Position numbers and translations under genes: made by a program. Below, in pieces: positions 1 through 64,000 of a DNA stretch of 64,000 nt. The notes beneath the pieces were generated by a model. It ran no database searches, was not told the origin of the DNA, and saw only the letters and a list, made by a program, of their open reading frames with translations. This stretch comes from Bacteroidia bacterium (lineage in GTDB: Bacteria; Bacteroidota; Bacteroidia; SpSt-205). The DNA lies in contig BPGV01000001.1 in assembly GCA_026003215.1 (NCBI GenBank), positions 523,570 through 587,569 of the forward strand. Direction: 5' to 3'. Numbering within the stretch: position 1 is the first letter of the stretch; every line of letters starts with the position of its first letter.

Positions 1-91
1 CTTAGCTGACCTCCTGCGTGATGAACTGCAAAACATGGGGGTACGCCTCTTAGACTTTCCCGATGAGACCTTGTGGGAAATGCACGAATAA
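1..91 (+). CDS. cysS: Cysteine--tRNA ligase, C-terminal fragment (cut by window start)
   Basis: Codons from base 2 to the TAA at 89-91 read LADLLRDELQNMGVRLLD followed by FPDETLWEMHE. This matches the conserved extreme C-terminus of cysteinyl-tRNA synthetase (ADxxRDxLxxxGIxLxDxxxGTxW), the cytoplasmic enzyme that charges tRNA-Cys. Only the last 29 residues are inside the window, so the catalytic HIGH and KMSKS motifs cannot be checked. The next gene starts 10 bases after the stop on the same strand and is probably cotranscribed. The assignment rests on this short tail only. Confidence 0.72.
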   Translation, partial: LADLLRDELQNMGVRLLDFPDETLWEMHE

Positions 92-101
92 CTAAGCTTT
101 C

Positions 102-1082
102 ATGTCACTCTCGTATCACATAGCCTGTATAGTAGGGATATTTTTGGTGGGGTGCTCCTCGCCTACCCCCTCTGCGTCGCCGTTATCGGCGGCTTCGCTG
201 ACCCTGAACCCCAATCGTCCTACTTTTTCTGCCGATAGCGCGTATGCCTATATTGAAAAGCAGCTTTCGTTTGGCCCCCGTATTCCGGGCACGGCCGCGC
301 ATCGGGCGTGTGGCGATTGGATAGTGGCGGAGCTGCGGCGGTGCGGCGCCCAAGTCGTAGAACAGCAAGGACACTTCAAAGGCACACCCATCCGAAATAT
401 TATTGCCTCGTTTGGGGGGGACTCCCCGGGCAAGCGCATACTGCTTTCGGCCCACTGGGACTCGCGTCCATGGGCGGACCGGGATCCCCATACCCCCCAA
501 GCCCCTGTGCCCGGCGCCAACGATGGGGCCAGCGGCGTCGCCGTCCTCTTAGAGATAGCCCGCCTCCTCAGTCAAAAGCCCCTTCCCTATCCCGTGGATA
601 TCCTCTTTTGGGATGCGGAAGACCTGGGGCGTGAAGGAATAGAAGACTCGTACTGTTTGGGTTCCCAGTTTTGGCTAAGCCGGCCTGAACCTTTTCCCCC
701 TGCTGCCTATGCGTGGGGCATACACCTGGATATGGTGGGGGCAGCGCATTCCACCTTCCTCCAAGAGGGATACAGCCGCCAATATGCCTCAACTCTCGTA
801 GAAAAGCTCTGGCAAGTAGCTCGCCAGCTCGGCTATGGTCAGCTCTTCCCTGCGCTGCCCGGCGACCCTATCATAGATGACCCATACTACCTCTCCAGCC
901 GAGGCGGCATCCCCATGGTGAATATCATCGCCCGAGACCCACTGGGGAAAAACTTTTTCCCGCAGTGGCACACCACCCAAGATGACCTTTCGCACATAGA
1001 CAAAGCCACCCTCCAAGCCGTAGGCGAAACCCTGGTAGCCTTCCTTTACACGTACACCCCTACACACCTCACCGCTCAATAG
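102..1082 (+). CDS. M28-family glutaminyl-peptide cyclotransferase-like lipoprotein
   Basis: The 326-residue protein starts with a lipoprotein signal (lipobox LVGC, acylated Cys18), so it is probably membrane anchored on the periplasmic side. The M28 zinc fold is clear: SAHWDSRPWADRD at about 116-128, GANDGASGVAVLLE at 138-151, FWDAEDLG at 169-176 and QWHTTQDDLSHID at 288-300. Likely zinc ligands are Asp141, Glu173 and His290, the single-zinc set of glutaminyl cyclases rather than of dinuclear aminopeptidases. Such enzymes convert N-terminal glutamine to pyroglutamate. In Bacteroidota, secreted proteins often have N-terminal Gln after signal cleavage, as several proteins here would (AQ at the cleavage site). 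An aminopeptidase role is the alternative. It follows cysS closely. Confidence 0.8.
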   Translation: MSLSYHIACIVGIFLVGCSSPTPSASPLSAASLTLNPNRPTFSADSAYAYIEKQLSFGPRIPGTAAHRACGDWIVAELRRCGAQVVEQQGHFKGTPIRNIIASFGGDSPGKRILLSAHWDSRPWADRDPHTPQAPVPGANDGASGVAVLLEIARLLSQKPLPYPVDILFWDAEDLGREGIEDSYCLGSQFWLSRPEPFPPAAYAWGIHLDMVGAAHSTFLQEGYSRQYASTLVEKLWQVARQLGYGQLFPALPGDPIIDDPYYLSSRGGIPMVNIIARDPLGKNFFPQWHTTQDDLSHIDKATLQAVGETLVAFLYTYTPTHLTAQ

Positions 1083-1127
1083 CCCCTTTTTCCACAGTTT
1101 TTACCCCCCCAGAAAAAAGAAAAAGCC

Positions 1128-1135
1128 TACCTTTG
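1128..1135 (+). promoter_or_regulatory. Bacteroidota -7 element TAnnTTTG
   Basis: Exact TACCTTTG. It ends 3 bases before the ATG at 1139, so transcription should begin at or next to the start codon. This favours ATG 1139 over the in-frame TTG at 1133, which lies inside the box. Confidence 0.65.
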
Positions 1136-1138
1136 GGC

Positions 1139-1957
1139 ATGCAGAGAAGTTTCTGGCTACTCTCTCTGCTACTAAGCTGGGCTTTTGGTACCGACTCGCT
1201 CAAAGTAGCGAGCTCCATACGAATGCTGTATGCCTCCTTAGAAAGCCTTTCTGAGCAGCTGCCCAAAGTATGGTGGGATCGTCAGTGGGTAGGGGCTTGC
1301 AGACCTAAAGATATTCGCTCTATCATAGCTCCCGTACGCATAACCTTACAAAAACCTGAGGAAGGCTTCTACTTTGTGGTGCCTATCCAAGGCGCACTCA
1401 ATTCGGGGTTTGGGTTTCGTCGGGGCTGGCAGTTCCACTTTGGATTAGATATTGACCTTAAGGTAGGCGACACCGTCGTAGCAGCCATGGACGGCGAAGT
1501 GCGTTTAGCTGGCTATGACCCTGGGGGATACGGCTACTTTTGCGTGATAGCCCACCCCAACGGCGTAGAGACCGTCTATGGACACTTTTCTCGGCTATTA
1601 GTCACGCCTGAACAGCTTGTAAAAGCGGGGGACCCCATTGGCTTAGGCGGGAGTACCGGCCGGAGCACAGGCCCCCACCTACACTTCGAACTACGCTTCA
1701 TGGGCGAACCCATAGATGTGAGCGCTTTGATAGACTTCCCCTCCGGCGAGCTTATAGAATCTGAACTCTATATCACTCCCGAGACTTTTGCCCACCTAAG
1801 TACCCTCTCAAGCGCTATGTACCATGTGGTACGCCGGGGCGAGTCGCTTTATACTATTGCCCGGCGGTACGGTGTGACGGTACGCTACCTCTGCGCCCTG
1901 AATGGCCTTTCCACACGGAGCATCCTCCGACCGGGGCAGTACTTGCGCGTCCGATGA
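1139..1957 (+). CDS. M23 peptidoglycan endopeptidase with LysM domain
   Basis: A 272-residue exported protein. Residues 1-17 form a hydrophobic signal peptide. The LytM/M23 zinc peptidase core spans about 80-195: His100 and Asp104 (FHFGLDID), His149 (YGHF) and the HLH pair at 180-182 (GPHLHFEL). This is the full metal and catalytic set. A LysM peptidoglycan-binding domain follows at about 228-272 (YHVVRRGESLYTIARRYGV). The expected role is cleavage of peptide cross-links in the cell wall during growth or division. The start at 1139 is chosen because the promoter box overlaps the alternative upstream TTG. The stop overlaps the start of pth by 4 bases (ATGA), so the two are probably translationally coupled. 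Confidence 0.88.
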   Translation: MQRSFWLLSLLLSWAFGTDSLKVASSIRMLYASLESLSEQLPKVWWDRQWVGACRPKDIRSIIAPVRITLQKPEEGFYFVVPIQGALNSGFGFRRGWQFHFGLDIDLKVGDTVVAAMDGEVRLAGYDPGGYGYFCVIAHPNGVETVYGHFSRLLVTPEQLVKAGDPIGLGGSTGRSTGPHLHFELRFMGEPIDVSALIDFPSGELIESELYITPETFAHLSTLSSAMYHVVRRGESLYTIARRYGVTVRYLCALNGLSTRSILRPGQYLRVR

Positions 1958-2568
1958 AAAAACGGGCGCTCTTCGGGCTGGGTAACCCCGGAGAAACCTA
2001 CCGCCTCACACGACACAACGCCGGCGCCCGTGTCATAGAAGCACTGGCAGCTCACCTGAATGCCCCACTCTTCACCCCACAACGCTACACCCTTTATACC
2101 CAAGTCCAGTGGGCTGGTATCCAATGGCACCTTTTCCTCCCCACTACCTACATGAACCTCAGCGGCGACGCTGTGGCTTTCTGGAAAACCAAACTGGACC
2201 TCTCCTTAGAAGAAATCCTCATAGCAGTGGATGAACTCCAACTCCCCTTAGGGACCCTACGCCTCTCCCCTAAAGGCTCCGCCGGCGGACACAACGGCCT
2301 GGCCCACATCATAGAAAAGCTCGGCACCGAACACTTCCCGCGGCTGCGCATAGGTATAGGCAAAAACTTTCCCAAAGGCAAGCAAGTCGAGTATGTACTC
2401 TCCCCCTTTCCCCCCGAAGAAGAGCGTATATTCCAACATATTTTGCCCAAAGCTGTGGAGTGCCTCATCACCTGGGGGCGCCAAGGACTACCTGCTGCCA
2501 TGAATGCCTGTAATAAGCGTTCCCCTATCCCCAGCCCCTCTCCTGACCCGGACAAGTTTTCCTCTTAA
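1954..2568 (+). CDS. pth: Peptidyl-tRNA hydrolase
   Basis: A 204-residue cytoplasmic enzyme of the bacterial Pth family, which releases peptides from peptidyl-tRNA that drops off ribosomes. Family motifs are present: FGLGNPGETYRLTRHNAG at about 7-24 with catalytic His21, the YMNLSG motif, AVDELQLPLG with the supporting Asp, and GSAGGHNGL. The length is normal with a short Ser/Pro-rich tail. It overlaps the preceding M23 gene by the ATGA motif. The following lipoprotein gene begins 35 bases later behind its own promoter-like sequence. Confidence 0.93.
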   Translation: MKKRALFGLGNPGETYRLTRHNAGARVIEALAAHLNAPLFTPQRYTLYTQVQWAGIQWHLFLPTTYMNLSGDAVAFWKTKLDLSLEEILIAVDELQLPLGTLRLSPKGSAGGHNGLAHIIEKLGTEHFPRLRIGIGKNFPKGKQVEYVLSPFPPEEERIFQHILPKAVECLITWGRQGLPAAMNACNKRSPIPSPSPDPDKFSS

Positions 2569-2603
2569 GCCCATCCGAGGAACTTCCCTTGTATTTTGCG
2601 GCT

Positions 2604-3128
2604 ATGCGCTTCGCTGGGAAGCCCATAGGCGTGCTTTTCTTGACGATACTCGGGATAGGATGCACCCCTAAGTCGCTTCCTAAAACCCGAACGGAAAAAC
2701 CTTCTCCCGCAGCTAAAGTGGTCGAAGTAGCGCGTAGCTATATAGGGGTGCCCTATAAGCTTGGGGGGATGGACCGTAAGGGTATAGATTGTTCGGGCTT
2801 AGTCTGTCGGGTGTATCAAGAAGCTGTGAATCTCCCCTTGCCGCGCACGGCAGATGCCCAAGCCCAGCAAGGGCAGCCTATAAAAGGCAAGCTTCAACCG
2901 GGGGATTTAGTCTTCTTTCAGGAACCCAAAGCTAAGAAAATCACCCATGTGGGCATCGTCTCCCACACCGCAGGAGAAGAAGTGTATTTTATCCATGCTT
3001 CCACTTCAAAGGGTGTGCGCGAAGACCTTCTTAGCGACCCGCACTGGAAGAAGCGCTATGTAGGGGCACGGCGCCTCCTTCGCCCCGACGCAAAAGCTGC
3101 CCTACATACCGGTCAACAGGGAAAGTAA
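2604..3128 (+). CDS. NlpC/P60 family cell-wall peptidase lipoprotein
   Basis: A 174-residue lipoprotein (lipobox LGIGC, Cys20) with one NlpC/P60 domain. The catalytic Cys63 is in GIDCSGLVCRVY, His115 is in THVGIV, and His131 in FIHAS is the third polar residue. LQPGDLVFF is also typical. It probably cleaves D-gamma-glutamyl-diaminopimelate bonds in peptidoglycan stems. ATG 2604 is chosen over an in-frame TTG at 2589 because it gives a normal signal peptide and sits 5 bases after a promoter-like TATTTTG. The last 98 bases overlap the converging Nudix gene on the other strand. Confidence 0.87.
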   Translation: MRFAGKPIGVLFLTILGIGCTPKSLPKTRTEKPSPAAKVVEVARSYIGVPYKLGGMDRKGIDCSGLVCRVYQEAVNLPLPRTADAQAQQGQPIKGKLQPGDLVFFQEPKAKKITHVGIVSHTAGEEVYFIHASTSKGVREDLLSDPHWKKRYVGARRLLRPDAKAALHTGQQGK

Positions 3129-3471
3129 GCCGCATAAAAGCCGCCGGCAACCACAAGAGTCGCTGACGCGACAGCATCGGACGCACTTCGCCTTCTATCC
3201 ACACCCGATAATAAATGGCCAACAAACGCGCTTCCGCATGATAATACGACCGCTGAAAAAAATCCGTAGTGTAGAAATGTTCTACCCGACGAACCTCCAC
3301 CCGTAGCTCTTCCCAAAATTCCCTTTGCAGCGCTCCTATAAGCCCTTCGTGCGGTTCTACGCCTCCACCGGGAAACTTTTGGATCCAGCCGCCTCTAAAA
3401 TACTCTTCTACGACCAACCAACGTCCCCATTCATCCGCCACCAGCCCATACACCCGTACGATCCACCTCAC
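3031..3471 (-). CDS. Nudix hydrolase
   Basis: A 146-residue protein with a complete Nudix box, GGGVEPHEGLIGALQREFWE followed by EL, matching GX5EX7REUXEEXGU, so it should bind divalent metal and hydrolyse a nucleoside-diphosphate-linked substrate. The substrate cannot be read from the sequence. The start is GTG. It overlaps the stop of the upstream M1 aminopeptidase gene as GTGA (3468-3471), which suggests translational coupling. Its 3' end runs 98 bases antisense into the NlpC/P60 gene. The overlapping tail, after the conserved fold, is low in recognisable features. Confidence 0.82.
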   Translation of the reverse strand: MRWIVRVYGLVADEWGRWLVVEEYFRGGWIQKFPGGGVEPHEGLIGALQREFWEELRVEVRRVEHFYTTDFFQRSYYHAEARLLAIYYRVWIEGEVRPMLSRQRLLWLPAAFMRLTFPVDRYVGQLLRRGEGGAVPLHSASSSAGR

Positions 3472-5861
3472 GAGCTACGCTGGTAAAAAGTCGGCGGCTT
3501 GTATTCAAAAAGCGGGGCCAATATAGCTTTTTCGGCCGGGCTCCACGAGTGCTGATTGTAGTATTCTATCAGGGTCTGGCGAAACCGAGTCTGCCCAAGC
3601 CAATACTCTGTCACTTCCCGCGCTACAGCAGCCAAACGCATGTTGGTACTCAGGAGCGCCTCAACAAGGTGCGGCAAGAGCGAAGGCGGGAGCGCATTTA
3701 GCGCTTTCAAAGCCCGCAGTGCATTTTGTCGGGTACGAAACTCAAAGGCGGGACTGGCATAATCTACCAGCTTGTCTATAGCGCCCTTATCGCCATGCAA
3801 GGCCGCCACCTCTAAGTGCTTGATGCGGACATTGTGCCCCACCAGCCCTAAGTCGTTGGCAGTCATGCGCAAGTATTCCGGCACGCGCCGCGGGAAAGCT
3901 TCACTCAGCCGCTCCAAAGCCAACGCCTGCACCACGTACGAAGAGTCTCGTAAGAGGGTCTCCAGATCCGTGCGCAAGGTGGTGGAGAGAGGGTTATGGT
4001 TAGCTATGACAGCAAAACGCACCTGCGGGTGAGGATCCCTTAGCGCTTCTTTGAGGAAGGACTGCGCGGCTGGGTCATTCGCGAGCTGAGCCACAATCTC
4101 CGCTCGCATCGCCCAAAACTGCTCCCGGCGATAGGCGGCTTGAAGCGCCTCCCGTTTTTGCGCCGCCGGCACCCGCCTCAGCGCCAAGAGCGCCTCATAC
4201 CGCGCAAGTATATACGGAGCCTTTTCTAACTGAGCCAAAAGTTCCTCCGTACGTTTCTCAAAAGTCACCTGCTTAAGTATCCATCCCCCAGGGTCAAATA
4301 AGACAAACGCTATAGCCTTTTTCTGCGGGTTAGGCACTTCTACCACTTCCCGCTGGGCAGCTATCCAAGCGCGCACCGTATCATAGCTGCCATCGGTATA
4401 ATGCACCGAAAACACAATCGGCATCCGGAAAAGACCAATACTACTATCCTGTATTTGCTCTACAATAAACTGGGTGTAGGCTTTGCCGCCTTTTTCTATG
4501 GGTTGGTATTGCACGCGGTAATGGGGTTCGCCGCCGCGGTACAGCCACTGCTGGAAAAACCAATCCGGACTGAGCCCCGCAGCATCCTGAAAAGCCTGAT
4601 ATAAATCGTTTGTCTCTACCACGCCATACGGGTGGCTTTTGAGGTAGTGGGTGATGACCTTTTTAAAAACTTGATTCCCAAAGGTATAGCGCATCATGTC
4701 CAGCACAGCCGAACCCTTTTGATAGACTCGGGCATAGCCGGGGTTAGGATGGACGATGGGCAGGTTATCTTTTTGGGCGGCGCTGAGGGCCAGCGTATGT
4801 TCGGTACGGCGTCCCCACGCATACGCATCCTCCCCAAAAAGCTGCCCTACAATAAAGCGCGCGTAGTGCGTGGCAAAGCTCTCTTGCAGCCACAGGTGGG
4901 CAAAGCTGCGCGCCGTCACATAATCGCCAAACCACTGATGGGTAAGCTCATGCGCATTCACCTCTACATAACTTCTATCCAAATACGCCCGCTCATCCAC
5001 GTGAAAAAAGTCGCCAAAAACCGTTGCGGTGGTGTTTTCCATGGCCCCGTAGAGGTAGTCGGCCACGGGCACTTGGGCGTACTTCTCCCAGGGGAAGGGC
5101 ACGCCTAACTCCGCCTCTAACTTCTCTACCATTTCCACCGAATAGCGGTACGTAGGCTCTAAGCAGCACTCCTTCCGGTCGGGGTAATAATATAATAGGA
5201 GGGGCACGCCGCTTTGGGTTTGGCGCCGTTCTATCCCGTACTCGCCGATAGCTATCATGAGCAGGTACAAGCTGTGGGGCTTCTGCATGCGGTAATGCCA
5301 GGTAAGGCTACCGTCGGGGTTGCGCAGCGTATCTATGAAGGTGCCGTTAGAAAGCACCTGATACCGGCTATCAAAGGTGATGAGGGTCTCTGTGATGAGT
5401 TTGTCGTTAGGGTCATCATAGCAGGGGATCCAATGGCGGTGGTCGGTAGCTTGGCCTTGCGTCCAGATTTGTTTGCGGGCGCGGCCGGTCTTATCCTTCC
5501 AGCCGATAAAGTAGATCCCCTTGCGCGGGGTAGCTATGTACCGAATGGTGATAGAGTCGCGCTGACCCATGCGCAGGGGGGAGGGAAACCGCACGATGAG
5601 TTTGTCTCCTTCTGCACGGAAGGGGACTGGGGTGTCCCTATGCCGCACTTCCTCCACCTGGATCTGGACCGCATCTAATACCAAGCTGTCTATGCCGGGG
5701 CGCAAAGGCTCAAACACATGCGTGACCAGGCCATATACGGTTCCTCTCTCCGGAGCGAAGCGCACCTGCAGACGCAAGTGTTGCATATCTACGAGCCGTT
5801 CTCGGGGCGTGAAACCTTGAGCGCTTACTACACCCAAGAGGGCCACCAGAAGCAGACGCAT
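3468..5861 (-). CDS. Exported M1-family metallo-aminopeptidase
   Basis: A 797-residue protein with a signal peptide (about 1-15). The M1 hallmarks are GAMEN at 272-276 (exopeptidase N-terminus recognition), the zinc motif HELTHQW at 304-310 (His304, Glu305, His308) and the third ligand Glu327 in LQESFATHYA. A beta-rich N-terminal domain precedes the peptidase, and the C-terminal half looks like helical HEAT-type repeats. It probably trims peptides in the periplasm or at the cell surface. A -7 box ends 4 bases before the ATG, so the mRNA is probably leaderless. The Nudix gene is coupled downstream. Confidence 0.92.
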   Translation of the reverse strand: MRLLLVALLGVVSAQGFTPRERLVDMQHLRLQVRFAPERGTVYGLVTHVFEPLRPGIDSLVLDAVQIQVEEVRHRDTPVPFRAEGDKLIVRFPSPLRMGQRDSITIRYIATPRKGIYFIGWKDKTGRARKQIWTQGQATDHRHWIPCYDDPNDKLITETLITFDSRYQVLSNGTFIDTLRNPDGSLTWHYRMQKPHSLYLLMIAIGEYGIERRQTQSGVPLLLYYYPDRKECCLEPTYRYSVEMVEKLEAELGVPFPWEKYAQVPVADYLYGAMENTTATVFGDFFHVDERAYLDRSYVEVNAHELTHQWFGDYVTARSFAHLWLQESFATHYARFIVGQLFGEDAYAWGRRTEHTLALSAAQKDNLPIVHPNPGYARVYQKGSAVLDMMRYTFGNQVFKKVITHYLKSHPYGVVETNDLYQAFQDAAGLSPDWFFQQWLYRGGEPHYRVQYQPIEKGGKAYTQFIVEQIQDSSIGLFRMPIVFSVHYTDGSYDTVRAWIAAQREVVEVPNPQKKAIAFVLFDPGGWILKQVTFEKRTEELLAQLEKAPYILARYEALLALRRVPAAQKREALQAAYRREQFWAMRAEIVAQLANDPAAQSFLKEALRDPHPQVRFAVIANHNPLSTTLRTDLETLLRDSSYVVQALALERLSEAFPRRVPEYLRMTANDLGLVGHNVRIKHLEVAALHGDKGAIDKLVDYASPAFEFRTRQNALRALKALNALPPSLLPHLVEALLSTNMRLAAVAREVTEYWLGQTRFRQTLIEYYNQHSWSPAEKAILAPLFEYKPPTFYQRSS

Positions 5862-5865
5862 GGGG

Positions 5866-5873
5866 CAAAGGTA
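5866..5873 (-). promoter_or_regulatory. Bacteroidota -7 element TAnnTTTG
   Basis: Exact TACCTTTG on the minus strand, ending 4 bases before the aminopeptidase ATG at 5861. It lies between that gene and the end of the upstream DUF4476 gene. Confidence 0.65.
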
Positions 5874-5902
5874 GTTTCCCCCAAAAAAAAGCCCTTACGC
5901 CC

Positions 5903-7192
5903 CTACCGCCCGGAAAGCTGCTGGATATACTGAGCCAGCTCCTGCTGGCTGGCCGAGGACATAAACGCCTGATTGACCACGAAGTAGTTTTGCGGGTCGC
6001 AGCAACGGGTATAGGCTTCCTTGGCTATTTGGAGCCGTAAAGGTTCTCCGTAAAAGGTCCGGCACACTTCCCGCACCTGCTCCGCAGAAAGGCAGTTGGT
6101 GGCGATAATCTGCCGAGCTATCTCTAAACGCGTAGGGTCGCTGTACGCATTCTTAAGGGTAGTCAGGGCTTGGCTGAAAGACCCCGCCGGCATACAAGGG
6201 GTACAAGGCCGAGACACGGCCGTACTCGGCTGAGCCCCCGTACTCGGCCATGCGGTACCTGCCTGGCAACGCTGCCGCGCCGGCCGCGTCTGAATGTATT
6301 TTACCAACTCGTCCTTACTACTGGAAAAATCAAACGCCTCATTCACGACGAAGTAGTTAGACAAATCATGCGTGTAATCATACGCAAACTTCGCAAACTC
6401 TAACTTAGAGCTTTCAAAATCAAAAAGCTTCATTATCTCGCGCACGTCCTGAGCTAGGAGGCAGTTTTGGCGAGCGATTTGTTTAGCCATCTCTAAGCGA
6501 GTCTGGTCAAAAGTCTCATTCCGTAAGGTAGCCAGGGCCTGCTGGAAGCTCTCTCGGCTCATGGGCACCGTACAGTTACACGGACCCGAGTAGGTACTGG
6601 TGGAAGGCGGCATCCCTGGAACTGGTGGCACAGGGGTACCTACCGGCGGCTGCGGTGCAGGCGGCGCCGCCACCTGCGTACCCGAACCCGTATTCACTTG
6701 GATGGTAGGGTTGAATACAATAGTGGTATTTTGGTTTTGATTTTGGGTATTTTGCTGTACAGCTCCGCCGCCAGTATTAGCTGGGGGGGTAGGCTGCGCA
6801 GGCGGTGTCGGCTGCGGAGAGGCCGGAGGCGTCGCCGGTTGCGCAGCCGTAGCTGGAGCCGGCTCCTCGCTACGAAGCACCCGATTGTACTGGACAACCT
6901 TGTATCGCCCTTTCTGCTTGCGGATAGCGTAGTATTCTACATATCCGCTCTCTACATAGAAGGTTTTCTTGAGCTGGATGACCCGCCCTTCGGAGGGGTG
7001 GATATAGACAGTACCTTTTTGGGGGCCTTCGTGCAGGTCATGGGCTTCGGCTCGGGTGACAGGCGTCTCCGCTATCCACTCCCCATTCACATACAACCTA
7101 AACGGCTCGCCTGTCTCCGAGACAACAATCAAATCCCCGGTCCCTTGTGCCAATAGAAGGCCTACGGCTACGCCCCAGTACAGCGTCTTCAT
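5903..7192 (-). CDS. Secreted protein with two DUF4476 domains
   Basis: A 429-residue exported protein: signal peptide at about 1-16, an N-terminal beta-rich region (20-105), a Pro/Ala/Gln/Asn-rich linker (about 110-205), then two related helical DUF4476 units at about 213-310 and 335-427. The repeats share SFxQAL, a TRLE(M/I)A segment, CL-AQ(D/E)VRE and a YFVVN(E/Q)AF motif, so they arose by duplication. DUF4476 is common in Bacteroidota and has no established function. It could be a structural or protein-binding surface module. The gene has its own -7 box and diverges from the outer membrane protein gene at 7264. Confidence 0.8.
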   Translation of the reverse strand: MKTLYWGVAVGLLLAQGTGDLIVVSETGEPFRLYVNGEWIAETPVTRAEAHDLHEGPQKGTVYIHPSEGRVIQLKKTFYVESGYVEYYAIRKQKGRYKVVQYNRVLRSEEPAPATAAQPATPPASPQPTPPAQPTPPANTGGGAVQQNTQNQNQNTTIVFNPTIQVNTGSGTQVAAPPAPQPPVGTPVPPVPGMPPSTSTYSGPCNCTVPMSRESFQQALATLRNETFDQTRLEMAKQIARQNCLLAQDVREIMKLFDFESSKLEFAKFAYDYTHDLSNYFVVNEAFDFSSSKDELVKYIQTRPARQRCQAGTAWPSTGAQPSTAVSRPCTPCMPAGSFSQALTTLKNAYSDPTRLEIARQIIATNCLSAEQVREVCRTFYGEPLRLQIAKEAYTRCCDPQNYFVVNQAFMSSASQQELAQYIQQLSGR

Positions 7193-7196
7193 AAGG

Positions 7197-7204
7197 CAAA
7201 AATA
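7197..7204 (-). promoter_or_regulatory. Bacteroidota -7 element TAnnTTTG
   Basis: Exact TATTTTTG on the minus strand, 4 bases before the ATG of the DUF4476 gene. It shares a 71-base divergent intergenic region with the plus-strand box at 7249. Confidence 0.6.
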
Positions 7205-7248
7205 GGCACAAAAACTATGCCAACCTCCAAGGGTTACCCGAGATTATG

Positions 7249-7256
7249 TAAGTTTG
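7249..7256 (+). promoter_or_regulatory. Bacteroidota -7 element TAnnTTTG
   Basis: Exact TAAGTTTG, 7 bases before the ATG at 7264 of the outer membrane barrel gene. Confidence 0.6.
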
Positions 7257-7263
7257 CGGCGAT

Positions 7264-8094
7264 ATGAAGACGCTTCGTCTCGTACTACTGGCCCTCCTAC
7301 TTACGGGATGGGCCTGGGCACAAGAAGGCACTTTTAAGATTGGTGCCGCTGTCCTACCGCAGAACACGTGGCTCCTCAATCAGGACGACTCGGATGCAGG
7401 CCCTGAGCTGGACTATGAGGTCACGTGGGGTTTTGCTGGGGGCCTCACCCTGGGGTACAACTTTACGGACTACCTCGGGGTAGGCTTAGATGTGCTCTAC
7501 TCCAGCCAAGGCCAAAAGTACAAGGGTACCGTTTCGGGGGTGAACTGGACCGCTCAAACCCGCCTAAACTACCTCAAACTCCCCCTCCTCCTGCGCTTCA
7601 ACTCTGACCCAAACTCGCCTGTGCAGTTTAGCTTCTTTGTCGGGCCACAGCTCAACCTCCTCCTGAGCTATACAGACAAGTTCGAGGCATCTAGCTCGGG
7701 TGTTACTTCCACGGTGGAAACCTCGGGGACAACCGTTACCTCTACTTTTGTAACGGGGGGCGTCACCATGACGGATAAAGAAAACCTCACCGCTTCTGCC
7801 TATAAGAAAACTTCCTTGGGAGCGGCCGTAGGGCTGGGCGTAGGGTTCAAGCTCACCGATGAGCTGCTCCTCACCCTGCACTTCCGGGGCGATTATGCCT
7901 TTGGGGATGCCGAAAACAAAGACGCCAAAGTAGATCATACCGCTCATGGAGGCGGCCAAGACCCCTACTGGGAAGTCAAACCCAAGTATGATGTCAGCAC
8001 CGGCGGAGCCCCTGCCGGCTATAAGCGTCCTACCACGTCAGCTATCACTGGCGGGCTAATGTTGGGGATTACCTATAACCTACCTGTACGCTAA
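7264..8094 (+). CDS. Outer membrane beta-barrel protein (PorT-like/OMP_b-brl type)
   Basis: A 276-residue protein with a signal peptide ending near AWAQ (about residue 20), then alternating amphipathic strands rich in Gly, Tyr and Thr typical of small Bacteroidota barrels (GFAGGLTLGYNFTDYLGVGL, LRFNSDPNSPVQFSFFVGP). The C-terminal strand LGITYNLPVR fits a barrel end. A Thr/Ser-rich stretch in the middle is probably an exposed loop. The specific function is unknown. It is a single-gene unit: own promoter, strong terminator at 8121. Confidence 0.75.
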   Translation: MKTLRLVLLALLLTGWAWAQEGTFKIGAAVLPQNTWLLNQDDSDAGPELDYEVTWGFAGGLTLGYNFTDYLGVGLDVLYSSQGQKYKGTVSGVNWTAQTRLNYLKLPLLLRFNSDPNSPVQFSFFVGPQLNLLLSYTDKFEASSSGVTSTVETSGTTVTSTFVTGGVTMTDKENLTASAYKKTSLGAAVGLGVGFKLTDELLLTLHFRGDYAFGDAENKDAKVDHTAHGGGQDPYWEVKPKYDVSTGGAPAGYKRPTTSAITGGLMLGITYNLPVR

Positions 8095-8120
8095 GAAAAC
8101 TATCCACTTAGATAAATAAA

Positions 8121-8142
8121 GGGGGCTGCGGCCCCCTTTTTT
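8121..8142 (+). terminator. Intrinsic terminator between converging genes
   Basis: A perfect 6-bp GC stem (8121-8126 with 8131-8136, loop TGCG) followed by a six-T run. The A-rich sequence just upstream (8113-8120) gives a weaker T-rich tract for the opposite strand, so it may also serve ychF, which ends at 8147. Confidence 0.85.
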
Positions 8143-8146
8143 ATTT

Positions 8147-9247
8147 TCACACTGCGAAGCGGAAGTATATCACATCCCCATCTTGCACGACATAGTCGCG
8201 CCCTTCCAAGCGGAGCTTACCCGCGGCCTTGGCGCCCTCCTCGCCGCCGTAGCGGATATAGTCTTCAAAAGCGATAACCTCCGCTCGGATGAAGCCCCGC
8301 TCCATGTCGGAATGTATCTCTCCAGCGGCTTGCGGGGCTAAAGTCCCTTGACGCACCGTCCAGGCACGTATTTCTTTGGGGCCCGCTGTGAAGAAAGTGA
8401 TAAGCCCGAGGAGCTTATAGGCTTCTCGGATGAGCTGCGGCAAGGCCGGCTCCTCTAAGCCATACAGCACCAAAAACTCCGCTCGTTCCTCGGGTGGCAG
8501 GGTGGCTATCTGCGCTTCTACGGCAGCGCAAAGTACCAGGGCGGAAGCCCCCTCCGTTTGCGCCATTTCCTGTACGGCGGCACTCCACGCATTCCCCCGG
8601 GGCAAACTCCGCTCATCTACATTAGCCACATAGAGCACCGGCTTGAGCGTGAGGAAGTGGTACTCTCGCAGGATAGCCTGTTCCTCCTCGGGAAGTGCTA
8701 AGGTTCGCAAGCTCTGCCCTTGATTGAGGTGAGTCTCGGCTTTCTGGAGCACTTCTAAGCGCTTTTGGGCCTCGGGATTGGCAGCTAAGCGCGCTTCTCG
8801 TTCTATCCGCGGGAGGGTTTTTTGTAAGGTCTCTAAGTCTTTGAGCTGGAGCTCCAGCTCTACTATCTCTTTATCGCGCAAGGGGTCCGGCTGACCTTCT
8901 ACATGCACAATCTCGGGGTCTTCAAAGCACCGCAGCACATGTAGGATGGCGTGCACCTCACGGATATGCGCCAAGAACTGGTTACCTAAGCCTTGGCCCG
9001 CATGAGCCCCCCGCACCAGGCCCGCTATATCTACGACCGTGAGGGTAGTAGGGGTAATCTTCTCGGTAGGGCACACCTGAGCTAAGGCTTGGAGACGCGG
9101 ATCCGGCACGGGCACAATTGCCCGATTAGGTTCAATCGTACAGAAAGGATAGTTAGCTGCGGCGGCCAGGGCTGTGCCACTAAGCGCATTGAAGAGGGTA
9201 GATTTGCCGACGTTGGGGAGGCCGACAATCCCACACGCTAAGGCCAT
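8147..9247 (-). CDS. ychF: Obg-family ribosome-binding ATPase YchF
   Basis: A 366-residue cytoplasmic P-loop protein of the YchF/OLA1 type. The P-loop GLPNVGKST is at about 8-16, and DIAGLVRGAHAGQGLGN gives the G3 region. The base-recognition motif is ANVDE rather than NKxD, the feature linked with ATP over GTP preference in this family. A coiled-coil insertion (about 130-170) and a C-terminal TGS domain (about 280-364) are present. It binds ribosomes and is associated with stress responses. A near-match -7 box (AAACTTTG at 9253-9260, one mismatch) sits 5 bases before the ATG. Confidence 0.95.
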   Translation of the reverse strand: MALACGIVGLPNVGKSTLFNALSGTALAAAANYPFCTIEPNRAIVPVPDPRLQALAQVCPTEKITPTTLTVVDIAGLVRGAHAGQGLGNQFLAHIREVHAILHVLRCFEDPEIVHVEGQPDPLRDKEIVELELQLKDLETLQKTLPRIEREARLAANPEAQKRLEVLQKAETHLNQGQSLRTLALPEEEQAILREYHFLTLKPVLYVANVDERSLPRGNAWSAAVQEMAQTEGASALVLCAAVEAQIATLPPEERAEFLVLYGLEEPALPQLIREAYKLLGLITFFTAGPKEIRAWTVRQGTLAPQAAGEIHSDMERGFIRAEVIAFEDYIRYGGEEGAKAAGKLRLEGRDYVVQDGDVIYFRFAV

Positions 9248-9261
9248 GGCCGCAAAGTTTG

Positions 9262-9269
9262 TACTTTTG
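9262..9269 (+). promoter_or_regulatory. Bacteroidota -7 element for tRNA-Ser
   Basis: Exact TACTTTTG ending 4 bases before the first acceptor-stem base of tRNA-Ser. The same spacing is seen in front of protein start codons in this window, so the primary transcript may begin at or very near tRNA position 1. Confidence 0.6.
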
Positions 9270-9273
9270 GGGC

Positions 9274-9363
9274 GGAGAGGTGCCGGAGTGGTCGAACGGG
9301 CCTGACTCGAAATCAGGTAACCCGCTACACGCGGGTTCGGGGGTTCGAATCCCCCCCTCTCCG
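9274..9363 (+). tRNA. tRNA-Ser (anticodon CGA)
   Basis: A 90-base class II tRNA. Acceptor strands GGAGAGG (9274-9280) and CCTCTCC (9356-9362) pair, with discriminator G9363. The anticodon stem-loop has CGA in loop CTCGAAA, decoding UCG as serine. The long variable arm (AACCCGC/GCGGGTT) is as expected for serine, and the T arm contains GGTTCGAAT. No CCA is encoded. It lies in the gap between ychF and the phosphatase gene, with the converging stop codon only 1 base beyond its 3' end. Confidence 0.95.
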
Positions 9364-9364
9364 C

Positions 9365-11452
9365 TCAGATTAAGGCTTTGAGGCGCGCACGCCCATACGC
9401 TAATAGCGCTTCCGCGGGTACTATCAGTAAGGTCACATCATCATTAGGAGGCGCTTTTCCCTGCCAGTTTTTTATGGTCTCAACCACTTTTTTTAACTGT
9501 TTCTGAGGGGAAGAAGCCACAAAAGCTGGATCATCCCCCAAAGCGCGCAGGGCTTTTATGCCCAGTTTCTTACCCTCAGGATTGAGTACATCGGTAAGCC
9601 CATCCGTGAAAAAGTAAAAGATACGGTCCTCCGTAAGCGGTTCTTCATACGCCGGAAACTCATACTCTGGCGTGGTGAAGCTATCTATGCCGCGGCGCCC
9701 GCCTGGCAGCTCCCGAAATCCTTGCCGCCGGTCATACACCCATACCGGACGACCTGCCAGGCCAAAAAGTACTTTCTGCTGGGGAAAATCCACAATAGCT
9801 ACGGCCAAATCGGCTCCCTCCCGCATTTTGAGATGGCCTTCGGTGACTTCTCCTCGTAGTACTACGTCCAAGGCTTGCCGCAGGCGCTGGAGGAGGGCTT
9901 GAGGGGTTTGATTAGGATTTTGTAAGAAAAGGTTTTGCGCTGTAGCCGCAAAAATTCCTGCGAGGATAGCTCCCGATACCCCATGCCCTGTACAATCCCC
10001 CACCACCAAAAGCAATCGCTTAGAAAAGGGATCGGCTGCCATGGTGTAAAAGTCTCCGCCCACTTCCTGCATGGGTTCATAATAGACAGCGATACCGGGG
10101 AAAAAACGTTCCAGGTTAGGGAGGATAGCGCGCTGGAGACGGCGCGCCGCTGAATGCGACTCTTGGAGCGTAGAGAGTGCCTCCGCCAAGGTTTCAGAGA
10201 TACGCACGAGCTCTTCATTTTGCCGCTCTAAGGCCCGGGCTTGCTCTTCTATGCGCTGGGCTTGGGCTGCGATAGTCTCGCGGAAGGTACGCTCCTCTCG
10301 GGCACGCCGGCGGGCTTGCGCCAAAGCATAGCCTAATCCGCCCAAGAAAAGTAAGCCGAAAATCCCTATCAGCCCATATAAGAGCCGTTCCCGGCGACGC
10401 TGCTCTTGGAGGGCTTTTAGCTCAGCCTCACGCGCCTCTAAGCCAGAAAGTACGCTTAGCTGGGCTATACGCTCGTTTTGTTGGGTAATGCTCTGGCGCT
10501 CGGCTTCTTCTACTAAACGCTCGTACAGGTTCAGCGCTTCTTTGAGCTTCCCTTGGGCTATGGCCAAACTGGCTTGGGTGCGCAGCCACTCCCTGCGCAG
10601 GGAATACGGCAAACGCGCATACACCCCGCGCGCTTGGGCAAGGAGACGCTGGGCTTCGTTGAGCTTGCGCTGGGCCAAGTAAAGCTGGGAGAGACCTAAA
10701 AGTGCTTGGCCTATGGCTACACTATCGCCGCGCGCCTCGGCTAAGGCTTGCTGGTAGAGTTTTTCGGCTTCGCCCCAGCGGCCCCTTTCGGCATAGAGCG
10801 AAGCTAAGTTAGCCACCACCGCCGGCCGCACCCGCTCCGCCGGCTCTAAGAGGAGATGAAAAGCGGCCGGCTTTCCCAGTACTTCCAATGCCTTTTGCGC
10901 ATACTGAATAGCCCTTTCTATATCACTGGCCGCCACGAGAAAGGAAAGCTGGTTATAAGCCAAAGCCTGTAAAATAGGATGTTGGACGGCTTCGGCTTTT
11001 TCTACGGCCTGGGCCGCATAGCCTTGGGCCCGCAGCGGCTCACTTCCCGCATAGTGACTACCCAGCGCCAAATAACAGCGCCCCACCAAAAAAGGGTACG
11101 CCTGAGCTTCTGTCGCTATCTTCTCATAAAGGAAAATAGCTGAGTCTGGCCGTCCTAAGGCATAATGGGCCTGCGCTAACAAGGCCTGTCCGTGATAAAA
11201 GAGCGATTCAGGGGGGCTTATGCGCCGAAGCGCTTCATGGACCAAACGGGGCACGCCCTCGGTAAAGCCGCCCCTTAGCCAAGCATGCGCTAAAAGGAGG
11301 TAGGCTTCTGCTTGGCCACGGGGGGTGCTTTCAGCCAGGAGCCGCTCGTACGCACACTTCCCTAAGCATAAAGCATCTATCCCACATGCCTCACAAGCCT
11401 TTTGTGCCCACACCCACCCCAACAAGAGAAAGCCCAGAGCTTTCCTGCTCAT
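9365..11452 (-). CDS. Membrane-spanning TPR / SpoIIE-type PP2C protein phosphatase
   Basis: A 695-residue predicted signalling protein. It has a signal peptide (about 1-17), a long helical region with TPR-like repeats (about 30-320) that should be periplasmic, one membrane helix (about 357-378), a coiled coil (380-440) and a C-terminal SpoIIE/PP2C serine phosphatase domain (about 437-690). Catalytic metal motifs are VGGDFY, GDCTGHGVSGA, FYFFTDGLTD and the final NDDVTLL. It probably senses an envelope state and dephosphorylates a cytoplasmic partner such as an anti-sigma-factor antagonist. Its ATG overlaps the ancestral TGA stop of the TonB receptor gene upstream (ATGA, 11449-11452), so the two were a coupled pair. 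Confidence 0.86.
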   Translation of the reverse strand: MSRKALGFLLLGWVWAQKACEACGIDALCLGKCAYERLLAESTPRGQAEAYLLLAHAWLRGGFTEGVPRLVHEALRRISPPESLFYHGQALLAQAHYALGRPDSAIFLYEKIATEAQAYPFLVGRCYLALGSHYAGSEPLRAQGYAAQAVEKAEAVQHPILQALAYNQLSFLVAASDIERAIQYAQKALEVLGKPAAFHLLLEPAERVRPAVVANLASLYAERGRWGEAEKLYQQALAEARGDSVAIGQALLGLSQLYLAQRKLNEAQRLLAQARGVYARLPYSLRREWLRTQASLAIAQGKLKEALNLYERLVEEAERQSITQQNERIAQLSVLSGLEAREAELKALQEQRRRERLLYGLIGIFGLLFLGGLGYALAQARRRAREERTFRETIAAQAQRIEEQARALERQNEELVRISETLAEALSTLQESHSAARRLQRAILPNLERFFPGIAVYYEPMQEVGGDFYTMAADPFSKRLLLVVGDCTGHGVSGAILAGIFAATAQNLFLQNPNQTPQALLQRLRQALDVVLRGEVTEGHLKMREGADLAVAIVDFPQQKVLFGLAGRPVWVYDRRQGFRELPGGRRGIDSFTTPEYEFPAYEEPLTEDRIFYFFTDGLTDVLNPEGKKLGIKALRALGDDPAFVASSPQKQLKKVVETIKNWQGKAPPNDDVTLLIVPAEALLAYGRARLKALI

Positions 11453-11667
11453 AGGCTCAGCGGGTCAAAAGCATACTGGATGTAGTATATGCCGCCGATA
11501 CGAGGCCCCCCGGGCACTTCGATATGGTAGAAGTTTAGAAGGTTTTGCGCGCCCAAACGTATCTCACTGTGCCACTTCGGGAGGCGGTAGCTCACTTGCG
11601 CATGCAAGAGCGAATAGGTCGGCACCACGGCCTTATAGTTAGGGAGCTCAAAGAGATAGGCATGGAC
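11449..11667 (-). pseudogene. C-terminal remainder of the TonB receptor, after an in-frame TAG
   Basis: Directly after the TAG at 11668-11670, the same reading frame runs on for 72 codons to a TGA at 11449-11451. It encodes classic last strands of a TonB barrel: VSYRLPKWHSEIRLGAQNLL, then GPRIGGIYYIQYAF. There is no base gain or loss, and the frame ends in an ATGA overlap with the next gene. It is therefore the true C-terminus of the receptor, separated by a single stop codon. Whether it is read through, lost or a sequencing error cannot be told here. Confidence 0.82.
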
Positions 11668-14397
11668 CTACTGGTACTGGAGCTGGCCGCTCCATCGTCC
11701 TAAGCTTTGCACATGCAGGCCTAAGTTAGCCCGATGGGGTGAGGTATTGAAAAAGATATTCAAATCAGGGTCCAGCTCCTTAGCGGTCTCCAAGCCCCAA
11801 GCTTGCGCGTAGCCATAGTTGCCATTCAGGAGGAGGTATCTATTGACCCGATATTGCACAGCTATCGTGAGAAACTGCGCTTGCGGCGTGCCAGGAATGT
11901 TGTAGTACCGGTTGTACAGCGGAGAAAGGTTGTTATTTTCTACATCTGCGGGCGTAAGCTGCTGAGAGGGGTCCTTAGGACCATAGAGCCGTACATCAGC
12001 ATGGAAATCCTTGTAGCGCTGATAGGCATAGGTGACATCTACCATGAGCTTTTGATCTAAGAAAAGATGCCGAGCCCCTACTTCGAAACTTTGGACTTTT
12101 TCGGGGCGGATGCCTGAGATAGGGAGGCTTCGCAGGAGTTTGGCCGCTTCCTCGGGGGGAACCCCCTGTGCGCGAGCGGCTCGGTACGCTTCCACCGAGG
12201 CTTTGGTGTAGTTATTGGTGCCGGCTATCCCTAAGGCCCTATCGGTTTGGGGTAAAGCGCCTATGAGACGCGCATCCGTCTGGAGGTTGATGAAAAGCGC
12301 TTCATTGATAGGGTTGCGAAAGCCCATTTGGTAGGCTACCCGCAGGATATGTTGGCCTTTCTTATCCCAGCTCCAACTGAGGGCCGTACGAGGCGTAACC
12401 TGCCCCGTGAGGTATTGCCTATAATCGTACCGCGCCCCGAGGGTGACCTGGAGCCTATCCTCTACGAAACTCCGGCGAGTCTGGAGGTAAGCTCCTCCTT
12501 CCCAAGTAAAGATAGGCCCCGTGCTATCTATAAAGACGGCTCCGCGCGAGTTTATCTCAAAAACTCGGAAACTTCCCCCAATAATAGTCTGGAATCCCGC
12601 CCAGCGTGGCAGCTCATACTGGCCCTCAGCGTGGTGAAGACCACACCGATTTACCAACAGAGCGCCGCCCTCCGTCACCGGAATGCGGGCGAGGGAGTCT
12701 ACCAGGCGACGCAGTTCAGCACTGCCGGGGGCTGGGCGAGCCGTGCCTACATCCCACCGGCTGCCCAAGAAGCCTGCCACCGGCGCCGCAGAGGGCAGCG
12801 TCGCTAAGAAACGGGTATCGCTATCCGCTAACCAGCGGGCCCCCGCATGATCCCCTTCTTGCGGGACCGGCCGCCCATAGTGCGCTTCAAACGCCGCTTT
12901 ATCCGCCGCCGTCATGCTCATATCCAAATACCCCCCATAGGTCATAAGATAGTGGATAAACCAATCCCGATGGGGCTTGACGACGTTCAACAGATTTACA
13001 CCTAAGAGGGCCAAGGGCATAGAGGTACCGCCATTTTCCCGCAAAGTATACACTCGGAAAAAGCCCCGGGGGTGGTTAATCTCAGCTTTGTAGGCACTAA
13101 GGATAAAGTTCTGCAAAGCATACCGAGTATTGCCCTGAAAGACTGTGCGCCCCGTAGTTACGTGAAAAGTGAGTTGCGCTTGAAGCTGGTCTGTGAGCCG
13201 ATAGTACACTCCTCCCGTCACTTTGCCGACGCGGGTGATGGTAGGGACCAGCTCCGTCTCTATATAGCCTGTGCGACTGAGGTAAAAAGGCGGCATGAGC
13301 CCCCCACTCGCAAAGGGGATGCCACTGACCAGTATCCGCGCATCATAGCCATAGCCGTTCATGGGTAAATAGCCAGGGTTTTGTGAGCCGGGGGTCGTAT
13401 AAGGCGGGACAGCTCCCGCATATACCCCTCTGTCCGTCGTATCGTTGGCCCACCAATCCTCTCCGCTCAGACCCTGAATGGCAAGCTTCATCCCTATGCG
13501 GTTGCGCCACACCTGGGCATACCGCGCCTGCACATCAAAAAGTGGGGCTATAGCGCGCGCCGGATCCGCAATGTGATTCGCACCTACCCGCACTTGCGCA
13601 GAAAGGCCCGGATACTGAAAAGGGTCCTTCAAGGTCGTAAGCATAGCGCCATTGAATGCATTTGGCCCGTACAGGGCGGAGGCTGGGCCGGCTATCACCT
13701 CTACATTCGCAATATCTACATCCGGCGGGGCCGCGAAAGTCAAGACCGGAACGTTGAGCGCCGTAGATTGCATCTCTACCCCATCCACCCGATTGATAAA
13801 CCGCGGATTTTGGGTAAAGTTGAACCCTCGAGCATTCACCACGGGAAACGTAAAGCTCGAATGCACCACATCTATGCCGGGCAAAAAAGAAAGCGTCTGG
13901 GCCGAAAGCACACTTGGACTACTCCGAATCGCTAAGCTCGAAAGCTGTACCACTTGCACGGGCGATTTCATAAACTGCTCCTCTATCCGAGAGGCAGAAA
14001 TAACCACTTCTTGGCCTACAATCTCCTCCTCTTTTAGCACTATCTCGGTAGGAGCGACTCGCTCTTCCCCCGGCAAAAGGCTCACCCGCTGAGTCTCATA
14101 CCCCACAAAGCTTACCTCCACCAGCACCGGGACCGTGAGTGTAGTCGGGATTCGGAACTCCCCATTGGCATCCGTCACCGCTCCCACCACACTCCCCGGA
14201 ATACGCACATACGCCCCCACCAACGGCTCACGACTATCTCCAGCTATGACGCGCCCTCTGAGATACAGCTTACGAGCCTCAGGCCCAGACGACTCCTCCG
14301 TCACTACTTTTTGTGTGGTCTGCACCCGCCGTAAAATCAGCTCCTGTGCCTGTACAAAAGAAACTACGAAACCGTAAGCAACTAACCATTTTCTCAT
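11668..14397 (-). CDS. TonB-dependent receptor, truncated by in-frame amber codon
   Basis: From ATG 14397 the frame codes for 909 residues before the TAG. There is a signal peptide (MRKWLVAYGFVVSFVQAQ), a CarboxypepD_reg-like domain (about 40-130), a plug domain with VDGVEMQ and ASALYGPNAFNGAM, and most of a 22-strand barrel. Upstream in-frame sequence to 14721 is antisense to the P-type ATPase gene and lacks any signal, so it is rejected. The substrate is unknown. The missing last 72 residues hold the terminal barrel strands needed for outer membrane assembly, so the truncated product would probably not fold. A -7 box lies at 14413. Confidence 0.83.
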   Translation of the reverse strand: MRKWLVAYGFVVSFVQAQELILRRVQTTQKVVTEESSGPEARKLYLRGRVIAGDSREPLVGAYVRIPGSVVGAVTDANGEFRIPTTLTVPVLVEVSFVGYETQRVSLLPGEERVAPTEIVLKEEEIVGQEVVISASRIEEQFMKSPVQVVQLSSLAIRSSPSVLSAQTLSFLPGIDVVHSSFTFPVVNARGFNFTQNPRFINRVDGVEMQSTALNVPVLTFAAPPDVDIANVEVIAGPASALYGPNAFNGAMLTTLKDPFQYPGLSAQVRVGANHIADPARAIAPLFDVQARYAQVWRNRIGMKLAIQGLSGEDWWANDTTDRGVYAGAVPPYTTPGSQNPGYLPMNGYGYDARILVSGIPFASGGLMPPFYLSRTGYIETELVPTITRVGKVTGGVYYRLTDQLQAQLTFHVTTGRTVFQGNTRYALQNFILSAYKAEINHPRGFFRVYTLRENGGTSMPLALLGVNLLNVVKPHRDWFIHYLMTYGGYLDMSMTAADKAAFEAHYGRPVPQEGDHAGARWLADSDTRFLATLPSAAPVAGFLGSRWDVGTARPAPGSAELRRLVDSLARIPVTEGGALLVNRCGLHHAEGQYELPRWAGFQTIIGGSFRVFEINSRGAVFIDSTGPIFTWEGGAYLQTRRSFVEDRLQVTLGARYDYRQYLTGQVTPRTALSWSWDKKGQHILRVAYQMGFRNPINEALFINLQTDARLIGALPQTDRALGIAGTNNYTKASVEAYRAARAQGVPPEEAAKLLRSLPISGIRPEKVQSFEVGARHLFLDQKLMVDVTYAYQRYKDFHADVRLYGPKDPSQQLTPADVENNNLSPLYNRYYNIPGTPQAQFLTIAVQYRVNRYLLLNGNYGYAQAWGLETAKELDPDLNIFFNTSPHRANLGLHVQSLGRWSGQLQYQ

Positions 14398-14412
14398 GCC
14401 CGCAATAATAGC

Positions 14413-14420
14413 CAAAAGTA
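14413..14420 (-). promoter_or_regulatory. Bacteroidota -7 element TAnnTTTG
   Basis: Exact TACTTTTG on the minus strand, 15 bases before the ATG of the TonB receptor gene. This spacing is longer than for most genes here. Confidence 0.5.
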
Positions 14421-14468
14421 CGCAAACCGTTGGGAGGGGGGTTCTCCCTCTTTGGGGTATTTTTGTTG

Positions 14469-14476
14469 TAACTTTG
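14469..14476 (+). promoter_or_regulatory. Bacteroidota -7 element TAnnTTTG
   Basis: Exact TAACTTTG, 5 bases before ATG 14482 of the P-type ATPase. Because the box lies downstream of another in-frame ATG at 14452, it argues that 14482 is the real start. Confidence 0.65.
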
Positions 14477-14481
14477 CAAGT

Positions 14482-16620
14482 ATGGCACTCCGAGAAGCCA
14501 CTTATAAGGTCGTGGGGATGACCTGTCAAAGCTGCGCAGCCAGCGTAGAGACCCTCCTGCGGCATGTACCTGGGGTAGAAAAGGCGGAGGTGCTTTTTGC
14601 TTCTCAGGAGGTCATAGTGACCCATGAGCCCGAGCTTGCCCCTTTTGAAAGGCTCCAAGAAACCCTTCGCCCTGCAGGGTATGAGCTCTTGCCAGATGTA
14701 CGGAGCCAGCTTCTGGCCCAAGAACGCTTCCTCAAGAGACTAATCCGAGACATGCTCATAGCAGGCGTGGTAGCTGGGTTAGGTATGGTCATCCATCTTT
14801 TGCCCGTAGGAACGCTCAAAGGGATTCCCTTCTGGGCCTATGGGGCCTACTACCTTGTAGGATTAGGGGTAGGGCTTTTTATCGGGAAGCTTTTTTGGCA
14901 GGCTGCTTGGCAGCAGCTCAAAGTACGCCAGCTTACGATGGATACCCTTATCTCGCTGGGGCTTTTCGGCAGTTGGACCCTGGGCGCGGTAGAACTCCTC
15001 TCAGGGCACCCGGGTCACGCCATAGCTGCCAGCTCGGAGATTTTATTTTTTGTGCTGATTGGCCGCTACCTCGAAGAAAAAGCCCGCCACCGCAGCCAAG
15101 CTACCTTAGAAAGTCTTTCTACCTTAGCTACCCCCACCGCTAAGAAACGCAGCGGAAGCACCACCCAAACAATTCCCACTGCCCAGCTCCAGCCGGGGGA
15201 TTGGGTAGAAGTAGGGCCGGGGGAGATAGTACCCATAGACGGCGTGATTGTGGAAGGGGAGAGTTTTTTGCAGGAGAGCTTCCTCACGGGCGAACCCCTC
15301 CCCGTCGAAAAAAAGCCTGGCCACCGCGTCTGGGCCGGCACCCAAAACCTCGCCGGCCTACTGGTGATACAAGCCGAGGCCCACGCCTCAGAGACGGTTC
15401 TCGCACAGCTCATCACCCGCCTCCAGAAGGCCCAAAGCACCCAAGCCCAAGCCCAACGGCTCGCCGACAAGGTCTCGGCTATCTTTGTACCGGTGGTCCT
15501 GAGCTTGGCTGCAAGCACGGTCGTGTGGCATCTTTTCCGAGGATCGGACTGGTACTTTGCCGTGGAAAGGGCCCTGAGCGTACTGGTAATCTCCTGCCCG
15601 TGTGCCTTAGGGCTGGCCACCCCCTTGGCGGTACAGATGGCTGTGGGGGGCGCGGCCCAAGCCCAAATGCTTCTGCGGGAGATTACCCAGCTGGAAAACC
15701 TCCCCTTAGGCACCGTATGGGCCTTTGACAAAACCGGCACCCTCACCGAAGGGCGCGCGGCCGTCTCTACAGAGCGGTGGTTCCTGCCTGCGTACGCGGG
15801 TAAGCTCCTCTTAGTAGCCCGTCGCAGCCAGCACCCCTTAGCCCAAGCCCTCGCCGCCCACCTGGAAAAATCCACTACACCAGCCCCTACCGAAATCGTG
15901 TCCTTCGTAGAGCTGCCGGGCAAGGGCATTATAGCCACTTTACCCGAGGAAAAAATCTACATCGGAAGCCCCGCTTGGATTGGCGAAAAGCATCCTCTGC
16001 CCGAGGCGCCCCAAGGCACGGCTGTGGTAGCTGCTACCGAAAAAGGCGTGATTGGCATTTTCACTTTTTCTGACCCTGTGCGTACGGGTTTGAAGCCCTT
16101 CTTAGCGCAGCTTCGGCAAGAAGGAAAGAAGCTGGTCCTCCTTACGGGCGACCCTTCGCCCGCCGGAGAAGCTGTAGCTAAGGCCTTAGGCCTTACCGAA
16201 GCTCATGTCGGCCTTACGCCCCTCCAAAAAGCCCAGTGGATAGAAGCCGCACAAAAAGCTGGTGAAAGGGTCGTTTTTGTGGGAGATGGGATAAACGACG
16301 CCTTGGCCCTTCAGACGGCTTTTGTGGGGATAGCGGTAGTGCGCAGCGCGGGAGTAGCCACCCAAAGCGCCGGTATCGCCCTCTTGCGGGAGACCGAGGA
16401 GGCCCTGCCGGCGCTGTACCGCCTGAGCCGCCGTCTGCGCCGTATCATCGCCCAAAACCTGGCTTGGGCCTTCGGATACAACCTCATAGCGCTACCCCTG
16501 GCCATGGGCCTATGGCCAGGGGTATATGTTTCCCCCGGCCTGAGCGCCCTTCTCATGTCCCTTAGTTCGCTCACCGTCGTCCTCAATAGCCTGCGCGTCC
16601 GCTTGCACCCAACCCCCTGA
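14482..16620 (+). CDS. copA: Copper-type heavy-metal P-type ATPase
   Basis: A 712-residue inner membrane P1B-type ATPase. An N-terminal heavy-metal-associated domain carries GMTCQSC at 12-18. The intramembrane metal site is CPC at about 372-374. DKTGTLTEG (phosphorylated Asp near 416), an HP motif in SQHPLAQA (near 449), TGEPLPVEK and GDGINDAL (near 601) are all intact. The CPC type and the single CxxC domain fit export of Cu(I) (or Ag(I)) using ATP. Starting at 14482 gives a normal HMA N-terminus and follows a -7 box. No copper chaperone or regulator gene is adjacent. Other monovalent metals cannot be excluded. Confidence 0.92.
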   Translation: MALREATYKVVGMTCQSCAASVETLLRHVPGVEKAEVLFASQEVIVTHEPELAPFERLQETLRPAGYELLPDVRSQLLAQERFLKRLIRDMLIAGVVAGLGMVIHLLPVGTLKGIPFWAYGAYYLVGLGVGLFIGKLFWQAAWQQLKVRQLTMDTLISLGLFGSWTLGAVELLSGHPGHAIAASSEILFFVLIGRYLEEKARHRSQATLESLSTLATPTAKKRSGSTTQTIPTAQLQPGDWVEVGPGEIVPIDGVIVEGESFLQESFLTGEPLPVEKKPGHRVWAGTQNLAGLLVIQAEAHASETVLAQLITRLQKAQSTQAQAQRLADKVSAIFVPVVLSLAASTVVWHLFRGSDWYFAVERALSVLVISCPCALGLATPLAVQMAVGGAAQAQMLLREITQLENLPLGTVWAFDKTGTLTEGRAAVSTERWFLPAYAGKLLLVARRSQHPLAQALAAHLEKSTTPAPTEIVSFVELPGKGIIATLPEEKIYIGSPAWIGEKHPLPEAPQGTAVVAATEKGVIGIFTFSDPVRTGLKPFLAQLRQEGKKLVLLTGDPSPAGEAVAKALGLTEAHVGLTPLQKAQWIEAAQKAGERVVFVGDGINDALALQTAFVGIAVVRSAGVATQSAGIALLRETEEALPALYRLSRRLRRIIAQNLAWAFGYNLIALPLAMGLWPGVYVSPGLSALLMSLSSLTVVLNSLRVRLHPTP

Positions 16621-16630
16621 CCTCTGCCCT

Positions 16631-17065
16631 ATGCAAGACCAGACGATACCTGCCCATCCTATCCGAAATGCAAACGAAGTACATAAATCCAGCCTCTCCA
16701 AAGCTGAGCTTTTTGCCCTGTGGCTTACCCAGAAAGTAGGCACTATCGGGTTCTTCCTAATCATATTTTCTTGGACGGTCTTATGGCTCCTTTGGAATAC
16801 CTCAGCTCCCCCCTCGCTGCGATTTGATCCTTATCCAGCGTTTAGCCTTTGGCTCTTCCTCTCCAATATGATCCAAATCTTCCTCATGCCCCTCATCATG
16901 GTAGGCCAAAACCTGCAAGGCAAACACGCCGAAATCCGAGCCGAAAACGATTATCATATCAATCTAAAAGCCGAGAAAGAAATAAGGGAGCTTCACAAAA
17001 AAATAGATGAGCTCAAATCTTTACTTGCTGAGATGAAGGCTGGTCAGAACCGAAACACTCCTTGA
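16631..17065 (+). CDS. DUF1003 family membrane protein
   Basis: A 144-residue protein with two closely spaced membrane helices (about 36-56 and 70-92), then a charged coiled-coil tail (about 105-140). The conserved GFFLIIFSWTVLWLLWN and the PLIMVGQN(L)Q pattern followed by RAENDY match DUF1003, a family of unknown function in many bacteria. It starts 11 bases after the copA stop, so it is likely in the same transcript, but a role in metal export is not implied by the family. Confidence 0.82.
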   Translation: MQDQTIPAHPIRNANEVHKSSLSKAELFALWLTQKVGTIGFFLIIFSWTVLWLLWNTSAPPSLRFDPYPAFSLWLFLSNMIQIFLMPLIMVGQNLQGKHAEIRAENDYHINLKAEKEIRELHKKIDELKSLLAEMKAGQNRNTP

Positions 17066-17126
17066 GGATAGGCCTCATCAGTGCCTTAAGCGACAAGAAA
17101 CCCCGTCTATAAATGGGCAAAATCTG

Positions 17127-17134
17127 TAACTTTG
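17127..17134 (+). promoter_or_regulatory. Bacteroidota -7 element TAnnTTTG
   Basis: Exact TAACTTTG, 5 bases before ATG 17140. It lies inside the stretch that would be coding if the earlier ATG at 17113 were used, which supports 17140 as start. Confidence 0.65.
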
Positions 17135-17139
17135 GAGGG

Positions 17140-20100
17140 ATGCGCTTCCTCATGCTTTACCTGGGGCTTGCGTGGGCACAGGCGCCGTTTATCTCTATCC
17201 ATCAGTTGGAAGCTGAAAAACATCGTCCCCTCGTACACCTCTCCGAACGCCAATGGGACAGCGTTAATGGCTATCGCCCTACCCCTGCGCCTGCGCTGCG
17301 CAACACTTCCACCTGTAACCTCACCAAGCAAGTGATGGGGTATCACCCCTACTGGGCGGGCACCGCTTACACTTCCTACCAGTGGAACCTCCTCTCTACG
17401 ATTGTTTTCTTTTCCTACGAGGTAGATCCCGCCACGGGCACCTATGCCAATCCCACTGTCATTAACACCTGGCGCACCACCAACTTAGTCTCTATAGCCC
17501 AAAGTAACGGCGTGGAGGTTCAGCTGTGCGCTACCCTCTTTGGCGGGACTAACCTTACCAACTTCCTCACGAACGCCACCGCCCGTCTGCGGTGCATAGA
17601 CTCGCTGGTTAGTCTCATAGCTCAGCGCAATGCGCAGGGCATCAACATAGACTTTGAAGGCCTGCCCGGCAGTCAAAGCGCCAACTTCGTGAGTTTCATG
17701 CAGCAGCTGCGGGATACGCTTAACCGCCGCCGCCCCGGCGCTAAGCTTTCCGTAGCTCTCCCCGCCGTAGATTGGAGCAACGCTTATAATGTAACCTCCC
17801 TCTCCAATATATGCGATCAGCTCTTTATCATGGGGTATGACTTTTATTGGAGCACGGCTACCACCGCTGGACCTACCGGCCTCCTCCACGTAGGTAGCAT
17901 ATGGGGTAGCCGCTGCAATAGCCGCACTATCATAGATTATTTAGCTAACGGCGCGGCACGTAGTAAGCTCATCTTAGGCGTACCCTATTACGGCTTCCGC
18001 TATCCTACCACGGATAATACCTACCCCACCTCTACCACAGGCAGTGGTACGAGCCGCACCTACGCCAACGCCTACGCCGAAGCCAACACCTATGGCTGGA
18101 ACTGGGACCCCCACTCCCGCAGCCGATACTTTATGTACCAAAGCGGCGGCCAGTGGTACCAAACCTGGTGGCACGACTCCCTCAGCCTGGCATGGATATA
18201 CCGCACAGTGAACATGCAAGGCATCGCCGGCGTGGGCATGTGGGCCTTAAGCTACGACGGTACGCGTACAGAACTCTGGGGAGCCCTCCGAGACCACTTT
18301 ACCGACTGCGCTATCGTGGCGTGCCAAGATACGTTCTTTGACATGGGCGGCACCCAAGGCAGCTACTTCAATAGAGAAAACTGGACGTGGACCTTAGCGC
18401 CCACCGGCGCCAGTCAGGTTACCGTCACTTTCCATACCTTCCAGCTGGAAAACGGCTACGATACGCTCTTTATCTACAATGGCCCTTCCACAGCCAGCCC
18501 ACTGATTGGTTCCTACACAGGCACAAACTCCCCCGGAACCGTCACTGGCACCACGGGCAGCCTCACCTTCCGATATAAGTCGGATAACGCCACCACGGCT
18601 GCCGGCTGGCTTGCCACCTGGAACTGCACGCTGGATAATACGCCCCCCACCACCGCGATTGACGCCCTACGCCCTTGGTACGGCCGCAGCTTCACAGCTA
18701 CCTTCACCGATAACGACAACCAAGCTGTGGCGCAGGGGTACGCGTGCATAGCCGATTATAACGGCAGCCGTTGGAGCGCTAATACCGCCAAAGGCTTTGC
18801 CTATGAGGATTTTCCCGGTACGAGCTTACCCCCGGGGTGGACGGCTTCTGTGGGCACGTGGGCAGTAAATGGGGGCTTTCTCACCCAGAGCGATGAAACC
18901 CAAGCAAACACCAACTTATATTTCCCGCTGGCACAGGATGCTACCACGGAATGGCTCTACCACTGGAAGATGCGTTTAGGGGGGAGTGGCACCAATCGCC
19001 GAGCCGGCCTGCACATTTTCGTCAGTGACCCTACCCAAACCCAACGAGGCGACTCGTACCTCCTTTGGTTCCGTTTAGACAACCAGCGAATAGAGATTTA
19101 CCGCATCACCGGCAATACCTTGCCTTCGCCGCAGTACCAGCAAAGCTACCCTTTCACCGCCAATACCTGGTACGACATCAAAGCCACCTATAACCCTTCT
19201 ACGGGCCTTATCCGCATTTGGATAAATAATGCCCTTGTGGGGAGCTGGACAGACGCTACACCGCTTACGAGTGGGGGATACCTTTCTCTGCGCACCGGAA
19301 ACGCTCTGGTAGATTACGATGAGCTGCGGGTCTATCGCAGCCGCGGGGGTACCTACCTTGTAGAAGTAGGTGCCGCTGGACACGCTCGCTATGAAAGCCC
19401 TTCGCCTACCCAGTCGGCCGTGCGGATTCTTTCGTTAGCGCGCGATGTGGCGCATTTATGGTCCTCTCCTGCCACTGCTGAAACAAAGATAGACTGGACA
19501 CCACCCTCCGCTGCCCTCACCGTGAGCGGCTGGAAAACCACCGATTATACGCAGGCCTTCACAGAAAATGATGCGCTCAGTGGTATAAGTAGGCGCTTTT
19601 ATCTCGTTACCTTCAAAAATGGTACGACATGGCAAGCACAGCCCTCGGCAGGATTTCTGTATGACGACTTTACTACCGCTCTGGGCACCTGGACCACGGG
19701 CAGTGGCATATGGAGCGTCGGCAGCGGCACCCTCACCCAAAGCGATGCCACAAACGCTAACACCAACTATTACCATGCCGTCTCGCAGGGCACGTTGGCG
19801 CTGTACCGGGTAAAAGCCCGTCTCACCAACTCCTCCGGCAATCGGCGCTGGGGCTTTCATATCCTCGTAGATGATCCCACCCAGACCCAGCGAGGCAACT
19901 CTTACCTTATATGGCTGCGACACGACAACCAAGATGTGCAGATTTATGAGACGATAGGCAATACCCTTTACACGCGCCAAACGGTGCCTTTCTCCCTCAG
20001 CGCTAATACGGACTACTTGGTAGAAGTTTTGTATGACAATGGCTACCTCGCTGTATGGATAAACGGAACCTTTGTCACGAGCTGGACGGATGACACACCG

Positions 20101-20931
20101 ATCACCTCAGGAAGCTATCTAAGCCTGCGCACCAATCAAGCCCAAGTGAGCTGGGACTTTGTGGAAGTATGGAAAGGACGCAGTGGGGCTACGGCGCTCA
20201 TTACCGTAGGAGCTACGGGAGCCTTAGCGGCCCAAAACAGCTCGCCTACCCAGCCCGGCGGACAGATACAGAGCCGCGTGATGGATGCCGCAGAAAATCT
20301 CTCTCCAATAGCTTGGAGTGATGTAAATGTAGATTGGACTCCGCCGACGGCTTCGGCAGCGGTGCGGGATGGCTTAGGCCCCGATGAAAGCACCACCTAC
20401 AACGGCACCCAGCTAAGCGCTAACTGGGACCCTTGTGCTGACCCGCATTCGGATGTGGTAGGGTATGAATACGCTATTGGAACCGCCCCCGGGGCTACGG
20501 ATGTAGTGGGGTGGACACCTTTGCCGGCCAGCCCTACGAGCCACACCCACACGGGCCTTACCCTTACCGATGGGCAGACCTACTATTGGTGCGTGCGAGC
20601 TATTAATGGCGCAGGTCTTACAGGTCCCTACACATGTTCCAACGGCATCCTCTACGACCAAAATCCCCTTACCTATCAAGCCCCAGCCGCGACGTCTCCC
20701 CAGAAACCCTCTCTACGGCTATATCCAGTACCTGCTCATACGCATCTCATCATAGAAGTACCCGACAGCTTACCAGTCTCCGAAGTGCTTGTCTTAGATG
20801 CGACGGGGCGTATTCTCTCCCAAGCACCCCTTGAGCGGCCAAGAACCCGCCTTTCCATGGAAGCCCTCCCAGCCGGCCTGTATTGGGTATGGCTTCCGCC
20901 GCATGCCCCCCTGCCCTTTATGAAGGAATAG
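17140..20931 (+). CDS. T9SS-secreted GH18-fold protein with CUB domain and duplicated LamG-like modules
   Basis: A 1263-residue modular surface or extracellular protein. In order: signal peptide (about 1-14), a glycoside hydrolase 18 (chitinase/YaaH-like) domain (about 62-390) with GINIDFEG at 167-174 giving the DxE acid/base pair, a CUB domain (about 395-505), two homologous LamG-like jelly-roll modules of about 200 residues (each with DPTQTQRG, NTL and a YLSLRT motif) separated by Ig-like segments, a fibronectin-III-like segment, and a type A T9SS sorting domain (about 1180-1263, PVPAHTHLIIEV and LPAGLYWVWL). It probably binds and cuts a chitin- or peptidoglycan-like glycan. Start 17140 gives a compact signal peptide and follows a -7 box. 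Confidence 0.85.
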   Translation: MRFLMLYLGLAWAQAPFISIHQLEAEKHRPLVHLSERQWDSVNGYRPTPAPALRNTSTCNLTKQVMGYHPYWAGTAYTSYQWNLLSTIVFFSYEVDPATGTYANPTVINTWRTTNLVSIAQSNGVEVQLCATLFGGTNLTNFLTNATARLRCIDSLVSLIAQRNAQGINIDFEGLPGSQSANFVSFMQQLRDTLNRRRPGAKLSVALPAVDWSNAYNVTSLSNICDQLFIMGYDFYWSTATTAGPTGLLHVGSIWGSRCNSRTIIDYLANGAARSKLILGVPYYGFRYPTTDNTYPTSTTGSGTSRTYANAYAEANTYGWNWDPHSRSRYFMYQSGGQWYQTWWHDSLSLAWIYRTVNMQGIAGVGMWALSYDGTRTELWGALRDHFTDCAIVACQDTFFDMGGTQGSYFNRENWTWTLAPTGASQVTVTFHTFQLENGYDTLFIYNGPSTASPLIGSYTGTNSPGTVTGTTGSLTFRYKSDNATTAAGWLATWNCTLDNTPPTTAIDALRPWYGRSFTATFTDNDNQAVAQGYACIADYNGSRWSANTAKGFAYEDFPGTSLPPGWTASVGTWAVNGGFLTQSDETQANTNLYFPLAQDATTEWLYHWKMRLGGSGTNRRAGLHIFVSDPTQTQRGDSYLLWFRLDNQRIEIYRITGNTLPSPQYQQSYPFTANTWYDIKATYNPSTGLIRIWINNALVGSWTDATPLTSGGYLSLRTGNALVDYDELRVYRSRGGTYLVEVGAAGHARYESPSPTQSAVRILSLARDVAHLWSSPATAETKIDWTPPSAALTVSGWKTTDYTQAFTENDALSGISRRFYLVTFKNGTTWQAQPSAGFLYDDFTTALGTWTTGSGIWSVGSGTLTQSDATNANTNYYHAVSQGTLALYRVKARLTNSSGNRRWGFHILVDDPTQTQRGNSYLIWLRHDNQDVQIYETIGNTLYTRQTVPFSLSANTDYLVEVLYDNGYLAVWINGTFVTSWTDDTPITSGSYLSLRTNQAQVSWDFVEVWKGRSGATALITVGATGALAAQNSSPTQPGGQIQSRVMDAAENLSPIAWSDVNVDWTPPTASAAVRDGLGPDESTTYNGTQLSANWDPCADPHSDVVGYEYAIGTAPGATDVVGWTPLPASPTSHTHTGLTLTDGQTYYWCVRAINGAGLTGPYTCSNGILYDQNPLTYQAPAATSPQKPSLRLYPVPAHTHLIIEVPDSLPVSEVLVLDATGRILSQAPLERPRTRLSMEALPAGLYWVWLPPHAPLPFMKE

Positions 20932-20942
20932 CGCCAAAATGT

Positions 20943-20950
20943 TAACTTTG
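20943..20950 (+). promoter_or_regulatory. Bacteroidota -7 element TAnnTTTG
   Basis: Exact TAACTTTG, 10 bases before ATG 20961 of the rhomboid gene. A purine-rich GGGAG between them could act as a weak ribosome-binding site, unlike most starts in this window. Confidence 0.6.
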
Positions 20951-20960
20951 CAAGGGAGCT

Positions 20961-21758
20961 ATGGTGGCTTCACGAAGGGGGTTTATATCAGGGGCCAGTC
21001 CTCTACGCTGGCTTCTCACGATAAATATCAGCCTGTATGTGCTGTCCGTAGTGGTAGGTGTAGGGTTCTATCTCATAGGGCGGTGGGGGCTTTTTGAGTT
21101 TTATTTTCGGAAGCTGGCCCTCTCCGGTAATCTCCATACGCTGCTTACCCAACCGTGGTCTATTGTCACCCACATGTTTTTGCATGATGTGCGGGGGATT
21201 TGGCATGTGCTCATGAACATGCTGTGGCTTTATTGGATGGGGCAGCTTTTTTGCACGACTCAGCCGGCTATTCGGCTCTACTGGGCTTATGGCTTAGGAG
21301 GAATAGCCGGCGCCATAGGCTTCTTAGCCTATGCAGGGAGTCATGCGCCCTATAATGGGTATGCCATAGGAGCTTCTGCGGCGGTCAATGGCGTATTTTT
21401 TGCTACGGTGATGCTCATGCCGCACCTGCCCGTATTTTTGTTGTTTATTGGGCCGATTGCCTTACGATGGCTCGCGCTTATTTGGATATTCTTAGACCTT
21501 ATCCTCACCCTGAACGGGAATGAAGCTTCCGCTGTAGCCCACTTGAGTGGCGCAGGCATGGGCGTACTCCTCGGCTACCTTCTCAAACAAGGCTGGGCTC
21601 CAGAAAACCTCCTTCGGCAGCTGTCCTTTTCTTTCACCTCGGAAGAGATTACCCCAGAAGAAGTAGATCGCATCTTAGACAAAATCAACCAAAAAGGCCT
21701 AAAAAGTCTTACGCGTCGCGAGCGTAATATTCTACGCAGGGCTGCCGAAAAGCTATAA
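20961..21758 (+). CDS. Rhomboid family intramembrane serine protease
   Basis: A 265-residue inner membrane protein with about six helices. The rhomboid features are HxxxN in WHVLMNMLWLYWMG (about 82-95), the nucleophile Ser in GASAAVNG, and the partner His in AHLSGAGMG in the last helix. The usual GASGA is GASAA here, so the catalytic dyad is kept although the following residue differs. A soluble charged tail (about 215-265) follows. Substrates are unknown. The next gene begins 3 bases after its stop with GTG, so the two are likely one operon. Confidence 0.88.
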   Translation: MVASRRGFISGASPLRWLLTINISLYVLSVVVGVGFYLIGRWGLFEFYFRKLALSGNLHTLLTQPWSIVTHMFLHDVRGIWHVLMNMLWLYWMGQLFCTTQPAIRLYWAYGLGGIAGAIGFLAYAGSHAPYNGYAIGASAAVNGVFFATVMLMPHLPVFLLFIGPIALRWLALIWIFLDLILTLNGNEASAVAHLSGAGMGVLLGYLLKQGWAPENLLRQLSFSFTSEEITPEEVDRILDKINQKGLKSLTRRERNILRRAAEKL

Positions 21759-21761
21759 AGT

Positions 21762-22751
21762 GTGCTTTTTCTTCTAAGGACGGCGGGCATAGCTTTCCCG
21801 CTTTTAGTCTTAGGGGCGTGGTTTATCCCCCCTTGGGGGTGGGGATTGCCTTTGCTCATGGGTATTGTTTGGCCGTATGGGGGCGGGCTGCTTTATCTTG
21901 CCGGTCTCACTACCGATCGCAAGTATCGCGGGGCATGGATAGGCGGCCTCGTAGGCTGGATAGGCAGTCTGGCTTTTCTGTGGCAGTTGTGGCCTTTCTC
22001 GCATCCGTCCCCGGGGAGCCTACGGGTAGGGTCTTTCAATATGGATGCGGCGCATTATCGTCGCCCCCAGATAGAACGGCTGATTGACAGCCTGCACCGG
22101 TGGCACCCCGACATCCTCTGCCTCCAAGAAGTGTATCTGGGCGACTACTCGGCCAAAGCCTTCGCCCAAAAGTTAGGCTATCCCTACTTCACTTTTCTGG
22201 ATGCAGGAGGGCATACAGGCATGTTTGTAGCGGCTAAATGGCCTATCCAGCACAGTCGGAACCTCCTCCTGCTGCCGGGCACCACCAATGGCCTCCAAGA
22301 AGTACTCATAGTACTCCCCCATGGGGAAAAGGCTAAGCTCCTACATGTGCATTTTCCCTCGTATCGCTTAGGGCGTAAAGAGAGCTGGCGTTGGGGATGG
22401 TGGCGCTCGGTATGGTCACACCACCGGCATTTTGCTGAAACCCTATGGCAGCATATTCAGGGCTGGCGGGGCCCCCTGTGGGTATGTGGAGATTTCAACG
22501 CCCTTCCTTATCACCCTTTGTATCTCCGGCTGTGGCAGAAGCTCCACGATGCTTTTTATGCGAGTACCTGGGGCGAAGGTCCTACTTGGAAGCATCCCTG
22601 GCTGCGCATAGATTATATATGGAGCAGCCGGCCGGCCCAGTGGTATGGAGTGCGGTGGATCCCCTCACAGGCACATGGGTATGTAGAAGCCCATTTCCCT
22701 TTGGAAGGTAAGCCAGAAAAACCTGTACCTTTGCAGACAGCGGGGCGTTAG
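21762..22751 (+). CDS. Membrane-anchored endonuclease/exonuclease/phosphatase-fold protein
   Basis: A 329-residue protein with two or three N-terminal membrane helices (about 1-70), then an EEP-fold domain (about 85-320). Motifs: VGSFNMD, DILCLQEV (metal-binding Glu), CGDFNALPYH (Asp/Asn of the active site) and a C-terminal RIDYIW with SQAHGYVEAHFP, where the final His lies near SQAH. Typical substrates are phosphodiesters in nucleic acids or phospholipids; the membrane anchor with an outward or inward domain is common in Bacteroidota. Start is GTG. Its last 10 bases, including the TAG, overlap the tRNA-Val gene, and the tRNA promoter lies inside its 3' end. Confidence 0.85.
   Translation: MLFLLRTAGIAFPLLVLGAWFIPPWGWGLPLLMGIVWPYGGGLLYLAGLTTDRKYRGAWIGGLVGWIGSLAFLWQLWPFSHPSPGSLRVGSFNMDAAHYRRPQIERLIDSLHRWHPDILCLQEVYLGDYSAKAFAQKLGYPYFTFLDAGGHTGMFVAAKWPIQHSRNLLLLPGTTNGLQEVLIVLPHGEKAKLLHVHFPSYRLGRKESWRWGWWRSVWSHHRHFAETLWQHIQGWRGPLWVCGDFNALPYHPLYLRLWQKLHDAFYASTWGEGPTWKHPWLRIDYIWSSRPAQWYGVRWIPSQAHGYVEAHFPLEGKPEKPVPLQTAGR
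22726..22733 (+). promoter_or_regulatory. Bacteroidota -7 element for tRNA-Val
   Basis: Exact TACCTTTG, 8 bases before the 5' end of tRNA-Val and inside the coding end of the upstream gene. Confidence 0.55.
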
Positions 22752-22815
22752 CTCAGGGGTTTAGAGCGCCTGCTTCACACGCAGGAGGTCGGTGGTTCGA
22801 ATCCATCACGCCCCA
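22742..22815 (+). tRNA. tRNA-Val (anticodon CAC)
   Basis: A 74-base tRNA with acceptor strands GGGGCGT and ACGCCCC, discriminator A22815, D arm TAGCTCAGGGG, anticodon stem CCTGC/GCAGG with loop TTCACAC (anticodon CAC, reading GUG as valine), and T arm GGTTCGAAT. No CCA is encoded. It overlaps the upstream gene by 10 bases, and the first codon of dxr begins 2 bases after its 3' end. Confidence 0.95.
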
Positions 22816-22816
22816 C

Positions 22817-23971
22817 TTGCAGGCCGTCACCGTATTAGGCGCAAGCGGTTCTATCGGACAACAAGCCCTCTCCCTCATCGCAGCGTATCCAGACAAATAT
22901 CGGCTGTGGGGCCTCTCCCTGCATCAGCAAACACACCTCCTTCCTGAACTGATAGAAAAGTTTCAGCCGGCGTGGGTGGCTGTGACCCATCCTGAAGCTT
23001 TTGCCAAAGTGCGCAGCCAGTGGAACGCTTCTATTCCGCTTTTTTCTGCCCAGGACCTCTATACGACCCTCCAAGAAGCACCCGGCGATACCGTGCTCAA
23101 TGGGATTGTAGGAGCGGCCGGCTTCTGGGCCAGTTGGGCTACCCTCAAGCACCCTACCGCACGCTTAGCCCTGGCTAATAAGGAAAGCTTGGTTTTTGGC
23201 GGGTTGTGGCTCAGTACCTACCGCGACCGTATCCTACCCGTAGATAGCGAGCACAGTGCCATTTTCCAGTGCTTACAAGGGGAAGCGCCAGAAAGTGTAG
23301 AGCAGCTCATCCTTACGGCTTCTGGGGGACCTTTTCGGGGCCGTTCTGCCGAGAGTCTCCTCCATGTGCATCCCACTGAAGCCCTACGCCATCCCGTCTG
23401 GCAAATGGGCCACCGCATCACCATCGACTCCGCTACCCTCATGAACAAAGCCCTGGAACTCATAGAAGCGCATTGGCTTTTCGGCCTGCCCGAGGAAGCC
23501 ATCACCGTATGGATACATCCCCAGTGTATTGTGCATTCGTTAGTGCTTTTTCGGGATGGTTCTATGAAGGCCCAGCTTAGCCAGCCCGATATGCGTTTGC
23601 CGATACTATATGCACTGAGCTATCCCGAACGGCTGCCTTTCTCGGAGGGGCGCTGCGCACTCCCGCTCTTGGGAAGCCTCACCTTCCAAGAAGTAGATAC
23701 GGCCACTTTTCCCTCCATAGAGCTGGCTCGGCTGGCCCTTCGCAAGGGGGGAAGCGCACCTGCCCTCCTCAATGCCGCCGACGAAATAGCCGTAGAAGCC
23801 TTCCTCCAAGAAAAAATAGGGTTTTTGGATATTTTTGAATGGGTAGAGTGGGCGCTCTTCCAACCCGAAGCCGATATTGTGCCGGACTCGCCGGAAACCC
23901 TTGCCGCCATAGAACGGGAGGTTCGTCAGCGACTGCGGGCTGAGATAGGCATGCCTGCCCATGCAAGGTGA
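22817..23971 (+). CDS. dxr: 1-deoxy-D-xylulose-5-phosphate reductoisomerase
   Basis: A 384-residue cytoplasmic enzyme of the methylerythritol phosphate route to isoprenoids. It converts DXP to MEP with NADPH. Seen: the Rossmann start VTVLGASGSIGQQAL (about 4-18), LANKESLVFGG, the metal and substrate motifs VDSEHSAIFQCL and LTASGGPFR, and MGHRITIDSATLMNKALELI. Full length is normal. No ATG or other plausible start precedes the conserved GASGSIG; the TTG at 22817 is the best start and lies 2 bases after the tRNA-Val 3' end, so the mRNA may be made by tRNA processing. obg overlaps its end by 11 bases. Confidence 0.94.
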   Translation: MQAVTVLGASGSIGQQALSLIAAYPDKYRLWGLSLHQQTHLLPELIEKFQPAWVAVTHPEAFAKVRSQWNASIPLFSAQDLYTTLQEAPGDTVLNGIVGAAGFWASWATLKHPTARLALANKESLVFGGLWLSTYRDRILPVDSEHSAIFQCLQGEAPESVEQLILTASGGPFRGRSAESLLHVHPTEALRHPVWQMGHRITIDSATLMNKALELIEAHWLFGLPEEAITVWIHPQCIVHSLVLFRDGSMKAQLSQPDMRLPILYALSYPERLPFSEGRCALPLLGSLTFQEVDTATFPSIELARLALRKGGSAPALLNAADEIAVEAFLQEKIGFLDIFEWVEWALFQPEADIVPDSPETLAAIEREVRQRLRAEIGMPAHAR

Positions 23972-24998
23972 AAGCGATTTTATTGATTATGTGAAGGTGC
24001 GGGTAGAGGCGGGGGATGGTGGGGCCGGGGTAGTCCACTGGCGACGGGAGAAGTTTGTCCCGCGGGGAGGACCAGACGGGGGAGACGGAGGAGAGGGCGG
24101 CAGCATCTGGATAGAAGGCGACCCGCAAAAGTGGACCCTCTTGGATGTGAAGTTTCGGCGGGTGATAAAGGCACCGTCGGGCGAGCCCGGGCGAGGCCAA
24201 TGCCAAAAAGGCGCCTCTGGAGAGGACGTTATCATTCGGGTGCCGCTCGGTACCACCGCTTGGGAGGATGAGACAGGCGCCTTCTTGGGTGAGGTACTGC
24301 GCCCCGGCGAAAGGCTCCTCCTGGCCAAAGGCGGCCAAGGCGGACGGGGTAATCACGCATTTCGCTCGCCTACCCTACGAGCGCCGGACTTTGCCGAACC
24401 CGGACAGCCCGGCGAGAAAAAATGGATTCGCTTGGAACTCAAACTCTTAGCCGATGTGTGCTTAGTAGGCCCCCCCAACGCCGGCAAGTCTACCCTCCTT
24501 TCCGTCCTCACGCGCGCCCGCCCTAAAATCGCCCCCTACCCCTTTACCACGCTCGTACCGCAGCTGGGCGTGGTCCAAGAGGAACGCGGCCGCAGTTTTG
24601 TAATCGCCGACCTGCCGGGTTTGATTGAGGGCGCCTCCCAAGGAAAAGGCTTAGGCTTACGCTTCCTGCGGCATGTAGAACGAGGCGCTATCTTGCTTTT
24701 CCTCCTGCCCTTGGATCATCCTGACCCCTTAGCCCTCTTTCACCAGCTGCGGCATGAGCTCGCCGCTTATCACGCCCCCCTCTTAGAAAAACCCTTCTTC
24801 GTCGCTCTCAACAAGGCCGACTTGGTCCCGCCCGAAGCCCGAGAGCCTTACCGAAAAGCTTTCCAACAAGAAGGTATAAACCCCTTCTTTATCTCCGGAG
24901 CTACCCACGAAGGATTAGATGCTTTGCTTACTGCACTCCGCCAAGCCGTAGAAACCCACCGCGGTACCACCAAAAAACAAGAAGCCTACCTCCCATAA
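23961..24998 (+). CDS. obgE: Obg/CgtA GTPase
   Basis: A 345-residue GTPase that acts in late assembly of the large ribosomal subunit. The glycine-rich Obg domain (about 5-160; GDGGAGVVHWRREKF, GGPDGGDGGEGG) precedes a G domain (about 162-330) with VGPPNAGKST, a switch region ending DLPGLIEGAS, NKAD, and ISGATHEG as the G5 loop. The C-terminal extension found in some Obg proteins is nearly absent. It begins within the last codons of dxr (11-base overlap), so it should be cotranscribed with it. Confidence 0.95.
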   Translation: MQGESDFIDYVKVRVEAGDGGAGVVHWRREKFVPRGGPDGGDGGEGGSIWIEGDPQKWTLLDVKFRRVIKAPSGEPGRGQCQKGASGEDVIIRVPLGTTAWEDETGAFLGEVLRPGERLLLAKGGQGGRGNHAFRSPTLRAPDFAEPGQPGEKKWIRLELKLLADVCLVGPPNAGKSTLLSVLTRARPKIAPYPFTTLVPQLGVVQEERGRSFVIADLPGLIEGASQGKGLGLRFLRHVERGAILLFLLPLDHPDPLALFHQLRHELAAYHAPLLEKPFFVALNKADLVPPEAREPYRKAFQQEGINPFFISGATHEGLDALLTALRQAVETHRGTTKKQEAYLP

Positions 24999-25007
24999 CA
25001 GGGGCTT

Positions 25008-26153
25008 ATGGAAACATTCACTGCCCCCTTCTCCCAAGAGCTTTCTTCTCTGCTATCCTGGCTAAAAATCCACTCTATCCCTGGCACAGTCGGGCTTTTT
25101 CTCTTGGGAAGCTATGTACTTATGCAGCTTTATCTGGCCTTTCTGGTGCGCCGAGAGAACCTTCCCACGCATAGGGTGGCTACCCCCCTACCCGTACTCA
25201 TAGCGGTGCGGAACGAAGCCCAACCCCTTCCTCTGCTCATTCAAACGTTGGAGCGCCAAAGCGTGGGGCTCCAAGCCCTCTTTGGCGAAGATAATTCCAC
25301 CGACGAGACGCCTATCCTTTTGGAGGCGGCTTGCCAGAAGCATCCCTCTTGGGACGTTATCCCTGTGCCCCAGGAGCTACATACGCAATACCCGGGCAAA
25401 CAAGCGGTTTTGGTAGCCTTAGAGCAGGCAGTCCCTCCTTGTGAAGTCTTTCTGGCCACAGATGCAGACATGATTCTACCCTCCACTTGGGCGGAAGGCC
25501 TGACGGCTGCCCTGCGTAAGGCGCCGGAGATAGGAGGCGTGTGTGGTCCCAGCCTCCCGAAGGCCCACACGCTGTGGGAAGGCTTCCAACGGGTAGAATG
25601 GGCCAATACCCTCTACCTCATCGCCGCTAACCAAGCTCGGGGACACATCGTGACCGCTATCGGGAATAGCCTGGCGCTGCGGCGTATAGCCTGGGAAACC
25701 ATAGGCGGCTGGAAAAGCCTCAAGCCCACCCTGGTTGAGGATTATGCGCTTCTGCGAGCCTTAGAAAGGGCCGGCTGGCGGTTTCGGTGGGTGTTTCATC
25801 CGGCGGTGTTTGCGGAAACTCGCACAGAGAAAACTTTCCGGGGCTGGCTTCATCAGCGGCTGCGGTGGCGCCATGCTGCGCAAAATCTACCCCTTCTGGC
25901 CAGCCTCTATTGGGCCTTTCAAAGCCTTCTGCCTTGGAGCTTACTGGCCACCGGCGCGCCGCTCTTATGCTGGATACCCTGGATAGCCGCAGAAGCCCTC
26001 CCGCTCTGGCGCCTGCGCCAAACCCTCAGCACGCAAAAAATACTCCGGTACCTCCCCTTGCTTTTATTGTATCGGTTTGTCCAAGGAGGATGGCTCCTAT
26101 GGCTACGCTACGCCCGCCGCCCCTTCGTATGGCGTAATCGCTTGTATTCTTAA
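25008..26153 (+). CDS. Membrane glycosyltransferase family 2
   Basis: A 381-residue protein with an N-terminal membrane helix (about 22-45), a GT2 catalytic domain (LPVLIAVRNEA near 63-73, GEDNSTDETP, the metal-binding ATDADMI, VEDYALL and the QRLRW motif near 285) and two or three C-terminal helices (about 300-370). This layout fits processive or polyisoprenyl-linked sugar transferases that make surface polysaccharide or glycolipid. The acceptor is unknown. It lies 9 bases after obg. Its stop codon TAA is the first three bases of the promoter box of the next gene. Confidence 0.87.
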   Translation: METFTAPFSQELSSLLSWLKIHSIPGTVGLFLLGSYVLMQLYLAFLVRRENLPTHRVATPLPVLIAVRNEAQPLPLLIQTLERQSVGLQALFGEDNSTDETPILLEAACQKHPSWDVIPVPQELHTQYPGKQAVLVALEQAVPPCEVFLATDADMILPSTWAEGLTAALRKAPEIGGVCGPSLPKAHTLWEGFQRVEWANTLYLIAANQARGHIVTAIGNSLALRRIAWETIGGWKSLKPTLVEDYALLRALERAGWRFRWVFHPAVFAETRTEKTFRGWLHQRLRWRHAAQNLPLLASLYWAFQSLLPWSLLATGAPLLCWIPWIAAEALPLWRLRQTLSTQKILRYLPLLLLYRFVQGGWLLWLRYARRPFVWRNRLYS

Positions 26154-26158
26154 CTTTG
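26151..26158 (+). promoter_or_regulatory. Bacteroidota -7 element overlapping a stop codon
   Basis: Exact TAACTTTG, 4 bases before GTG 26163. Its TAA is also the stop codon of the upstream glycosyltransferase gene. Confidence 0.6.
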
Positions 26159-26162
26159 TTTT

Positions 26163-27698
26163 GTGAGCCGGAGCCCCATACTCCTTAGCGTAGGAGTAGG
26201 ACTTCTTTTAGCCCAGGCACCTACCCTCGTACGAGACGCCCTGCACGGCTACGAAGTTCAGCTGCCCGAGGGATGGATACCCCTTGTCTCCGAAAATCTC
26301 ATTGCCTTTTGGCAGAAAGAAAGCCACTTCTATGTAGCCACGGGCGCCACCAAAGTAAGCGGTTCGTTACAAACTACGCTGCAACAAGTTTTAGCGCAGC
26401 TGCGCCACGTAGGCGGTCCTAACGCTACTTTTTACACACGAAAAACCGCAAAAAGCATAGAGATTATCGGCGAAAATCTCTCTTATCCCTATTTCCTGCG
26501 GCCGATTGCAGCGACTTCCCCGCTACCTTTGCCGGAGAGCTATCGTTTTTTGGGGGAGATATTTCCGGGGCAATCTTCAGCGGTGCTTACTTTTTTTTGG
26601 ATACCTGAGGGGGCAGAAGAGCAGGTAATGCAAGAAGCGCGCACGCTCATCCAAAGTCTGCGCTTCTTACCGGCGGCAGCGCGGGTACCCTACCGAAAAG
26701 CCTCTCTTCCTGACCCGTATTTAGGCGTGCCCCATGCGACCTTACATGTGCCCCAAGGCGCTACCGTACAAGGAACCCCTTTCCGCCAAGGCGAAAAATA
26801 CTTCTACCGCTACGACATCACTTATGGGAGCCTGCGGATACACTCCCACACCGTAGACCTGGTTACGCAAACGGTGATGGGCGTAAGCGGCAGCTCCCAG
26901 GTTATTGTAGATGGGCAGATGCTTCCCTTAGGGCAAGTGGTTTTTCTGCAAGGTCCGGAGAACCTGCCGGCGTTTTTGCAATTTTTATGGCAGCAGGAGG
27001 GCGGCCTAAGCTGGCAAGTGGTGAAGCATACCCATCAGCCGCAACCCCTGCCCAACATGGGGGGAGGCTTTCTGATGGGGGCCCAGCAATCGGCTTGGGA
27101 GGGTAACCTCACCTTGCAAGCCGGGGGGCGCCGCCGCGAAGTGGGCTACCAGCTCATGATCTACTATGGCCATACAGGCAGCGGAGAGTACTATCAAGCC
27201 CAAATCTTTTACAAGGTGATGGACTACCCCACCGCCGAAGAGCAGAAAGCTACCGCTATCGCGACAGGCGTATTTGCTTCTTATCAGCCCACTACAGAGT
27301 GGACCCTTCGAGCCAATAAAGCCTATACGCAGACCGTTCAGCAAAATAATGCACGCTTGCAGGAATACCTGCGCCAGCGCCGTATGCATAGTAGCGCTTC
27401 TTATGGGGGAGGCGGATATAGCAGTAGTTCTGGCGGAGGGGGGGAGGATTATACCAGTGAGATGGCTCGCACATGGAGCAATGCGCTTTCCGACCAAACT
27501 TATCTGCGCGACCCCGAAAGCGGCGAAGTGATGCGCGTGCATAAACAAGTCTGGGATGAAGGGCGCTTCTGGAAGGACCCGACCTTCGGAGAAGTATATG
27601 GCACAGTACAGCAGGGCAGCGAGCTGGAAGGGTGGCTCCAAAGCCACGGTTGGACCCCTATGCAGGAGTCGCTCTCGGGCTCTTTTGGAGGGGATTAG
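26163..27698 (+). CDS. Secreted protein of unknown function
   Basis: A 511-residue protein that I do not recognise. It has a signal peptide (about 1-18, ending LLLAQA). The N-terminal part (about 25-180) contains YEVQLPEGWIPLV, as in exported proteins that handle a hydrophobic or beta-rich fold. A middle region of about 190-390 is rich in beta strands, a low-complexity Gly/Ser segment (about 410-428) forms a hinge, and a short C-terminal region is rich in Trp, Gly and acidic residues (SNALSDQTYLRDPESGEV). No catalytic motif is seen. The start is GTG, directly behind a -7 box. It converges on polA with a 4-base overlap and no terminator between them. Confidence 0.7.
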   Translation: MSRSPILLSVGVGLLLAQAPTLVRDALHGYEVQLPEGWIPLVSENLIAFWQKESHFYVATGATKVSGSLQTTLQQVLAQLRHVGGPNATFYTRKTAKSIEIIGENLSYPYFLRPIAATSPLPLPESYRFLGEIFPGQSSAVLTFFWIPEGAEEQVMQEARTLIQSLRFLPAAARVPYRKASLPDPYLGVPHATLHVPQGATVQGTPFRQGEKYFYRYDITYGSLRIHSHTVDLVTQTVMGVSGSSQVIVDGQMLPLGQVVFLQGPENLPAFLQFLWQQEGGLSWQVVKHTHQPQPLPNMGGGFLMGAQQSAWEGNLTLQAGGRRREVGYQLMIYYGHTGSGEYYQAQIFYKVMDYPTAEEQKATAIATGVFASYQPTTEWTLRANKAYTQTVQQNNARLQEYLRQRRMHSSASYGGGGYSSSSGGGGEDYTSEMARTWSNALSDQTYLRDPESGEVMRVHKQVWDEGRFWKDPTFGEVYGTVQQGSELEGWLQSHGWTPMQESLSGSFGGD

Positions 27699-30427
27699 GA
27701 TTGAGTCTCCGCCCTCCCTTGGAGGGAGAAGGGCACCATTTCCAACCAGTTTGGGCCATATTTGAGCTCTACTTCCACGGGGACGCCATTGGGCAGCGGC
27801 AAGGCTTCGCTCATATACTCGTGGATGATGGGGGCCACCGTAGGGAGGTCTTTCTCAGCCACTTCCCATAAAAGTTCGTCGTGGATTTGCAGGAGGAGGG
27901 GCATATCGGGCAAGGCTCGCGCTAATCGTATCATAGCCAGCTTAATCATGTCTGCGGCGGTGCCTTGGATGGGGGTATTGATAGCGAGGCGTTCGGCTTC
28001 GGCGCGTTGGGCCTTATTGCGGGAGGTGATGTGTGGGATGTAGCGACGCCGTCCTAAGAGCGTTTCCGCATAGCCCAGCTCACGCACCCGAGCTATCTGC
28101 GCTTCTATGTAGGCCTTGACCTTAGGATAGCGTTCAAAGTACTGGTCTATTAGTTTTTGGGCCTCGGTGCGGGAGAGCCCCCCACCGAGCCTTTGTACTA
28201 AGCCATGCGCCGTAATCCCGTAGATAATGCCGAAGTTCACCATTTTGGCTATGCGGCGCATCTCGGGGGTAACTTCGGCGGTGCCGAAGAGCCGCTCAGC
28301 CGTAGCGGTATGAATGTCCCGCCCCGCCTGAAAGTCCACTATCATCTGCGGATCGCCACTTAGGGCTGCAGCTATCCGTAACTCAATCTGCGAGTAGTCT
28401 GCGGAGAGGAGCACCTTGTTTGGCCCCCCAGCTACAAAGGCCTTGCGAAACTGCTTTCCCTCTTCGGTGCGGATAGGGATATTTTGGAGGTTAGGGTTTT
28501 GGGAACTGAGGCGCCCGGTGGCAGCTACCGCCTGCTGAAATACCGTATGGATGCGGCCAGTCCTGGGATGGATGCTACGCAAGAGGCCTTCACCGTAGGT
28601 ATAGCGCAGCTTATACAACTCTCGGTAACGCAGGAGCACTTCGATAAGGGGATGCTGGTGGGCTAAGGCTTGGAGGGCTTCTTCGTCGGTGGCGGGCTGG
28701 CCCGTAGGGGTCTTGCGCTGCACCGGCAAGCCTAACTTCCCAAAAAGGAGCTCGGCCAGCTGCTTAGGAGAGTTTAGGTTGAAAGGCTCACCCGCTAAAC
28801 GATGTGCCTCCCGCGTCAAAGTCTCTAACTCCTTTTCATACTGGGCATTGAGGGTGTGCAGATACGCCGCATCTACTTGTACCCCTCGGAGTTCCATTTC
28901 CGCCAGGACCTCCATGAGGGGGAGTTCTACTTCGGTATAGAGGCGCCAAAGGTCTTTGGCCTTAAGCTGTTCCTCCAAAGGCTTATACAAGCGCAAACAC
29001 AAGTCCGCATCTTGACAAGCATAGACTGTAAGTTTTTCCAAAGGAAGCTGGCGAATATCTTTGTGTTTCATGCCAGCAAACAGGTCCGCATACGAGTGGA
29101 CTTTTTGTAGGTTTAGTTCTCTTTTAGCGACATCATCCAAGCTGTGGGGGCGTTCGGGGTCTAAGAGATAGTCAGCCAGGAGGGTATCAAAGAAAGGGCC
29201 GCGGCAGCGCAAGCCGTGCTGGGCCAAGACCACCCAGTCGTATTTGAGATTATGGGCGATTTTGAAGCGGGGGCTTTCGGCCCAGCGGCGTAAAACGGCT
29301 TCCCACCGCGGCCAATGGGTAGGACTTATGGGACAAAAAACCGCTTCGCCTGCTTCCCCGCAAAAGGCTATCCCTACCAGTTCGGCGTACATGGGATGCA
29401 CATCGGTGGTCTCGGTATCAAAAGCTATAGGCGCGTCTGGGGAGAGGCTTCGTAAGTAGGCGTCTAAGGCCTCCGGCGTCTCCAGAAGCTTGTAGCGGGC
29501 TTCTTGGATGGGGTGGGAAGCAGGGGGCGGGGCGGCCTTACCCCATAGTTTGAGGAGGCGTTCCCGATGCTTGCGAAACTCCAACTCTTCTAAGAGCGGC
29601 AGGAGGCTCTCCCAATCCGGCGGCTGCACCTGGAAACGAACCCGCGAAAAGCGCTTATCTTCTGGCAAGGTGTAGCTTTCCGGCAAAAGGCGCGCCAAGG
29701 TATAGGTGGCAAAGGCCGCCTCTCGTCCTTCTTGGAGCTTCTGGGCCAGGGCTTTGGGGAGAATAGGCAGGTGCCGATAGATTTCCTCCAAGGAGCCGTA
29801 TTGTCGGAGGAGCTCTTGGGCGGTTTTTTCGCCGATGCCGCGCACGCCGGGCAGGTTATCGCTGACATCGCCCACCAGCGCGAGGTAATCGGGTATTTGG
29901 TGCGGCTCTACGCCGAAGTGTGCCTGCACGCCGTCGGAGTCTAACTTTTGGGCAGGGGCCTTGCCGCGCGCAGGCCGATACAAGAGAATTTTGTCAGAGA
30001 CGAGCTGCGCCAGGTCTTTATCGGCCGAGACCAGCCATACTTTTTCCACCTCGGGGAGGGAGGCGGCTTCTGTGGCCCAAGCCGCCAAGAGGTCATCGGC
30101 TTCGTAGCCCGGGACTTCGGCTTGGTAGAGGCGCAGGCCTGCACAGAGCTTTTGGATATACGGCAAGCTGGCCGTCATCTCTTCGGGGGGGGGCGTACGC
30201 TGGGCTTTATAACCCGCAAAATCCGCTTCCCGCAGGGTAGGTTCGGCGCTATCCCAGGCCACCCCCCAGTGCGTCGGCTTGAACTCTTCATACAGGTCCA
30301 GCAGGGTGGCTAAAAAGCCAAATGGCGCAGCGGTATTGAGGCCCGCACTATTGCGCAGGGGCTTATCGCCAAAAGCAAAATACGAGCGATACACTAACCC
30401 CATGCCATCTATTAGGAGCACCCGCAT
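27695..30427 (-). CDS. polA: DNA polymerase I
   Basis: A 910-residue three-domain family A polymerase for primer removal and repair synthesis. The 5'-3' nuclease (about 1-290) has LLIDGMGLVYRSYFAF and VSADKDLAQLV with GVRGIGEKTA. The 3'-5' proofreading domain looks active: FDTETTD, HNLKYDW and YACQDAD carry the metal ligands. The polymerase domain has DYSQIELRI, RIAKMVNFGIIYG (Phe at the position that selects against dideoxynucleotides) and QIHDELLWE. The start at 30427 is used because residues before MRVLLIDGM are unrelated to the family; upstream is TATTTTG, a near-match box. Confidence 0.95.
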   Translation of the reverse strand: MRVLLIDGMGLVYRSYFAFGDKPLRNSAGLNTAAPFGFLATLLDLYEEFKPTHWGVAWDSAEPTLREADFAGYKAQRTPPPEEMTASLPYIQKLCAGLRLYQAEVPGYEADDLLAAWATEAASLPEVEKVWLVSADKDLAQLVSDKILLYRPARGKAPAQKLDSDGVQAHFGVEPHQIPDYLALVGDVSDNLPGVRGIGEKTAQELLRQYGSLEEIYRHLPILPKALAQKLQEGREAAFATYTLARLLPESYTLPEDKRFSRVRFQVQPPDWESLLPLLEELEFRKHRERLLKLWGKAAPPPASHPIQEARYKLLETPEALDAYLRSLSPDAPIAFDTETTDVHPMYAELVGIAFCGEAGEAVFCPISPTHWPRWEAVLRRWAESPRFKIAHNLKYDWVVLAQHGLRCRGPFFDTLLADYLLDPERPHSLDDVAKRELNLQKVHSYADLFAGMKHKDIRQLPLEKLTVYACQDADLCLRLYKPLEEQLKAKDLWRLYTEVELPLMEVLAEMELRGVQVDAAYLHTLNAQYEKELETLTREAHRLAGEPFNLNSPKQLAELLFGKLGLPVQRKTPTGQPATDEEALQALAHQHPLIEVLLRYRELYKLRYTYGEGLLRSIHPRTGRIHTVFQQAVAATGRLSSQNPNLQNIPIRTEEGKQFRKAFVAGGPNKVLLSADYSQIELRIAAALSGDPQMIVDFQAGRDIHTATAERLFGTAEVTPEMRRIAKMVNFGIIYGITAHGLVQRLGGGLSRTEAQKLIDQYFERYPKVKAYIEAQIARVRELGYAETLLGRRRYIPHITSRNKAQRAEAERLAINTPIQGTAADMIKLAMIRLARALPDMPLLLQIHDELLWEVAEKDLPTVAPIIHEYMSEALPLPNGVPVEVELKYGPNWLEMVPFSLQGRAETQS

Positions 30428-30520
30428 CCCCCCAAAATACGGCAGCAGAACCCAAACACCCATGCTTGCCTAATGTAATTTTAGCTAACTTTGTGGGCCG
30501 TGAGACGGGCAGGAGAGTTG

Positions 30521-30554
30521 TTTGGATTTAATCCAGATAAACACTTTACCTTTG
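30521..30554 (+). promoter_or_regulatory. Promoter of the heme-uptake operon (-33 TTTG and -7 TAnnTTTG)
   Basis: TTTG at 30521-30524 and TACCTTTG at 30547-30554, separated by 22 bases, match the Bacteroidota -33/-7 promoter. The -7 box ends 7 bases before ATG 30562. A second box, TAACTTTG, lies at 30486-30493 without a gene directly after it. Confidence 0.65.
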
Positions 30555-30561
30555 CGGCGGT

Positions 30562-31812
30562 ATGAAGCGCATCGGCGTTTTCTCGGCAGTAATCCTCTTT
30601 GCTGCCTTAAGTGGGAGCCTTTGGGCTCAGGTAACCGTCATCCGAGACAGCATCAGCATGGGTGCGGGCTATGCTAAGCAGGTGTATTACAGCTTCCAGA
30701 ATGGTCAGATAGACACGGCCTTAGCGGCGGGATGGCACCTGGCCTTTGAGATTCCTATTCGGGGGGCCGCTATCCGGGCCAATCACGCTCGGGGCGTGGT
30801 GGTTTTCCAGACTACAAAGGATACCAACGGCTGGACCACGCTCACGTTAGCGGATACCGTCACTCGGCTCTATAACGACAACTGCCGCTGGGAAATCGGG
30901 GCCCTCAACCAAACCGCCGCCCCGGGCAATCCTTTTGATGTCGGATGGGGCCTTTACGACCTTAACACCCATATCGTCACCGGCGACTCCTTGTACATCT
31001 TAGGCCTGCCGGGCGGGATCTACAAGAAGCTCTGGGTCCAAAAGCTTCAAGGCACCGTCTATACCGTGCGTGTAGCTAACTTAGACGGCTCAGAAGACAC
31101 CGTGTATGCGGTGGATAAGACCATAGCCACTGGGCGGAACTTCGTCTATCTGAACCTCCTTACGCGGCAGGTCCTGAATGCTGAGCCGCCTACCAGTGAC
31201 TGGGATATTGTGTTCACCCCCTACTTAGCCCTTCTGCCGCCCAGTGGGACCCCTTACCCTGTCACGGGCGTGCTACAAAATGTGGGGGTAAAGGCTGCAC
31301 GCATCGTGCTTTCCAGCACCGCTAATCCCGATACACTGACGCCCAGCGCGTACAGCTTGGACTCTTGCATTTCCACCATCGGCTACGACTGGAAGCGCTA
31401 CGACATGAATACCAATAGCTGGATTTTAGCCGATACGGTGTATTATCTCGTGCAGGATAAAGCGGGCAATCTCTGGCGGCTGCGCTTTGTGGGTTTTGGA
31501 GGAAGCAGCACTGGTAAGGTAGTGTTTGAAAAAGCCCGCCTCCAGCAAGCCACCGCCCTGGCGAAAACCTCCCTCGCTTCTGTTCAGACCTTCCCTAACC
31601 CGGCCCGAGAAGGGTTTTATGTGACCCTCTCTACCAGTGAAACGGTCCATGCAACCCTATATACCGTCACTGGCCAAAAAGTGTGGGAAAGCTTCTTCTC
31701 TGGCCAAGAGGTAGCGTGGATAGCTCGGCCGGCCGGCCTTCCCGCAGGAACATATCGCCTCCTCCTGCAGACGGTCTCCGGCACGTGGAGTGCCTCTCTT
31801 CTGTTTGAGTAA
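30562..31812 (+). CDS. HmuY-like heme-binding protein with T9SS sorting domain
   Basis: A 416-residue secreted protein. It has a signal peptide (about 1-22), two HmuY-like repeats of the pattern WDIVFTPY and IGYDWKRYDMNTNSWI, and a type A T9SS sorting domain at about 335-416 (VQTFPNPAREGFYVTL, LPAGTYRLLLQ). HmuY proteins bind heme and hand it to a TonB receptor. Here the next gene, 6 bases on, is such a receptor. Known HmuY proteins are usually lipoproteins, so T9SS export of this one is unusual. Whether the heme-ligating His pair is conserved cannot be settled by eye; binding of heme is inferred from fold and context. Confidence 0.72.
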   Translation: MKRIGVFSAVILFAALSGSLWAQVTVIRDSISMGAGYAKQVYYSFQNGQIDTALAAGWHLAFEIPIRGAAIRANHARGVVVFQTTKDTNGWTTLTLADTVTRLYNDNCRWEIGALNQTAAPGNPFDVGWGLYDLNTHIVTGDSLYILGLPGGIYKKLWVQKLQGTVYTVRVANLDGSEDTVYAVDKTIATGRNFVYLNLLTRQVLNAEPPTSDWDIVFTPYLALLPPSGTPYPVTGVLQNVGVKAARIVLSSTANPDTLTPSAYSLDSCISTIGYDWKRYDMNTNSWILADTVYYLVQDKAGNLWRLRFVGFGGSSTGKVVFEKARLQQATALAKTSLASVQTFPNPAREGFYVTLSTSETVHATLYTVTGQKVWESFFSGQEVAWIARPAGLPAGTYRLLLQTVSGTWSASLLFE

Positions 31813-31818
31813 GGGTTT

Positions 31819-33975
31819 ATGTGGCGAGGGGGATGGATAGCCTTAGGGAGCCTTTTTCTCTGGGGGCAGACTCTGCGCCTCATAGATGAAGAAGGGCACC
31901 CTATCTCTGGAGCGGCGGCAACCCTTACCTCAACTACGCAGGGGGTTCGGCTGCGGCTGGTCAGCGATAGCCTGGGTGGGGTTCAGGCCCCACCCGGGGC
32001 TTATCGCATAGAGGTCTCTGCCGAAGGCTACCTCCCCCTCAAACAAGAAGTCTCTTTACCTACTACGGTAGTCCTAATCCGCCCCTCTTATCAGCTCTCC
32101 GAAAAGGTAATCACCGGGCAATATGCCCCGGTGACAGAGCTGCGCAGTCTTTATCCAGTACGCATTCTGACGGCGGAGCGTCTGCAAGCTCAGGGGGCCC
32201 TTTACCTCCCCCAGGCTTTGATGACCGAACTCAATACCCGGCTCACTCAAGACCCCAATCTCGGCACCTTCGCCACCCTGCAAGGCCTTGGCGGCGAACA
32301 TGTGAAAGTACTCATAGATGGAGTGCCCGTCTTAGGCCGGGTAAATGGCAGCATAGACCTGTATCAGCTTCCCTTAGCCGAGGTAGAACGCGTAGAGATT
32401 GTAGAGGGGCCCATGAGCGTCCTCTATGGTACGGATGCCCTGGGCGGCGTGATAAATCTCATCACGCGCAGCAGCCGATGCCAGTGGGAGACCCGAGGCC
32501 GCTTTCAATACGAAGGTGTAGGTATTTATGATGCGGGGTTCTCGGTCGCCGGCGGCCCCGCTAAACATCGGCTCCTTATCTCCGGAGGGCGTTACTATTT
32601 TGATGGGTGGGACCCTAACCCTACTCGGCTGCGAGCCCAGCTCTGGCGCCCCCGAGAACAGTACAACGCCCTCCTCTCCTACCAATACACCCCTTCTGAA
32701 CGCCTCCGCTTACGCTTTCAGGTCCCTTACGGCTATGAAACTTTCTTCAATCTCACAGAGCCCACGATTACGCCTTACCGCATTTATGCCTTGGATGAGT
32801 ACTATTATACCCGTCGCTTTCTCCCTACTGCAGAAGGAACTTACAAAATCTCTTCTCACCTCCGCTGGGACCAACAGATAGCTTTCCTTAGGTATAGCCG
32901 CGTTCGAAATGTGGTGTATAAAGACTTGGTTACGCTCAAAGAAACGCTGGTTCCCCTCCCCGGCCAGCAGGACTCCACGCAGGAATACCAAGCCTGGAGC
33001 CGAGGCGGCCTCTCCTACACCGCTGAGAAACTTTCCTACCAAGTGGGCTACGAAGTACAACACAACGTAGTGACAGGCGGACGGATCCGAAATGGGCGCG
33101 CGGAGATGGGGGATTATGCGGTGTGGGGCACAGCGGAATGGGCTATCTCGCCGAGCTGGGCTCTCCGGCCGGGGTTCCGCTGGGCTTACAATACGCGCTT
33201 TGCTGCGCCGCCTCTCCCGGCGCTCCACCTCCGCTGGAGTCCCTCGCCCGCCTTCACCTGGCGCATAGGGTACAGCCGCGGCTTTCGCGCCCCCTCCCTG
33301 CGGGAACAGTTTCTCTACCTCGTCTTTACTAACCACAACATCCAAGGGAACCCCAACCTCCGCCCCGAAAAAAGCCACCACCTCCACACCAATCTTACTT
33401 GGACTTACCTCCAAAAAAACACCCTCCTACGGCTGCGCCTATCGGCTTTTTATAACGATGTGCGGGACATCATCCAGCTCGTTATTGTGGATCCCCTAAC
33501 GCTTTTCACGACCTATTATAACCTTCAACGGGTGCAGACCTTAGGCCTCCAACCGCGAGCAGAGCTGCGCTGGAAAGATTTATACCTACACACGGGGGCT
33601 ACCTTTACCCAATATCAGGGTGCGCAGTGGGGATGGGAAGCCCTCTTTCAAGTTTCTTATAGCTGGCACGGAGTCCAACTGAATGGATTTTTCAAGTATC
33701 AAGGGCGGACTCCTATTTTCTTGGCTCAGGAAGACGGAAGCGTCTCCTGGCGATGGATAGGCGGTTTCCCGTGGGCCGATGTGTCGGTAAGCCGAGCCTT
33801 ATGGCGTAAGCACCTGCAAGTAACAGCCGGCCTACGCAATGTCTTTGACATCACCAATATCCAGGCCAATCTGACGGGCGGAGTCCATAACGGGGGCGGT
33901 TCGGCAGCGCCTGTAGGTATGGGCCGGTATCCTTTCTTCCGGATAGAATATCACTTCCAAAAAGGGCAGCTATGA
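31819..33975 (+). CDS. TonB-dependent receptor, probable heme/hemoprotein receptor (HmuR-like)
   Basis: A 718-residue outer membrane receptor. It has a signal peptide, a short CarboxypepD_reg-like domain (about 17-95), a plug (VLIDGVPVLGRVNG, EGPMSVLYGTDALGGVINLI) and a barrel ending in a typical strand (FFRIEYHF). The barrel contains FRAPSLREQFLYLVF, an NHN triad and GNPNLRPEKS, i.e. a FRAP, His, NPNL arrangement as described for HmuR-type heme receptors. General TonB receptors can also show FRAP/NPNL. The flanking HmuY-like genes on both sides support heme. It overlaps the next gene by ATGA. Confidence 0.82.
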   Translation: MWRGGWIALGSLFLWGQTLRLIDEEGHPISGAAATLTSTTQGVRLRLVSDSLGGVQAPPGAYRIEVSAEGYLPLKQEVSLPTTVVLIRPSYQLSEKVITGQYAPVTELRSLYPVRILTAERLQAQGALYLPQALMTELNTRLTQDPNLGTFATLQGLGGEHVKVLIDGVPVLGRVNGSIDLYQLPLAEVERVEIVEGPMSVLYGTDALGGVINLITRSSRCQWETRGRFQYEGVGIYDAGFSVAGGPAKHRLLISGGRYYFDGWDPNPTRLRAQLWRPREQYNALLSYQYTPSERLRLRFQVPYGYETFFNLTEPTITPYRIYALDEYYYTRRFLPTAEGTYKISSHLRWDQQIAFLRYSRVRNVVYKDLVTLKETLVPLPGQQDSTQEYQAWSRGGLSYTAEKLSYQVGYEVQHNVVTGGRIRNGRAEMGDYAVWGTAEWAISPSWALRPGFRWAYNTRFAAPPLPALHLRWSPSPAFTWRIGYSRGFRAPSLREQFLYLVFTNHNIQGNPNLRPEKSHHLHTNLTWTYLQKNTLLRLRLSAFYNDVRDIIQLVIVDPLTLFTTYYNLQRVQTLGLQPRAELRWKDLYLHTGATFTQYQGAQWGWEALFQVSYSWHGVQLNGFFKYQGRTPIFLAQEDGSVSWRWIGGFPWADVSVSRALWRKHLQVTAGLRNVFDITNIQANLTGGVHNGGGSAAPVGMGRYPFFRIEYHFQKGQL

Positions 33976-34943
33976 AAAAATGGCTTTTTGTGGTAGGGGT
34001 AAGCGTTTTGCTTTTAGGGGAAGGGTGTCGCAAGCCCGAAAAGCCTTGGCAGCTCCCCCCGCCGCCCGCCGGCCAACTGCTGGAAGCCAATACCGGCCCT
34101 GAATACGATACCGTAGTTTTCCTTCGCTTAGAAACGGGCCAGACTCATAAAGCCTTGCGCAATAGCTGGGATTTGCGGTTTGAGCCGCTCTCCTCAGGTG
34201 CCTATCAAGTCTGGCTAAACGCGGCCATGTATGCCTTCAGCGTGCAGGTCACCCCTACCGAGTGGGATACCCTCTCTACGCTCTCTCCGAACTGGCGCTG
34301 GCGCTGCGATATTCCGGATACGGCAGCCCTTCCCCCGCTTCGCCCGGGGGATACCCTGTGTTTCGTAGTAGATAGAGACCGGGGCGAGGTGTTTTACCGC
34401 ACCCCCACCCAGCGATACTACAAAGTGCGTATCCGATGGCTTCCCTCGGGACTCTCCATAGAAGCTGCCCCTCTGGGCGGCAATACCCCCCTCCAGTGGA
34501 GCCTTACGCCCCAACTTACTCCTATTTACCTCTCTCTGGAGAGCCCCTCGCCCGTGCAGGTAGCCCCCCCTTGGTCCCCTGACCTCATTGTGACCCGCTA
34601 TATCCACCCCTTCTATGACCAGCCAGAAGAGTATCGCTGGTACCCCGTCTTAGGCGTTCTGTCAGGGAAAGGCGTGGAAGTCGCCACCGTTTCCACCCAG
34701 CTCTCTTCCTACGAAAGCTTCTCCTACGACCAAGTAGCCCAGCTGACTTTCTCTTCTCGCCAAGAGGCCATAGGCTACGATTGGAAAACCTACGACTTCA
34801 ACACCGGCACCTATAGGATAGACTTCTCCCGCTTCTTTGTGGTCAAGACGGGACCCACCACCTATTATAAGCTGCGCTTTATTGACTTCTACGACAGCCA
34901 AGGCCGCAAAGGCGCCGTCAAAATAGAATACCTCCCTCTCTAA
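33972..34943 (+). CDS. HmuY-like heme-binding lipoprotein
   Basis: A 323-residue lipoprotein (lipobox LGEGC, Cys19). It shares a family pattern with the first gene of the operon, including IGYDWKTYDFNTGTYRI and YYKLRFIDFYDSQG, so two paralogues flank one receptor. It probably binds heme at the cell surface and passes it to the receptor. The start overlaps the receptor stop as ATGA. No terminator is visible after it; tpx begins with its own promoter 21 bases downstream. Confidence 0.75.
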   Translation: MKKWLFVVGVSVLLLGEGCRKPEKPWQLPPPPAGQLLEANTGPEYDTVVFLRLETGQTHKALRNSWDLRFEPLSSGAYQVWLNAAMYAFSVQVTPTEWDTLSTLSPNWRWRCDIPDTAALPPLRPGDTLCFVVDRDRGEVFYRTPTQRYYKVRIRWLPSGLSIEAAPLGGNTPLQWSLTPQLTPIYLSLESPSPVQVAPPWSPDLIVTRYIHPFYDQPEEYRWYPVLGVLSGKGVEVATVSTQLSSYESFSYDQVAQLTFSSRQEAIGYDWKTYDFNTGTYRIDFSRFFVVKTGPTTYYKLRFIDFYDSQGRKGAVKIEYLPL

Positions 34944-34964
34944 CCTTACCTCTGTGCGTTTGTC

Positions 34965-34972
34965 TAACTTTG
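34965..34972 (+). promoter_or_regulatory. Bacteroidota -7 element TAnnTTTG
   Basis: Exact TAACTTTG, 4 bases before ATG 34977 of tpx. Confidence 0.65.
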
Positions 34973-34976
34973 GGCC

Positions 34977-35489
34977 ATGGCAGCAACCGTAACCCTGAAA
35001 GGAACCCCCTTCACCTTGGCGGGTTCTCCTCTGCAGGCTGGGCAGTTTGCGCCGCCCGTGTGTGTAGTAGGCCGAGACAACCAAGAAATCCTCGTAGGAG
35101 GTGCCAAAGGCAAACCCCAGATCCTCATCACCGTACCCTCCTTAGACACCCCTGTATGCGCAGCTGAAGCTAAAAAGTTTAACGAACAGCTGGCTTCCTT
35201 GAAGGACAAAATGGAAGCCGTGGTTATATCTATGGACCTTCCTTTTGCGCAAAACCGTTATTGTGAGAGCTATAAAGTGGAGGGGATTACGCTCGCCTCA
35301 GACTATCGGTACCGAGACATGCAGAAGTACGGGGTGATGATAGCGGAGGGACCTCTGCGGGGAATCCTGGCGCGGGCGGTATTTGTGATTGATAGGGAAG
35401 GACGGATTACCTATACGGAACTGGTACCGGAGATTGCGCAGGAGCCGGATTATGCGGCGGCACTAAGTGCGGTGCAGAAGCTGATATGA
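34977..35489 (+). CDS. tpx: Thiol peroxidase (peroxiredoxin)
   Basis: A 170-residue peroxiredoxin of the Tpx subfamily, which reduces hydrogen peroxide and organic hydroperoxides with thioredoxin. The peroxidatic Cys61 is in VPSLDTPVCAAEAKKF and the resolving Cys96 in FAQNRYCESY, both at family positions. Full length is normal. It lies 33 bases after the heme operon, which fits the peroxide risk of heme uptake, but it has its own promoter. Three large hairpins start at its stop codon. Confidence 0.93.
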   Translation: MAATVTLKGTPFTLAGSPLQAGQFAPPVCVVGRDNQEILVGGAKGKPQILITVPSLDTPVCAAEAKKFNEQLASLKDKMEAVVISMDLPFAQNRYCESYKVEGITLASDYRYRDMQKYGVMIAEGPLRGILARAVFVIDREGRITYTELVPEIAQEPDYAAALSAVQKLI

Positions 35490-35579
35490 AGCGGCGCTTT
35501 GCGCCGCTTGGGGCTGGGCGGCGGCCTTGAGGCCGCCGCCCAGCCCGGGGGCGCCGCCGCCGCAGGCGGCGGCGCCCCC
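35489..35579. repeat. Three tandem perfect GC-rich hairpins
   Basis: Hairpin 1: 35489-35497 with 35501-35509 (9 bp, loop TTT). Hairpin 2: 35511-35526 with 35531-35546 (16 bp, loop TTGA). Hairpin 3: 35547-35561 with 35565-35579 (15 bp, loop GCA). All stems are perfect, and they follow each other with 0-1 base between. No T run follows, so they are not simple rho-independent terminators on the plus strand. They begin at the tpx stop codon. The region also keeps an open frame into the methyltransferase, which I regard as an artefact of GC richness. Confidence 0.85.
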
Positions 35580-35581
35580 TA

Positions 35582-35595
35582 CTAAAAAACCCCTT
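35582..35595 (+). repeat. 14-bp direct repeat, left copy
   Basis: CTAAAAAACCCCTT, identical to 36345-36358. The two copies bracket the methyltransferase gene, the second overlapping its stop codon. Confidence 0.7.
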
Positions 35596-35613
35596 CCTCT
35601 CCTCACCCTCTCC

Positions 35614-36348
35614 ATGACTTCCTACTTTGCTCAGATTAGCGCCCTCTATCGCCAAGCGCGCCCTACTTATCCCCCTCCCCTCTTCCAGTGGATAGCTCAC
35701 AAAGCCCCGGCCCGGCACCTCCTCTGGGAGCCTGGCTGCGGTAGCGGCCAAGCCACCCTCTCCTTAGCCCAGTACTTCCACAAAGTCATAGCCACCGACC
35801 CCAGCCCGGAGCAGCTGCGAGAAGCCCCACCCCACCCCCACATCGCCTACCGCTGCGAACCCGCCGAACGCCCCTCTCTCCACCCTCAGAGCGCCGACGC
35901 GATCGCCGTAGCCCAGGCTTACCACTGGTTTGACCAAGAAGCCTTTTGGCAGGCGGTGGCACAAGTAGCCAAGCCAGGCGCCCTCATCGCTGTATGGGGC
36001 TATGGCGACTGCTTCTCACCCAATCCTCACCTCCAAGCGTTCCTCCAAGAAGCCCACACCCAAGTGGATCCTTACTGGCCCCCCGAAAGACACCATATCC
36101 AAACCGCTTATCAAGAGCTGCCCTTTCCCCTCCCCAAACTTCCCACACCCACTTGGCCTATGGAAGCCGTTTGGCCTGTAGAGCGGATTTTAGCCTATAT
36201 TTACACCTGGTCAGCGTTACGCCGCTGGAAAGAGGGGGAAGGGTGGTTTCAGGCTTTTGCGCAGGAGGTTTTAGGTACCTTCGGTGAGGGTACAGCGTTG
36301 CCTTTGGCTTGGCCCTTCTTCTTGCGGGCAGGCTACTGGGAGGGCTAA
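35614..36348 (+). CDS. Class I SAM-dependent methyltransferase
   Basis: A 244-residue Rossmann-fold methyltransferase. SAM-binding motif I is LLWEPGCGSGQATLSLA (about 35-51). Acidic motif ATDPSPEQL and the AQAYHWFD segment followed by AKPGALIAVWGYG resemble the trans-aconitate methyltransferase-like group (Methyltransf_11). The real substrate is unknown. ATG 35614 is chosen because the open frame further upstream runs only through the GC-rich hairpins and gives a Pro-rich segment without family resemblance. It is bracketed by 14-bp direct repeats, and it converges on ettA with 8 bases between. Confidence 0.8.
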   Translation: MTSYFAQISALYRQARPTYPPPLFQWIAHKAPARHLLWEPGCGSGQATLSLAQYFHKVIATDPSPEQLREAPPHPHIAYRCEPAERPSLHPQSADAIAVAQAYHWFDQEAFWQAVAQVAKPGALIAVWGYGDCFSPNPHLQAFLQEAHTQVDPYWPPERHHIQTAYQELPFPLPKLPTPTWPMEAVWPVERILAYIYTWSALRRWKEGEGWFQAFAQEVLGTFGEGTALPLAWPFFLRAGYWEG

Positions 36349-36358
36349 AAAACCCCTT
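36345..36358 (+). repeat. 14-bp direct repeat, right copy
   Basis: CTAAAAAACCCCTT, same as 35582-35595. It includes the TAA stop of the methyltransferase (36346-36348) and the last two bases reach the end of ettA. Confidence 0.7.
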
Positions 36359-38015
36359 AGCTCCCTACGCTACGCAGCCGACGATAAAAGTGTTTGACGG
36401 TCGGGCGCTTCACCAGCCGAGGGCGCCATATAGTTTCGTAGTCGGACCAGCTCCCCTCCACAAAAAAGACGCCTTCACCGGGCTCAAACGCTAAAATATG
36501 CGTAGCTACCCTATCCAAAAACCACCTATCGTGAGAAATAATGAGCGCTGCCCCCGTAAAGTCCTCTAACGCTTCCTCCAGCGCCCGGATGGTATGTACA
36601 TCCAAGTCGTTGGTAGGCTCGTCTAATAAAAGCAGGTTAGCGCCTTGCTGGAAGCTGTAAGCGAGATGGAAGCGCATTTTTTCGCCGCCGGAGAGGTCGC
36701 CAATCCGCTTTTCCTGGTCAGCCCCGGTGAAGCCAAACCGCGCCAAATACGAACGCACATGAAGGTTCCTGCCCGCTACTTGGAGGTATTCTGCCCCACC
36801 GGAGAGCTGCTCCAGGAGTTTTTTGGTAGGGTCCAACACCCGATGCTCTTGGTCTACGTAGGCAATCACCGCCTTAGGGGAGACGGTGAGCGTGCCGGCC
36901 GTAGGTTGGAGTTCGCCGGTGATGAGGCGGAAAAGCGAGGTTTTACCGGCGCCATTAGGGCCTATAATCCCTACGATGCCGCCCCGGGGCACCGCAAAAG
37001 AAAGGTCTTTGAAGAGCACGCGCTCGCCCAGTTGCAGGGTAAGGTTTTTCGCTTCTAAGGCCCACTCGCCCAAAGGTGGCCCGGGGGCAATGAATATCTC
37101 CTTGTCTTCTCGGCTATGTCTCTCGTAAGCCGCTAAGCGCGCCTTACGCTGGGTCTCTCTGTCCTTAGGGGACATCCGTATCCAATCCAGCTCGCGCTGG
37201 AGGGCCTTCTGCCGCTCGGGCGAAGCATTTTCTCGCTTGAGCTGTTCCTCTTTTTGCCTAAGCCAGCTGGAGTAGTTGCCTTTCCAAGGAACGCCGCGCC
37301 CATGGTCCAGTTCTAATATCCACTCGGCCACTTTTTCTAAAAAATATCGGTCGTGGGTCACGGCTATCACCGTTCCTTGATATTGTTGGAGGTGGGCTTC
37401 CAGCCAGGCCACCGCCTCCGCATCTAAGTGGTTAGTGGGTTCATCGAGGAGGAGGATGTCCGGCTCTTGGATAAGCAAGCGGGCTAAGGCCAAGCGGCGC
37501 TTCTCCCCGCCGGAGAGGACCTTCACGGGTGCATCCGGCGGCGGACACCGCAATGCTTCCATCGCCTGCTGGATATAACTGTCTATGTTCCAGCCATCTG
37601 CTGCTTCTATTTGCTCTTGGAGGCGGGCTTGTTCTTCTAAGAGGGTGTTCATTTCTTCGTCACTCAGCGGTTCGGCAAAACGCATGCTTATCTCCTCATA
37701 CCGCCGGAGCAGGTCATACACCTCGTGGGCCCCTTCCCGCACAATAGCTATGGCCTGTTTTTCTGGATCTAAGTGGGGTTCTTGGGAAAGGTAGCCCAGG
37801 GTATATCCCGGTGAGAGTTTGGCTTCTCCCTGAAAGTCCTGATCTACGTCGGCCATGATGCGTAGCAGGGTACTTTTGCCAGAACCATTCGGTCCTACGA
37901 CGCCTATCTTAGCACCATAAAAGTACGATAGCGAAATATCCCGCAAGATATAGCGATTTGGGGGGATAATCTTGGATACTCTTACCATCGTGTAGATTAC
38001 CTTCTCGCTGGCCAT
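36357..38015 (-). CDS. ettA: Energy-dependent translational throttle ABC-F protein
   Basis: A 552-residue cytoplasmic ABC-F ATPase that binds the ribosomal E site and gates translation by energy state. Two ABC domains are present: Walker [10 protein letters not shown] with [14 protein letters not shown] and [11 protein letters not shown], then GPNGAGKTS with [11 protein letters not shown] and [11 protein letters not shown]. The linker has the arm typical of EttA ([19 protein letters not shown]). Start 38015 gives the family N-terminus [10 protein letters not shown] and lies 4 bases after a -7 box. No membrane domains are present. Confidence 0.95.
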
Positions 38016-38019
38016 GGGG

Positions 38020-38027
38020 CAAAAGTA
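38020..38027 (-). promoter_or_regulatory. Bacteroidota -7 element TAnnTTTG
   Basis: Exact TACTTTTG on the minus strand, 4 bases before ettA ATG 38015. Diverges from the transketolase promoter at 38048. Confidence 0.65.
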
Positions 38028-38047
38028 CAGCGGCACCGATTACCCCC

Positions 38048-38055
38048 TAACTTTG
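38048..38055 (+). promoter_or_regulatory. Bacteroidota -7 element TAnnTTTG
   Basis: Exact TAACTTTG, 6 bases before ATG 38062. It favours that start over an in-frame ATG at 38014, which would overlap the ettA start. Confidence 0.65.
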
Positions 38056-38061
38056 GCGCAG

Positions 38062-38907
38062 ATGGACATACCTACCTTGGAAAAGATAGCCGCTCAAGTA
38101 CGACGCGACGCCGTACGCATGATATACCAGGTGCAATCCGGCCATCCGGGCGGCGCCTTAGGGGCAGCCGACCTCTTTGTAGCCCTCTACTTTGCGCACA
38201 TGAGGCACACGCCAGACCCTTTCTCCCCCACGGGCGATGGAGAAGATGTCTTCATACTCTCTAATGGGCACATTTGCGCTTCCTGGTATGCTGTGCTGGC
38301 GCGCAGCGGGTACTTTCCCATTCAGGAACTCAGTACCTTCCGCAAGATAAACAGCCGTCTCCAGGGCCATCCCGCTACCAAAGAGCACCTGCCGGGCGTA
38401 CGAATCGCCACCGGCTCCTTAGGACAGGGGCTTTCCGTAGCCATAGGCATCGCCCTGGGAAAAAAGCTCAAGGGAGACCCTCACCGAGTCTATGTCATGA
38501 TAGGCGATGGCGAAGCCAACGAAGGCCAGATCTGGGAAGCGGCCCTCTTTGCTGCCCACCACAAGGTAGATAACCTCATCGCTATCCTGGACCGAAACTA
38601 CAAGCAAATAGACGGGGACACCCGAGAAGTACTTAGCACAGACCCTATGGAAGACAAATGGCGGGCCTTCGGCTGGGAAGTGCTTTCCCTCCATGACCCG
38701 CACCATTTCCCCACTATCTTGCAAACCTTAGAGGAAGCCCGCCAACGCTCCGGTGCCGGAAAGCCCCTCATCATCATAGCATACACCACCATGGGTAAAG
38801 GCGTAGACTTTATGGAAAACGACTATCGCTGGCATGGCAAGGCCCCCGGTCCCCAAGAGTTTGAAAGAGCTATCGCCCAGCTTCCCGAAACCCTACAAGA
38901 CTTTTAA
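38062..38907 (+). CDS. Transketolase, N-terminal subunit
   Basis: A 281-residue protein holding the thiamine-diphosphate (pyrophosphate) binding half of transketolase. Seen: SGHPGGALGAADL, GSLGQGLS and the metal motif GDGEANEGQIWEAA with DRNYKQIDG. With the next gene it makes a two-subunit enzyme that moves two-carbon units in the pentose phosphate pathway. Split transketolases are common in Bacteroidota and archaea. The second subunit gene begins 2 bases after its stop, so they are cotranslated. Confidence 0.92.
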   Translation: MDIPTLEKIAAQVRRDAVRMIYQVQSGHPGGALGAADLFVALYFAHMRHTPDPFSPTGDGEDVFILSNGHICASWYAVLARSGYFPIQELSTFRKINSRLQGHPATKEHLPGVRIATGSLGQGLSVAIGIALGKKLKGDPHRVYVMIGDGEANEGQIWEAALFAAHHKVDNLIAILDRNYKQIDGDTREVLSTDPMEDKWRAFGWEVLSLHDPHHFPTILQTLEEARQRSGAGKPLIIIAYTTMGKGVDFMENDYRWHGKAPGPQEFERAIAQLPETLQDF

Positions 38908-38909
38908 CC

Positions 38910-39872
38910 ATGCGGCCCCGATATACCTCTACAGGAGACAAAGACACCCGCTCGGGCTTTGGAGCAGGCTTAGTAGAAGCCGCAGAGAAGGACCCCCGCA
39001 TCGTAGCCCTGAGCGCCGATCTCATGAGTTCCGTAAAAATGGATGCCTTCGCTAAGAAGTATCCTCATCGCTTTTTCCAGTGTGGCGTAGCCGAAGCGAA
39101 CATGATAGGCGTAGCTGCGGGATTAGCTACAGTAGGGTTTATTCCCTTTGTAGGTACCTTTGCCAACTTTGCTACGGGAAGGGTCTACGACCAGATTCGG
39201 CAGAGTGTGTGCTATTCAGGAAAGAATGTAAAGATTGCGGCTTCGCATGCGGGGCTCACATTGGGAGAAGATGGCGCTACCCACCAAATGTTAGAAGACA
39301 TAGGCCTTATGCGGGGCCTGCCAGGGATGACGGTACTCAGCCCCTGTGATTATAACCAGACGCGTTTAGCGACCTTGGCGGCAGCGCAGTGGGATGGGCC
39401 AGTCTATCTGCGCTTTGGCCGGCCCCCGGTGCCGAATTTCACCCCTGCCGAAGACCCCTCCTTCCAAATCGGCAAAATCCAAGTCCTTCTGGACGGCAAG
39501 GATGGGGTCATCTTCGCTACGGGGCACATGGTGTGGCACGCCCTCCAAGCCAGCTACGCCTTAGAAGAAAAAGGCCTCTCTATCGCCGTCATCAACGTCC
39601 ATACCCTCAAGCCCTTAGACAAAGAAGGCATCGCCGCCTGGTTAGAACGCTCCCCCATCATCGTCACCGCCGAGGAGCACCAAATCCATAACGGCTTAGG
39701 GGATGCCATCAGCCATGTAGCGACTGAGTACTGCCCCCGGTGCATCCACCGCATAGCGGTACAGGATACCTTTGGGGAGAGCGGCAAGCCCGACGAACTC
39801 TTAGAAAAATACGGCCTAAACACCCGTCATATTATTGCAGCCATAGAAAAAGTCCTCCACACCCTAAAATGA
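38910..39872 (+). CDS. Transketolase, C-terminal subunit
   Basis: A 320-residue protein with the pyrimidine-binding and C-terminal domains of transketolase. The catalytic Glu is in GVAEANMIG, TFANFATGRVYDQIR and SHAGLTLGEDGATHQ follow, and the C-terminal domain (about 190-315) has GHMVWHALQA and TAEEHQIHNGLG. It complements the preceding subunit. Its stop overlaps the folK start as ATGA (39869-39872). Confidence 0.92.
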   Translation: MRPRYTSTGDKDTRSGFGAGLVEAAEKDPRIVALSADLMSSVKMDAFAKKYPHRFFQCGVAEANMIGVAAGLATVGFIPFVGTFANFATGRVYDQIRQSVCYSGKNVKIAASHAGLTLGEDGATHQMLEDIGLMRGLPGMTVLSPCDYNQTRLATLAAAQWDGPVYLRFGRPPVPNFTPAEDPSFQIGKIQVLLDGKDGVIFATGHMVWHALQASYALEEKGLSIAVINVHTLKPLDKEGIAAWLERSPIIVTAEEHQIHNGLGDAISHVATEYCPRCIHRIAVQDTFGESGKPDELLEKYGLNTRHIIAAIEKVLHTLK

Positions 39873-40474
39873 TTTTCATCGGTGTCGGAAGTAACTTAGG
39901 CGATCGTTGGCAAGCCTTGTCTACGGCCTGGCAGCTCCTGGAAGAGGCAGGTATTGTGGTGATAGCGAGTTCGCCTGTTTATGAAACACTACCTTGGGGA
40001 GAAACCGACCAACCCCTCTATCTAAATGCCGTCTGGCAGGTAGCAACCCCGCTCTCCCCCGAAACGCTTTTAGCCACCTTGCAAAAGATAGAGCGCTACT
40101 TAGGCCGTCCTACGCAGCTGCGCACGCGCTGGGGTGCTCGGGTGATTGATTTGGATATTTTGGCTTACGGGCAGGAAACGCGCGAGACGCCCACGCTTAC
40201 CCTACCGCATCCGTGGATACCTCATCGAGCCTTTGTGTTAGGGCCATGGAACGACCTTACGCCGTACTTTTACCTCTCCTCATGGCAAGCTACGGTACAC
40301 GAGCTTTGGCAGCGCTGCTGCTCATCGCATTGGGGTCAGCCTGTAGATCCTCCACCCCAACTGCCCCTGCCACCGATACGCTCCATGCCGACACCACGGC
40401 CTGGACCACTTACCTTGCCCGTAGCCTCCAAGCCTTTGAACGCGGTGACACCCTCCACGCCTTCCAAGCCTTAG
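39869..40474 (+). CDS. folK: 2-amino-4-hydroxy-6-hydroxymethyldihydropteridine pyrophosphokinase
   Basis: A 201-residue HPPK that pyrophosphorylates the pterin precursor in folate synthesis. Motifs: MIFIGVGSNLGDRWQALS (1-18), ETDQPLYLNAVW, and RTRWGARVIDLDILAYG (catalytic Asp pair), then LPHPWIPHRAFVLGPWND. The family normally ends near residue 155-160 (HELWQ here). The remaining ~45 residues are Pro-rich and read from within the following lipoprotein gene in another frame, so an original stop was probably lost. Start 39869 overlaps the transketolase stop. The overlap with the next gene is about 190 bases. Confidence 0.9.
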   Translation: MIFIGVGSNLGDRWQALSTAWQLLEEAGIVVIASSPVYETLPWGETDQPLYLNAVWQVATPLSPETLLATLQKIERYLGRPTQLRTRWGARVIDLDILAYGQETRETPTLTLPHPWIPHRAFVLGPWNDLTPYFYLSSWQATVHELWQRCCSSHWGQPVDPPPQLPLPPIRSMPTPRPGPLTLPVASKPLNAVTPSTPSKP

Positions 40475-41322
40475 ACTCCGCTTTAACCCGAGACAGCACC
40501 CAACCCTACCTCTACGAACTCAAGGGATTTTACCACTATACCCGCGGCCAAGACACTCTGGCCCTTCGGTACTACCATCGGGCCATAGAACTGGGGGGCA
40601 GCCGCCCGGAGCTGCATTACCGCATCGGCGCGGCCTACCTGACCCAGCAGCGCTGGCAAGAAGCTTATCACCATTTCCGCAAAGCCCTCCAAGCCGATAG
40701 CGCCAACCCCGAAGTATGGACCTCCTTAGGGCTATGGGCCTACCAGCAAAAAAACTATCGCCAAGCCGCAGCCTTCTGGAAGGAAGCCTTCCGACGCGAC
40801 TCTTCCCTCCAGAGTAAAGCGCGTACTTTCTTGTACGACCTCTACCTCAACGAGCTGGGCCAGCCCGAAACCGCCAAAAAGTACTACTTAGACCCCTATT
40901 GGCGGCTCCACCGCTTTGACCCTCTCCTCAACTTCCAGCTGGGCAACTACTTCCTCAAAAAGTTAGAAGCCAAACGCCAGGCCGGCTTACCCATCCAAGC
41001 CTGGGCTACCGAGGCCTTCCAGGCTACCCAGGCGTACAGCCAAGCTATCCTGGCACATCCCAGTTACGCGCAGGCATACTACAACCGAGGCTATGTCTAT
41101 TTCCTCACAGGCAAGTACGACCGCGCTTTGGAGGACTTCTCCCGTGCCGCAGAGCTGAATCCTAAGGATGCCCGCGCCCACTTCATGCAAGGAAGCTTGT
41201 ATGAACTACGGGGAGACACCCTAAGAGCCCTGCAGGCCTATCAGCGAACCTTAGCTTTGGACCCTACCTTTCCAGAAGCCCAAAAAGCCCTCCAAGAACT
41301 CCAAACGAAAAAAGGGCGGTAG
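40282..41322 (+). CDS. TPR-repeat lipoprotein
   Basis: A 346-residue lipoprotein with signal MASYGTRALAALLLIALGSA and acylated Cys21. At least six TPR units follow (for example YLYELKGFYHYTRGQDTLAL, and YAQAYYNRGYVYFLTGKYDR near the end), so it should be a protein-binding scaffold in the periplasm or on the outer membrane. Start 40282 is preferred over in-frame ATG at 40246 because it gives a normal signal length; the choice is not certain. Its first 193 bases overlap the folK reading frame. A TACTTTTA sequence (one mismatch to the -7 consensus) lies at 40265-40272. Confidence 0.8.
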   Translation: MASYGTRALAALLLIALGSACRSSTPTAPATDTLHADTTAWTTYLARSLQAFERGDTLHAFQALDSALTRDSTQPYLYELKGFYHYTRGQDTLALRYYHRAIELGGSRPELHYRIGAAYLTQQRWQEAYHHFRKALQADSANPEVWTSLGLWAYQQKNYRQAAAFWKEAFRRDSSLQSKARTFLYDLYLNELGQPETAKKYYLDPYWRLHRFDPLLNFQLGNYFLKKLEAKRQAGLPIQAWATEAFQATQAYSQAILAHPSYAQAYYNRGYVYFLTGKYDRALEDFSRAAELNPKDARAHFMQGSLYELRGDTLRALQAYQRTLALDPTFPEAQKALQELQTKKGR

Positions 41323-41340
41323 CCGGGAAGCCACCGCCCT
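41308..41340 (-). terminator. Intrinsic terminator for the minus-strand T9SS gene
   Basis: Read on the minus strand, a GC-rich hairpin (stem 41333-41339 with 41314-41320, extended inward with one mismatch) is followed by a T6 run at 41313-41308. It lies just after the stop of the gene at 41363. The stop codon of the converging TPR lipoprotein is inside the stem. Confidence 0.7.
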
Positions 41341-41362
41341 AACAAGCTACTCGCTCAGGGCG

Positions 41363-42946
41363 TTATTCAAGCCAGACGCGCTCGGTCCAGCTTTGTCCTT
41401 CTCCTTGCACTTGCACCAGTAGGATGCCTCGGGCACCCACCAGCAGCCGTTCTACCCGTCCACCTTCTATACGGCTCTCCGCAAGCTTACGGCCTTGCAC
41501 ATCATACACCCGCACCGCATAAGTACCTCCCTGCGGCACAAAAACCTCTATCCCTCCCTCTCTGGCTTGCAACGCGGGCTTGCTTCCTGCTGCCCCAAGC
41601 GCCGTGGTAGCATCTAAGGTTACCTGAATAGTACGAGAACACCACACCGGAGAAGAAGTCATTACCGGTAGAGGGTTCGTAACCTTGAGGGTTAGCGTGT
41701 GCGAACCTGGCGTGAGATTAACAGATATCCCCGAAGAAGTACCCACAGGCATTCCATCTAACTGCCACTCGTAGGCTAAGTTAAAGGGATTATTAGAGCA
41801 AAGGTTATTCGCATCGCGCGCCTGAAAGAGAGCCGAGCCCGGCGGCACGCTAATAGTCTGACCATGGCTGTAATCTACACCGCCGTACTGAACAAGAGGA
41901 GAGGGCTCCAGATTATAGTAATACTCATAGGTAACTGTATCAGATGCAGCCGAGGTGTCGACACATGTAGTAGAGAGCGATGGGTATGCCGGGTGCGCAT
42001 AAAGTCCCTGAGCCACAACCTTTAGCTGCAGGGCTATATATCCTTGGGCATAATCAGTGGAAGTCGGGGTAAGCCAAGGCAAGGAACCACTAAACGTACC
42101 TGAGGAAGATGTCTGAGTCATGTTGGACCAAAGTGAGCCGTTCTTATACCACTCCTCGCGGAAAAGATACGTAACGGGATTCCTATTGTCATTAGCGGTG
42201 TCTGAGGCAGTATACCAGTAACCCATAGGGAGCGGATAGCAGACACCTTCTGGCTGTGCCTGGGTACTCAGATCCAGTGCCGGGAGGGACCGTACCCGCT
42301 CCACAGCCCATATCTCCAAATAGAGGCTATCTACAGAGCCAGGCCCACCGTTGTCATGCGTGTAGATAAAGTACACCTCATCCCCTGCCGCTAAACGGAG
42401 GGTATCCGCGAGGGGAGCTCCCCATCCTCCCCCTGTCCCACTCTTGAATAAAGTAGAGGTTTGATAGCCTGTTACATAAGCCGTCCCAGGCCCGTTGAAG
42501 CCAGCACCATACCCCAAACCCACCCAGCTACCTCCTCGAAAAATAACCCAATTACCCATATGGTCGTCATACGAGTTTTCCAAAAGTGCTATGGTATCTC
42601 CTACTGTAGCATTGAGGATATAGAGCCGATGTCCTACGGGGAACTGCCCATCTCCGCCATCATCATGATAGGCAAAATGCACCTGCAAGGTGTCCAAGCA
42701 GCGAGGCAGGGTGAGCTTCCAGACTACGTCCGGGCCGGTGTTGAGATTGTGGTCGTTGGTTCGCTGGCGGGTAGAGTCAAAAGTGCTCCATGACCACCAT
42801 CGCAAACCGGACCCTTGCTGCGGCGGCCCCCCAAAAAGGGCATTTGTGATGTTGTACGCCGTACTCATAGACTCGCCAGTCTGCGCCAGGGCGAACCCAA
42901 ATAGGCTCAAGCCCATGGACCATCTTACAGACCTCAGCATAAGCAT
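41363..42946 (-). CDS. Secreted T9SS protein with Ig-like domains
   Basis: A 527-residue protein. A signal peptide ends near FGFALAQ (about residue 22). The N-terminal beta-rich module (about 25-225) contains VHFAYHDDGGDGQF and could be a carbohydrate- or metal-binding jelly roll; Ig-like/PKD-type segments follow (about 230-440). The C-terminal type A T9SS domain (about 450-527) contains GTYAVRVYDVQGRKLAES and ARGILLVQVQ. No enzyme motif is seen. It is a single gene with a terminator downstream and no exact -7 box close to its ATG. The substrate or partner is unknown. Confidence 0.75.
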   Translation of the reverse strand: MLMLRSVRWSMGLSLFGFALAQTGESMSTAYNITNALFGGPPQQGSGLRWWSWSTFDSTRQRTNDHNLNTGPDVVWKLTLPRCLDTLQVHFAYHDDGGDGQFPVGHRLYILNATVGDTIALLENSYDDHMGNWVIFRGGSWVGLGYGAGFNGPGTAYVTGYQTSTLFKSGTGGGWGAPLADTLRLAAGDEVYFIYTHDNGGPGSVDSLYLEIWAVERVRSLPALDLSTQAQPEGVCYPLPMGYWYTASDTANDNRNPVTYLFREEWYKNGSLWSNMTQTSSSGTFSGSLPWLTPTSTDYAQGYIALQLKVVAQGLYAHPAYPSLSTTCVDTSAASDTVTYEYYYNLEPSPLVQYGGVDYSHGQTISVPPGSALFQARDANNLCSNNPFNLAYEWQLDGMPVGTSSGISVNLTPGSHTLTLKVTNPLPVMTSSPVWCSRTIQVTLDATTALGAAGSKPALQAREGGIEVFVPQGGTYAVRVYDVQGRKLAESRIEGGRVERLLVGARGILLVQVQGEGQSWTERVWLE

Positions 42947-43020
42947 AATAATAGTTAGTTTATCCTAATATACGCTCCGTGCTGAGGGGTCAGTTGCAGA
43001 TTCTTGCCTAAAGTTGGGAT

Positions 43021-46000
43021 TTACCGCAGGAGGGTGAGCGTCCCAGCCCGTTGTACTCGGCTTCCATCTGTGAAAGTCACTTCTACTACGTAGGTGTAGA
43101 CGCCTTCTATGGCGTTTTCGCCAGTCCAGGGACCCGTGCCCTGATACATGAGCTTACCCCACCGGTCATAGATGCGCATCTCTACACGCTGGATGCCTGC
43201 CCCTATAGGAGCCCACCTATCGTTGATACCGTCGCCATTAGGGGTAAAGGCATTGGGAAACACCAGCTGCCGCTCTCCCCGCACAACTACGGTGACTTGC
43301 AAGGTATCGGTACAGCTACCCAGCGCTGCTACCACGGTAAGGGTGTAGGTTCCCGGCAAGTACAGGTGCGAGAGCGTATCGCCTGCTTGCACGGGGGCCG
43401 TCCCATCGCCCAAAATCCACGTAAAAGTAGGTGTACTACCCGCAGGCACTTGATACGAGAGCGAGCAGCTCAGTACCACTGGTCCCTGGGGAGGCGGCTG
43501 AAGGGGAGGCACCGCCGTAATACCCATGAGGACAGGGGTAGGCGTTCCCTGTACGCTTACAGACACAGGAGGAGAAGCACAGGCTCCTACCCGATACACG
43601 ACCGTATAAGTAGGGTCTGCGACCGGACCCGGTAGAGTAAGGGTAGGGCCTGCACCGACCGAGTCTCCTTGTGCGTTGTCCCAAATGAAGGTGCCTCCAG
43701 CAGGGCCTGAGAGCAGCTGAGCCGCCAAAGTAAGCGGGAAACACCCCGCCGCACCTTGCGCTTGTATCGTCGGGGCAGGAAGAACCTCTATTTCTTTCTC
43801 TACGGGACCTATCCACCCACAGCAGATCGTTAGCACGCGCAAACGCAGGGTATAGCGCCCCGGCTGAGAAGCCGTAAAGCGCAGGGTATCTTGGTTTCCT
43901 TGGGCTACCACCTGCCCTCCGAGGAGGACCGTCCACTCATAAGCTGAGGCGAAACGTTCCGAGCTCACCGCCACCACTGTCCCTACACAGAAAGTATCGC
44001 TTGCCGTCAAGATGCGCAGGTTTATGGCATCAGGTGCCGTGAGTATTGTCCAGAAGCGGGGGTATGCCTGCCCGGCAAACTGGATGTCTTTCGAGCCGAT
44101 CGAGACGTATTGAGCCGTACCGCTGTTACTGGGGAGGCTAACTGGGGTAGCGCCGGCCCCCAAATCGGTGAAAGCGCCAGGGTTGGCACTCTGAAAAGTG
44201 ATGTTGGTATTTGTGCAGTGGGCGGTGCCTACGGTGATTACGGGTTGGCCCGCCAGGTTGAAGCTAATCTCCGAAAGGACTGGCGGGGTGCCGGTGGAGA
44301 GGAAAGGTTGGGCTTGGCCGGGCTGGCCGTTGCCGCCGCGCCCACCGTTACCGCCGCGCCCACCGTTACCTCCTTTACCTCCATTCCCCATGTTACACCC
44401 GCCATCCGAAGCCACGCAAGGGCCGACCCCTTGGCCACCGGCGCCCCCTTGACCGCCAACTCCCCCTTGGCCACCACCCCCTGCTGCACCAGCTGAGAGA
44501 TTACACTGAATCCAAGCGGTATTAGGCCCATTATTCACGAGCACGACAGCATAGCTACTGCCGCCACCGGCGCCCCCTTCTCCGCCTCTACCGCCCTCTC
44601 CACCGCCCCCCCCACCGCCACCCCCTGCGCCAATTGTAGGACAAGCCGGCGGCAAAACACTAATGCCCCCCCCGCCGGCACCGCCACCTCCGCCGCCGCT
44701 CCCATGCGTACCCTCTTCTCCACGCTGACCCCGGCTTCCTGGACGCCAAAAGCCTTCTACCAGCTGACCAGACGAACCATCCGCCCCATCTCTACCATTT
44801 TGGCCATCCGCTCCGTTAGCTCCATCCCCGCCACTGGCTGGAGGCACCCCTGGAAGAGGTACTTGCGTACAGGCACAGGTGCCCCCGCCAATAAGTCCCG
44901 TAGAACAAAGGGAACCCGCTGTACCGCCAGCGCCCCCCCCTGGCCCCTGACCCGGTCGGCCGCCCTCTCCGTTACCCATAAAGGTGCTATTACCTCCGTT
45001 CCCGCCCGCATGCCCGACAGGGCTACTACCACCGCCTCCGCCTGCCCCTGCACTGGCAGGGGGAGGCGTCCCCAACGGAGGCACACAAAAGCCGAAAGCA
45101 GGTGTAGCTGCTGCCCCTGTTCCTCCACAGCTACCATCTCCCCCCGGGCGACCATCTTGGCCAGGGGCGCCATCCCACCCCTTCCCCCCATCGCCCGCCT
45201 GCACCTGACACCGCACCACTTCATAGGTGGAGCAGCTGCGCAGATACAGCCCATACACAGAAGGACCGCGCCCATCGGCACAGGATAGCTGCCCCGCTGG
45301 TGCATCTTCTACTTCAATCGTTAGATCTTGCAAGCGAAAGGCCTGAGCTCCATGTACTTGCAGCGCCACCAACCGAGGGGAACGACTATCGCACCCCTCT
45401 ATGTTTTGCGCTACACGACGCAGTACAGTAAGCCCCGGCGCCGAAGACTTTATCCATCCCGCGGCCGGGTCATATCCGCCTTCTATGATGACACTATCCG
45501 TGAGGGTAGTAAGTGGCCGAGTGAGAAGGTAAGTTCCCTGCGCCAGCTTGATAAGGCCTCGCCGACACTGGATCCGTTGAAGAGCCGCCTCTATCGTTGT
45601 AGGAGCATCCGGAGTACCTGGTGCAGTGGGATCACCCGTCGGCGTGACATATTGTACATTGCACGCCCCCGCCGTCGGTGAGGCATCTATTACCTCTACG
45701 ACGAGGGAGTCGCTGGCGCAGCCCGCCGGCGAGAGGTAGCGCAGTATATGACGCCCCGGCGACAGCGTAAGTGGCATAGGAATAGCCGTCCATGTACCTC
45801 CACTATATGCCTCCCAACTCCCCCCTAAAACAGAAGCCAACCCCGTCACCTCCACTGGCCGCCCCGCACAGGTATAAACCCGAGCCGGGGTCACTTCCGC
45901 CCGGGGGAGCGGATGCACTTGCACGCTATCGGTGAGGGTATAAGTACAACCGCCTACCGCTACCGTCAGCGTGTAAGGATACCAGAAAGGCTCCTCAAAA

Positions 46001-47010
46001 TCACCAGGCGTAGGAGGCACATCAGTAGTAGTAAGCCCCGTGGCCCCTGTACTCCAACTCACCACTGCTCCAGCGGGCAGCCCTCCCATCATAGAGCCGG
46101 TAAGCTGCACCGCCCCCCCTGCACACACTTGCGAAGGCGTAATACTCATAGACAAGCTCCCTATAAGGGGCACCTGTACCGACTGACCTGTAGGGGCAAA
46201 GTTGCCGCACTTATCCGCGACAGTGTTACCATCACTACCCGCTTGAAGGGTGATCGTATAGGTACCCCCCACCACCGGCGCAGCCACATCTATATACACT
46301 TCATAGGAAAACGCCCCCCCTCCTACACAACCTGCCGCCACCGGCGTTACTCCTCCAGATATCAAAAAGTCCGACCCATTCGACGCTACCGTATTACAAG
46401 CTATCGGCTCACTAAAACGCAAAATAATACGATGAATATTATTACAATCTTGTCGGGCAGATACCAATGTCGGTGGAGAGTTATCAAAAATACTCGCTGT
46501 ACCGTTAAAAGTGATAGTAAAGCCAGTTTGGTCACGGGTATAGTTATCCAGTACGAGGACAAAGGTTTGCCCTGCAGTGACATTCAGCCCAGGCATGAAG
46601 GGCGGCTGATCTGCCGGATAGCTGAGGGGATTCGGGTCGGTTTGGTTGGGATCCATGCCAGTAGGCCCATTATCCGCAGAGAAGTTACACCGGATGGGCT
46701 GGGTACTCCCTACGGCCGCACAGGAACTATTCGTAATATCCCACAGCGCAAAATCGTAATCATAAGTGGTATTGATAGTAAAGCCCAAAGTACCCCCCTG
46801 CTGCACCGTGAAAATAAACCATACCGTTTTCTGCTCGTTATTCAGCAGGCAAGTGTTGTTTTGCAGCTCTTGGGTCTGACCGTAATCCGGTGGGGAGTTG
46901 GTATAAGTATACGTTTGCTGACACACAGGTATGGCATGGATGCAGTCGGACTCGGGCAGTGACTGCCCCCATATACATGCTAAGCTCAGAGACAAAAAAT
47001 GTCGTATCAT
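43021..47010 (-). CDS. Large surface protein: beta-helix, glycine-rich collagen-like region, PKD and type B T9SS domain
   Basis: A 1329-residue protein. Signal peptide (about 1-15), an N-terminal beta-sandwich (20-175), Ig/SbsA-like segments, a right-handed beta-helix start (about 455-600, SVIIEGGYDP), then about 300 residues (about 600-905) dominated by Gly with Asn, Gln and Ala, e.g. NGGRGGNGGRGGNGQPGQ, with scattered Cys. PKD-like domains come next and a gliding-motility/type B T9SS domain ends the protein (FPNAFTPNGDGINDRW). It is probably cell-surface, and the Gly-rich part may be extended or fibre-like. It is the last gene of a three-gene operon. Confidence 0.83.
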   Translation of the reverse strand: MIRHFLSLSLACIWGQSLPESDCIHAIPVCQQTYTYTNSPPDYGQTQELQNNTCLLNNEQKTVWFIFTVQQGGTLGFTINTTYDYDFALWDITNSSCAAVGSTQPIRCNFSADNGPTGMDPNQTDPNPLSYPADQPPFMPGLNVTAGQTFVLVLDNYTRDQTGFTITFNGTASIFDNSPPTLVSARQDCNNIHRIILRFSEPIACNTVASNGSDFLISGGVTPVAAGCVGGGAFSYEVYIDVAAPVVGGTYTITLQAGSDGNTVADKCGNFAPTGQSVQVPLIGSLSMSITPSQVCAGGAVQLTGSMMGGLPAGAVVSWSTGATGLTTTDVPPTPGDFEEPFWYPYTLTVAVGGCTYTLTDSVQVHPLPRAEVTPARVYTCAGRPVEVTGLASVLGGSWEAYSGGTWTAIPMPLTLSPGRHILRYLSPAGCASDSLVVEVIDASPTAGACNVQYVTPTGDPTAPGTPDAPTTIEAALQRIQCRRGLIKLAQGTYLLTRPLTTLTDSVIIEGGYDPAAGWIKSSAPGLTVLRRVAQNIEGCDSRSPRLVALQVHGAQAFRLQDLTIEVEDAPAGQLSCADGRGPSVYGLYLRSCSTYEVVRCQVQAGDGGKGWDGAPGQDGRPGGDGSCGGTGAAATPAFGFCVPPLGTPPPASAGAGGGGGSSPVGHAGGNGGNSTFMGNGEGGRPGQGPGGGAGGTAGSLCSTGLIGGGTCACTQVPLPGVPPASGGDGANGADGQNGRDGADGSSGQLVEGFWRPGSRGQRGEEGTHGSGGGGGGAGGGGISVLPPACPTIGAGGGGGGGGGEGGRGGEGGAGGGSSYAVVLVNNGPNTAWIQCNLSAGAAGGGGQGGVGGQGGAGGQGVGPCVASDGGCNMGNGGKGGNGGRGGNGGRGGNGQPGQAQPFLSTGTPPVLSEISFNLAGQPVITVGTAHCTNTNITFQSANPGAFTDLGAGATPVSLPSNSGTAQYVSIGSKDIQFAGQAYPRFWTILTAPDAINLRILTASDTFCVGTVVAVSSERFASAYEWTVLLGGQVVAQGNQDTLRFTASQPGRYTLRLRVLTICCGWIGPVEKEIEVLPAPTIQAQGAAGCFPLTLAAQLLSGPAGGTFIWDNAQGDSVGAGPTLTLPGPVADPTYTVVYRVGACASPPVSVSVQGTPTPVLMGITAVPPLQPPPQGPVVLSCSLSYQVPAGSTPTFTWILGDGTAPVQAGDTLSHLYLPGTYTLTVVAALGSCTDTLQVTVVVRGERQLVFPNAFTPNGDGINDRWAPIGAGIQRVEMRIYDRWGKLMYQGTGPWTGENAIEGVYTYVVEVTFTDGSRVQRAGTLTLLR

Positions 47011-47020
47011 GGAAAAAAGG

Positions 47021-47614
47021 CTATTTTCCCATCTTCTTAGCAGGATAAAGAGGCGTGATAACTGGCCGGAGTCCTGCTATAACTTGGACCTCTTTGACCC
47101 TAAAATAGGAAATAACGTGGCCCTTTTCATCATAAGCTTCCATAGATAAAGGGAGGCCTCTTCGGAAGTAACGCGCAGGAATCCCTATTCCCTCAGAGGG
47201 GAAAAACCCGAGCCAAGGATCCCAAGCAAATGCGACCGAGGAATCCCACACTACTTCTATGCGCTGACCTCCATGGACAAACTGCGCCTTCACAGCTTTG
47301 CGTCCCAAGTACATTTCCTCTCCTACCACCTGGCCCCATACCGGGAAAGTATCTACCTTCTCGGGGGTAACATCATACGATATTTGAGCCTTGTGGTCTA
47401 ACCAGTAAATCTTGCTCGGTAAGTACAAAAAGTCCAAAGACAGCTTCATCGTATCCCAGACTCCTTCGCTTTGAATGCGGAGGTGAGAAGGGCTAAGCAG
47501 GATAGAGAAATGCGCCTGAACTTTTTTGTAAGGTTCTCCCTGCTCACCAGTAAGCAAGTATTGCGCAAAAAGCGTGGCTGGGAAAAGGAAAGCTTTTATC
47601 CAGTGCATAGCCAT
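47021..47614 (-). CDS. Secreted protein of unknown function
   Basis: A 197-residue protein, not recognised. It has a signal peptide (about 1-18, ending LFAQ) and a beta-rich mature part with many aromatic residues (SDFLYLPSKIYW-like and WDPWLGFFPSEG). Its form suggests a small envelope protein similar in size to LolA-like or DUF4412-like proteins, but I cannot show that. It sits in the middle of an operon: 5 bases after the upstream glycine-rich gene and 10 bases before the large T9SS gene, so it probably helps their secretion, folding or anchoring. Confidence 0.65.
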   Translation of the reverse strand: MAMHWIKAFLFPATLFAQYLLTGEQGEPYKKVQAHFSILLSPSHLRIQSEGVWDTMKLSLDFLYLPSKIYWLDHKAQISYDVTPEKVDTFPVWGQVVGEEMYLGRKAVKAQFVHGGQRIEVVWDSSVAFAWDPWLGFFPSEGIGIPARYFRRGLPLSMEAYDEKGHVISYFRVKEVQVIAGLRPVITPLYPAKKMGK

Positions 47615-47619
47615 TCTAC

Positions 47620-49077
47620 TTATGGGCCTATCCTACCTTTGATGAAGTTTGTCAGATATGGGCCATCCGGATAAGGAGAGAGCGGGACGCCCCCCAGACG
47701 ACGAATAGCGTATCCTGCATCTCCGCCGGGTTGTAGGGTAGCTCCTCCTGGGGGCAAGCAGCCAATATTGATAGGGATATTCGGAAATGGCCAGGGAAGC
47801 GTAATAACCCCGCCAATACATACTTGTACGAGGCCAGCCCGTCCCGGATAGCCATAATCACCTCCTTGCCCACCAAAGCCTTGTGGCGTGACATTGACCG
47901 TGATAGGCCCCGCAGAATAAGAAAGAGTTCGGGAAAGGATCCCCCCCATGCCGCCCCGTGCCGTGAGCCCCGCACTCCCATCTTGTCCAGGGGCAAAGTA
48001 GCCGATGGTAAAGGTGCCACTCGGACGGCCTCCCTGGCCAAGTTGCGCGCCTCCCCCGCCCCCCGCCGATACCCCTATGGAAAAAGATAGGTTCCCAATA
48101 GGTGTGTTGAAGTTGAAAGTTTCCTCTACACCCGCAGAAGCCCCTCCCCCACCTCCTCCGAAAATGTAGCCTCCTTGGGGATAAAGGTAAGTCTTCACTG
48201 TGATATGCACAGCATCTCCCCCCGGTTGCCCCGGCAAACTGTAGTTAGGAAGGGGGGCACCGCTGGCGCCATTACCGCCCCGCCCTAAAAAGGCCCCTTC
48301 GTGCAGGATAGCCACCACTGACTGCGGATGAAGGTTACCCGTCGTGAAAGCCGGCACCGCCGTACTACTCGCACTCACCTCTACCCCCGGATAGGTATGC
48401 ACCACCACACATACCGGCTGGGTAGTAGGTATCTGGGGATTAGCCGCCGTAAGATTGTAGTCTGTGGTGCTATTAAAAATATTCACCCGATAGCAGGAGT
48501 CTATGGTCAGCGTATAAATGACATTTTTTATCGTATTGCCGCACACCGCTTGGATAATCACCGGATAAGTGCCCGCCGGCGCCAAGGGCTCCACCGCGAT
48601 AGTAAGCGTAGCCGAACCCGACCCCGTCAATACCGTTGGGTTGAAGGAATAGCTGGTATAAGGCGGCAAAGTAGAATACACTTGCAAAGCGATAGGTTGA
48701 GGGGTGCCGGCTATTTGGGTGAGGGTGACGGTGGTACGGACCGTATCGGTATTCACATGGTCAATGGTCCCACTGGTGGGGTTTATTGTAAGGGTGAAGT
48801 TACAGTCATCACAGCCCTCGGCATAGGCCGGCAGCCAGCACCGCCCATTGAAGTACTCTACCACGCTATCCTGCGTGTTGAAGATGACTAAGCCCCACGG
48901 TGGATTAGCAATAGCATCGCGTTGAGCACGGGTAAGCCGAGGGAGGAGGAGCCCCTTCTTATTGCTCTCCAAATGGAGGATAGCCGCTGAGTCCGGCTGG
49001 AGGATGCCGATACCGACCCCTTGAGCCCAGAGCGCCCCCCCAAGTACGAGAAACAAAAGCCCTATATATGGCCACAT
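47620..49077 (-). CDS. Secreted glycine-rich protein with tail-fibre-like N-terminus
   Basis: A 485-residue protein. After the signal peptide (about 1-19, LWAQ), GVGIGILQPDSAAILHLES and KKGLLLPRLTRAQRDAIA match the N-terminal module found in many Bacteroidota adhesins and tail-fibre-like proteins. Ig-like sequence (about 95-190) follows, then a region of about 200 residues rich in Gly (FGGGGGGASAG, GGGGGAQLGQGG), like the Gly-rich part of the third gene in the operon. No T9SS sorting domain is evident. It is the first gene of the operon, with an exact -7 box 5 bases before its ATG. Confidence 0.75.
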   Translation of the reverse strand: MWPYIGLLFLVLGGALWAQGVGIGILQPDSAAILHLESNKKGLLLPRLTRAQRDAIANPPWGLVIFNTQDSVVEYFNGRCWLPAYAEGCDDCNFTLTINPTSGTIDHVNTDTVRTTVTLTQIAGTPQPIALQVYSTLPPYTSYSFNPTVLTGSGSATLTIAVEPLAPAGTYPVIIQAVCGNTIKNVIYTLTIDSCYRVNIFNSTTDYNLTAANPQIPTTQPVCVVVHTYPGVEVSASSTAVPAFTTGNLHPQSVVAILHEGAFLGRGGNGASGAPLPNYSLPGQPGGDAVHITVKTYLYPQGGYIFGGGGGGASAGVEETFNFNTPIGNLSFSIGVSAGGGGGAQLGQGGRPSGTFTIGYFAPGQDGSAGLTARGGMGGILSRTLSYSAGPITVNVTPQGFGGQGGDYGYPGRAGLVQVCIGGVITLPWPFPNIPINIGCLPPGGATLQPGGDAGYAIRRLGGVPLSPYPDGPYLTNFIKGRIGP

Positions 49078-49082
49078 CAGCT

Positions 49083-49090
49083 CAAATATA
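49083..49090 (-). promoter_or_regulatory. Bacteroidota -7 element TAnnTTTG
   Basis: Exact TATATTTG on the minus strand, 5 bases before ATG 49077, the first gene of the glycine-rich surface-protein operon. Confidence 0.6.
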
Positions 49091-49182
49091 GGCGGATTTT
49101 AGGGCTTCTTTGGGAGCATAAAGACTCAAGGGTGATTTTCACCGCCTGAATGGTACAAAAGCGCACCTAAGCGGTCATAGCC

Positions 49183-49749
49183 TCAGGAAAGTTTTGTCGG
49201 ATGTTGTTTTTCCGGGCGCCAGGGGATTTCTTGGGCACCTAAGACATGGGTAAGGTGTCGCCCGAGAACAAAAAGCCAGTCACTGAGCCGATTTATGTAC
49301 TTGATAAAGGCGGCGGGAACAGGCTCCACAGCGGCTAAGGCCACCAGGCGCCGTTCAGCTCGGCGACACACCGTGCGGGCCAGATGCGTCCAAGCTTCAG
49401 CCCGACAGCTTCCCGGCAAGATAAAGTTCCGCATGGGAGGGATAGCCGCCTCCCGCTTATCTATATCTGCTTCCAACCAAGCTATTTCTTCTTCGGAAAA
49501 AGTAGGTAAGGAGAGCGGCTTCTCGGACCGACCAGCCGCCAAATGCGAACCTATGGTGAAGAGTTGCGTCTGAATATGCCGCAGGGGTTCCACTTCTTCT
49601 GGTGTAACCTCCTGAATAAGAAGGCCAAGGACGGCGTTAAGCTCATCTAAGGTACCATACGCTTCTATGCGAGGGTCAGCCTTAGAAACTCGTCCCCCTC
49701 CTAACAGGCCCGTTTCTCCGCCATCTCCCGTACGGGTATAAATCTTCAT
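49183..49749 (-). CDS. Cob(I)alamin adenosyltransferase, PduO type
   Basis: A 188-residue enzyme that makes adenosylcobalamin from cob(I)alamin and ATP. Family motifs are KIYTRTGDGGETGLLGGGRV at 2-21 (ATP binding), GTLDELNAVLG, and RAEAWTHLARTVCRRAERRL with SDWLFVLGRH near the C-terminus. Start 49749 is chosen because the in-frame upstream sequence to 49845 is antisense-like filler and the -7 box sits 4 bases before this ATG. It overlaps the stop of the upstream lipoprotein as ATGA. B12-dependent enzymes are not in the window. Confidence 0.9.
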   Translation of the reverse strand: MKIYTRTGDGGETGLLGGGRVSKADPRIEAYGTLDELNAVLGLLIQEVTPEEVEPLRHIQTQLFTIGSHLAAGRSEKPLSLPTFSEEEIAWLEADIDKREAAIPPMRNFILPGSCRAEAWTHLARTVCRRAERRLVALAAVEPVPAAFIKYINRLSDWLFVLGRHLTHVLGAQEIPWRPEKQHPTKLS

Positions 49750-50285
49750 GGAACAAAGGTACGTAGGGAAACCAGGGCTGCATGTAAATATTTTTTCTCG
49801 GGGCTGAGGCGCAGTTCTATTTCCACACTGTCGGAGCTCAGCCAATGATTTTCGCCGGTAACACCGTCGGCTTCCCCATATTTATGCGCATAGTAGGCTC
49901 GCAAACGTTGATACAAGGCAGCTATCTTAGAAAAGTCATCATGTTCCCAAGTGTAGGTAAGGGATACCACCTTCTGGGTCTTAGGGGCATAGTACTCTAT
50001 CCACAAGACTCCCCCCTCAGGCGGCATGAGACGAAATACATACCCAAAGCTATCGGCATAATAGGGAGAAAGCTTCTCCTTGAGGGGAAGGCTTTCTGGG
50101 ATGCTACCTAAAAGGCTTTCGCGAGAGAACCCCATCGCGCTGTATAACCACCAAGGCGGTGGAACTGGGGGCCTCTGGCAAGAAAAAAACAGCCCTATAC
50201 CCAAAAACCAGCTTCTGCTGCGGAAAAGGCGGAGTCGGCTACTGTGCCGCCTGTTTCTGGGCCAAGTATTGCGCCCGGAGAACAC
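49746..50285 (-). CDS. Putative lipoprotein of unknown function
   Basis: A 179-residue protein, not recognised. A hydrophobic stretch ending in a lipobox (FLGIGLFFSC, Cys36) suggests a lipoprotein, but the N-region from GTG 50285 is unusually long (about 26 residues, Arg-rich), so the real start could be a later non-ATG codon. The mature part (about 60-179) has a beta/alpha look with conserved-looking WEHDDFSKIAALYQRLRAYY. It overlaps the end of the acyl-CoA synthetase gene by 47 bases and the start of the adenosyltransferase by 4 bases, so all three are one operon. Confidence 0.6.
   Translation of the reverse strand: MFSGRNTWPRNRRHSSRLRLFRSRSWFLGIGLFFSCQRPPVPPPWWLYSAMGFSRESLLGSIPESLPLKEKLSPYYADSFGYVFRLMPPEGGVLWIEYYAPKTQKVVSLTYTWEHDDFSKIAALYQRLRAYYAHKYGEADGVTGENHWLSSDSVEIELRLSPEKKYLHAALVSLRTFVP
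49754..49761 (-). promoter_or_regulatory. Bacteroidota -7 element TAnnTTTG
   Basis: Exact TACCTTTG on the minus strand, 4 bases before adenosyltransferase ATG 49749, inside the 3' end of the lipoprotein gene. Confidence 0.6.
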
Positions 50286-52362
50286 GACGCATAATTTTAT
50301 TAGAAGCTGTACGCGGTAACTCGGGCACGATAACTACTTCATGCACATGGAAAAGGGGGCTTAGTTTTTCGCGCACGGCTTTAGCCACCAGAGAAAGCCA
50401 ATAAGTCGTATCGGTAGGAGCACCTTCCTGCACCACCAAAAAGAGAATAAGCTGGTCCGGACCACCTTCGGAGGGAGGTATTGCTATGGCTGCCACCTCA
50501 CCTACGCCAGGCAGCTGCGCAACTACCCGTTCTATCTCTGTGGAGGAGACTTTGATACCGCCGAGGTTCATCGCATCATCGGCCCGGCCCCCCGAAATCC
50601 AATTCCCGCTCTCAAGCTGCCGCATGTAATCCCCATGCCGGCGCAGCCGCACAGGCACACCCGCATATTCCCGAGGTACAGAAGCACCGGAAGCGCCTAC
50701 CCAACCCTCTCCTACGGAAGGGGTGCCCTGATAATATACTTTCTCGTGGTCGGCATTTAGAAGCTTTTGGGAAAGGCCTATAGAAGGCGGCACTAAGAAG
50801 AGCTCTCCTTCGGCGGCAGGCTGCCCGTCTTCACGAAGCAAAATAAAATCCAGGCCTAAGGCCGGTGCGCTAAATTGACTGGGCGCATTCGGGTGTAGGA
50901 GCGTACTGGTAATGTAGCCCCCACCAATCTCGGTACCTCCGCAATATTCTATAATCGGCTTGTAGCCGGCTTTGGCCATGAGACGCCACATGTGCCACGG
51001 ATTAGACGCCTCACCCGTAGAGCTAAACAACCGAATCCCCGTCCAATCTGCACTATCCCATGCACCGCTCTCTATCCAACGCCGCACCAAGGAAGGAACC
51101 ACGCCCAGAATAGAGACCTTGTGCGTTTCCACGAAGCGGCAGAAGCCCTCGGTGGTAGGTGCCCCTTCGTAGAGGGCGACGGTAGCGCCGTGGGCTAATC
51201 CCGCAAAAAGCAGCCAAGGCCCCATCATCCACCCCAAGTTGGTAGGCCAAGCTATCGTATCTGTAGGATGCACATCGTGATAAAAGTGGGCATCCGTGAT
51301 AGCTTTTAAGGCCGTGAGCTGCGTCCATGGGATAGCTTTGGGTTCGGCTGTGGTACCCGACGAAAAGAGCACCCCAATATCTCTATCAGAAGGCCCATAA
51401 GTTGGTGTGGAGAGGGACTGACTTTCCACTAAAAAACTCTCCCATGAAGCCGCATTATTACGCAGGCGCGCTTGGAGGGGACCTCGCCCCGCTATCACAA
51501 AAGTTTGTGGCAGACCATACGCCTGCAAGCGCTCATACAGCGGGATAAACTTACCCTCCCGATACAAGCCATCCTGAATAAAAAGCACCTTAGGCGCAGC
51601 AATACGTAGGCGGGTAGCGATTTCTTCGCCGGAGAGGCTGTCGGGTATCGTCGCCGCAGAGGCCCCAAGGAAGATAGCCGCCAAGTACAAGAAAACCGCT
51701 TCAGGCCGCAACGGCATACATATAGCGATACGTTCCCCGGCACTTACGCCGAGGGCCCGTAGTGCACCCGCTACTTCTCGCACATGAGCCTCCAGCTGCG
51801 CATAAGAGTATTCTTGAGGCTCTCCCTCCTCCTGCTGATACACTAAGGCCACCTTCTCGGGGGGATGACGAAAAATAAGCTCTACCACATTCCACTCGGC
51901 CCCACTTAGCCACATGGGCTGAGCTATGTCAGCTGTGGGGAAACTCAATATTCGCGCCGGCGATCTCCGGAAAGCAACCTCTATGCGTTTTTCTACCACA
52001 TAGCGCCAAAAGTCTGCGCGCTTCTCCACGCTCCAACGGTGTAAAATAGTGTAAAGGTGCAACTTATCTTTGTACTCCTGCCAATAAGGCACAAAAGAGG
52101 GCTCCTCCAAGAGCTCCCCTAAAGCGGTAAAAAGGTGGGTAGTGGCGAGAGAGGGGGGAGCACTCCGTTTTAGGAAGCTTTCCAGGAGGATTTCGGCGCT
52201 TTCGCACGGATACCAGAGCGGAGCAAAAGGGGGAGTAGCCGTTTTTTGAAAAGCTTCTTCATACGCCCGGATATGGAGAGAAAAGTCTCTTACCTCTGGA
52301 GTTAGCTTATTGCTTTGGGAAAGCCAGCGTTCTACTTGGGCGCTGGGCGGGAAGCCCGACAT
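50239..52362 (-). CDS. Acyl-CoA synthetase (AMP-forming), AAE17/acetoacetyl-CoA synthetase-like
   Basis: A 707-residue adenylate-forming enzyme. The P-loop LFSSGTTAEPKAIPWTQ (about 342-358), CWPTNLGWMMGP-like sequence (WPTNLGWMMGPWLLF here), EYCGGTEIGGGYI, the hinge-region GGRADDAMNLGGIKVSS and the catalytic Lys in RTASNKIMRR are all in place. The long N-terminal region (about 1-170) and WPTNLGW segment resemble the plant AAE17/18 and bacterial acetoacetyl/acetate-CoA synthetase group more than standard acetyl-CoA synthetase. The preferred acid (acetate, acetoacetate or other) is not readable. It starts 4 bases after a -7 box. Confidence 0.85.
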   Translation of the reverse strand: MSGFPPSAQVERWLSQSNKLTPEVRDFSLHIRAYEEAFQKTATPPFAPLWYPCESAEILLESFLKRSAPPSLATTHLFTALGELLEEPSFVPYWQEYKDKLHLYTILHRWSVEKRADFWRYVVEKRIEVAFRRSPARILSFPTADIAQPMWLSGAEWNVVELIFRHPPEKVALVYQQEEGEPQEYSYAQLEAHVREVAGALRALGVSAGERIAICMPLRPEAVFLYLAAIFLGASAATIPDSLSGEEIATRLRIAAPKVLFIQDGLYREGKFIPLYERLQAYGLPQTFVIAGRGPLQARLRNNAASWESFLVESQSLSTPTYGPSDRDIGVLFSSGTTAEPKAIPWTQLTALKAITDAHFYHDVHPTDTIAWPTNLGWMMGPWLLFAGLAHGATVALYEGAPTTEGFCRFVETHKVSILGVVPSLVRRWIESGAWDSADWTGIRLFSSTGEASNPWHMWRLMAKAGYKPIIEYCGGTEIGGGYITSTLLHPNAPSQFSAPALGLDFILLREDGQPAAEGELFLVPPSIGLSQKLLNADHEKVYYQGTPSVGEGWVGASGASVPREYAGVPVRLRRHGDYMRQLESGNWISGGRADDAMNLGGIKVSSTEIERVVAQLPGVGEVAAIAIPPSEGGPDQLILFLVVQEGAPTDTTYWLSLVAKAVREKLSPLFHVHEVVIVPELPRTASNKIMRRVLRAQYLAQKQAAQ

Positions 52363-52366
52363 AAAG

Positions 52367-52374
52367 CAAAGATA
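52367..52374 (-). promoter_or_regulatory. Bacteroidota -7 element TAnnTTTG
   Basis: Exact TATCTTTG on the minus strand, 4 bases before ATG 52362. The plus strand here reads GATACTTTG, a weaker box for the divergent HD gene. Confidence 0.6.
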
Positions 52375-52391
52375 CTTTGTACTTTTCAGGT

Positions 52392-53561
52392 GTGCTGCCG
52401 GTAGCTAAGATTGTGAATGACCCCGTGCATGGGTTTATTCGTTTGCCGGCCGGGCGAGTCTTGCAGGCCCTGAATCATCCCATAGTACAACGGCTTCGTC
52501 GGCTCAGTCAGTTAGGTTTGGCACAGTTTGTGTACCCGGGCGCGACCCATACGCGCTTTCTACATGCGCTGGGAGTATTGCATCTGGCGCAAGAAGCGCT
52601 TACTTCCCTCGCGGGGAAAGGGGTTACGATTTCGGCTGAGACCTGGGAAGCTGTCCTTTTAGCGGCTTTTTTGCATGACATAGGCCATGGTCCCTTCTCT
52701 CACAGCTTGGAAGGTCAGCTTCTTCCCTACACCCATGAAACCATCGGCTTACAACTACTGGAGCTATTGGAAAGGGACTTAGGCGACCTTTCTGAGGTAC
52801 GGGCCTTATGGCAAGGCACCCATCCCCGCTCCTTCCTCAGTGAGCTTATCGCAGGCCAGATTGATGTGGATAGGCTGGACTATTTGGTGCGAGATAGCTT
52901 CTTTACCGGCGTGCAAGAGGGTTTAGTCGGCACAGAGCGATTGATTTACACCATGGCTGTAGCTGAAAACCGACTGGTGATTGAAGAAAAAGGGCTCACT
53001 TCCGTAGAAAAATTCATTGTAACACGGCGATTTATGTACTGGCAGGTGTATTTACACAAAGCTGTATTGGGGGCCGAGTGGTTACTCAGACGCTGGTGGG
53101 CCGCCTTTGCCCAAAGTGAGGAGCATCCCCGAAACTACTCTACCGACACAGGGTTAGATAGATTTCTCTCTTTGGATGAGGCCGCAATTTGGGGATGGAT
53201 TCACTGGGGCACCGGAGCGGCATTTCCTCCGCTACGGGTCTTGAGCCGAGCTTTGTTAGAAAGGCAGTTGTATAAAATACGGTATACGCCCCCAGAGGAA
53301 GCGCCCTTCCTGCGGGAAGTGTGGAGAAAAAGGCTACCTTCCCCTCACCAAACCTGGCAAGAGTGGTTTTGGGTAGAAGGCTGGGCCGAGAATGAAGCCT
53401 ACCAGCCGGGCCAAGAAGAAAACATTTTGATTCTGACCAAAGGCGGGCAGATTCGGGCGCTCCAAGAGCTTAGCCCTTGGATCCACGAGCTGGCAGGGCC
53501 TACGAGGCGGTTTTTTGCGGGTGGGCTTCCCGTAGCTTGGCTTGAATCGCAGCAGCTATAG
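52392..53561 (+). CDS. HD-domain phosphohydrolase (SAMHD1/YpgQ-like)
   Basis: A 389-residue cytoplasmic protein of the SAMHD1-like HD family. The metal ligands are His in HTRFLHALG, the HD pair in AAFLHDIGHGPFSH and Asp in GQIDVDRLDYLVRD. It probably removes triphosphate from dNTPs or a related nucleotide. GTG 52392 is preferred as start because it leaves the family N-terminus KIVNDPVHGFIRL near residue 5; an in-frame TTG at 52377 is possible. Its 3' end overlaps the HIT gene on the other strand by 62 bases. Confidence 0.88.
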   Translation: MLPVAKIVNDPVHGFIRLPAGRVLQALNHPIVQRLRRLSQLGLAQFVYPGATHTRFLHALGVLHLAQEALTSLAGKGVTISAETWEAVLLAAFLHDIGHGPFSHSLEGQLLPYTHETIGLQLLELLERDLGDLSEVRALWQGTHPRSFLSELIAGQIDVDRLDYLVRDSFFTGVQEGLVGTERLIYTMAVAENRLVIEEKGLTSVEKFIVTRRFMYWQVYLHKAVLGAEWLLRRWWAAFAQSEEHPRNYSTDTGLDRFLSLDEAAIWGWIHWGTGAAFPPLRVLSRALLERQLYKIRYTPPEEAPFLREVWRKRLPSPHQTWQEWFWVEGWAENEAYQPGQEENILILTKGGQIRALQELSPWIHELAGPTRRFFAGGLPVAWLESQQL

Positions 53562-53922
53562 AGCGAAACTCCTCTTCGGAGAGTTCTAAGCGGGGATTTT
53601 GGAAGTTTAGGTCCGCCATGGAACGAATAGGTACTAAATGGATATGGGCGTGCGGCACTTCCACGCCTACCACAGCGAAGGCCACCCGCTCACAGGGAAT
53701 AGCCCCATGTATCGCCCGTGCCACCTCCCGGGCAAAAAGCCAAAGCCCTACATAGAGGGGCTCGTCTAAGTCCAACATGTAGTCTATTTCCTTTTTAGGA
53801 ATGACCAAAGTATGCCCTCGCGTGAGCGGACGAATATCCAGAAAAGCCAAGTAGTCCTGGGTCTCCGCTATGCGGTAGGCCGGCAGCTTCCCTTCTACGA
53901 TTTGGGAAAAAACGCTGGGCAT
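53500..53922 (-). CDS. HIT family nucleotide-binding protein
   Basis: A 140-residue protein with the histidine triad PHAHIHLVP (about 90-98) and the N-terminal FSQIVEGKLPAYRI of HINT-like proteins, which hydrolyse adenosine phosphoramidates or similar. Start ATG overlaps the greA stop by one base (TAATG). Its last 62 bases are antisense to the end of the HD gene. It is the last gene of the long operon that begins at 63228. Confidence 0.92.
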   Translation of the reverse strand: MPSVFSQIVEGKLPAYRIAETQDYLAFLDIRPLTRGHTLVIPKKEIDYMLDLDEPLYVGLWLFAREVARAIHGAIPCERVAFAVVGVEVPHAHIHLVPIRSMADLNFQNPRLELSEEEFRSIAAAIQAKLREAHPQKTAS

Positions 53923-54389
53923 TAGTCGTAGCGGATTTCCAAGATTTCCAGTTCCATGAGGCCTGCTGGTACTTGTACAGCCACTACATCGCCGACCTTA
54001 TGTCCTAAGAGGGCTTTGCCGATGGGAGATTCTACAGAAATTTTACCTGCTTTGGCGTTAGCTTCTATGGCTGGCACCAGCATATAGGTAAGTTCGTGGC
54101 CGGTTTTTTTATTACGGAGGCGGAGAGTAGCCAACAGACCGACTTTAGACACATCCACCTGCGAAGGGTCTAACACTTGGCTTTCGGCCAGTAAGGTCTC
54201 TAACTCGGCTATACGTGCTTCCAACAAGCGCTGCTCTTCGCGAGCGGCTTTGTATTCGGCATTTTCGCTGAGGTCGCCTTTCTCGCGCGCCTCGGCGATA
54301 GCTGCGGCGACTTCAGCACGGCGCCGCGTACGCAAATCATGTAGCTCTTCCCGCAAGCGTTCATACGCTTCACGCGTGAGTATCCTCAT
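53922..54389 (-). CDS. greA: Transcription elongation factor GreA
   Basis: A 155-residue factor that stimulates cleavage of the transcript 3' end in backtracked RNA polymerase. The N-terminal coiled coil (about 5-75) has acidic tip residues in GDLSENAEYKAAREEQ, and the C-terminal globular domain (about 80-155) has SVESPIGKALLGHKVGD. Its ATG overlaps the PorV-like stop (ATGA). A housekeeping gene at the end of a surface-protein operon is unusual placement, but small overlaps suggest real coupling. Confidence 0.94.
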   Translation of the reverse strand: MRILTREAYERLREELHDLRTRRRAEVAAAIAEAREKGDLSENAEYKAAREEQRLLEARIAELETLLAESQVLDPSQVDVSKVGLLATLRLRNKKTGHELTYMLVPAIEANAKAGKISVESPIGKALLGHKVGDVVAVQVPAGLMELEILEIRYD

Positions 54390-55489
54390 AAATAGAGACG
54401 AGCGCCTATACTGTGCGTACCGTTGAAGAAGTAGGTAGGTCGGTAGCTATAGTCTATCCCAAAAGTAGAGTAGCGGTTCTCCCCAGATTTGAAGGGCAGC
54501 TCCACGGTGGCCCCAAAGTTTAGGCCGTTGAAGGCGTTTTGGGCTTTTTCTTTATCGGTGATATCTGGCTCCCAGAGATAGGCCCCCCGTACCATAAAGT
54601 AGTTCTTATAGCGGAGTTCCACGCCTGCGCCCAACTGGTTATTTTGGAAGGAGTGGGCATAGAAGCCCACCATGGGGACAATAGAGAACATATAGTCGGT
54701 AGTACCGCCTACGCCGCCTGTACTGGATTCTCGGCCTTTGAGTTCGGTTTCGCCGCCAAAACCTATCCGATAGGAAGCCCCCAAGAGGAGTACCGACGGG
54801 ATTTCAAAGGAAGCCGTAGGTGTAAGAACTGCATTGGTAAAAGTGCTACCTGCTCCGCCGAGATTAGCCCGCACAGAAAGGCCCTCTCCCCGATACCGCA
54901 TCTGAGGACCGATATTCCGTAGGGCCACACCTAACTTAAAGTTGCCTTTTTTATCGCGGTACTGCACGCCTGCGTCAAAGGCTACGCCATTAGCGGCGGC
55001 ATCGGGGATAGACTCATGGATGAGTTTAAGGGTAGCTCCTACATAGATGCGGTCGTCGGCAAAGATTTTGGCGTACGAAAGGGAAATATTAAGCATGGTC
55101 GGAGAAAAATAGCCCAGCCCGCCATCGGGATTATCTATGGTTGTGCGTTCAAACTGTCCTAGGTCAAAGGCCATAACGGCAATCCCGAGGGTGCCACCAT
55201 TCCGGAAGCCTTGGGCAAAACCGAAGGCATTGATGTTGATATCACTGCCGACGAGCCAACGAGTATGCGAAAAGAGGAACTCTGTACGGCGGGTGAGGGC
55301 AATGCCGGCGGGATTGATAATCACGCTTTCTATACCGTAGCAGTTAGCGATATTGAGGCCACCCATACCTGAGCTACGGGCATACGGATTTATGAGGAGC
55401 TGGGTAGCGCCGGCCTGACCTGCCCGTTCGGGATTGCCGGCCAGCGCTACACTCCCCAGTACGACTAAGCTCCAGAGGTATCGCTGCAT
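54386..55489 (-). CDS. PorV/PorQ-family outer membrane barrel protein
   Basis: A 367-residue barrel protein with signal peptide (about 1-18). The N-terminal pattern AGQAGATQLLINPYARSSGMGG and ANCYGIESVIINPAGIA match the UPF0164/PorV-PorQ family. PorV moves T9SS cargo from the translocon to the cell surface; related proteins often lie next to TonB receptors and sorted proteins. Here it directly follows a large T9SS protein (one base between stop and start). It may serve that one cargo rather than be the general PorV. Confidence 0.85.
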   Translation of the reverse strand: MQRYLWSLVVLGSVALAGNPERAGQAGATQLLINPYARSSGMGGLNIANCYGIESVIINPAGIALTRRTEFLFSHTRWLVGSDININAFGFAQGFRNGGTLGIAVMAFDLGQFERTTIDNPDGGLGYFSPTMLNISLSYAKIFADDRIYVGATLKLIHESIPDAAANGVAFDAGVQYRDKKGNFKLGVALRNIGPQMRYRGEGLSVRANLGGAGSTFTNAVLTPTASFEIPSVLLLGASYRIGFGGETELKGRESSTGGVGGTTDYMFSIVPMVGFYAHSFQNNQLGAGVELRYKNYFMVRGAYLWEPDITDKEKAQNAFNGLNFGATVELPFKSGENRYSTFGIDYSYRPTYFFNGTHSIGARLYL

Positions 55490-55490
55490 A

Positions 55491-58424
55491 TCAATAGTTA
55501 TTGAGGTCTATTTGCGGCATTATGGCGAAAAACTTGATAATCTTCTGCCCTAACCCCGGTGCATCTATATGTATAATATACACACCACTGGCTATAGGCA
55601 CACCGTATTCGTTTTTGAGGTCCCACTCGACATCGGGCTCCTCGGAGTCTTTACGGAAGGTGCGTACGAGCACCCCATTGAGGGTAAAGATGCGTATCGT
55701 GCAGCGTTGGGGGAGGTTGGTAATCTTAGCTCGGGTGTCTATTTGGCTGACTTCATAGCGTCCGCGTCCTGCACCAGAACGGCCATAAAAAGGATTCGGT
55801 ACAATCCGGATTAGGTCTAAAGCACTTTTAGCCGTGGGAATGTCTCCGAGCCGAGCGGCCACTTCCCCTGTGGAAAACTCAAAGGTAGGAGCTTCGCCGG
55901 TAGGTGCAGGGCGGTAAGATTTATTTACATTTACTGTAACTCGCACCTCAGTCGGGATGTCTTTATAGTGCCTAAAAACATACTGAGAAGAAGCTACACG
56001 AGGCAAAGCGATCCAGGCCACATACTTATAAAAGGAATCTAACCGAACCCGCTCACCCGAGGGCTTCTGAATAAGCATGGAGGCAGGGTCAAAATTCCCA
56101 TTATTATCTATCGTAGGACCATCCCCTACGCAGAGCCAGTTAGCAAAACTCTGACACTCATCATACGGCTTTGTGGTGATAAGTATCCAGTGACGCCCAC
56201 CATAGGCATCCCCGGAAGAACCTAAACTGTGGGTAGGATTGAAAAGCATATCGTCACCATTATCCCCACGATACCAAGAGGCTTCAGCAAAGACAATATT
56301 AACTCGTTCCCCTGTTTCTAAGTTGACCGCATAACCAGGAAACCAGCTAAATCCTTGTGTGGAGACACTAAGCGCATCATTCCTATAGGCCAGCGTATCC
56401 CCTGCCAAAACATCCCGGCTCACCCTCCATTTTGCTACCCGAGGCATTCCCGCCCCTACTAAACGAGAGAGGGAATAGGAAGGGGAGGACTCCAATACCA
56501 AACACTTAGACCATTTGGTCGGATCAGGAGTGATTACAAGCTGGACACTGGGCAACTTCTCCAAGGTAACCGAAATAGCAGGCTGCATACGACGAAGTCT
56601 TGCCGTTGTACTACCCAAACAGCTATCTCTACCCGGAGAAACATTGCAGAAAAGCACCCCAAAAGAAAGAGCAGCCTCTTCATACGCACGGGCCAGTCCA
56701 AATGGAGCCCATCCTCCTTCAAAGATAGTACGCAATAGACGAGGCTCATCATAAAAGACGGTCCATGGCTGGTTAGAAGGAACAGGCAGCCCTCCCATAC
56801 CTGAAGTTGGCTGATAACAAGTATCTACCGGCACGCGTCCACCTGCTTGAAAGAGAAGCCAATCTTTTGACCCGCTATCTGTAGCTGAAGTAAAGAAAGA
56901 AAGCCATGGCTTATTGGGGTCAGCGTATTCAATGGTAGCTTCTATAAGGCCATTTTTGGGCGGTTTTTGCACGTACCACCAGCCTGTAGCCCCTCCACAT
57001 AGCCACGGATAATTCGCAACTTCAAAGAACTTAGCACCTGGTTCTTGTACTTGCCGCAGCACTATAGAAATACCATGTCCAGGAATGACCCTCTCTGTAC
57101 CCGCATGATACCTATTCCGCAGGAAGTTCCAGGTATTCTTAGCATGGTCCCATTCATCGGCACCTATCGCTGCCCAAGAAGTATAAATCAGCTGATAAGG
57201 CGCTCCACTACCCGTAGGACGCCCATACAACTCCCACTCCTTCACCAGAATGGTCCCGTTCATCGTGTCTCGTACAGAGGTATCGGTATTTACGACGAGG
57301 CGGTAGTCATAAGGCTTTACCTGCTTCGGATCTACTACCTTGATAGCAAATGGACCTGCGCCCGGTAAATACACCGGTGGAGCAGCCTTATACGGAGGAG
57401 ATAGGAGTTGGCTTTCGGACTCCGGTGTGAGTCGTAGCACACCCCCACCATTCCCCTGACCATGAATGCGCGCAATCTTTACCCCATCGCCATACGCACT
57501 GGCAAGCACCGTACCCATCTTCTCAAACTCCACCTTGTGAGGCACAGCCTCATAGCTCCGCACATTATTGCGCCCCAGAATAAACTTTATATTATTCGTA
57601 GGCTCGCCATTATGCGCATATGCCACTACCATGAAGTAATAGCGGCGATAATTTACTAAACGGGGGTCGGTCCCCTCGGCAAACTTATCCTCCGTCACCC
57701 GCAGGGAATAAAAGAGCCCTTTATCCTCTCCATTCACCATCACTTTATCTACAATAAGCGGCGTGCTTTGGCCAGGAACATCGGTTTCTTCCCGATTTAC
57801 TATCGTGGTTATGCCATTTTTGACATCACACTGGGCGATTAAGGCCGCTTTAGTAGGATCTTGCAGGTCAGTCACGGAGACTCGAGCATCCCTGAGCTGA
57901 TAAACGAGATACCCTTCAAAGCGATAATAAGGATCACTTGCCCCCGAAGCCAAAAGCACCGGGTCAGCCTGTCTGTAGTTTTCTCGGTAGTTGTTAGATA
58001 AGGGGTTCTTGTAAGACCAGTTGAGGATCAGTTCCCTATCCAGCTCCACGATCTCCAAATCCGGCGCATCGGGGCCCTCCACCAGCTGAAAGTTATTGTC
58101 AAAGAGGGCTTGGGCAATATCGTCGGCCTGATACAAGAGACAGACAGAACCTATACGACCATCGCCCCCTGGACCATAGTTGCCACCTGCATCCCGCGCC
58201 CACGGAACGCCTATCACTATGTCGTTGACCGCTCCCGGCTGGAGAATAAAAGGTCCTGCAGACTGCAAGTACCTTCTATCAAAAGGGGAGTTCCCCGCAC
58301 TGACTTCATCCCAGCCAGGGGGAGGGGCATTGAAGGTGCAAGAAAGACGAGCAGCCCCCCCCCCCTGGATAACCATAATAAATATAGTGCGTAGTAGGAC
58401 CCGTACCATAGCCATTTGTCCCAT
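55491..58424 (-). pseudogene. Large T9SS-sorted protein, C-terminal part (frame-shifted at a poly-G run)
   Basis: The 977-codon frame holds the main part of a Bacteroidota family with a FlgD-like/T9SS C-terminus (RIVPNPFYGRSGAG, TIRIFTLNGVLVRTF and DLKNEYGVPIASGVYIIHID). From about residue 26 on (GWDEVSAGNSPFDRRYLQSA) it continues the preceding frame, whose last residues are YIYYGYPG. The join is at the G11 tract 58355-58365; G10 or G13 would fuse the frames. Residues before the tract in this frame are out-of-frame filler. It may be expressed only after slippage, or the break may be an assembly error. The full protein would be about 1,354 residues. Next gene is the PorV-like barrel. Confidence 0.8.
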
Positions 58425-59556
58425 TAGCTACCAAAGGTGATCCGTCCTTCCAAATAGAGCGCATGTAGTTATAGAAATGTATAGCATTGGTAGGGTTTCC
58501 ACGCACGCTAAAGTCGTTTTCATAGTACATAAAGTTCGTCATCTTGAGGCGATTGCCGTTTTGATCCAGCGGCCCTTGGAAAAAGTCTGTCCCTATGGCT
58601 GGCGGATTAGATCCATACCCCGTAGGTGGGTCATCGGTATTATCTCCATTATAGCAGAAGCCTAACCCCCGAATGGTATCACAGCCCACATAATCATCCG
58701 CATAAAACCCTAAGTCTGCATCCACCCACACACCAAAATAAGTTTGATTGAGCGCCAGTGTGCCGCGATTGATTATACGATATTTATAAAAAGTCATGTC
58801 ATTGATTTGGTTTGTAGTAGCAAAAGCAAAGGCCATCGCTTGTATTTCTAAGCCAATCGGTGCCGCTCCCGTTTCTGTATGCACATTTCCTTTATCGTTA
58901 TACACCCACCAGATAGCCATATCCCCCAAGACGTCCGGATAGTCGCCGGAGGCGGGGTTATAATCGCCATCCCCATTTACATCTACGTAAGGAGCCAGGT
59001 TGCGCTCAAAGCCTGGGGTGTTGTTGATAGCTGGCCAGGATACGACGTTGGGATAGTTACCTAAGTTAAGGTTATTAGGGTCAGTTTGATAAGCCGCGCG
59101 AAAAGCGTTGATTTCCTGGCGGGTGATCACAAAGTGCCTATCCCACTGCTGGCAGATGGTGGCATCGGTAGTAGCTTGGAGCGAGAGCGGCCCCGCGAAG
59201 TAATCAATCCCACTTTGGCGATAGGTCTGCCCCGCGAGGCGCAAACGCCCCGCCGCATCTAACCCACCCACCCATATCGCATGGGCAAACATGGAGTGGA
59301 TAGCCGGCACCCCCGGCGGGACCTTAGGTATCTCATAGCGGGGATTCCCTACCAGGTCCCACCACATATCGCCGCCGTTGTGGATGAGGCACCGCACATT
59401 GTTGATATCGAGCTGTACGCTGGAAGTAGGCACTGTACAGCTACTAGCGGTGCGGGGCGCTACTCGTCTTTCTACGGACCCCATAATCTCGCGGGCCAAC
59501 AGGCCCCCTATGCTCACTGCGAGAAGCAGGAGACGCATCATGGCTACGGGTTTCAT
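58306..59556 (-). pseudogene. Large T9SS-sorted protein, N-terminal part (frame-shifted at a poly-G run)
   Basis: The frame from ATG 59556 encodes a signal peptide (about 1-21) and about 375 residues of a beta-rich secreted domain with a calcium-like VDVNGDGDYNPASGD and FYKYRIINRGTLAL. After GYPGGGG it ends in 14 residues unlike the family. The correct continuation is in the next frame (C-terminal part). The break is at the 11-base poly-G run. The gene starts 20 bases after the TonB receptor stop. The -7-like TAACTTAG at 59563-59570 has one mismatch, so it is probably read mainly from the upstream operon promoter. Confidence 0.8.
58355..58365 (-). repeat. G11 homopolymer at the frameshift of the T9SS gene
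   Basis: Eleven C on the plus strand, eleven G in the coding sense. One base less (or two more) restores the reading frame across the gene. It is the longest mononucleotide G/C run noticed in the window. Confidence 0.8.
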
Positions 59557-59576
59557 ACCGCGACTAAGTTATAAGG

Positions 59577-62567
59577 TTAGAAGGAAAATAGCAAGCCCAA
59601 CCGGATGCGAAGCGGCGCACCCAAGAGGGCAGGGTTTTTCTCTTTTAGACGATACAGATACTCAAAGCTCTCCTTAGAATACTGGCTTCGCGCCAGCTGC
59701 TGCCCCACCGGCGACTGGATATAGCCACTATCGTCCGGCACCCCCGTGTACGGATAGACCCCCAGTACATTCTTTTGATTGAACGCATTCAGAAAGATAA
59801 CATACACATTGAGGATAGACTGCTTATCCTCGCCCCGACGAATAATAAAATCCCTATCTACGCGGATATCAAAGCGATTATACCAAGGGAGATTGTTAGA
59901 AAAAGGCTGGCCACTAATGAGATTAACGGGATTGACCCCAAACTGCACATCTGCGGGGTTAGGCAGCAGGTACCGCGTGTAAGGACGCCCAGAACCTAAG
60001 TTGTAAGTAATATTGATACCCGCCCCCATGAGGGGATAAATGGTTTTCCCGCCAATAGTCACCGCCGGCCCCTTAACACCGCGCTCTAAGAAACGAATAT
60101 CCGCCACCCCTGTAAAAGTATGCCGTTGGTCAAAGGATAAAGGCAGAAGCGACCGAAAGACATTGAAGCCTTCTATGCTCCCAATCAAACCCCGACTGGA
60201 AGTGGCCGAGGAACCCGTACCCTGCGCATATTGTAGCGTATAAGCAAATCGCAGCTCTAACACCCCCATGCGCCGAATGTCTATATCTACATTGATACCT
60301 TTCACCGTAGAGAAGTCCAAGTTTTCAAAGCTGGTATAACTCACAGGATAACCGCCATAAAACTGGAAGGACTGCACCATGTCTCGCATTTCACGGTAAT
60401 ACCCCGATATGGAAAGGGCTATACTTTGCGTAAGGAGCTGTTTAAACCCGACCTCAAAGTCTATGGTTTTTTCCGGACGAAGGCGCGGATTAGCCACATC
60501 CAAGGTGGCGTTTTGTAGGATAAAGAGATAATCCACAAACTGAGCTACCTGACCTGTACGAGGACGCTGGGTGAGCACATCATAGTGCGCAAAGAAAGTG
60601 GCCTCATCGGAGATAGGGAAGGAGAAGGAGATACGAGGCATAATATTGACTTGCGGCTTGTAATCTTCGAAAGTCTCAAAGGTGAGGCTATCGGCTTTAA
60701 GATGGGGAAGCGCACGCCCACCCGAAGCCCGAATAATTGCAAGGGCACTGGTCGGTGCACCATTGGCATCATACCACGTATTTTCCCTGCGGTACCCAAT
60801 AATGCGCGTAGGATTGAGGGCATTATCCACATAGGCCACCCAATCTCCCCCTACACCTTGCGGCAAAGAAACGCCTAACAGACGAGCCGTTTCTTCAGCC
60901 CGATAGAAAGGACGAATAATATACGGATCCTTCAGTACAGGCAAGTTTGCATCAAAACGATCTACGCGGACCCCGAGATTGAAGAACATCTTATCAAACT
61001 CAAACTTATCTTGGAGATAAAAGGCTACATAGGTAGGCGCAAAAGCGTTTTGTGGGCGATTTTCTCTATCAGTAAAGAATTTTTCCGGAGCCACGCGACG
61101 CATCTTTTCACCCCATGGGGTGTATCCTTGGTACACCACGGCCGGGTTTCCCCCTGCGTAAAGGTCGTTTATATCAAACATGCGCAGGCTAAAAAAGCTG
61201 GGATCCATCGCATCTGGATCTATACGGTCAAGTCCATCCACAGGCAGCCCCAGCTTTTCGCGCATTTTTTTGTCAAAATAGCTTTGTTGATCCGCTTGAT
61301 ACAGGGGAAGGTACCGAATAGTATCCCCCGAAACAATAGGGTGGTCTCGATCAAGCTCAGACAAATGGCGATTGGCATAGAGCCGCATCAGGTTCCACAA
61401 GCCGTTTGACCCTGTGAGGAATACCTGATAAAAACGATCATACCGCTGATCAAACTCAAACCCCACCTTAAAGTTATGCCGGCCCAACTCTACAGCGGCT
61501 TGCCCCGTGACGCGAAACATATCGGCATTATCAAACGAGGGCCCCCCTGTGGCAATATACCCTTGGCCAAGGTAAAGGTTATATATGAGCGTCTGAGCAC
61601 CTAAGAGACCATTCACATTCCCTCCCAGTTGCAGAAGGTCTACAAAGTTCCGTACTCTACCACTGGGTTCTACAGTAAGCGTGTAGGGATTAAAGAGCAA
61701 GCGCGGATTTTGAGCCAGGTAGTTATAGATAAAGGTATTATAGTTAGCCAAGATAGGATGGCTACTATTAGAGGGATCAAAAATGTATTCATTTTCCACA
61801 TAGCCTTGGGTTTCGTATGCGGGAAGGTTCCCATTTACCAAGGTAGGAACGAGTAGCTCAGCATAGCGGGTTTGGAAGCGCCCTATGTGCCCATACCGGA
61901 ACCAATCCAAATCAAACTCCGGATCTACCGTCCGCCCATCAAAACGGGTATAGTCAAACTGTAACGTATAGAAGAAGTTTTTCAAGAAGCTCCCTGTATC
62001 ACCTGGGAAAGTCTGTTGGATACGCACAAAGCCCCGCAAAGTACGAGCATAACGTACCGCTACGCGGTCATACGCCAGTAGAGAACGCGAAAGGTTCCAA
62101 AGATCCCGTTTGGAATCTTCCCCACTGAAGCCCAGTTTTAGAAAGGCATTTTCTCCTAAGCGCAAATCGGCCCGGAAGTTGGCCCGCACTTGGCGCAGGG
62201 TAGCTCCCTGCCGATACTTGATATTTTCTATATCTGCGGGTGCAAGAAAGTTTGCTCGATTTACAAAAAAGGCCTGTCCTTCTCCAAAAGGCGTAAGGGG
62301 GGTAGTCCGCAAATCTTCCCATACCTCTGGCTTCACCCTATACACCCCTCCATATGGTGGGTCATAATCTCGCTCGTGCTGATACTCCATCGTAAAGGCA
62401 TACCCCAAAATAGGGGTTTTTAGACCATCCTCGGAGGTACGAGAGAAGATGGGCCCTGAGGCATTGAACGCGAAGAGGTTAAACTTATAAGGGTCGGTAA
62501 GCTGGCTGGATTGAATTTCCCCGCCAAAGGTATGCTTAGCGCTGGGGGCCCCTGTAGTAATCTGCAC
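59577..62567 (-). pseudogene. TonB-dependent receptor, main part (frame-shifted at a poly-G run)
   Basis: The frame holds most of a large receptor: end of the plug (VQITTGAPSAKHTFGGEIQ, an in-family continuation of the plug's GDVMGG), a 22-strand-type barrel of about 960 residues, FNLGVRVDRFDAN, NPRLRPEKTIDFEVGF, and a typical terminal strand RIRLGLLFSF. The family is that of receptors linked to FlgD/T9SS proteins and PorV-like barrels. Substrate unknown. Its codons join the N-terminal part if the G run at 62570-62578 is 8 instead of 9. The T9SS gene starts 20 bases after its stop. Confidence 0.82.
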
Positions 62568-63228
62568 TACCCCCCCCCATCACATCCCCAAACTCCGCCG
62601 GTATCCCCCCCGTATACACCGATAACTGAGAAATGCCCCGCTGGGGCATCGCAAAGGTACCTATTACCCGCACCCCATCTACAAAATATTGGGTTGCATC
62701 CCCCCGCGCACCTCGCACATTTACTCCCGCACCAAACTTATCATCCACTTGATATACCCCAGCTGCCGTAGCTAAAAAGGTATTTATATTTCTGGTGCCC
62801 AGCTTTTGTATCTGCTCTATAGTGATAGTTTTACCCGTTACGGTTTCATCCTTCTCAAAAAGCGGTACTTTATAATCTACAATGACTTGGGTTTCAGCCT
62901 GGACGCTGGATTCCATATTAATATCCAGGACGATGGTACGGTTCGCGGTGACCACCACGCCGGCGATAGTAAAGGTTTTGCCCGCGTAGCTGGCCCGCAC
63001 ATCGTAGGTACCCGGAGAAACCGGTGCGATACTGTATTCCCCATTTTCATTGGTATTGGCCCCCCCCTTGATAATCCCATTTTGGAGGATAACGACCGTG
63101 GCAAACGGGAGCGGCTCTCGGGTAACCTTATCACGTACCACGCCCCGTATCTTGCCCGCATCCTGCTGAGCCAACACAATACCCATCAAGCCCAGCAGCA
63201 GGGAAATGTGAAAAAGCTGTCTTAGCAT
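62536..63228 (-). pseudogene. TonB-dependent receptor, N-terminal part (frame-shifted at a poly-G run)
   Basis: The frame from ATG 63228 gives a signal peptide (about 1-20, VLAQQ), a CarboxypepD_reg-like domain (about 27-110), and the start of the plug (RNINTFLATAAGVYQVDD, VRGARGDATQYFVDGVRV, GIPAEFGDVMGGG). It then runs into 11 residues out of family and a stop at 62536. The plug continues in the other frame after the G run. The exact box TATATTTG lies 22 bases before the ATG. Confidence 0.82.
62570..62578 (-). repeat. G9 homopolymer at the frameshift of the TonB receptor
   Basis: Nine C on the plus strand, nine G in the coding sense. Eight would give an uninterrupted receptor. Runs of eight C also occur in the intact glycine-rich gene (44,600-44,950), so long runs alone do not imply a break. 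Confidence 0.78.
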
Positions 63229-63250
63229 ACACGTAGGGCTTTACCAACGG

Positions 63251-63258
63251 CAAATATA
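63251..63258 (-). promoter_or_regulatory. Bacteroidota -7 element TAnnTTTG
   Basis: Exact TATATTTG on the minus strand, 22 bases before ATG 63228. It is the likely promoter of the TonB/T9SS/PorV/greA/HIT operon, here with a short leader. Confidence 0.55.
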
Positions 63259-63297
63259 CAGGAAACTCTGGATATGCAAGTCCCCCTCGGAGCAACG

Positions 63298-63305
63298 TAT
63301 CTTTG
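63298..63305 (+). promoter_or_regulatory. Bacteroidota -7 element TAnnTTTG
   Basis: Exact TATCTTTG, 6 bases before ATG 63312 of the dihydrolipoyl dehydrogenase gene. Confidence 0.65.
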
Positions 63306-63311
63306 CTGGGC

Positions 63312-64000
63312 ATGGAAAAGCAAGTGATTGTAATCGGTGGCGGCCCGGGAGGGTATGTAGCCGCTATCCGCGCAGCCCAACTCGGCTTCTCTGTAACCTT
63401 GATTGAAAAAGAAAACTTAGGGGGTATCTGCCTCAACTGGGGCTGTATCCCTACCAAAGCCCTCCTCAAATCCGCCGAAGCCTTAGAATATCTCCTGCAT
63501 GCAGAAAGCTACGGCTTAAAAGCCGAAAATATTCAAGTTGATTTTCCTAAGGTTATCGCCCGCAGCCGCAGCGTGGCCGAAAAAATGAGCCGAGGCGTCG
63601 AGTTCCTCATGCGAAAAAATAAGATACAGGTAATCAAAGGCACCGCTCGGCTCCGCCCCGGCCCCACCGTAGAAGTCACCTCCCCCGAAGGCAAAATCCA
63701 CACCCTCAAGGCCCCCCATATCATTTTAGCTACGGGCGCCCGCGCCGCCAATCTCCCCCATATCCACATAGACGGCAAGACGGTGATTGGCTACCGCGAA
63801 GCGATGACCCTCCCCAAACAGCCTGAAAGCCTCTTGGTTATCGGTGCTGGGGCTATCGGCGTAGAGTTTAGCTACTTTTACCACACCCTCGGCACACGCG
63901 TCACCCTCGTAGAAGCCCTCCCCCACATCCTCCCCCGAGAAGATGAGGAAGTGGGCAAAGAACTGGAAAAAATCTTCCGTAAAAAAGGCCTCACCGTACT
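63312..64000 (+). CDS. lpdA: Dihydrolipoyl dehydrogenase (cut by window end)
   Basis: The first 229 codons are present. The FAD-binding GGGPGGYVAAIRAAQLG is at about 9-25, the redox-active disulfide in GGICLNWGCIPTKALL (Cys-x4-Cys) at about 37-52, ILATGARAANLP closes the FAD domain, and GAGAIGVEFSYFYHTLG begins the NAD domain. This is the E3 component of the pyruvate and 2-oxoglutarate dehydrogenase complexes and reoxidises lipoamide with NAD+. The Trp in the disulfide loop (LNWGC) is common in Bacteroidota E3 proteins. The C-terminal interface domain lies beyond the window. Confidence 0.93.
   Translation, partial: MEKQVIVIGGGPGGYVAAIRAAQLGFSVTLIEKENLGGICLNWGCIPTKALLKSAEALEYLLHAESYGLKAENIQVDFPKVIARSRSVAEKMSRGVEFLMRKNKIQVIKGTARLRPGPTVEVTSPEGKIHTLKAPHIILATGARAANLPHIHIDGKTVIGYREAMTLPKQPESLLVIGAGAIGVEFSYFYHTLGTRVTLVEALPHILPREDEEVGKELEKIFRKKGLTV

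Follow-up and report, generated by a model that had tools for sequence, protein, structure and literature searches.

HmuY-family proteins and their receptors are known from several Bacteroidota. In the hmuYRSTUV loci of Porphyromonas and Bacteroides, which are heme auxotrophs, an HmuY-family lipoprotein is encoded beside a TonB-dependent heme receptor, as far as the sources describe them (PMC12583661, PMC12106395). In Flavobacterium columnare, C6N29_01035 joins an HmuY domain to a Por_Secre_tail and is stated to be secreted by the type IX secretion system (T9SS); its deletion caused no growth or virulence defect, and the account of this gene describes no trio with a lipoprotein partner and a receptor (PMC9618737). 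In F. psychrophilum, the HfpR-HfpY pair, which is induced in low iron, joins a TonB receptor to a heme-binding, divergent member of the HmuY family. HfpY acts together with HfpR, but in this pair the HmuY protein is single, a DoxX gene lies between the two genes, and the description of the pair includes no T9SS partner (PMC9331221). The Riemerella anatipestifer RhuH-RhuR-RhuA locus, which is Fur-controlled, has two heme binders and one TonB-dependent receptor; secreted RhuH, unlike RhuA, is able to remove heme from hemoglobin (PMC11967795), and rhuA is annotated as HmuY (PMC5429918). Going by these sources, T9SS-secreted HmuY, HmuY-receptor pairs and another two-hemophore locus are already known (PMC9618737, PMC9331221, PMC12583661, PMC11967795).

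We analyzed a window of 64,000 nucleotides (positions 523570-587569) from a Bacteroidia genome that consists of one contig of 2.27 Mb and is 99% complete. An original prediction, made from the letters and open reading frames of this window, had placed two HmuY-like proteins around one receptor, and the three open reading frames lie at exactly the coordinates it gave:

30562-31812, plus strand: HmuY-like T9SS protein (gene 1), 416 aa, with signal peptide, tandem double HmuY body and C-terminal type A sorting domain
30631-31551, plus strand: double HmuY body of the T9SS protein, residues 24-330, delimited by VIA-align fold matches and a half-to-half profile match
31579-31809, plus strand: T9SS type A sorting domain of gene 1, residues 340-416
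31819-33975, plus strand: TonB-dependent receptor (gene 2), 718 aa, with FRAP, His506 and NPNL in this order
33972-34943, plus strand: HmuY-like lipoprotein (gene 3), 323 aa, with tandem double HmuY body
34026-34028, plus strand: codon of the lipidation cysteine of gene 3, Cys19, invariant in lipoprotein forms

The genes are tightly packed. Since 6 bp separate genes 1 and 2, and the end of gene 2 shares 4 bp with the start of gene 3, the trio is probably a single transcript. Unlike hmuYRSTUV, with its one single-unit HmuY, this locus encodes two double-unit HmuY proteins, one of them a predicted T9SS cargo, and none of hmuS, hmuT, hmuU or hmuV is present in the gene row of the window. It also differs from the Riemerella locus, where RhuH has a fold other than HmuY and is vesicle-secreted according to the account of that protein (PMC11967795); in the present trio the partners are HmuY paralogues of each other, with the T9SS domain on the one predicted to be secreted. 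A search that covered the open-access PMC literature, with subscription journals outside its scope, returned no description of a paired double-HmuY trio.

The computational results show how the three genes are ordered, their families and folds, the sorting domain, the internal duplication, the recurrence in other genomes and the heme-synthesis genes missing from the host. We consider it likely that a T9SS hemophore, its anchored paralogue and a receptor together form the front end of heme import in a probable heme auxotroph.

A pair of double HmuY proteins

Both proteins exceeded the Pfam cut-off of 27 bits for HmuY (PF14064), the T9SS protein with 30.1 bits and the lipoprotein with 45.4, while a six-frame search of the genome with the same profile reported the lipoprotein and not the T9SS protein. 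Three relatives of the T9SS form gave mixed results, as L008 passed (49.4), L006 failed (18.7) and L004 was not listed. The IGYDWK pattern that had been noted as common to the pair is present at residues 273-278 of the T9SS protein and 267-272 of the lipoprotein.

Structure prediction, proposed with the original claim as a way to check it, gave AlphaFold models that fold as HmuY for both proteins (gene 1, pLDDT 86.2 and pTM 0.70; gene 3, pLDDT 89.7 and pTM 0.83). In comparisons with VIA-align, the gene 3 model matched eight HmuY-family PDB entries with Z scores of 11.4-15.3, the next unrelated chain scoring 3.9, and the gene 1 model matched the same eight entries with Z scores of 11.3-13.6. 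Foldseek gave poor global scores to HmuY entries for both models (TM < 0.5), as expected for a chain about twice the length of its targets. With E <= 1 as the limit, a profile built from twelve lipoprotein-type relatives also picked out six HmuY-family members of solved structure, the best with E 5.2e-7. No RhuH entry appeared among the structure matches listed for either model, although such lists cannot exclude a likeness to RhuH. A chance domain match was ruled out by the HmuY folds together with the recurrence of the trio.

The halves of the double proteins match each other (hhalign probability 98.2 over 101 columns), with IGYDWK of half 2 aligning to the DVGWGLY region of half 1. Judged by sequence, both proteins are tandem duplications of an HmuY unit. 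Classical HmuY is a single unit of about 160-190 residues and the double bodies here span about 290, so that these proteins are a tandem variant that lies inside the PF14064 family and outside classical single-unit HmuY. In the gene 3 model, VIA-align stretches one solved HmuY across the whole of residues 33-323, which suggests that one classical unit corresponds to the early part of half 1 and the late part of half 2 together.

The sorting domain predicted for the first HmuY protein was borne out mainly by its fold. With gene 1 alone as query, TIGR04183 scored 21.7 bits against a cut-off of 23 and the Pfam sorting-domain profile scored 17.7 against 27, while in a whole-genome search TIGR04183 gave the gene 1 tail 23.1 bits, just over the cut-off. 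The model of residues 340-416 matched the NucA sorting domain (8glk) with a Z score of 11.2 and an rmsd of 1.8 A, as well as 8qb1 (Z 11.0) and the domains of PorU, PorZ and RgpB. The genome encodes SprA, the T9SS component that was searched for (2231 bits), and a search at E <= 0.01 gave 57 type A tails. Gene 1 is thus predicted to encode a T9SS type A cargo that would reside on the cell surface or in the medium.

For the second HmuY protein, the lipobox of the original prediction holds in its cysteine, which is present in all 59 lipoprotein-type sequences; the flanking motif is degenerate in gene 3 (GEG-C). We infer that the lipoprotein is exposed on the surface. The T9SS protein might be kept on the cell through its sorting domain, in one complex with the lipoprotein and the receptor, a possibility that we rate at about one in three. 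PorU often replaces type A sorting domains with anionic LPS, which would suit such a complex, as would lipoprotein relatives with N termini that resemble an export signal (for example, C-QKDDE in L004). Gene 3 itself argues against it, as its N terminus, C-RKPEK, misses the minimal K-(D/E)2 signal. A motif for lipoprotein surface export is defined in PMC5080379, as far as that source describes it.

Receptor and probable heme need of the host

The receptor consists of a plug, a barrel and a carboxypeptidase-like N-terminal extension. The FRAP, His and NPNL elements that had been read from it are all present, with H506, between FRAP and NPNL, invariant in 11/11 aligned receptors. FRAP and NPxL boxes with such a histidine are tied to heme and hemoglobin receptors in the work on HfpR (PMC9331221). 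Two NCBIfam profiles scored about equally, a B12 profile with 101.7 (cut-off 599.7) and the hemin profile TIGR01785 with 99.7 (cut-off 316.85). The protein is probably a TonB-dependent receptor that acts like HmuR.

Relatives of the trio supply further context. Four Fluviicola-type loci have the order T9SS-HmuY, binding protein, FecCD permease, ATPase, HemS/ChuX, receptor and lipoprotein-HmuY. In the one of these that was profiled (L006), HemS scored 249.6 bits and the best match of the ATPase was a heme ABC ATPase, while the Fluviicola permease scored best to BtuC. That permease, with the B12 profile as the receptor's best NCBIfam score, is what could be said for uptake of a different TonB substrate by this cassette, for example cobalamin or a siderophore. 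We regard such a role as very improbable: HemS and the heme-type ATPase stand in the same Fluviicola row, and the HmuY folds, the FRAP-His-NPNL series and the failure to find three heme-synthesis genes in the host all speak against it.

The heme-synthesis genes were sought by family searches of the genome, run alongside 14 control genomes. We did not find ALAD (hemB; 11/14 controls positive), porphobilinogen deaminase (hemC; 11/14) or ferrochelatase (8/14). The genome retains two heme-copper oxidases (COX1) and a HemS gene 63 kb upstream of the window. Since hemB, hemC and ferrochelatase are missing and the two oxidases and HemS are kept, the host is probably a heme auxotroph for which import is obligatory. 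ALAD is also missing from all 11 genomes of the genus, and auxotrophy is probable genus-wide.

Among 60 relatives, 27 matched the double HmuY. ALAD was missing from 20 of these 27 and from 6 of the 33 others (Fisher p 1.9e-5, a value that relatedness inflates); with the host's own family left out, the counts were 9/16 versus 5/32 (p 0.006, likewise inflated by relatedness). Because the remaining 7 of the 27 keep ALAD, the double-HmuY system is not confined to auxotrophs.

Two arrangements seen along the way concern heme genes more generally. At L014 (positions 1-7360), a T9SS-HmuY gene and a receptor gene lie beside a presumed heme-synthesis cluster, recognized by eye with hemA tested by profile, which is the opposite of the auxotroph situation. 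In L102, a gene for an MFS-type transporter, also recognized by eye (8053-9195, minus strand), is divergent from the host's HemS gene (9080-10333, plus strand) and overlaps its start; the transporter is possibly a carrier of heme or porphyrin.

Recurrence of the trio, candidate ligands and the proposed path of heme

The original prediction proposed looking for the HmuY-T9SS combination in other genomes. It recurs across the phylum and, for F. columnare, was already in print, going by the account of that gene (PMC9618737). A scan of a public genome collection gave 14 loci, nine of which (L002-L009 and L011) contain a receptor and both HmuY forms. In a phylum-wide draw of 395 genomes, 40 matched the lipoprotein profile and, on our reading of the matches, 17 had a full-length T9SS form. 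Within the genus, 10/11 genomes matched the double HmuY, the eleventh being only 81% complete.

We determined gene order in 40 genomes chosen for carrying such proteins, using stretches of at most 18 kb, or the window for the source genome. The full trio lay in one stretch in 31 of the 40. Most (25) had the order T9SS protein, receptor, lipoprotein; one had receptor, lipoprotein, T9SS protein; and in five the T9SS gene was divergent. The T9SS form occurred without a full trio in the stretch in 8/39 genomes, some of which had a contig end or a lipoprotein gene elsewhere, and in G405 the trio was represented solely by a fragment of lipoprotein type where a contig ends. In five Flavobacterium-type loci (L068, L069, L070, L076 and L078), a gene of roughly 300 aa is oriented divergently to the receptor gene; its place and size are those of Riemerella rhuH.

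A tree of 107 sequences, made from the HmuY bodies only, separated 48 T9SS forms cleanly from 59 lipoprotein forms with support of 1.0. At its widest, our interpretation would be that the relay is ancient and phylum-wide: the HmuY unit was duplicated in tandem, and the two-lobed product split once into a His-liganded T9SS form and an anchored form, which were kept with one receptor as the main heme supply of aerobic Bacteroidota after the loss of heme synthesis. We hold this version tentatively, at slightly less than an even chance.

The histidine in question is encoded as follows:

30970-30972, plus strand: codon of His137 of gene 1, at Trp129+8, present in 45/48 T9SS-type sequences

HmuY proteins typically bind heme iron through two ligands, each His or Met, which some members lack. 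In solved HmuY proteins, a conserved tryptophan precedes the second of these ligands by 5 residues in P. gingivalis (His166) and by 8 in B. vulgatus (Met172); indices were matched to residue numbers using Met145 and Met172, which PMC11967795 places 27 residues apart. His137 has the B. vulgatus spacing. Its candidacy as a ligand relies on this Trp+8 spacing and not on a full alignment, because matches between the half-1 profile and structures are weak: the profile gave a weak match to 8b6a and otherwise unrelated cullins alone, and a second single-unit HmuY likewise gave only weak matches. At the first classical ligand position the T9SS protein has neither His nor Met, leaving one of the two classical positions filled. 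In the lipoprotein forms, a methionine occupies column 88 in 41/59 sequences (Ala in the gene 3 protein, which has Met86 nearby) and His212 is present in 24/59, and no ligand residues could be assigned from conservation across the 59 sequences. The original prediction would have been refuted by structures unlike HmuY or by a lack of any conserved heme-binding residues, and neither outcome was obtained: both models fold as HmuY, and the T9SS form has a nearly invariant His at a known HmuY ligand position, although for the lipoprotein no ligand was assigned. Both HmuY-like proteins would bind heme.

This difference between the two forms might mean that they work in parallel, each taking a different ligand or source (for example, hemoprotein-bound heme versus free heme or iron-free porphyrin) and delivering it to the receptor on its own. 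Besides the clean split of the families and the presence of conserved His137 in only one of them, it accords with reports that HmuY homologues vary in ligand and that some bind porphyrin without coordinating iron, as far as the source covers them (PMC12106395). We nevertheless consider parallel use unlikely, as a single receptor, a single candidate operator and the frequent co-occurrence of the two forms suit a shared path equally well or better.

In the shared path that we prefer, gene 1 would encode a two-lobed HmuY-type hemophore that crosses the outer membrane through the T9SS and catches heme on the cell surface or in the surrounding medium. The lipid-anchored, two-lobed paralogue encoded by gene 3 would hold heme at the receptor and hand it over, the TonB-driven gene 2 receptor would carry it across the outer membrane, and HemS would receive it in the cytoplasm for use in heme proteins, the two heme-copper oxidases among them. 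The steps up to heme capture are proposed from family and context. The order of transfer, from T9SS protein to lipoprotein to receptor, is drawn by analogy with Riemerella, where secreted RhuH, and not RhuA, extracts heme from hemoglobin.

Studies of classical HmuY have dealt with host-associated anaerobes and their single-unit lipoproteins, whereas a pair of double proteins occurs in this probable auxotroph with heme-copper oxidases. The two double HmuY proteins would reach the outside by different routes, and the same pair recurs throughout the phylum. This raises the questions of whether a secreted HmuY gives its heme to an anchored HmuY, which in turn supplies the receptor, and whether a two-lobed protein carries one heme or two. 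It would also tie T9SS export to nutrient sharing, because neighbors could use a released hemophore.

Control region and the adjacent tpx gene

Two candidate control elements precede gene 1:

30521-30541, plus strand: candidate operator, TTTGGA-N5-TCCA(R)A plus AAA, a genus-conserved inverted repeat
30547-30554, plus strand: promoter-like TACCTTTG, which fits TAnnTTTG and is conserved in position among genus loci

The inverted repeat itself (30521-30537) is separated from the start codon of gene 1 by 24 bp and overlaps the probable promoter. It is the sole strong site in a scan of the window, where 0.03 sites are expected by chance at <=3 mismatches, the other listed match being the opposite strand. 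The repeat lies directly upstream of the T9SS-HmuY gene in all nine genus loci with upstream DNA and was not seen near the host's HemS gene. Identity with a known Fur box was not established, and a literature search gave no useful Riemerella Fur box.

TACCTTTG fits TAnnTTTG, which we take to be the Bacteroidota -7 promoter element. It is 22 nt from the upstream TTTG, and TTTG-N17-21-TAnnTTTG has no match in the window. TAnnTTTG sites number 60 in the window versus 28.5 in shuffled sequence, in agreement with a Bacteroidota promoter element. A sigma-70 promoter scan was uninformative (2 found, 2.7 expected).

The heme-uptake locus of the original prediction, with two HmuY-family proteins of which one has a T9SS domain and one is lipid-anchored, stands; its link to the peroxidase gene tpx is not supported. 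While tpx does follow directly, 34 bp downstream of the trio, it has its own TAACTTTG element at 34965-34972 and adjoins the trio in 4/10 genus genomes; on both counts we reject it as a component. The interval that separates tpx from the lipoprotein gene gave no hairpin beyond those of shuffled sequence. Downstream of tpx (35511-35579 of the window), two perfect GC-rich hairpins with arms of 17 nt and 15 nt lie back to back, and each occurs once in the window.
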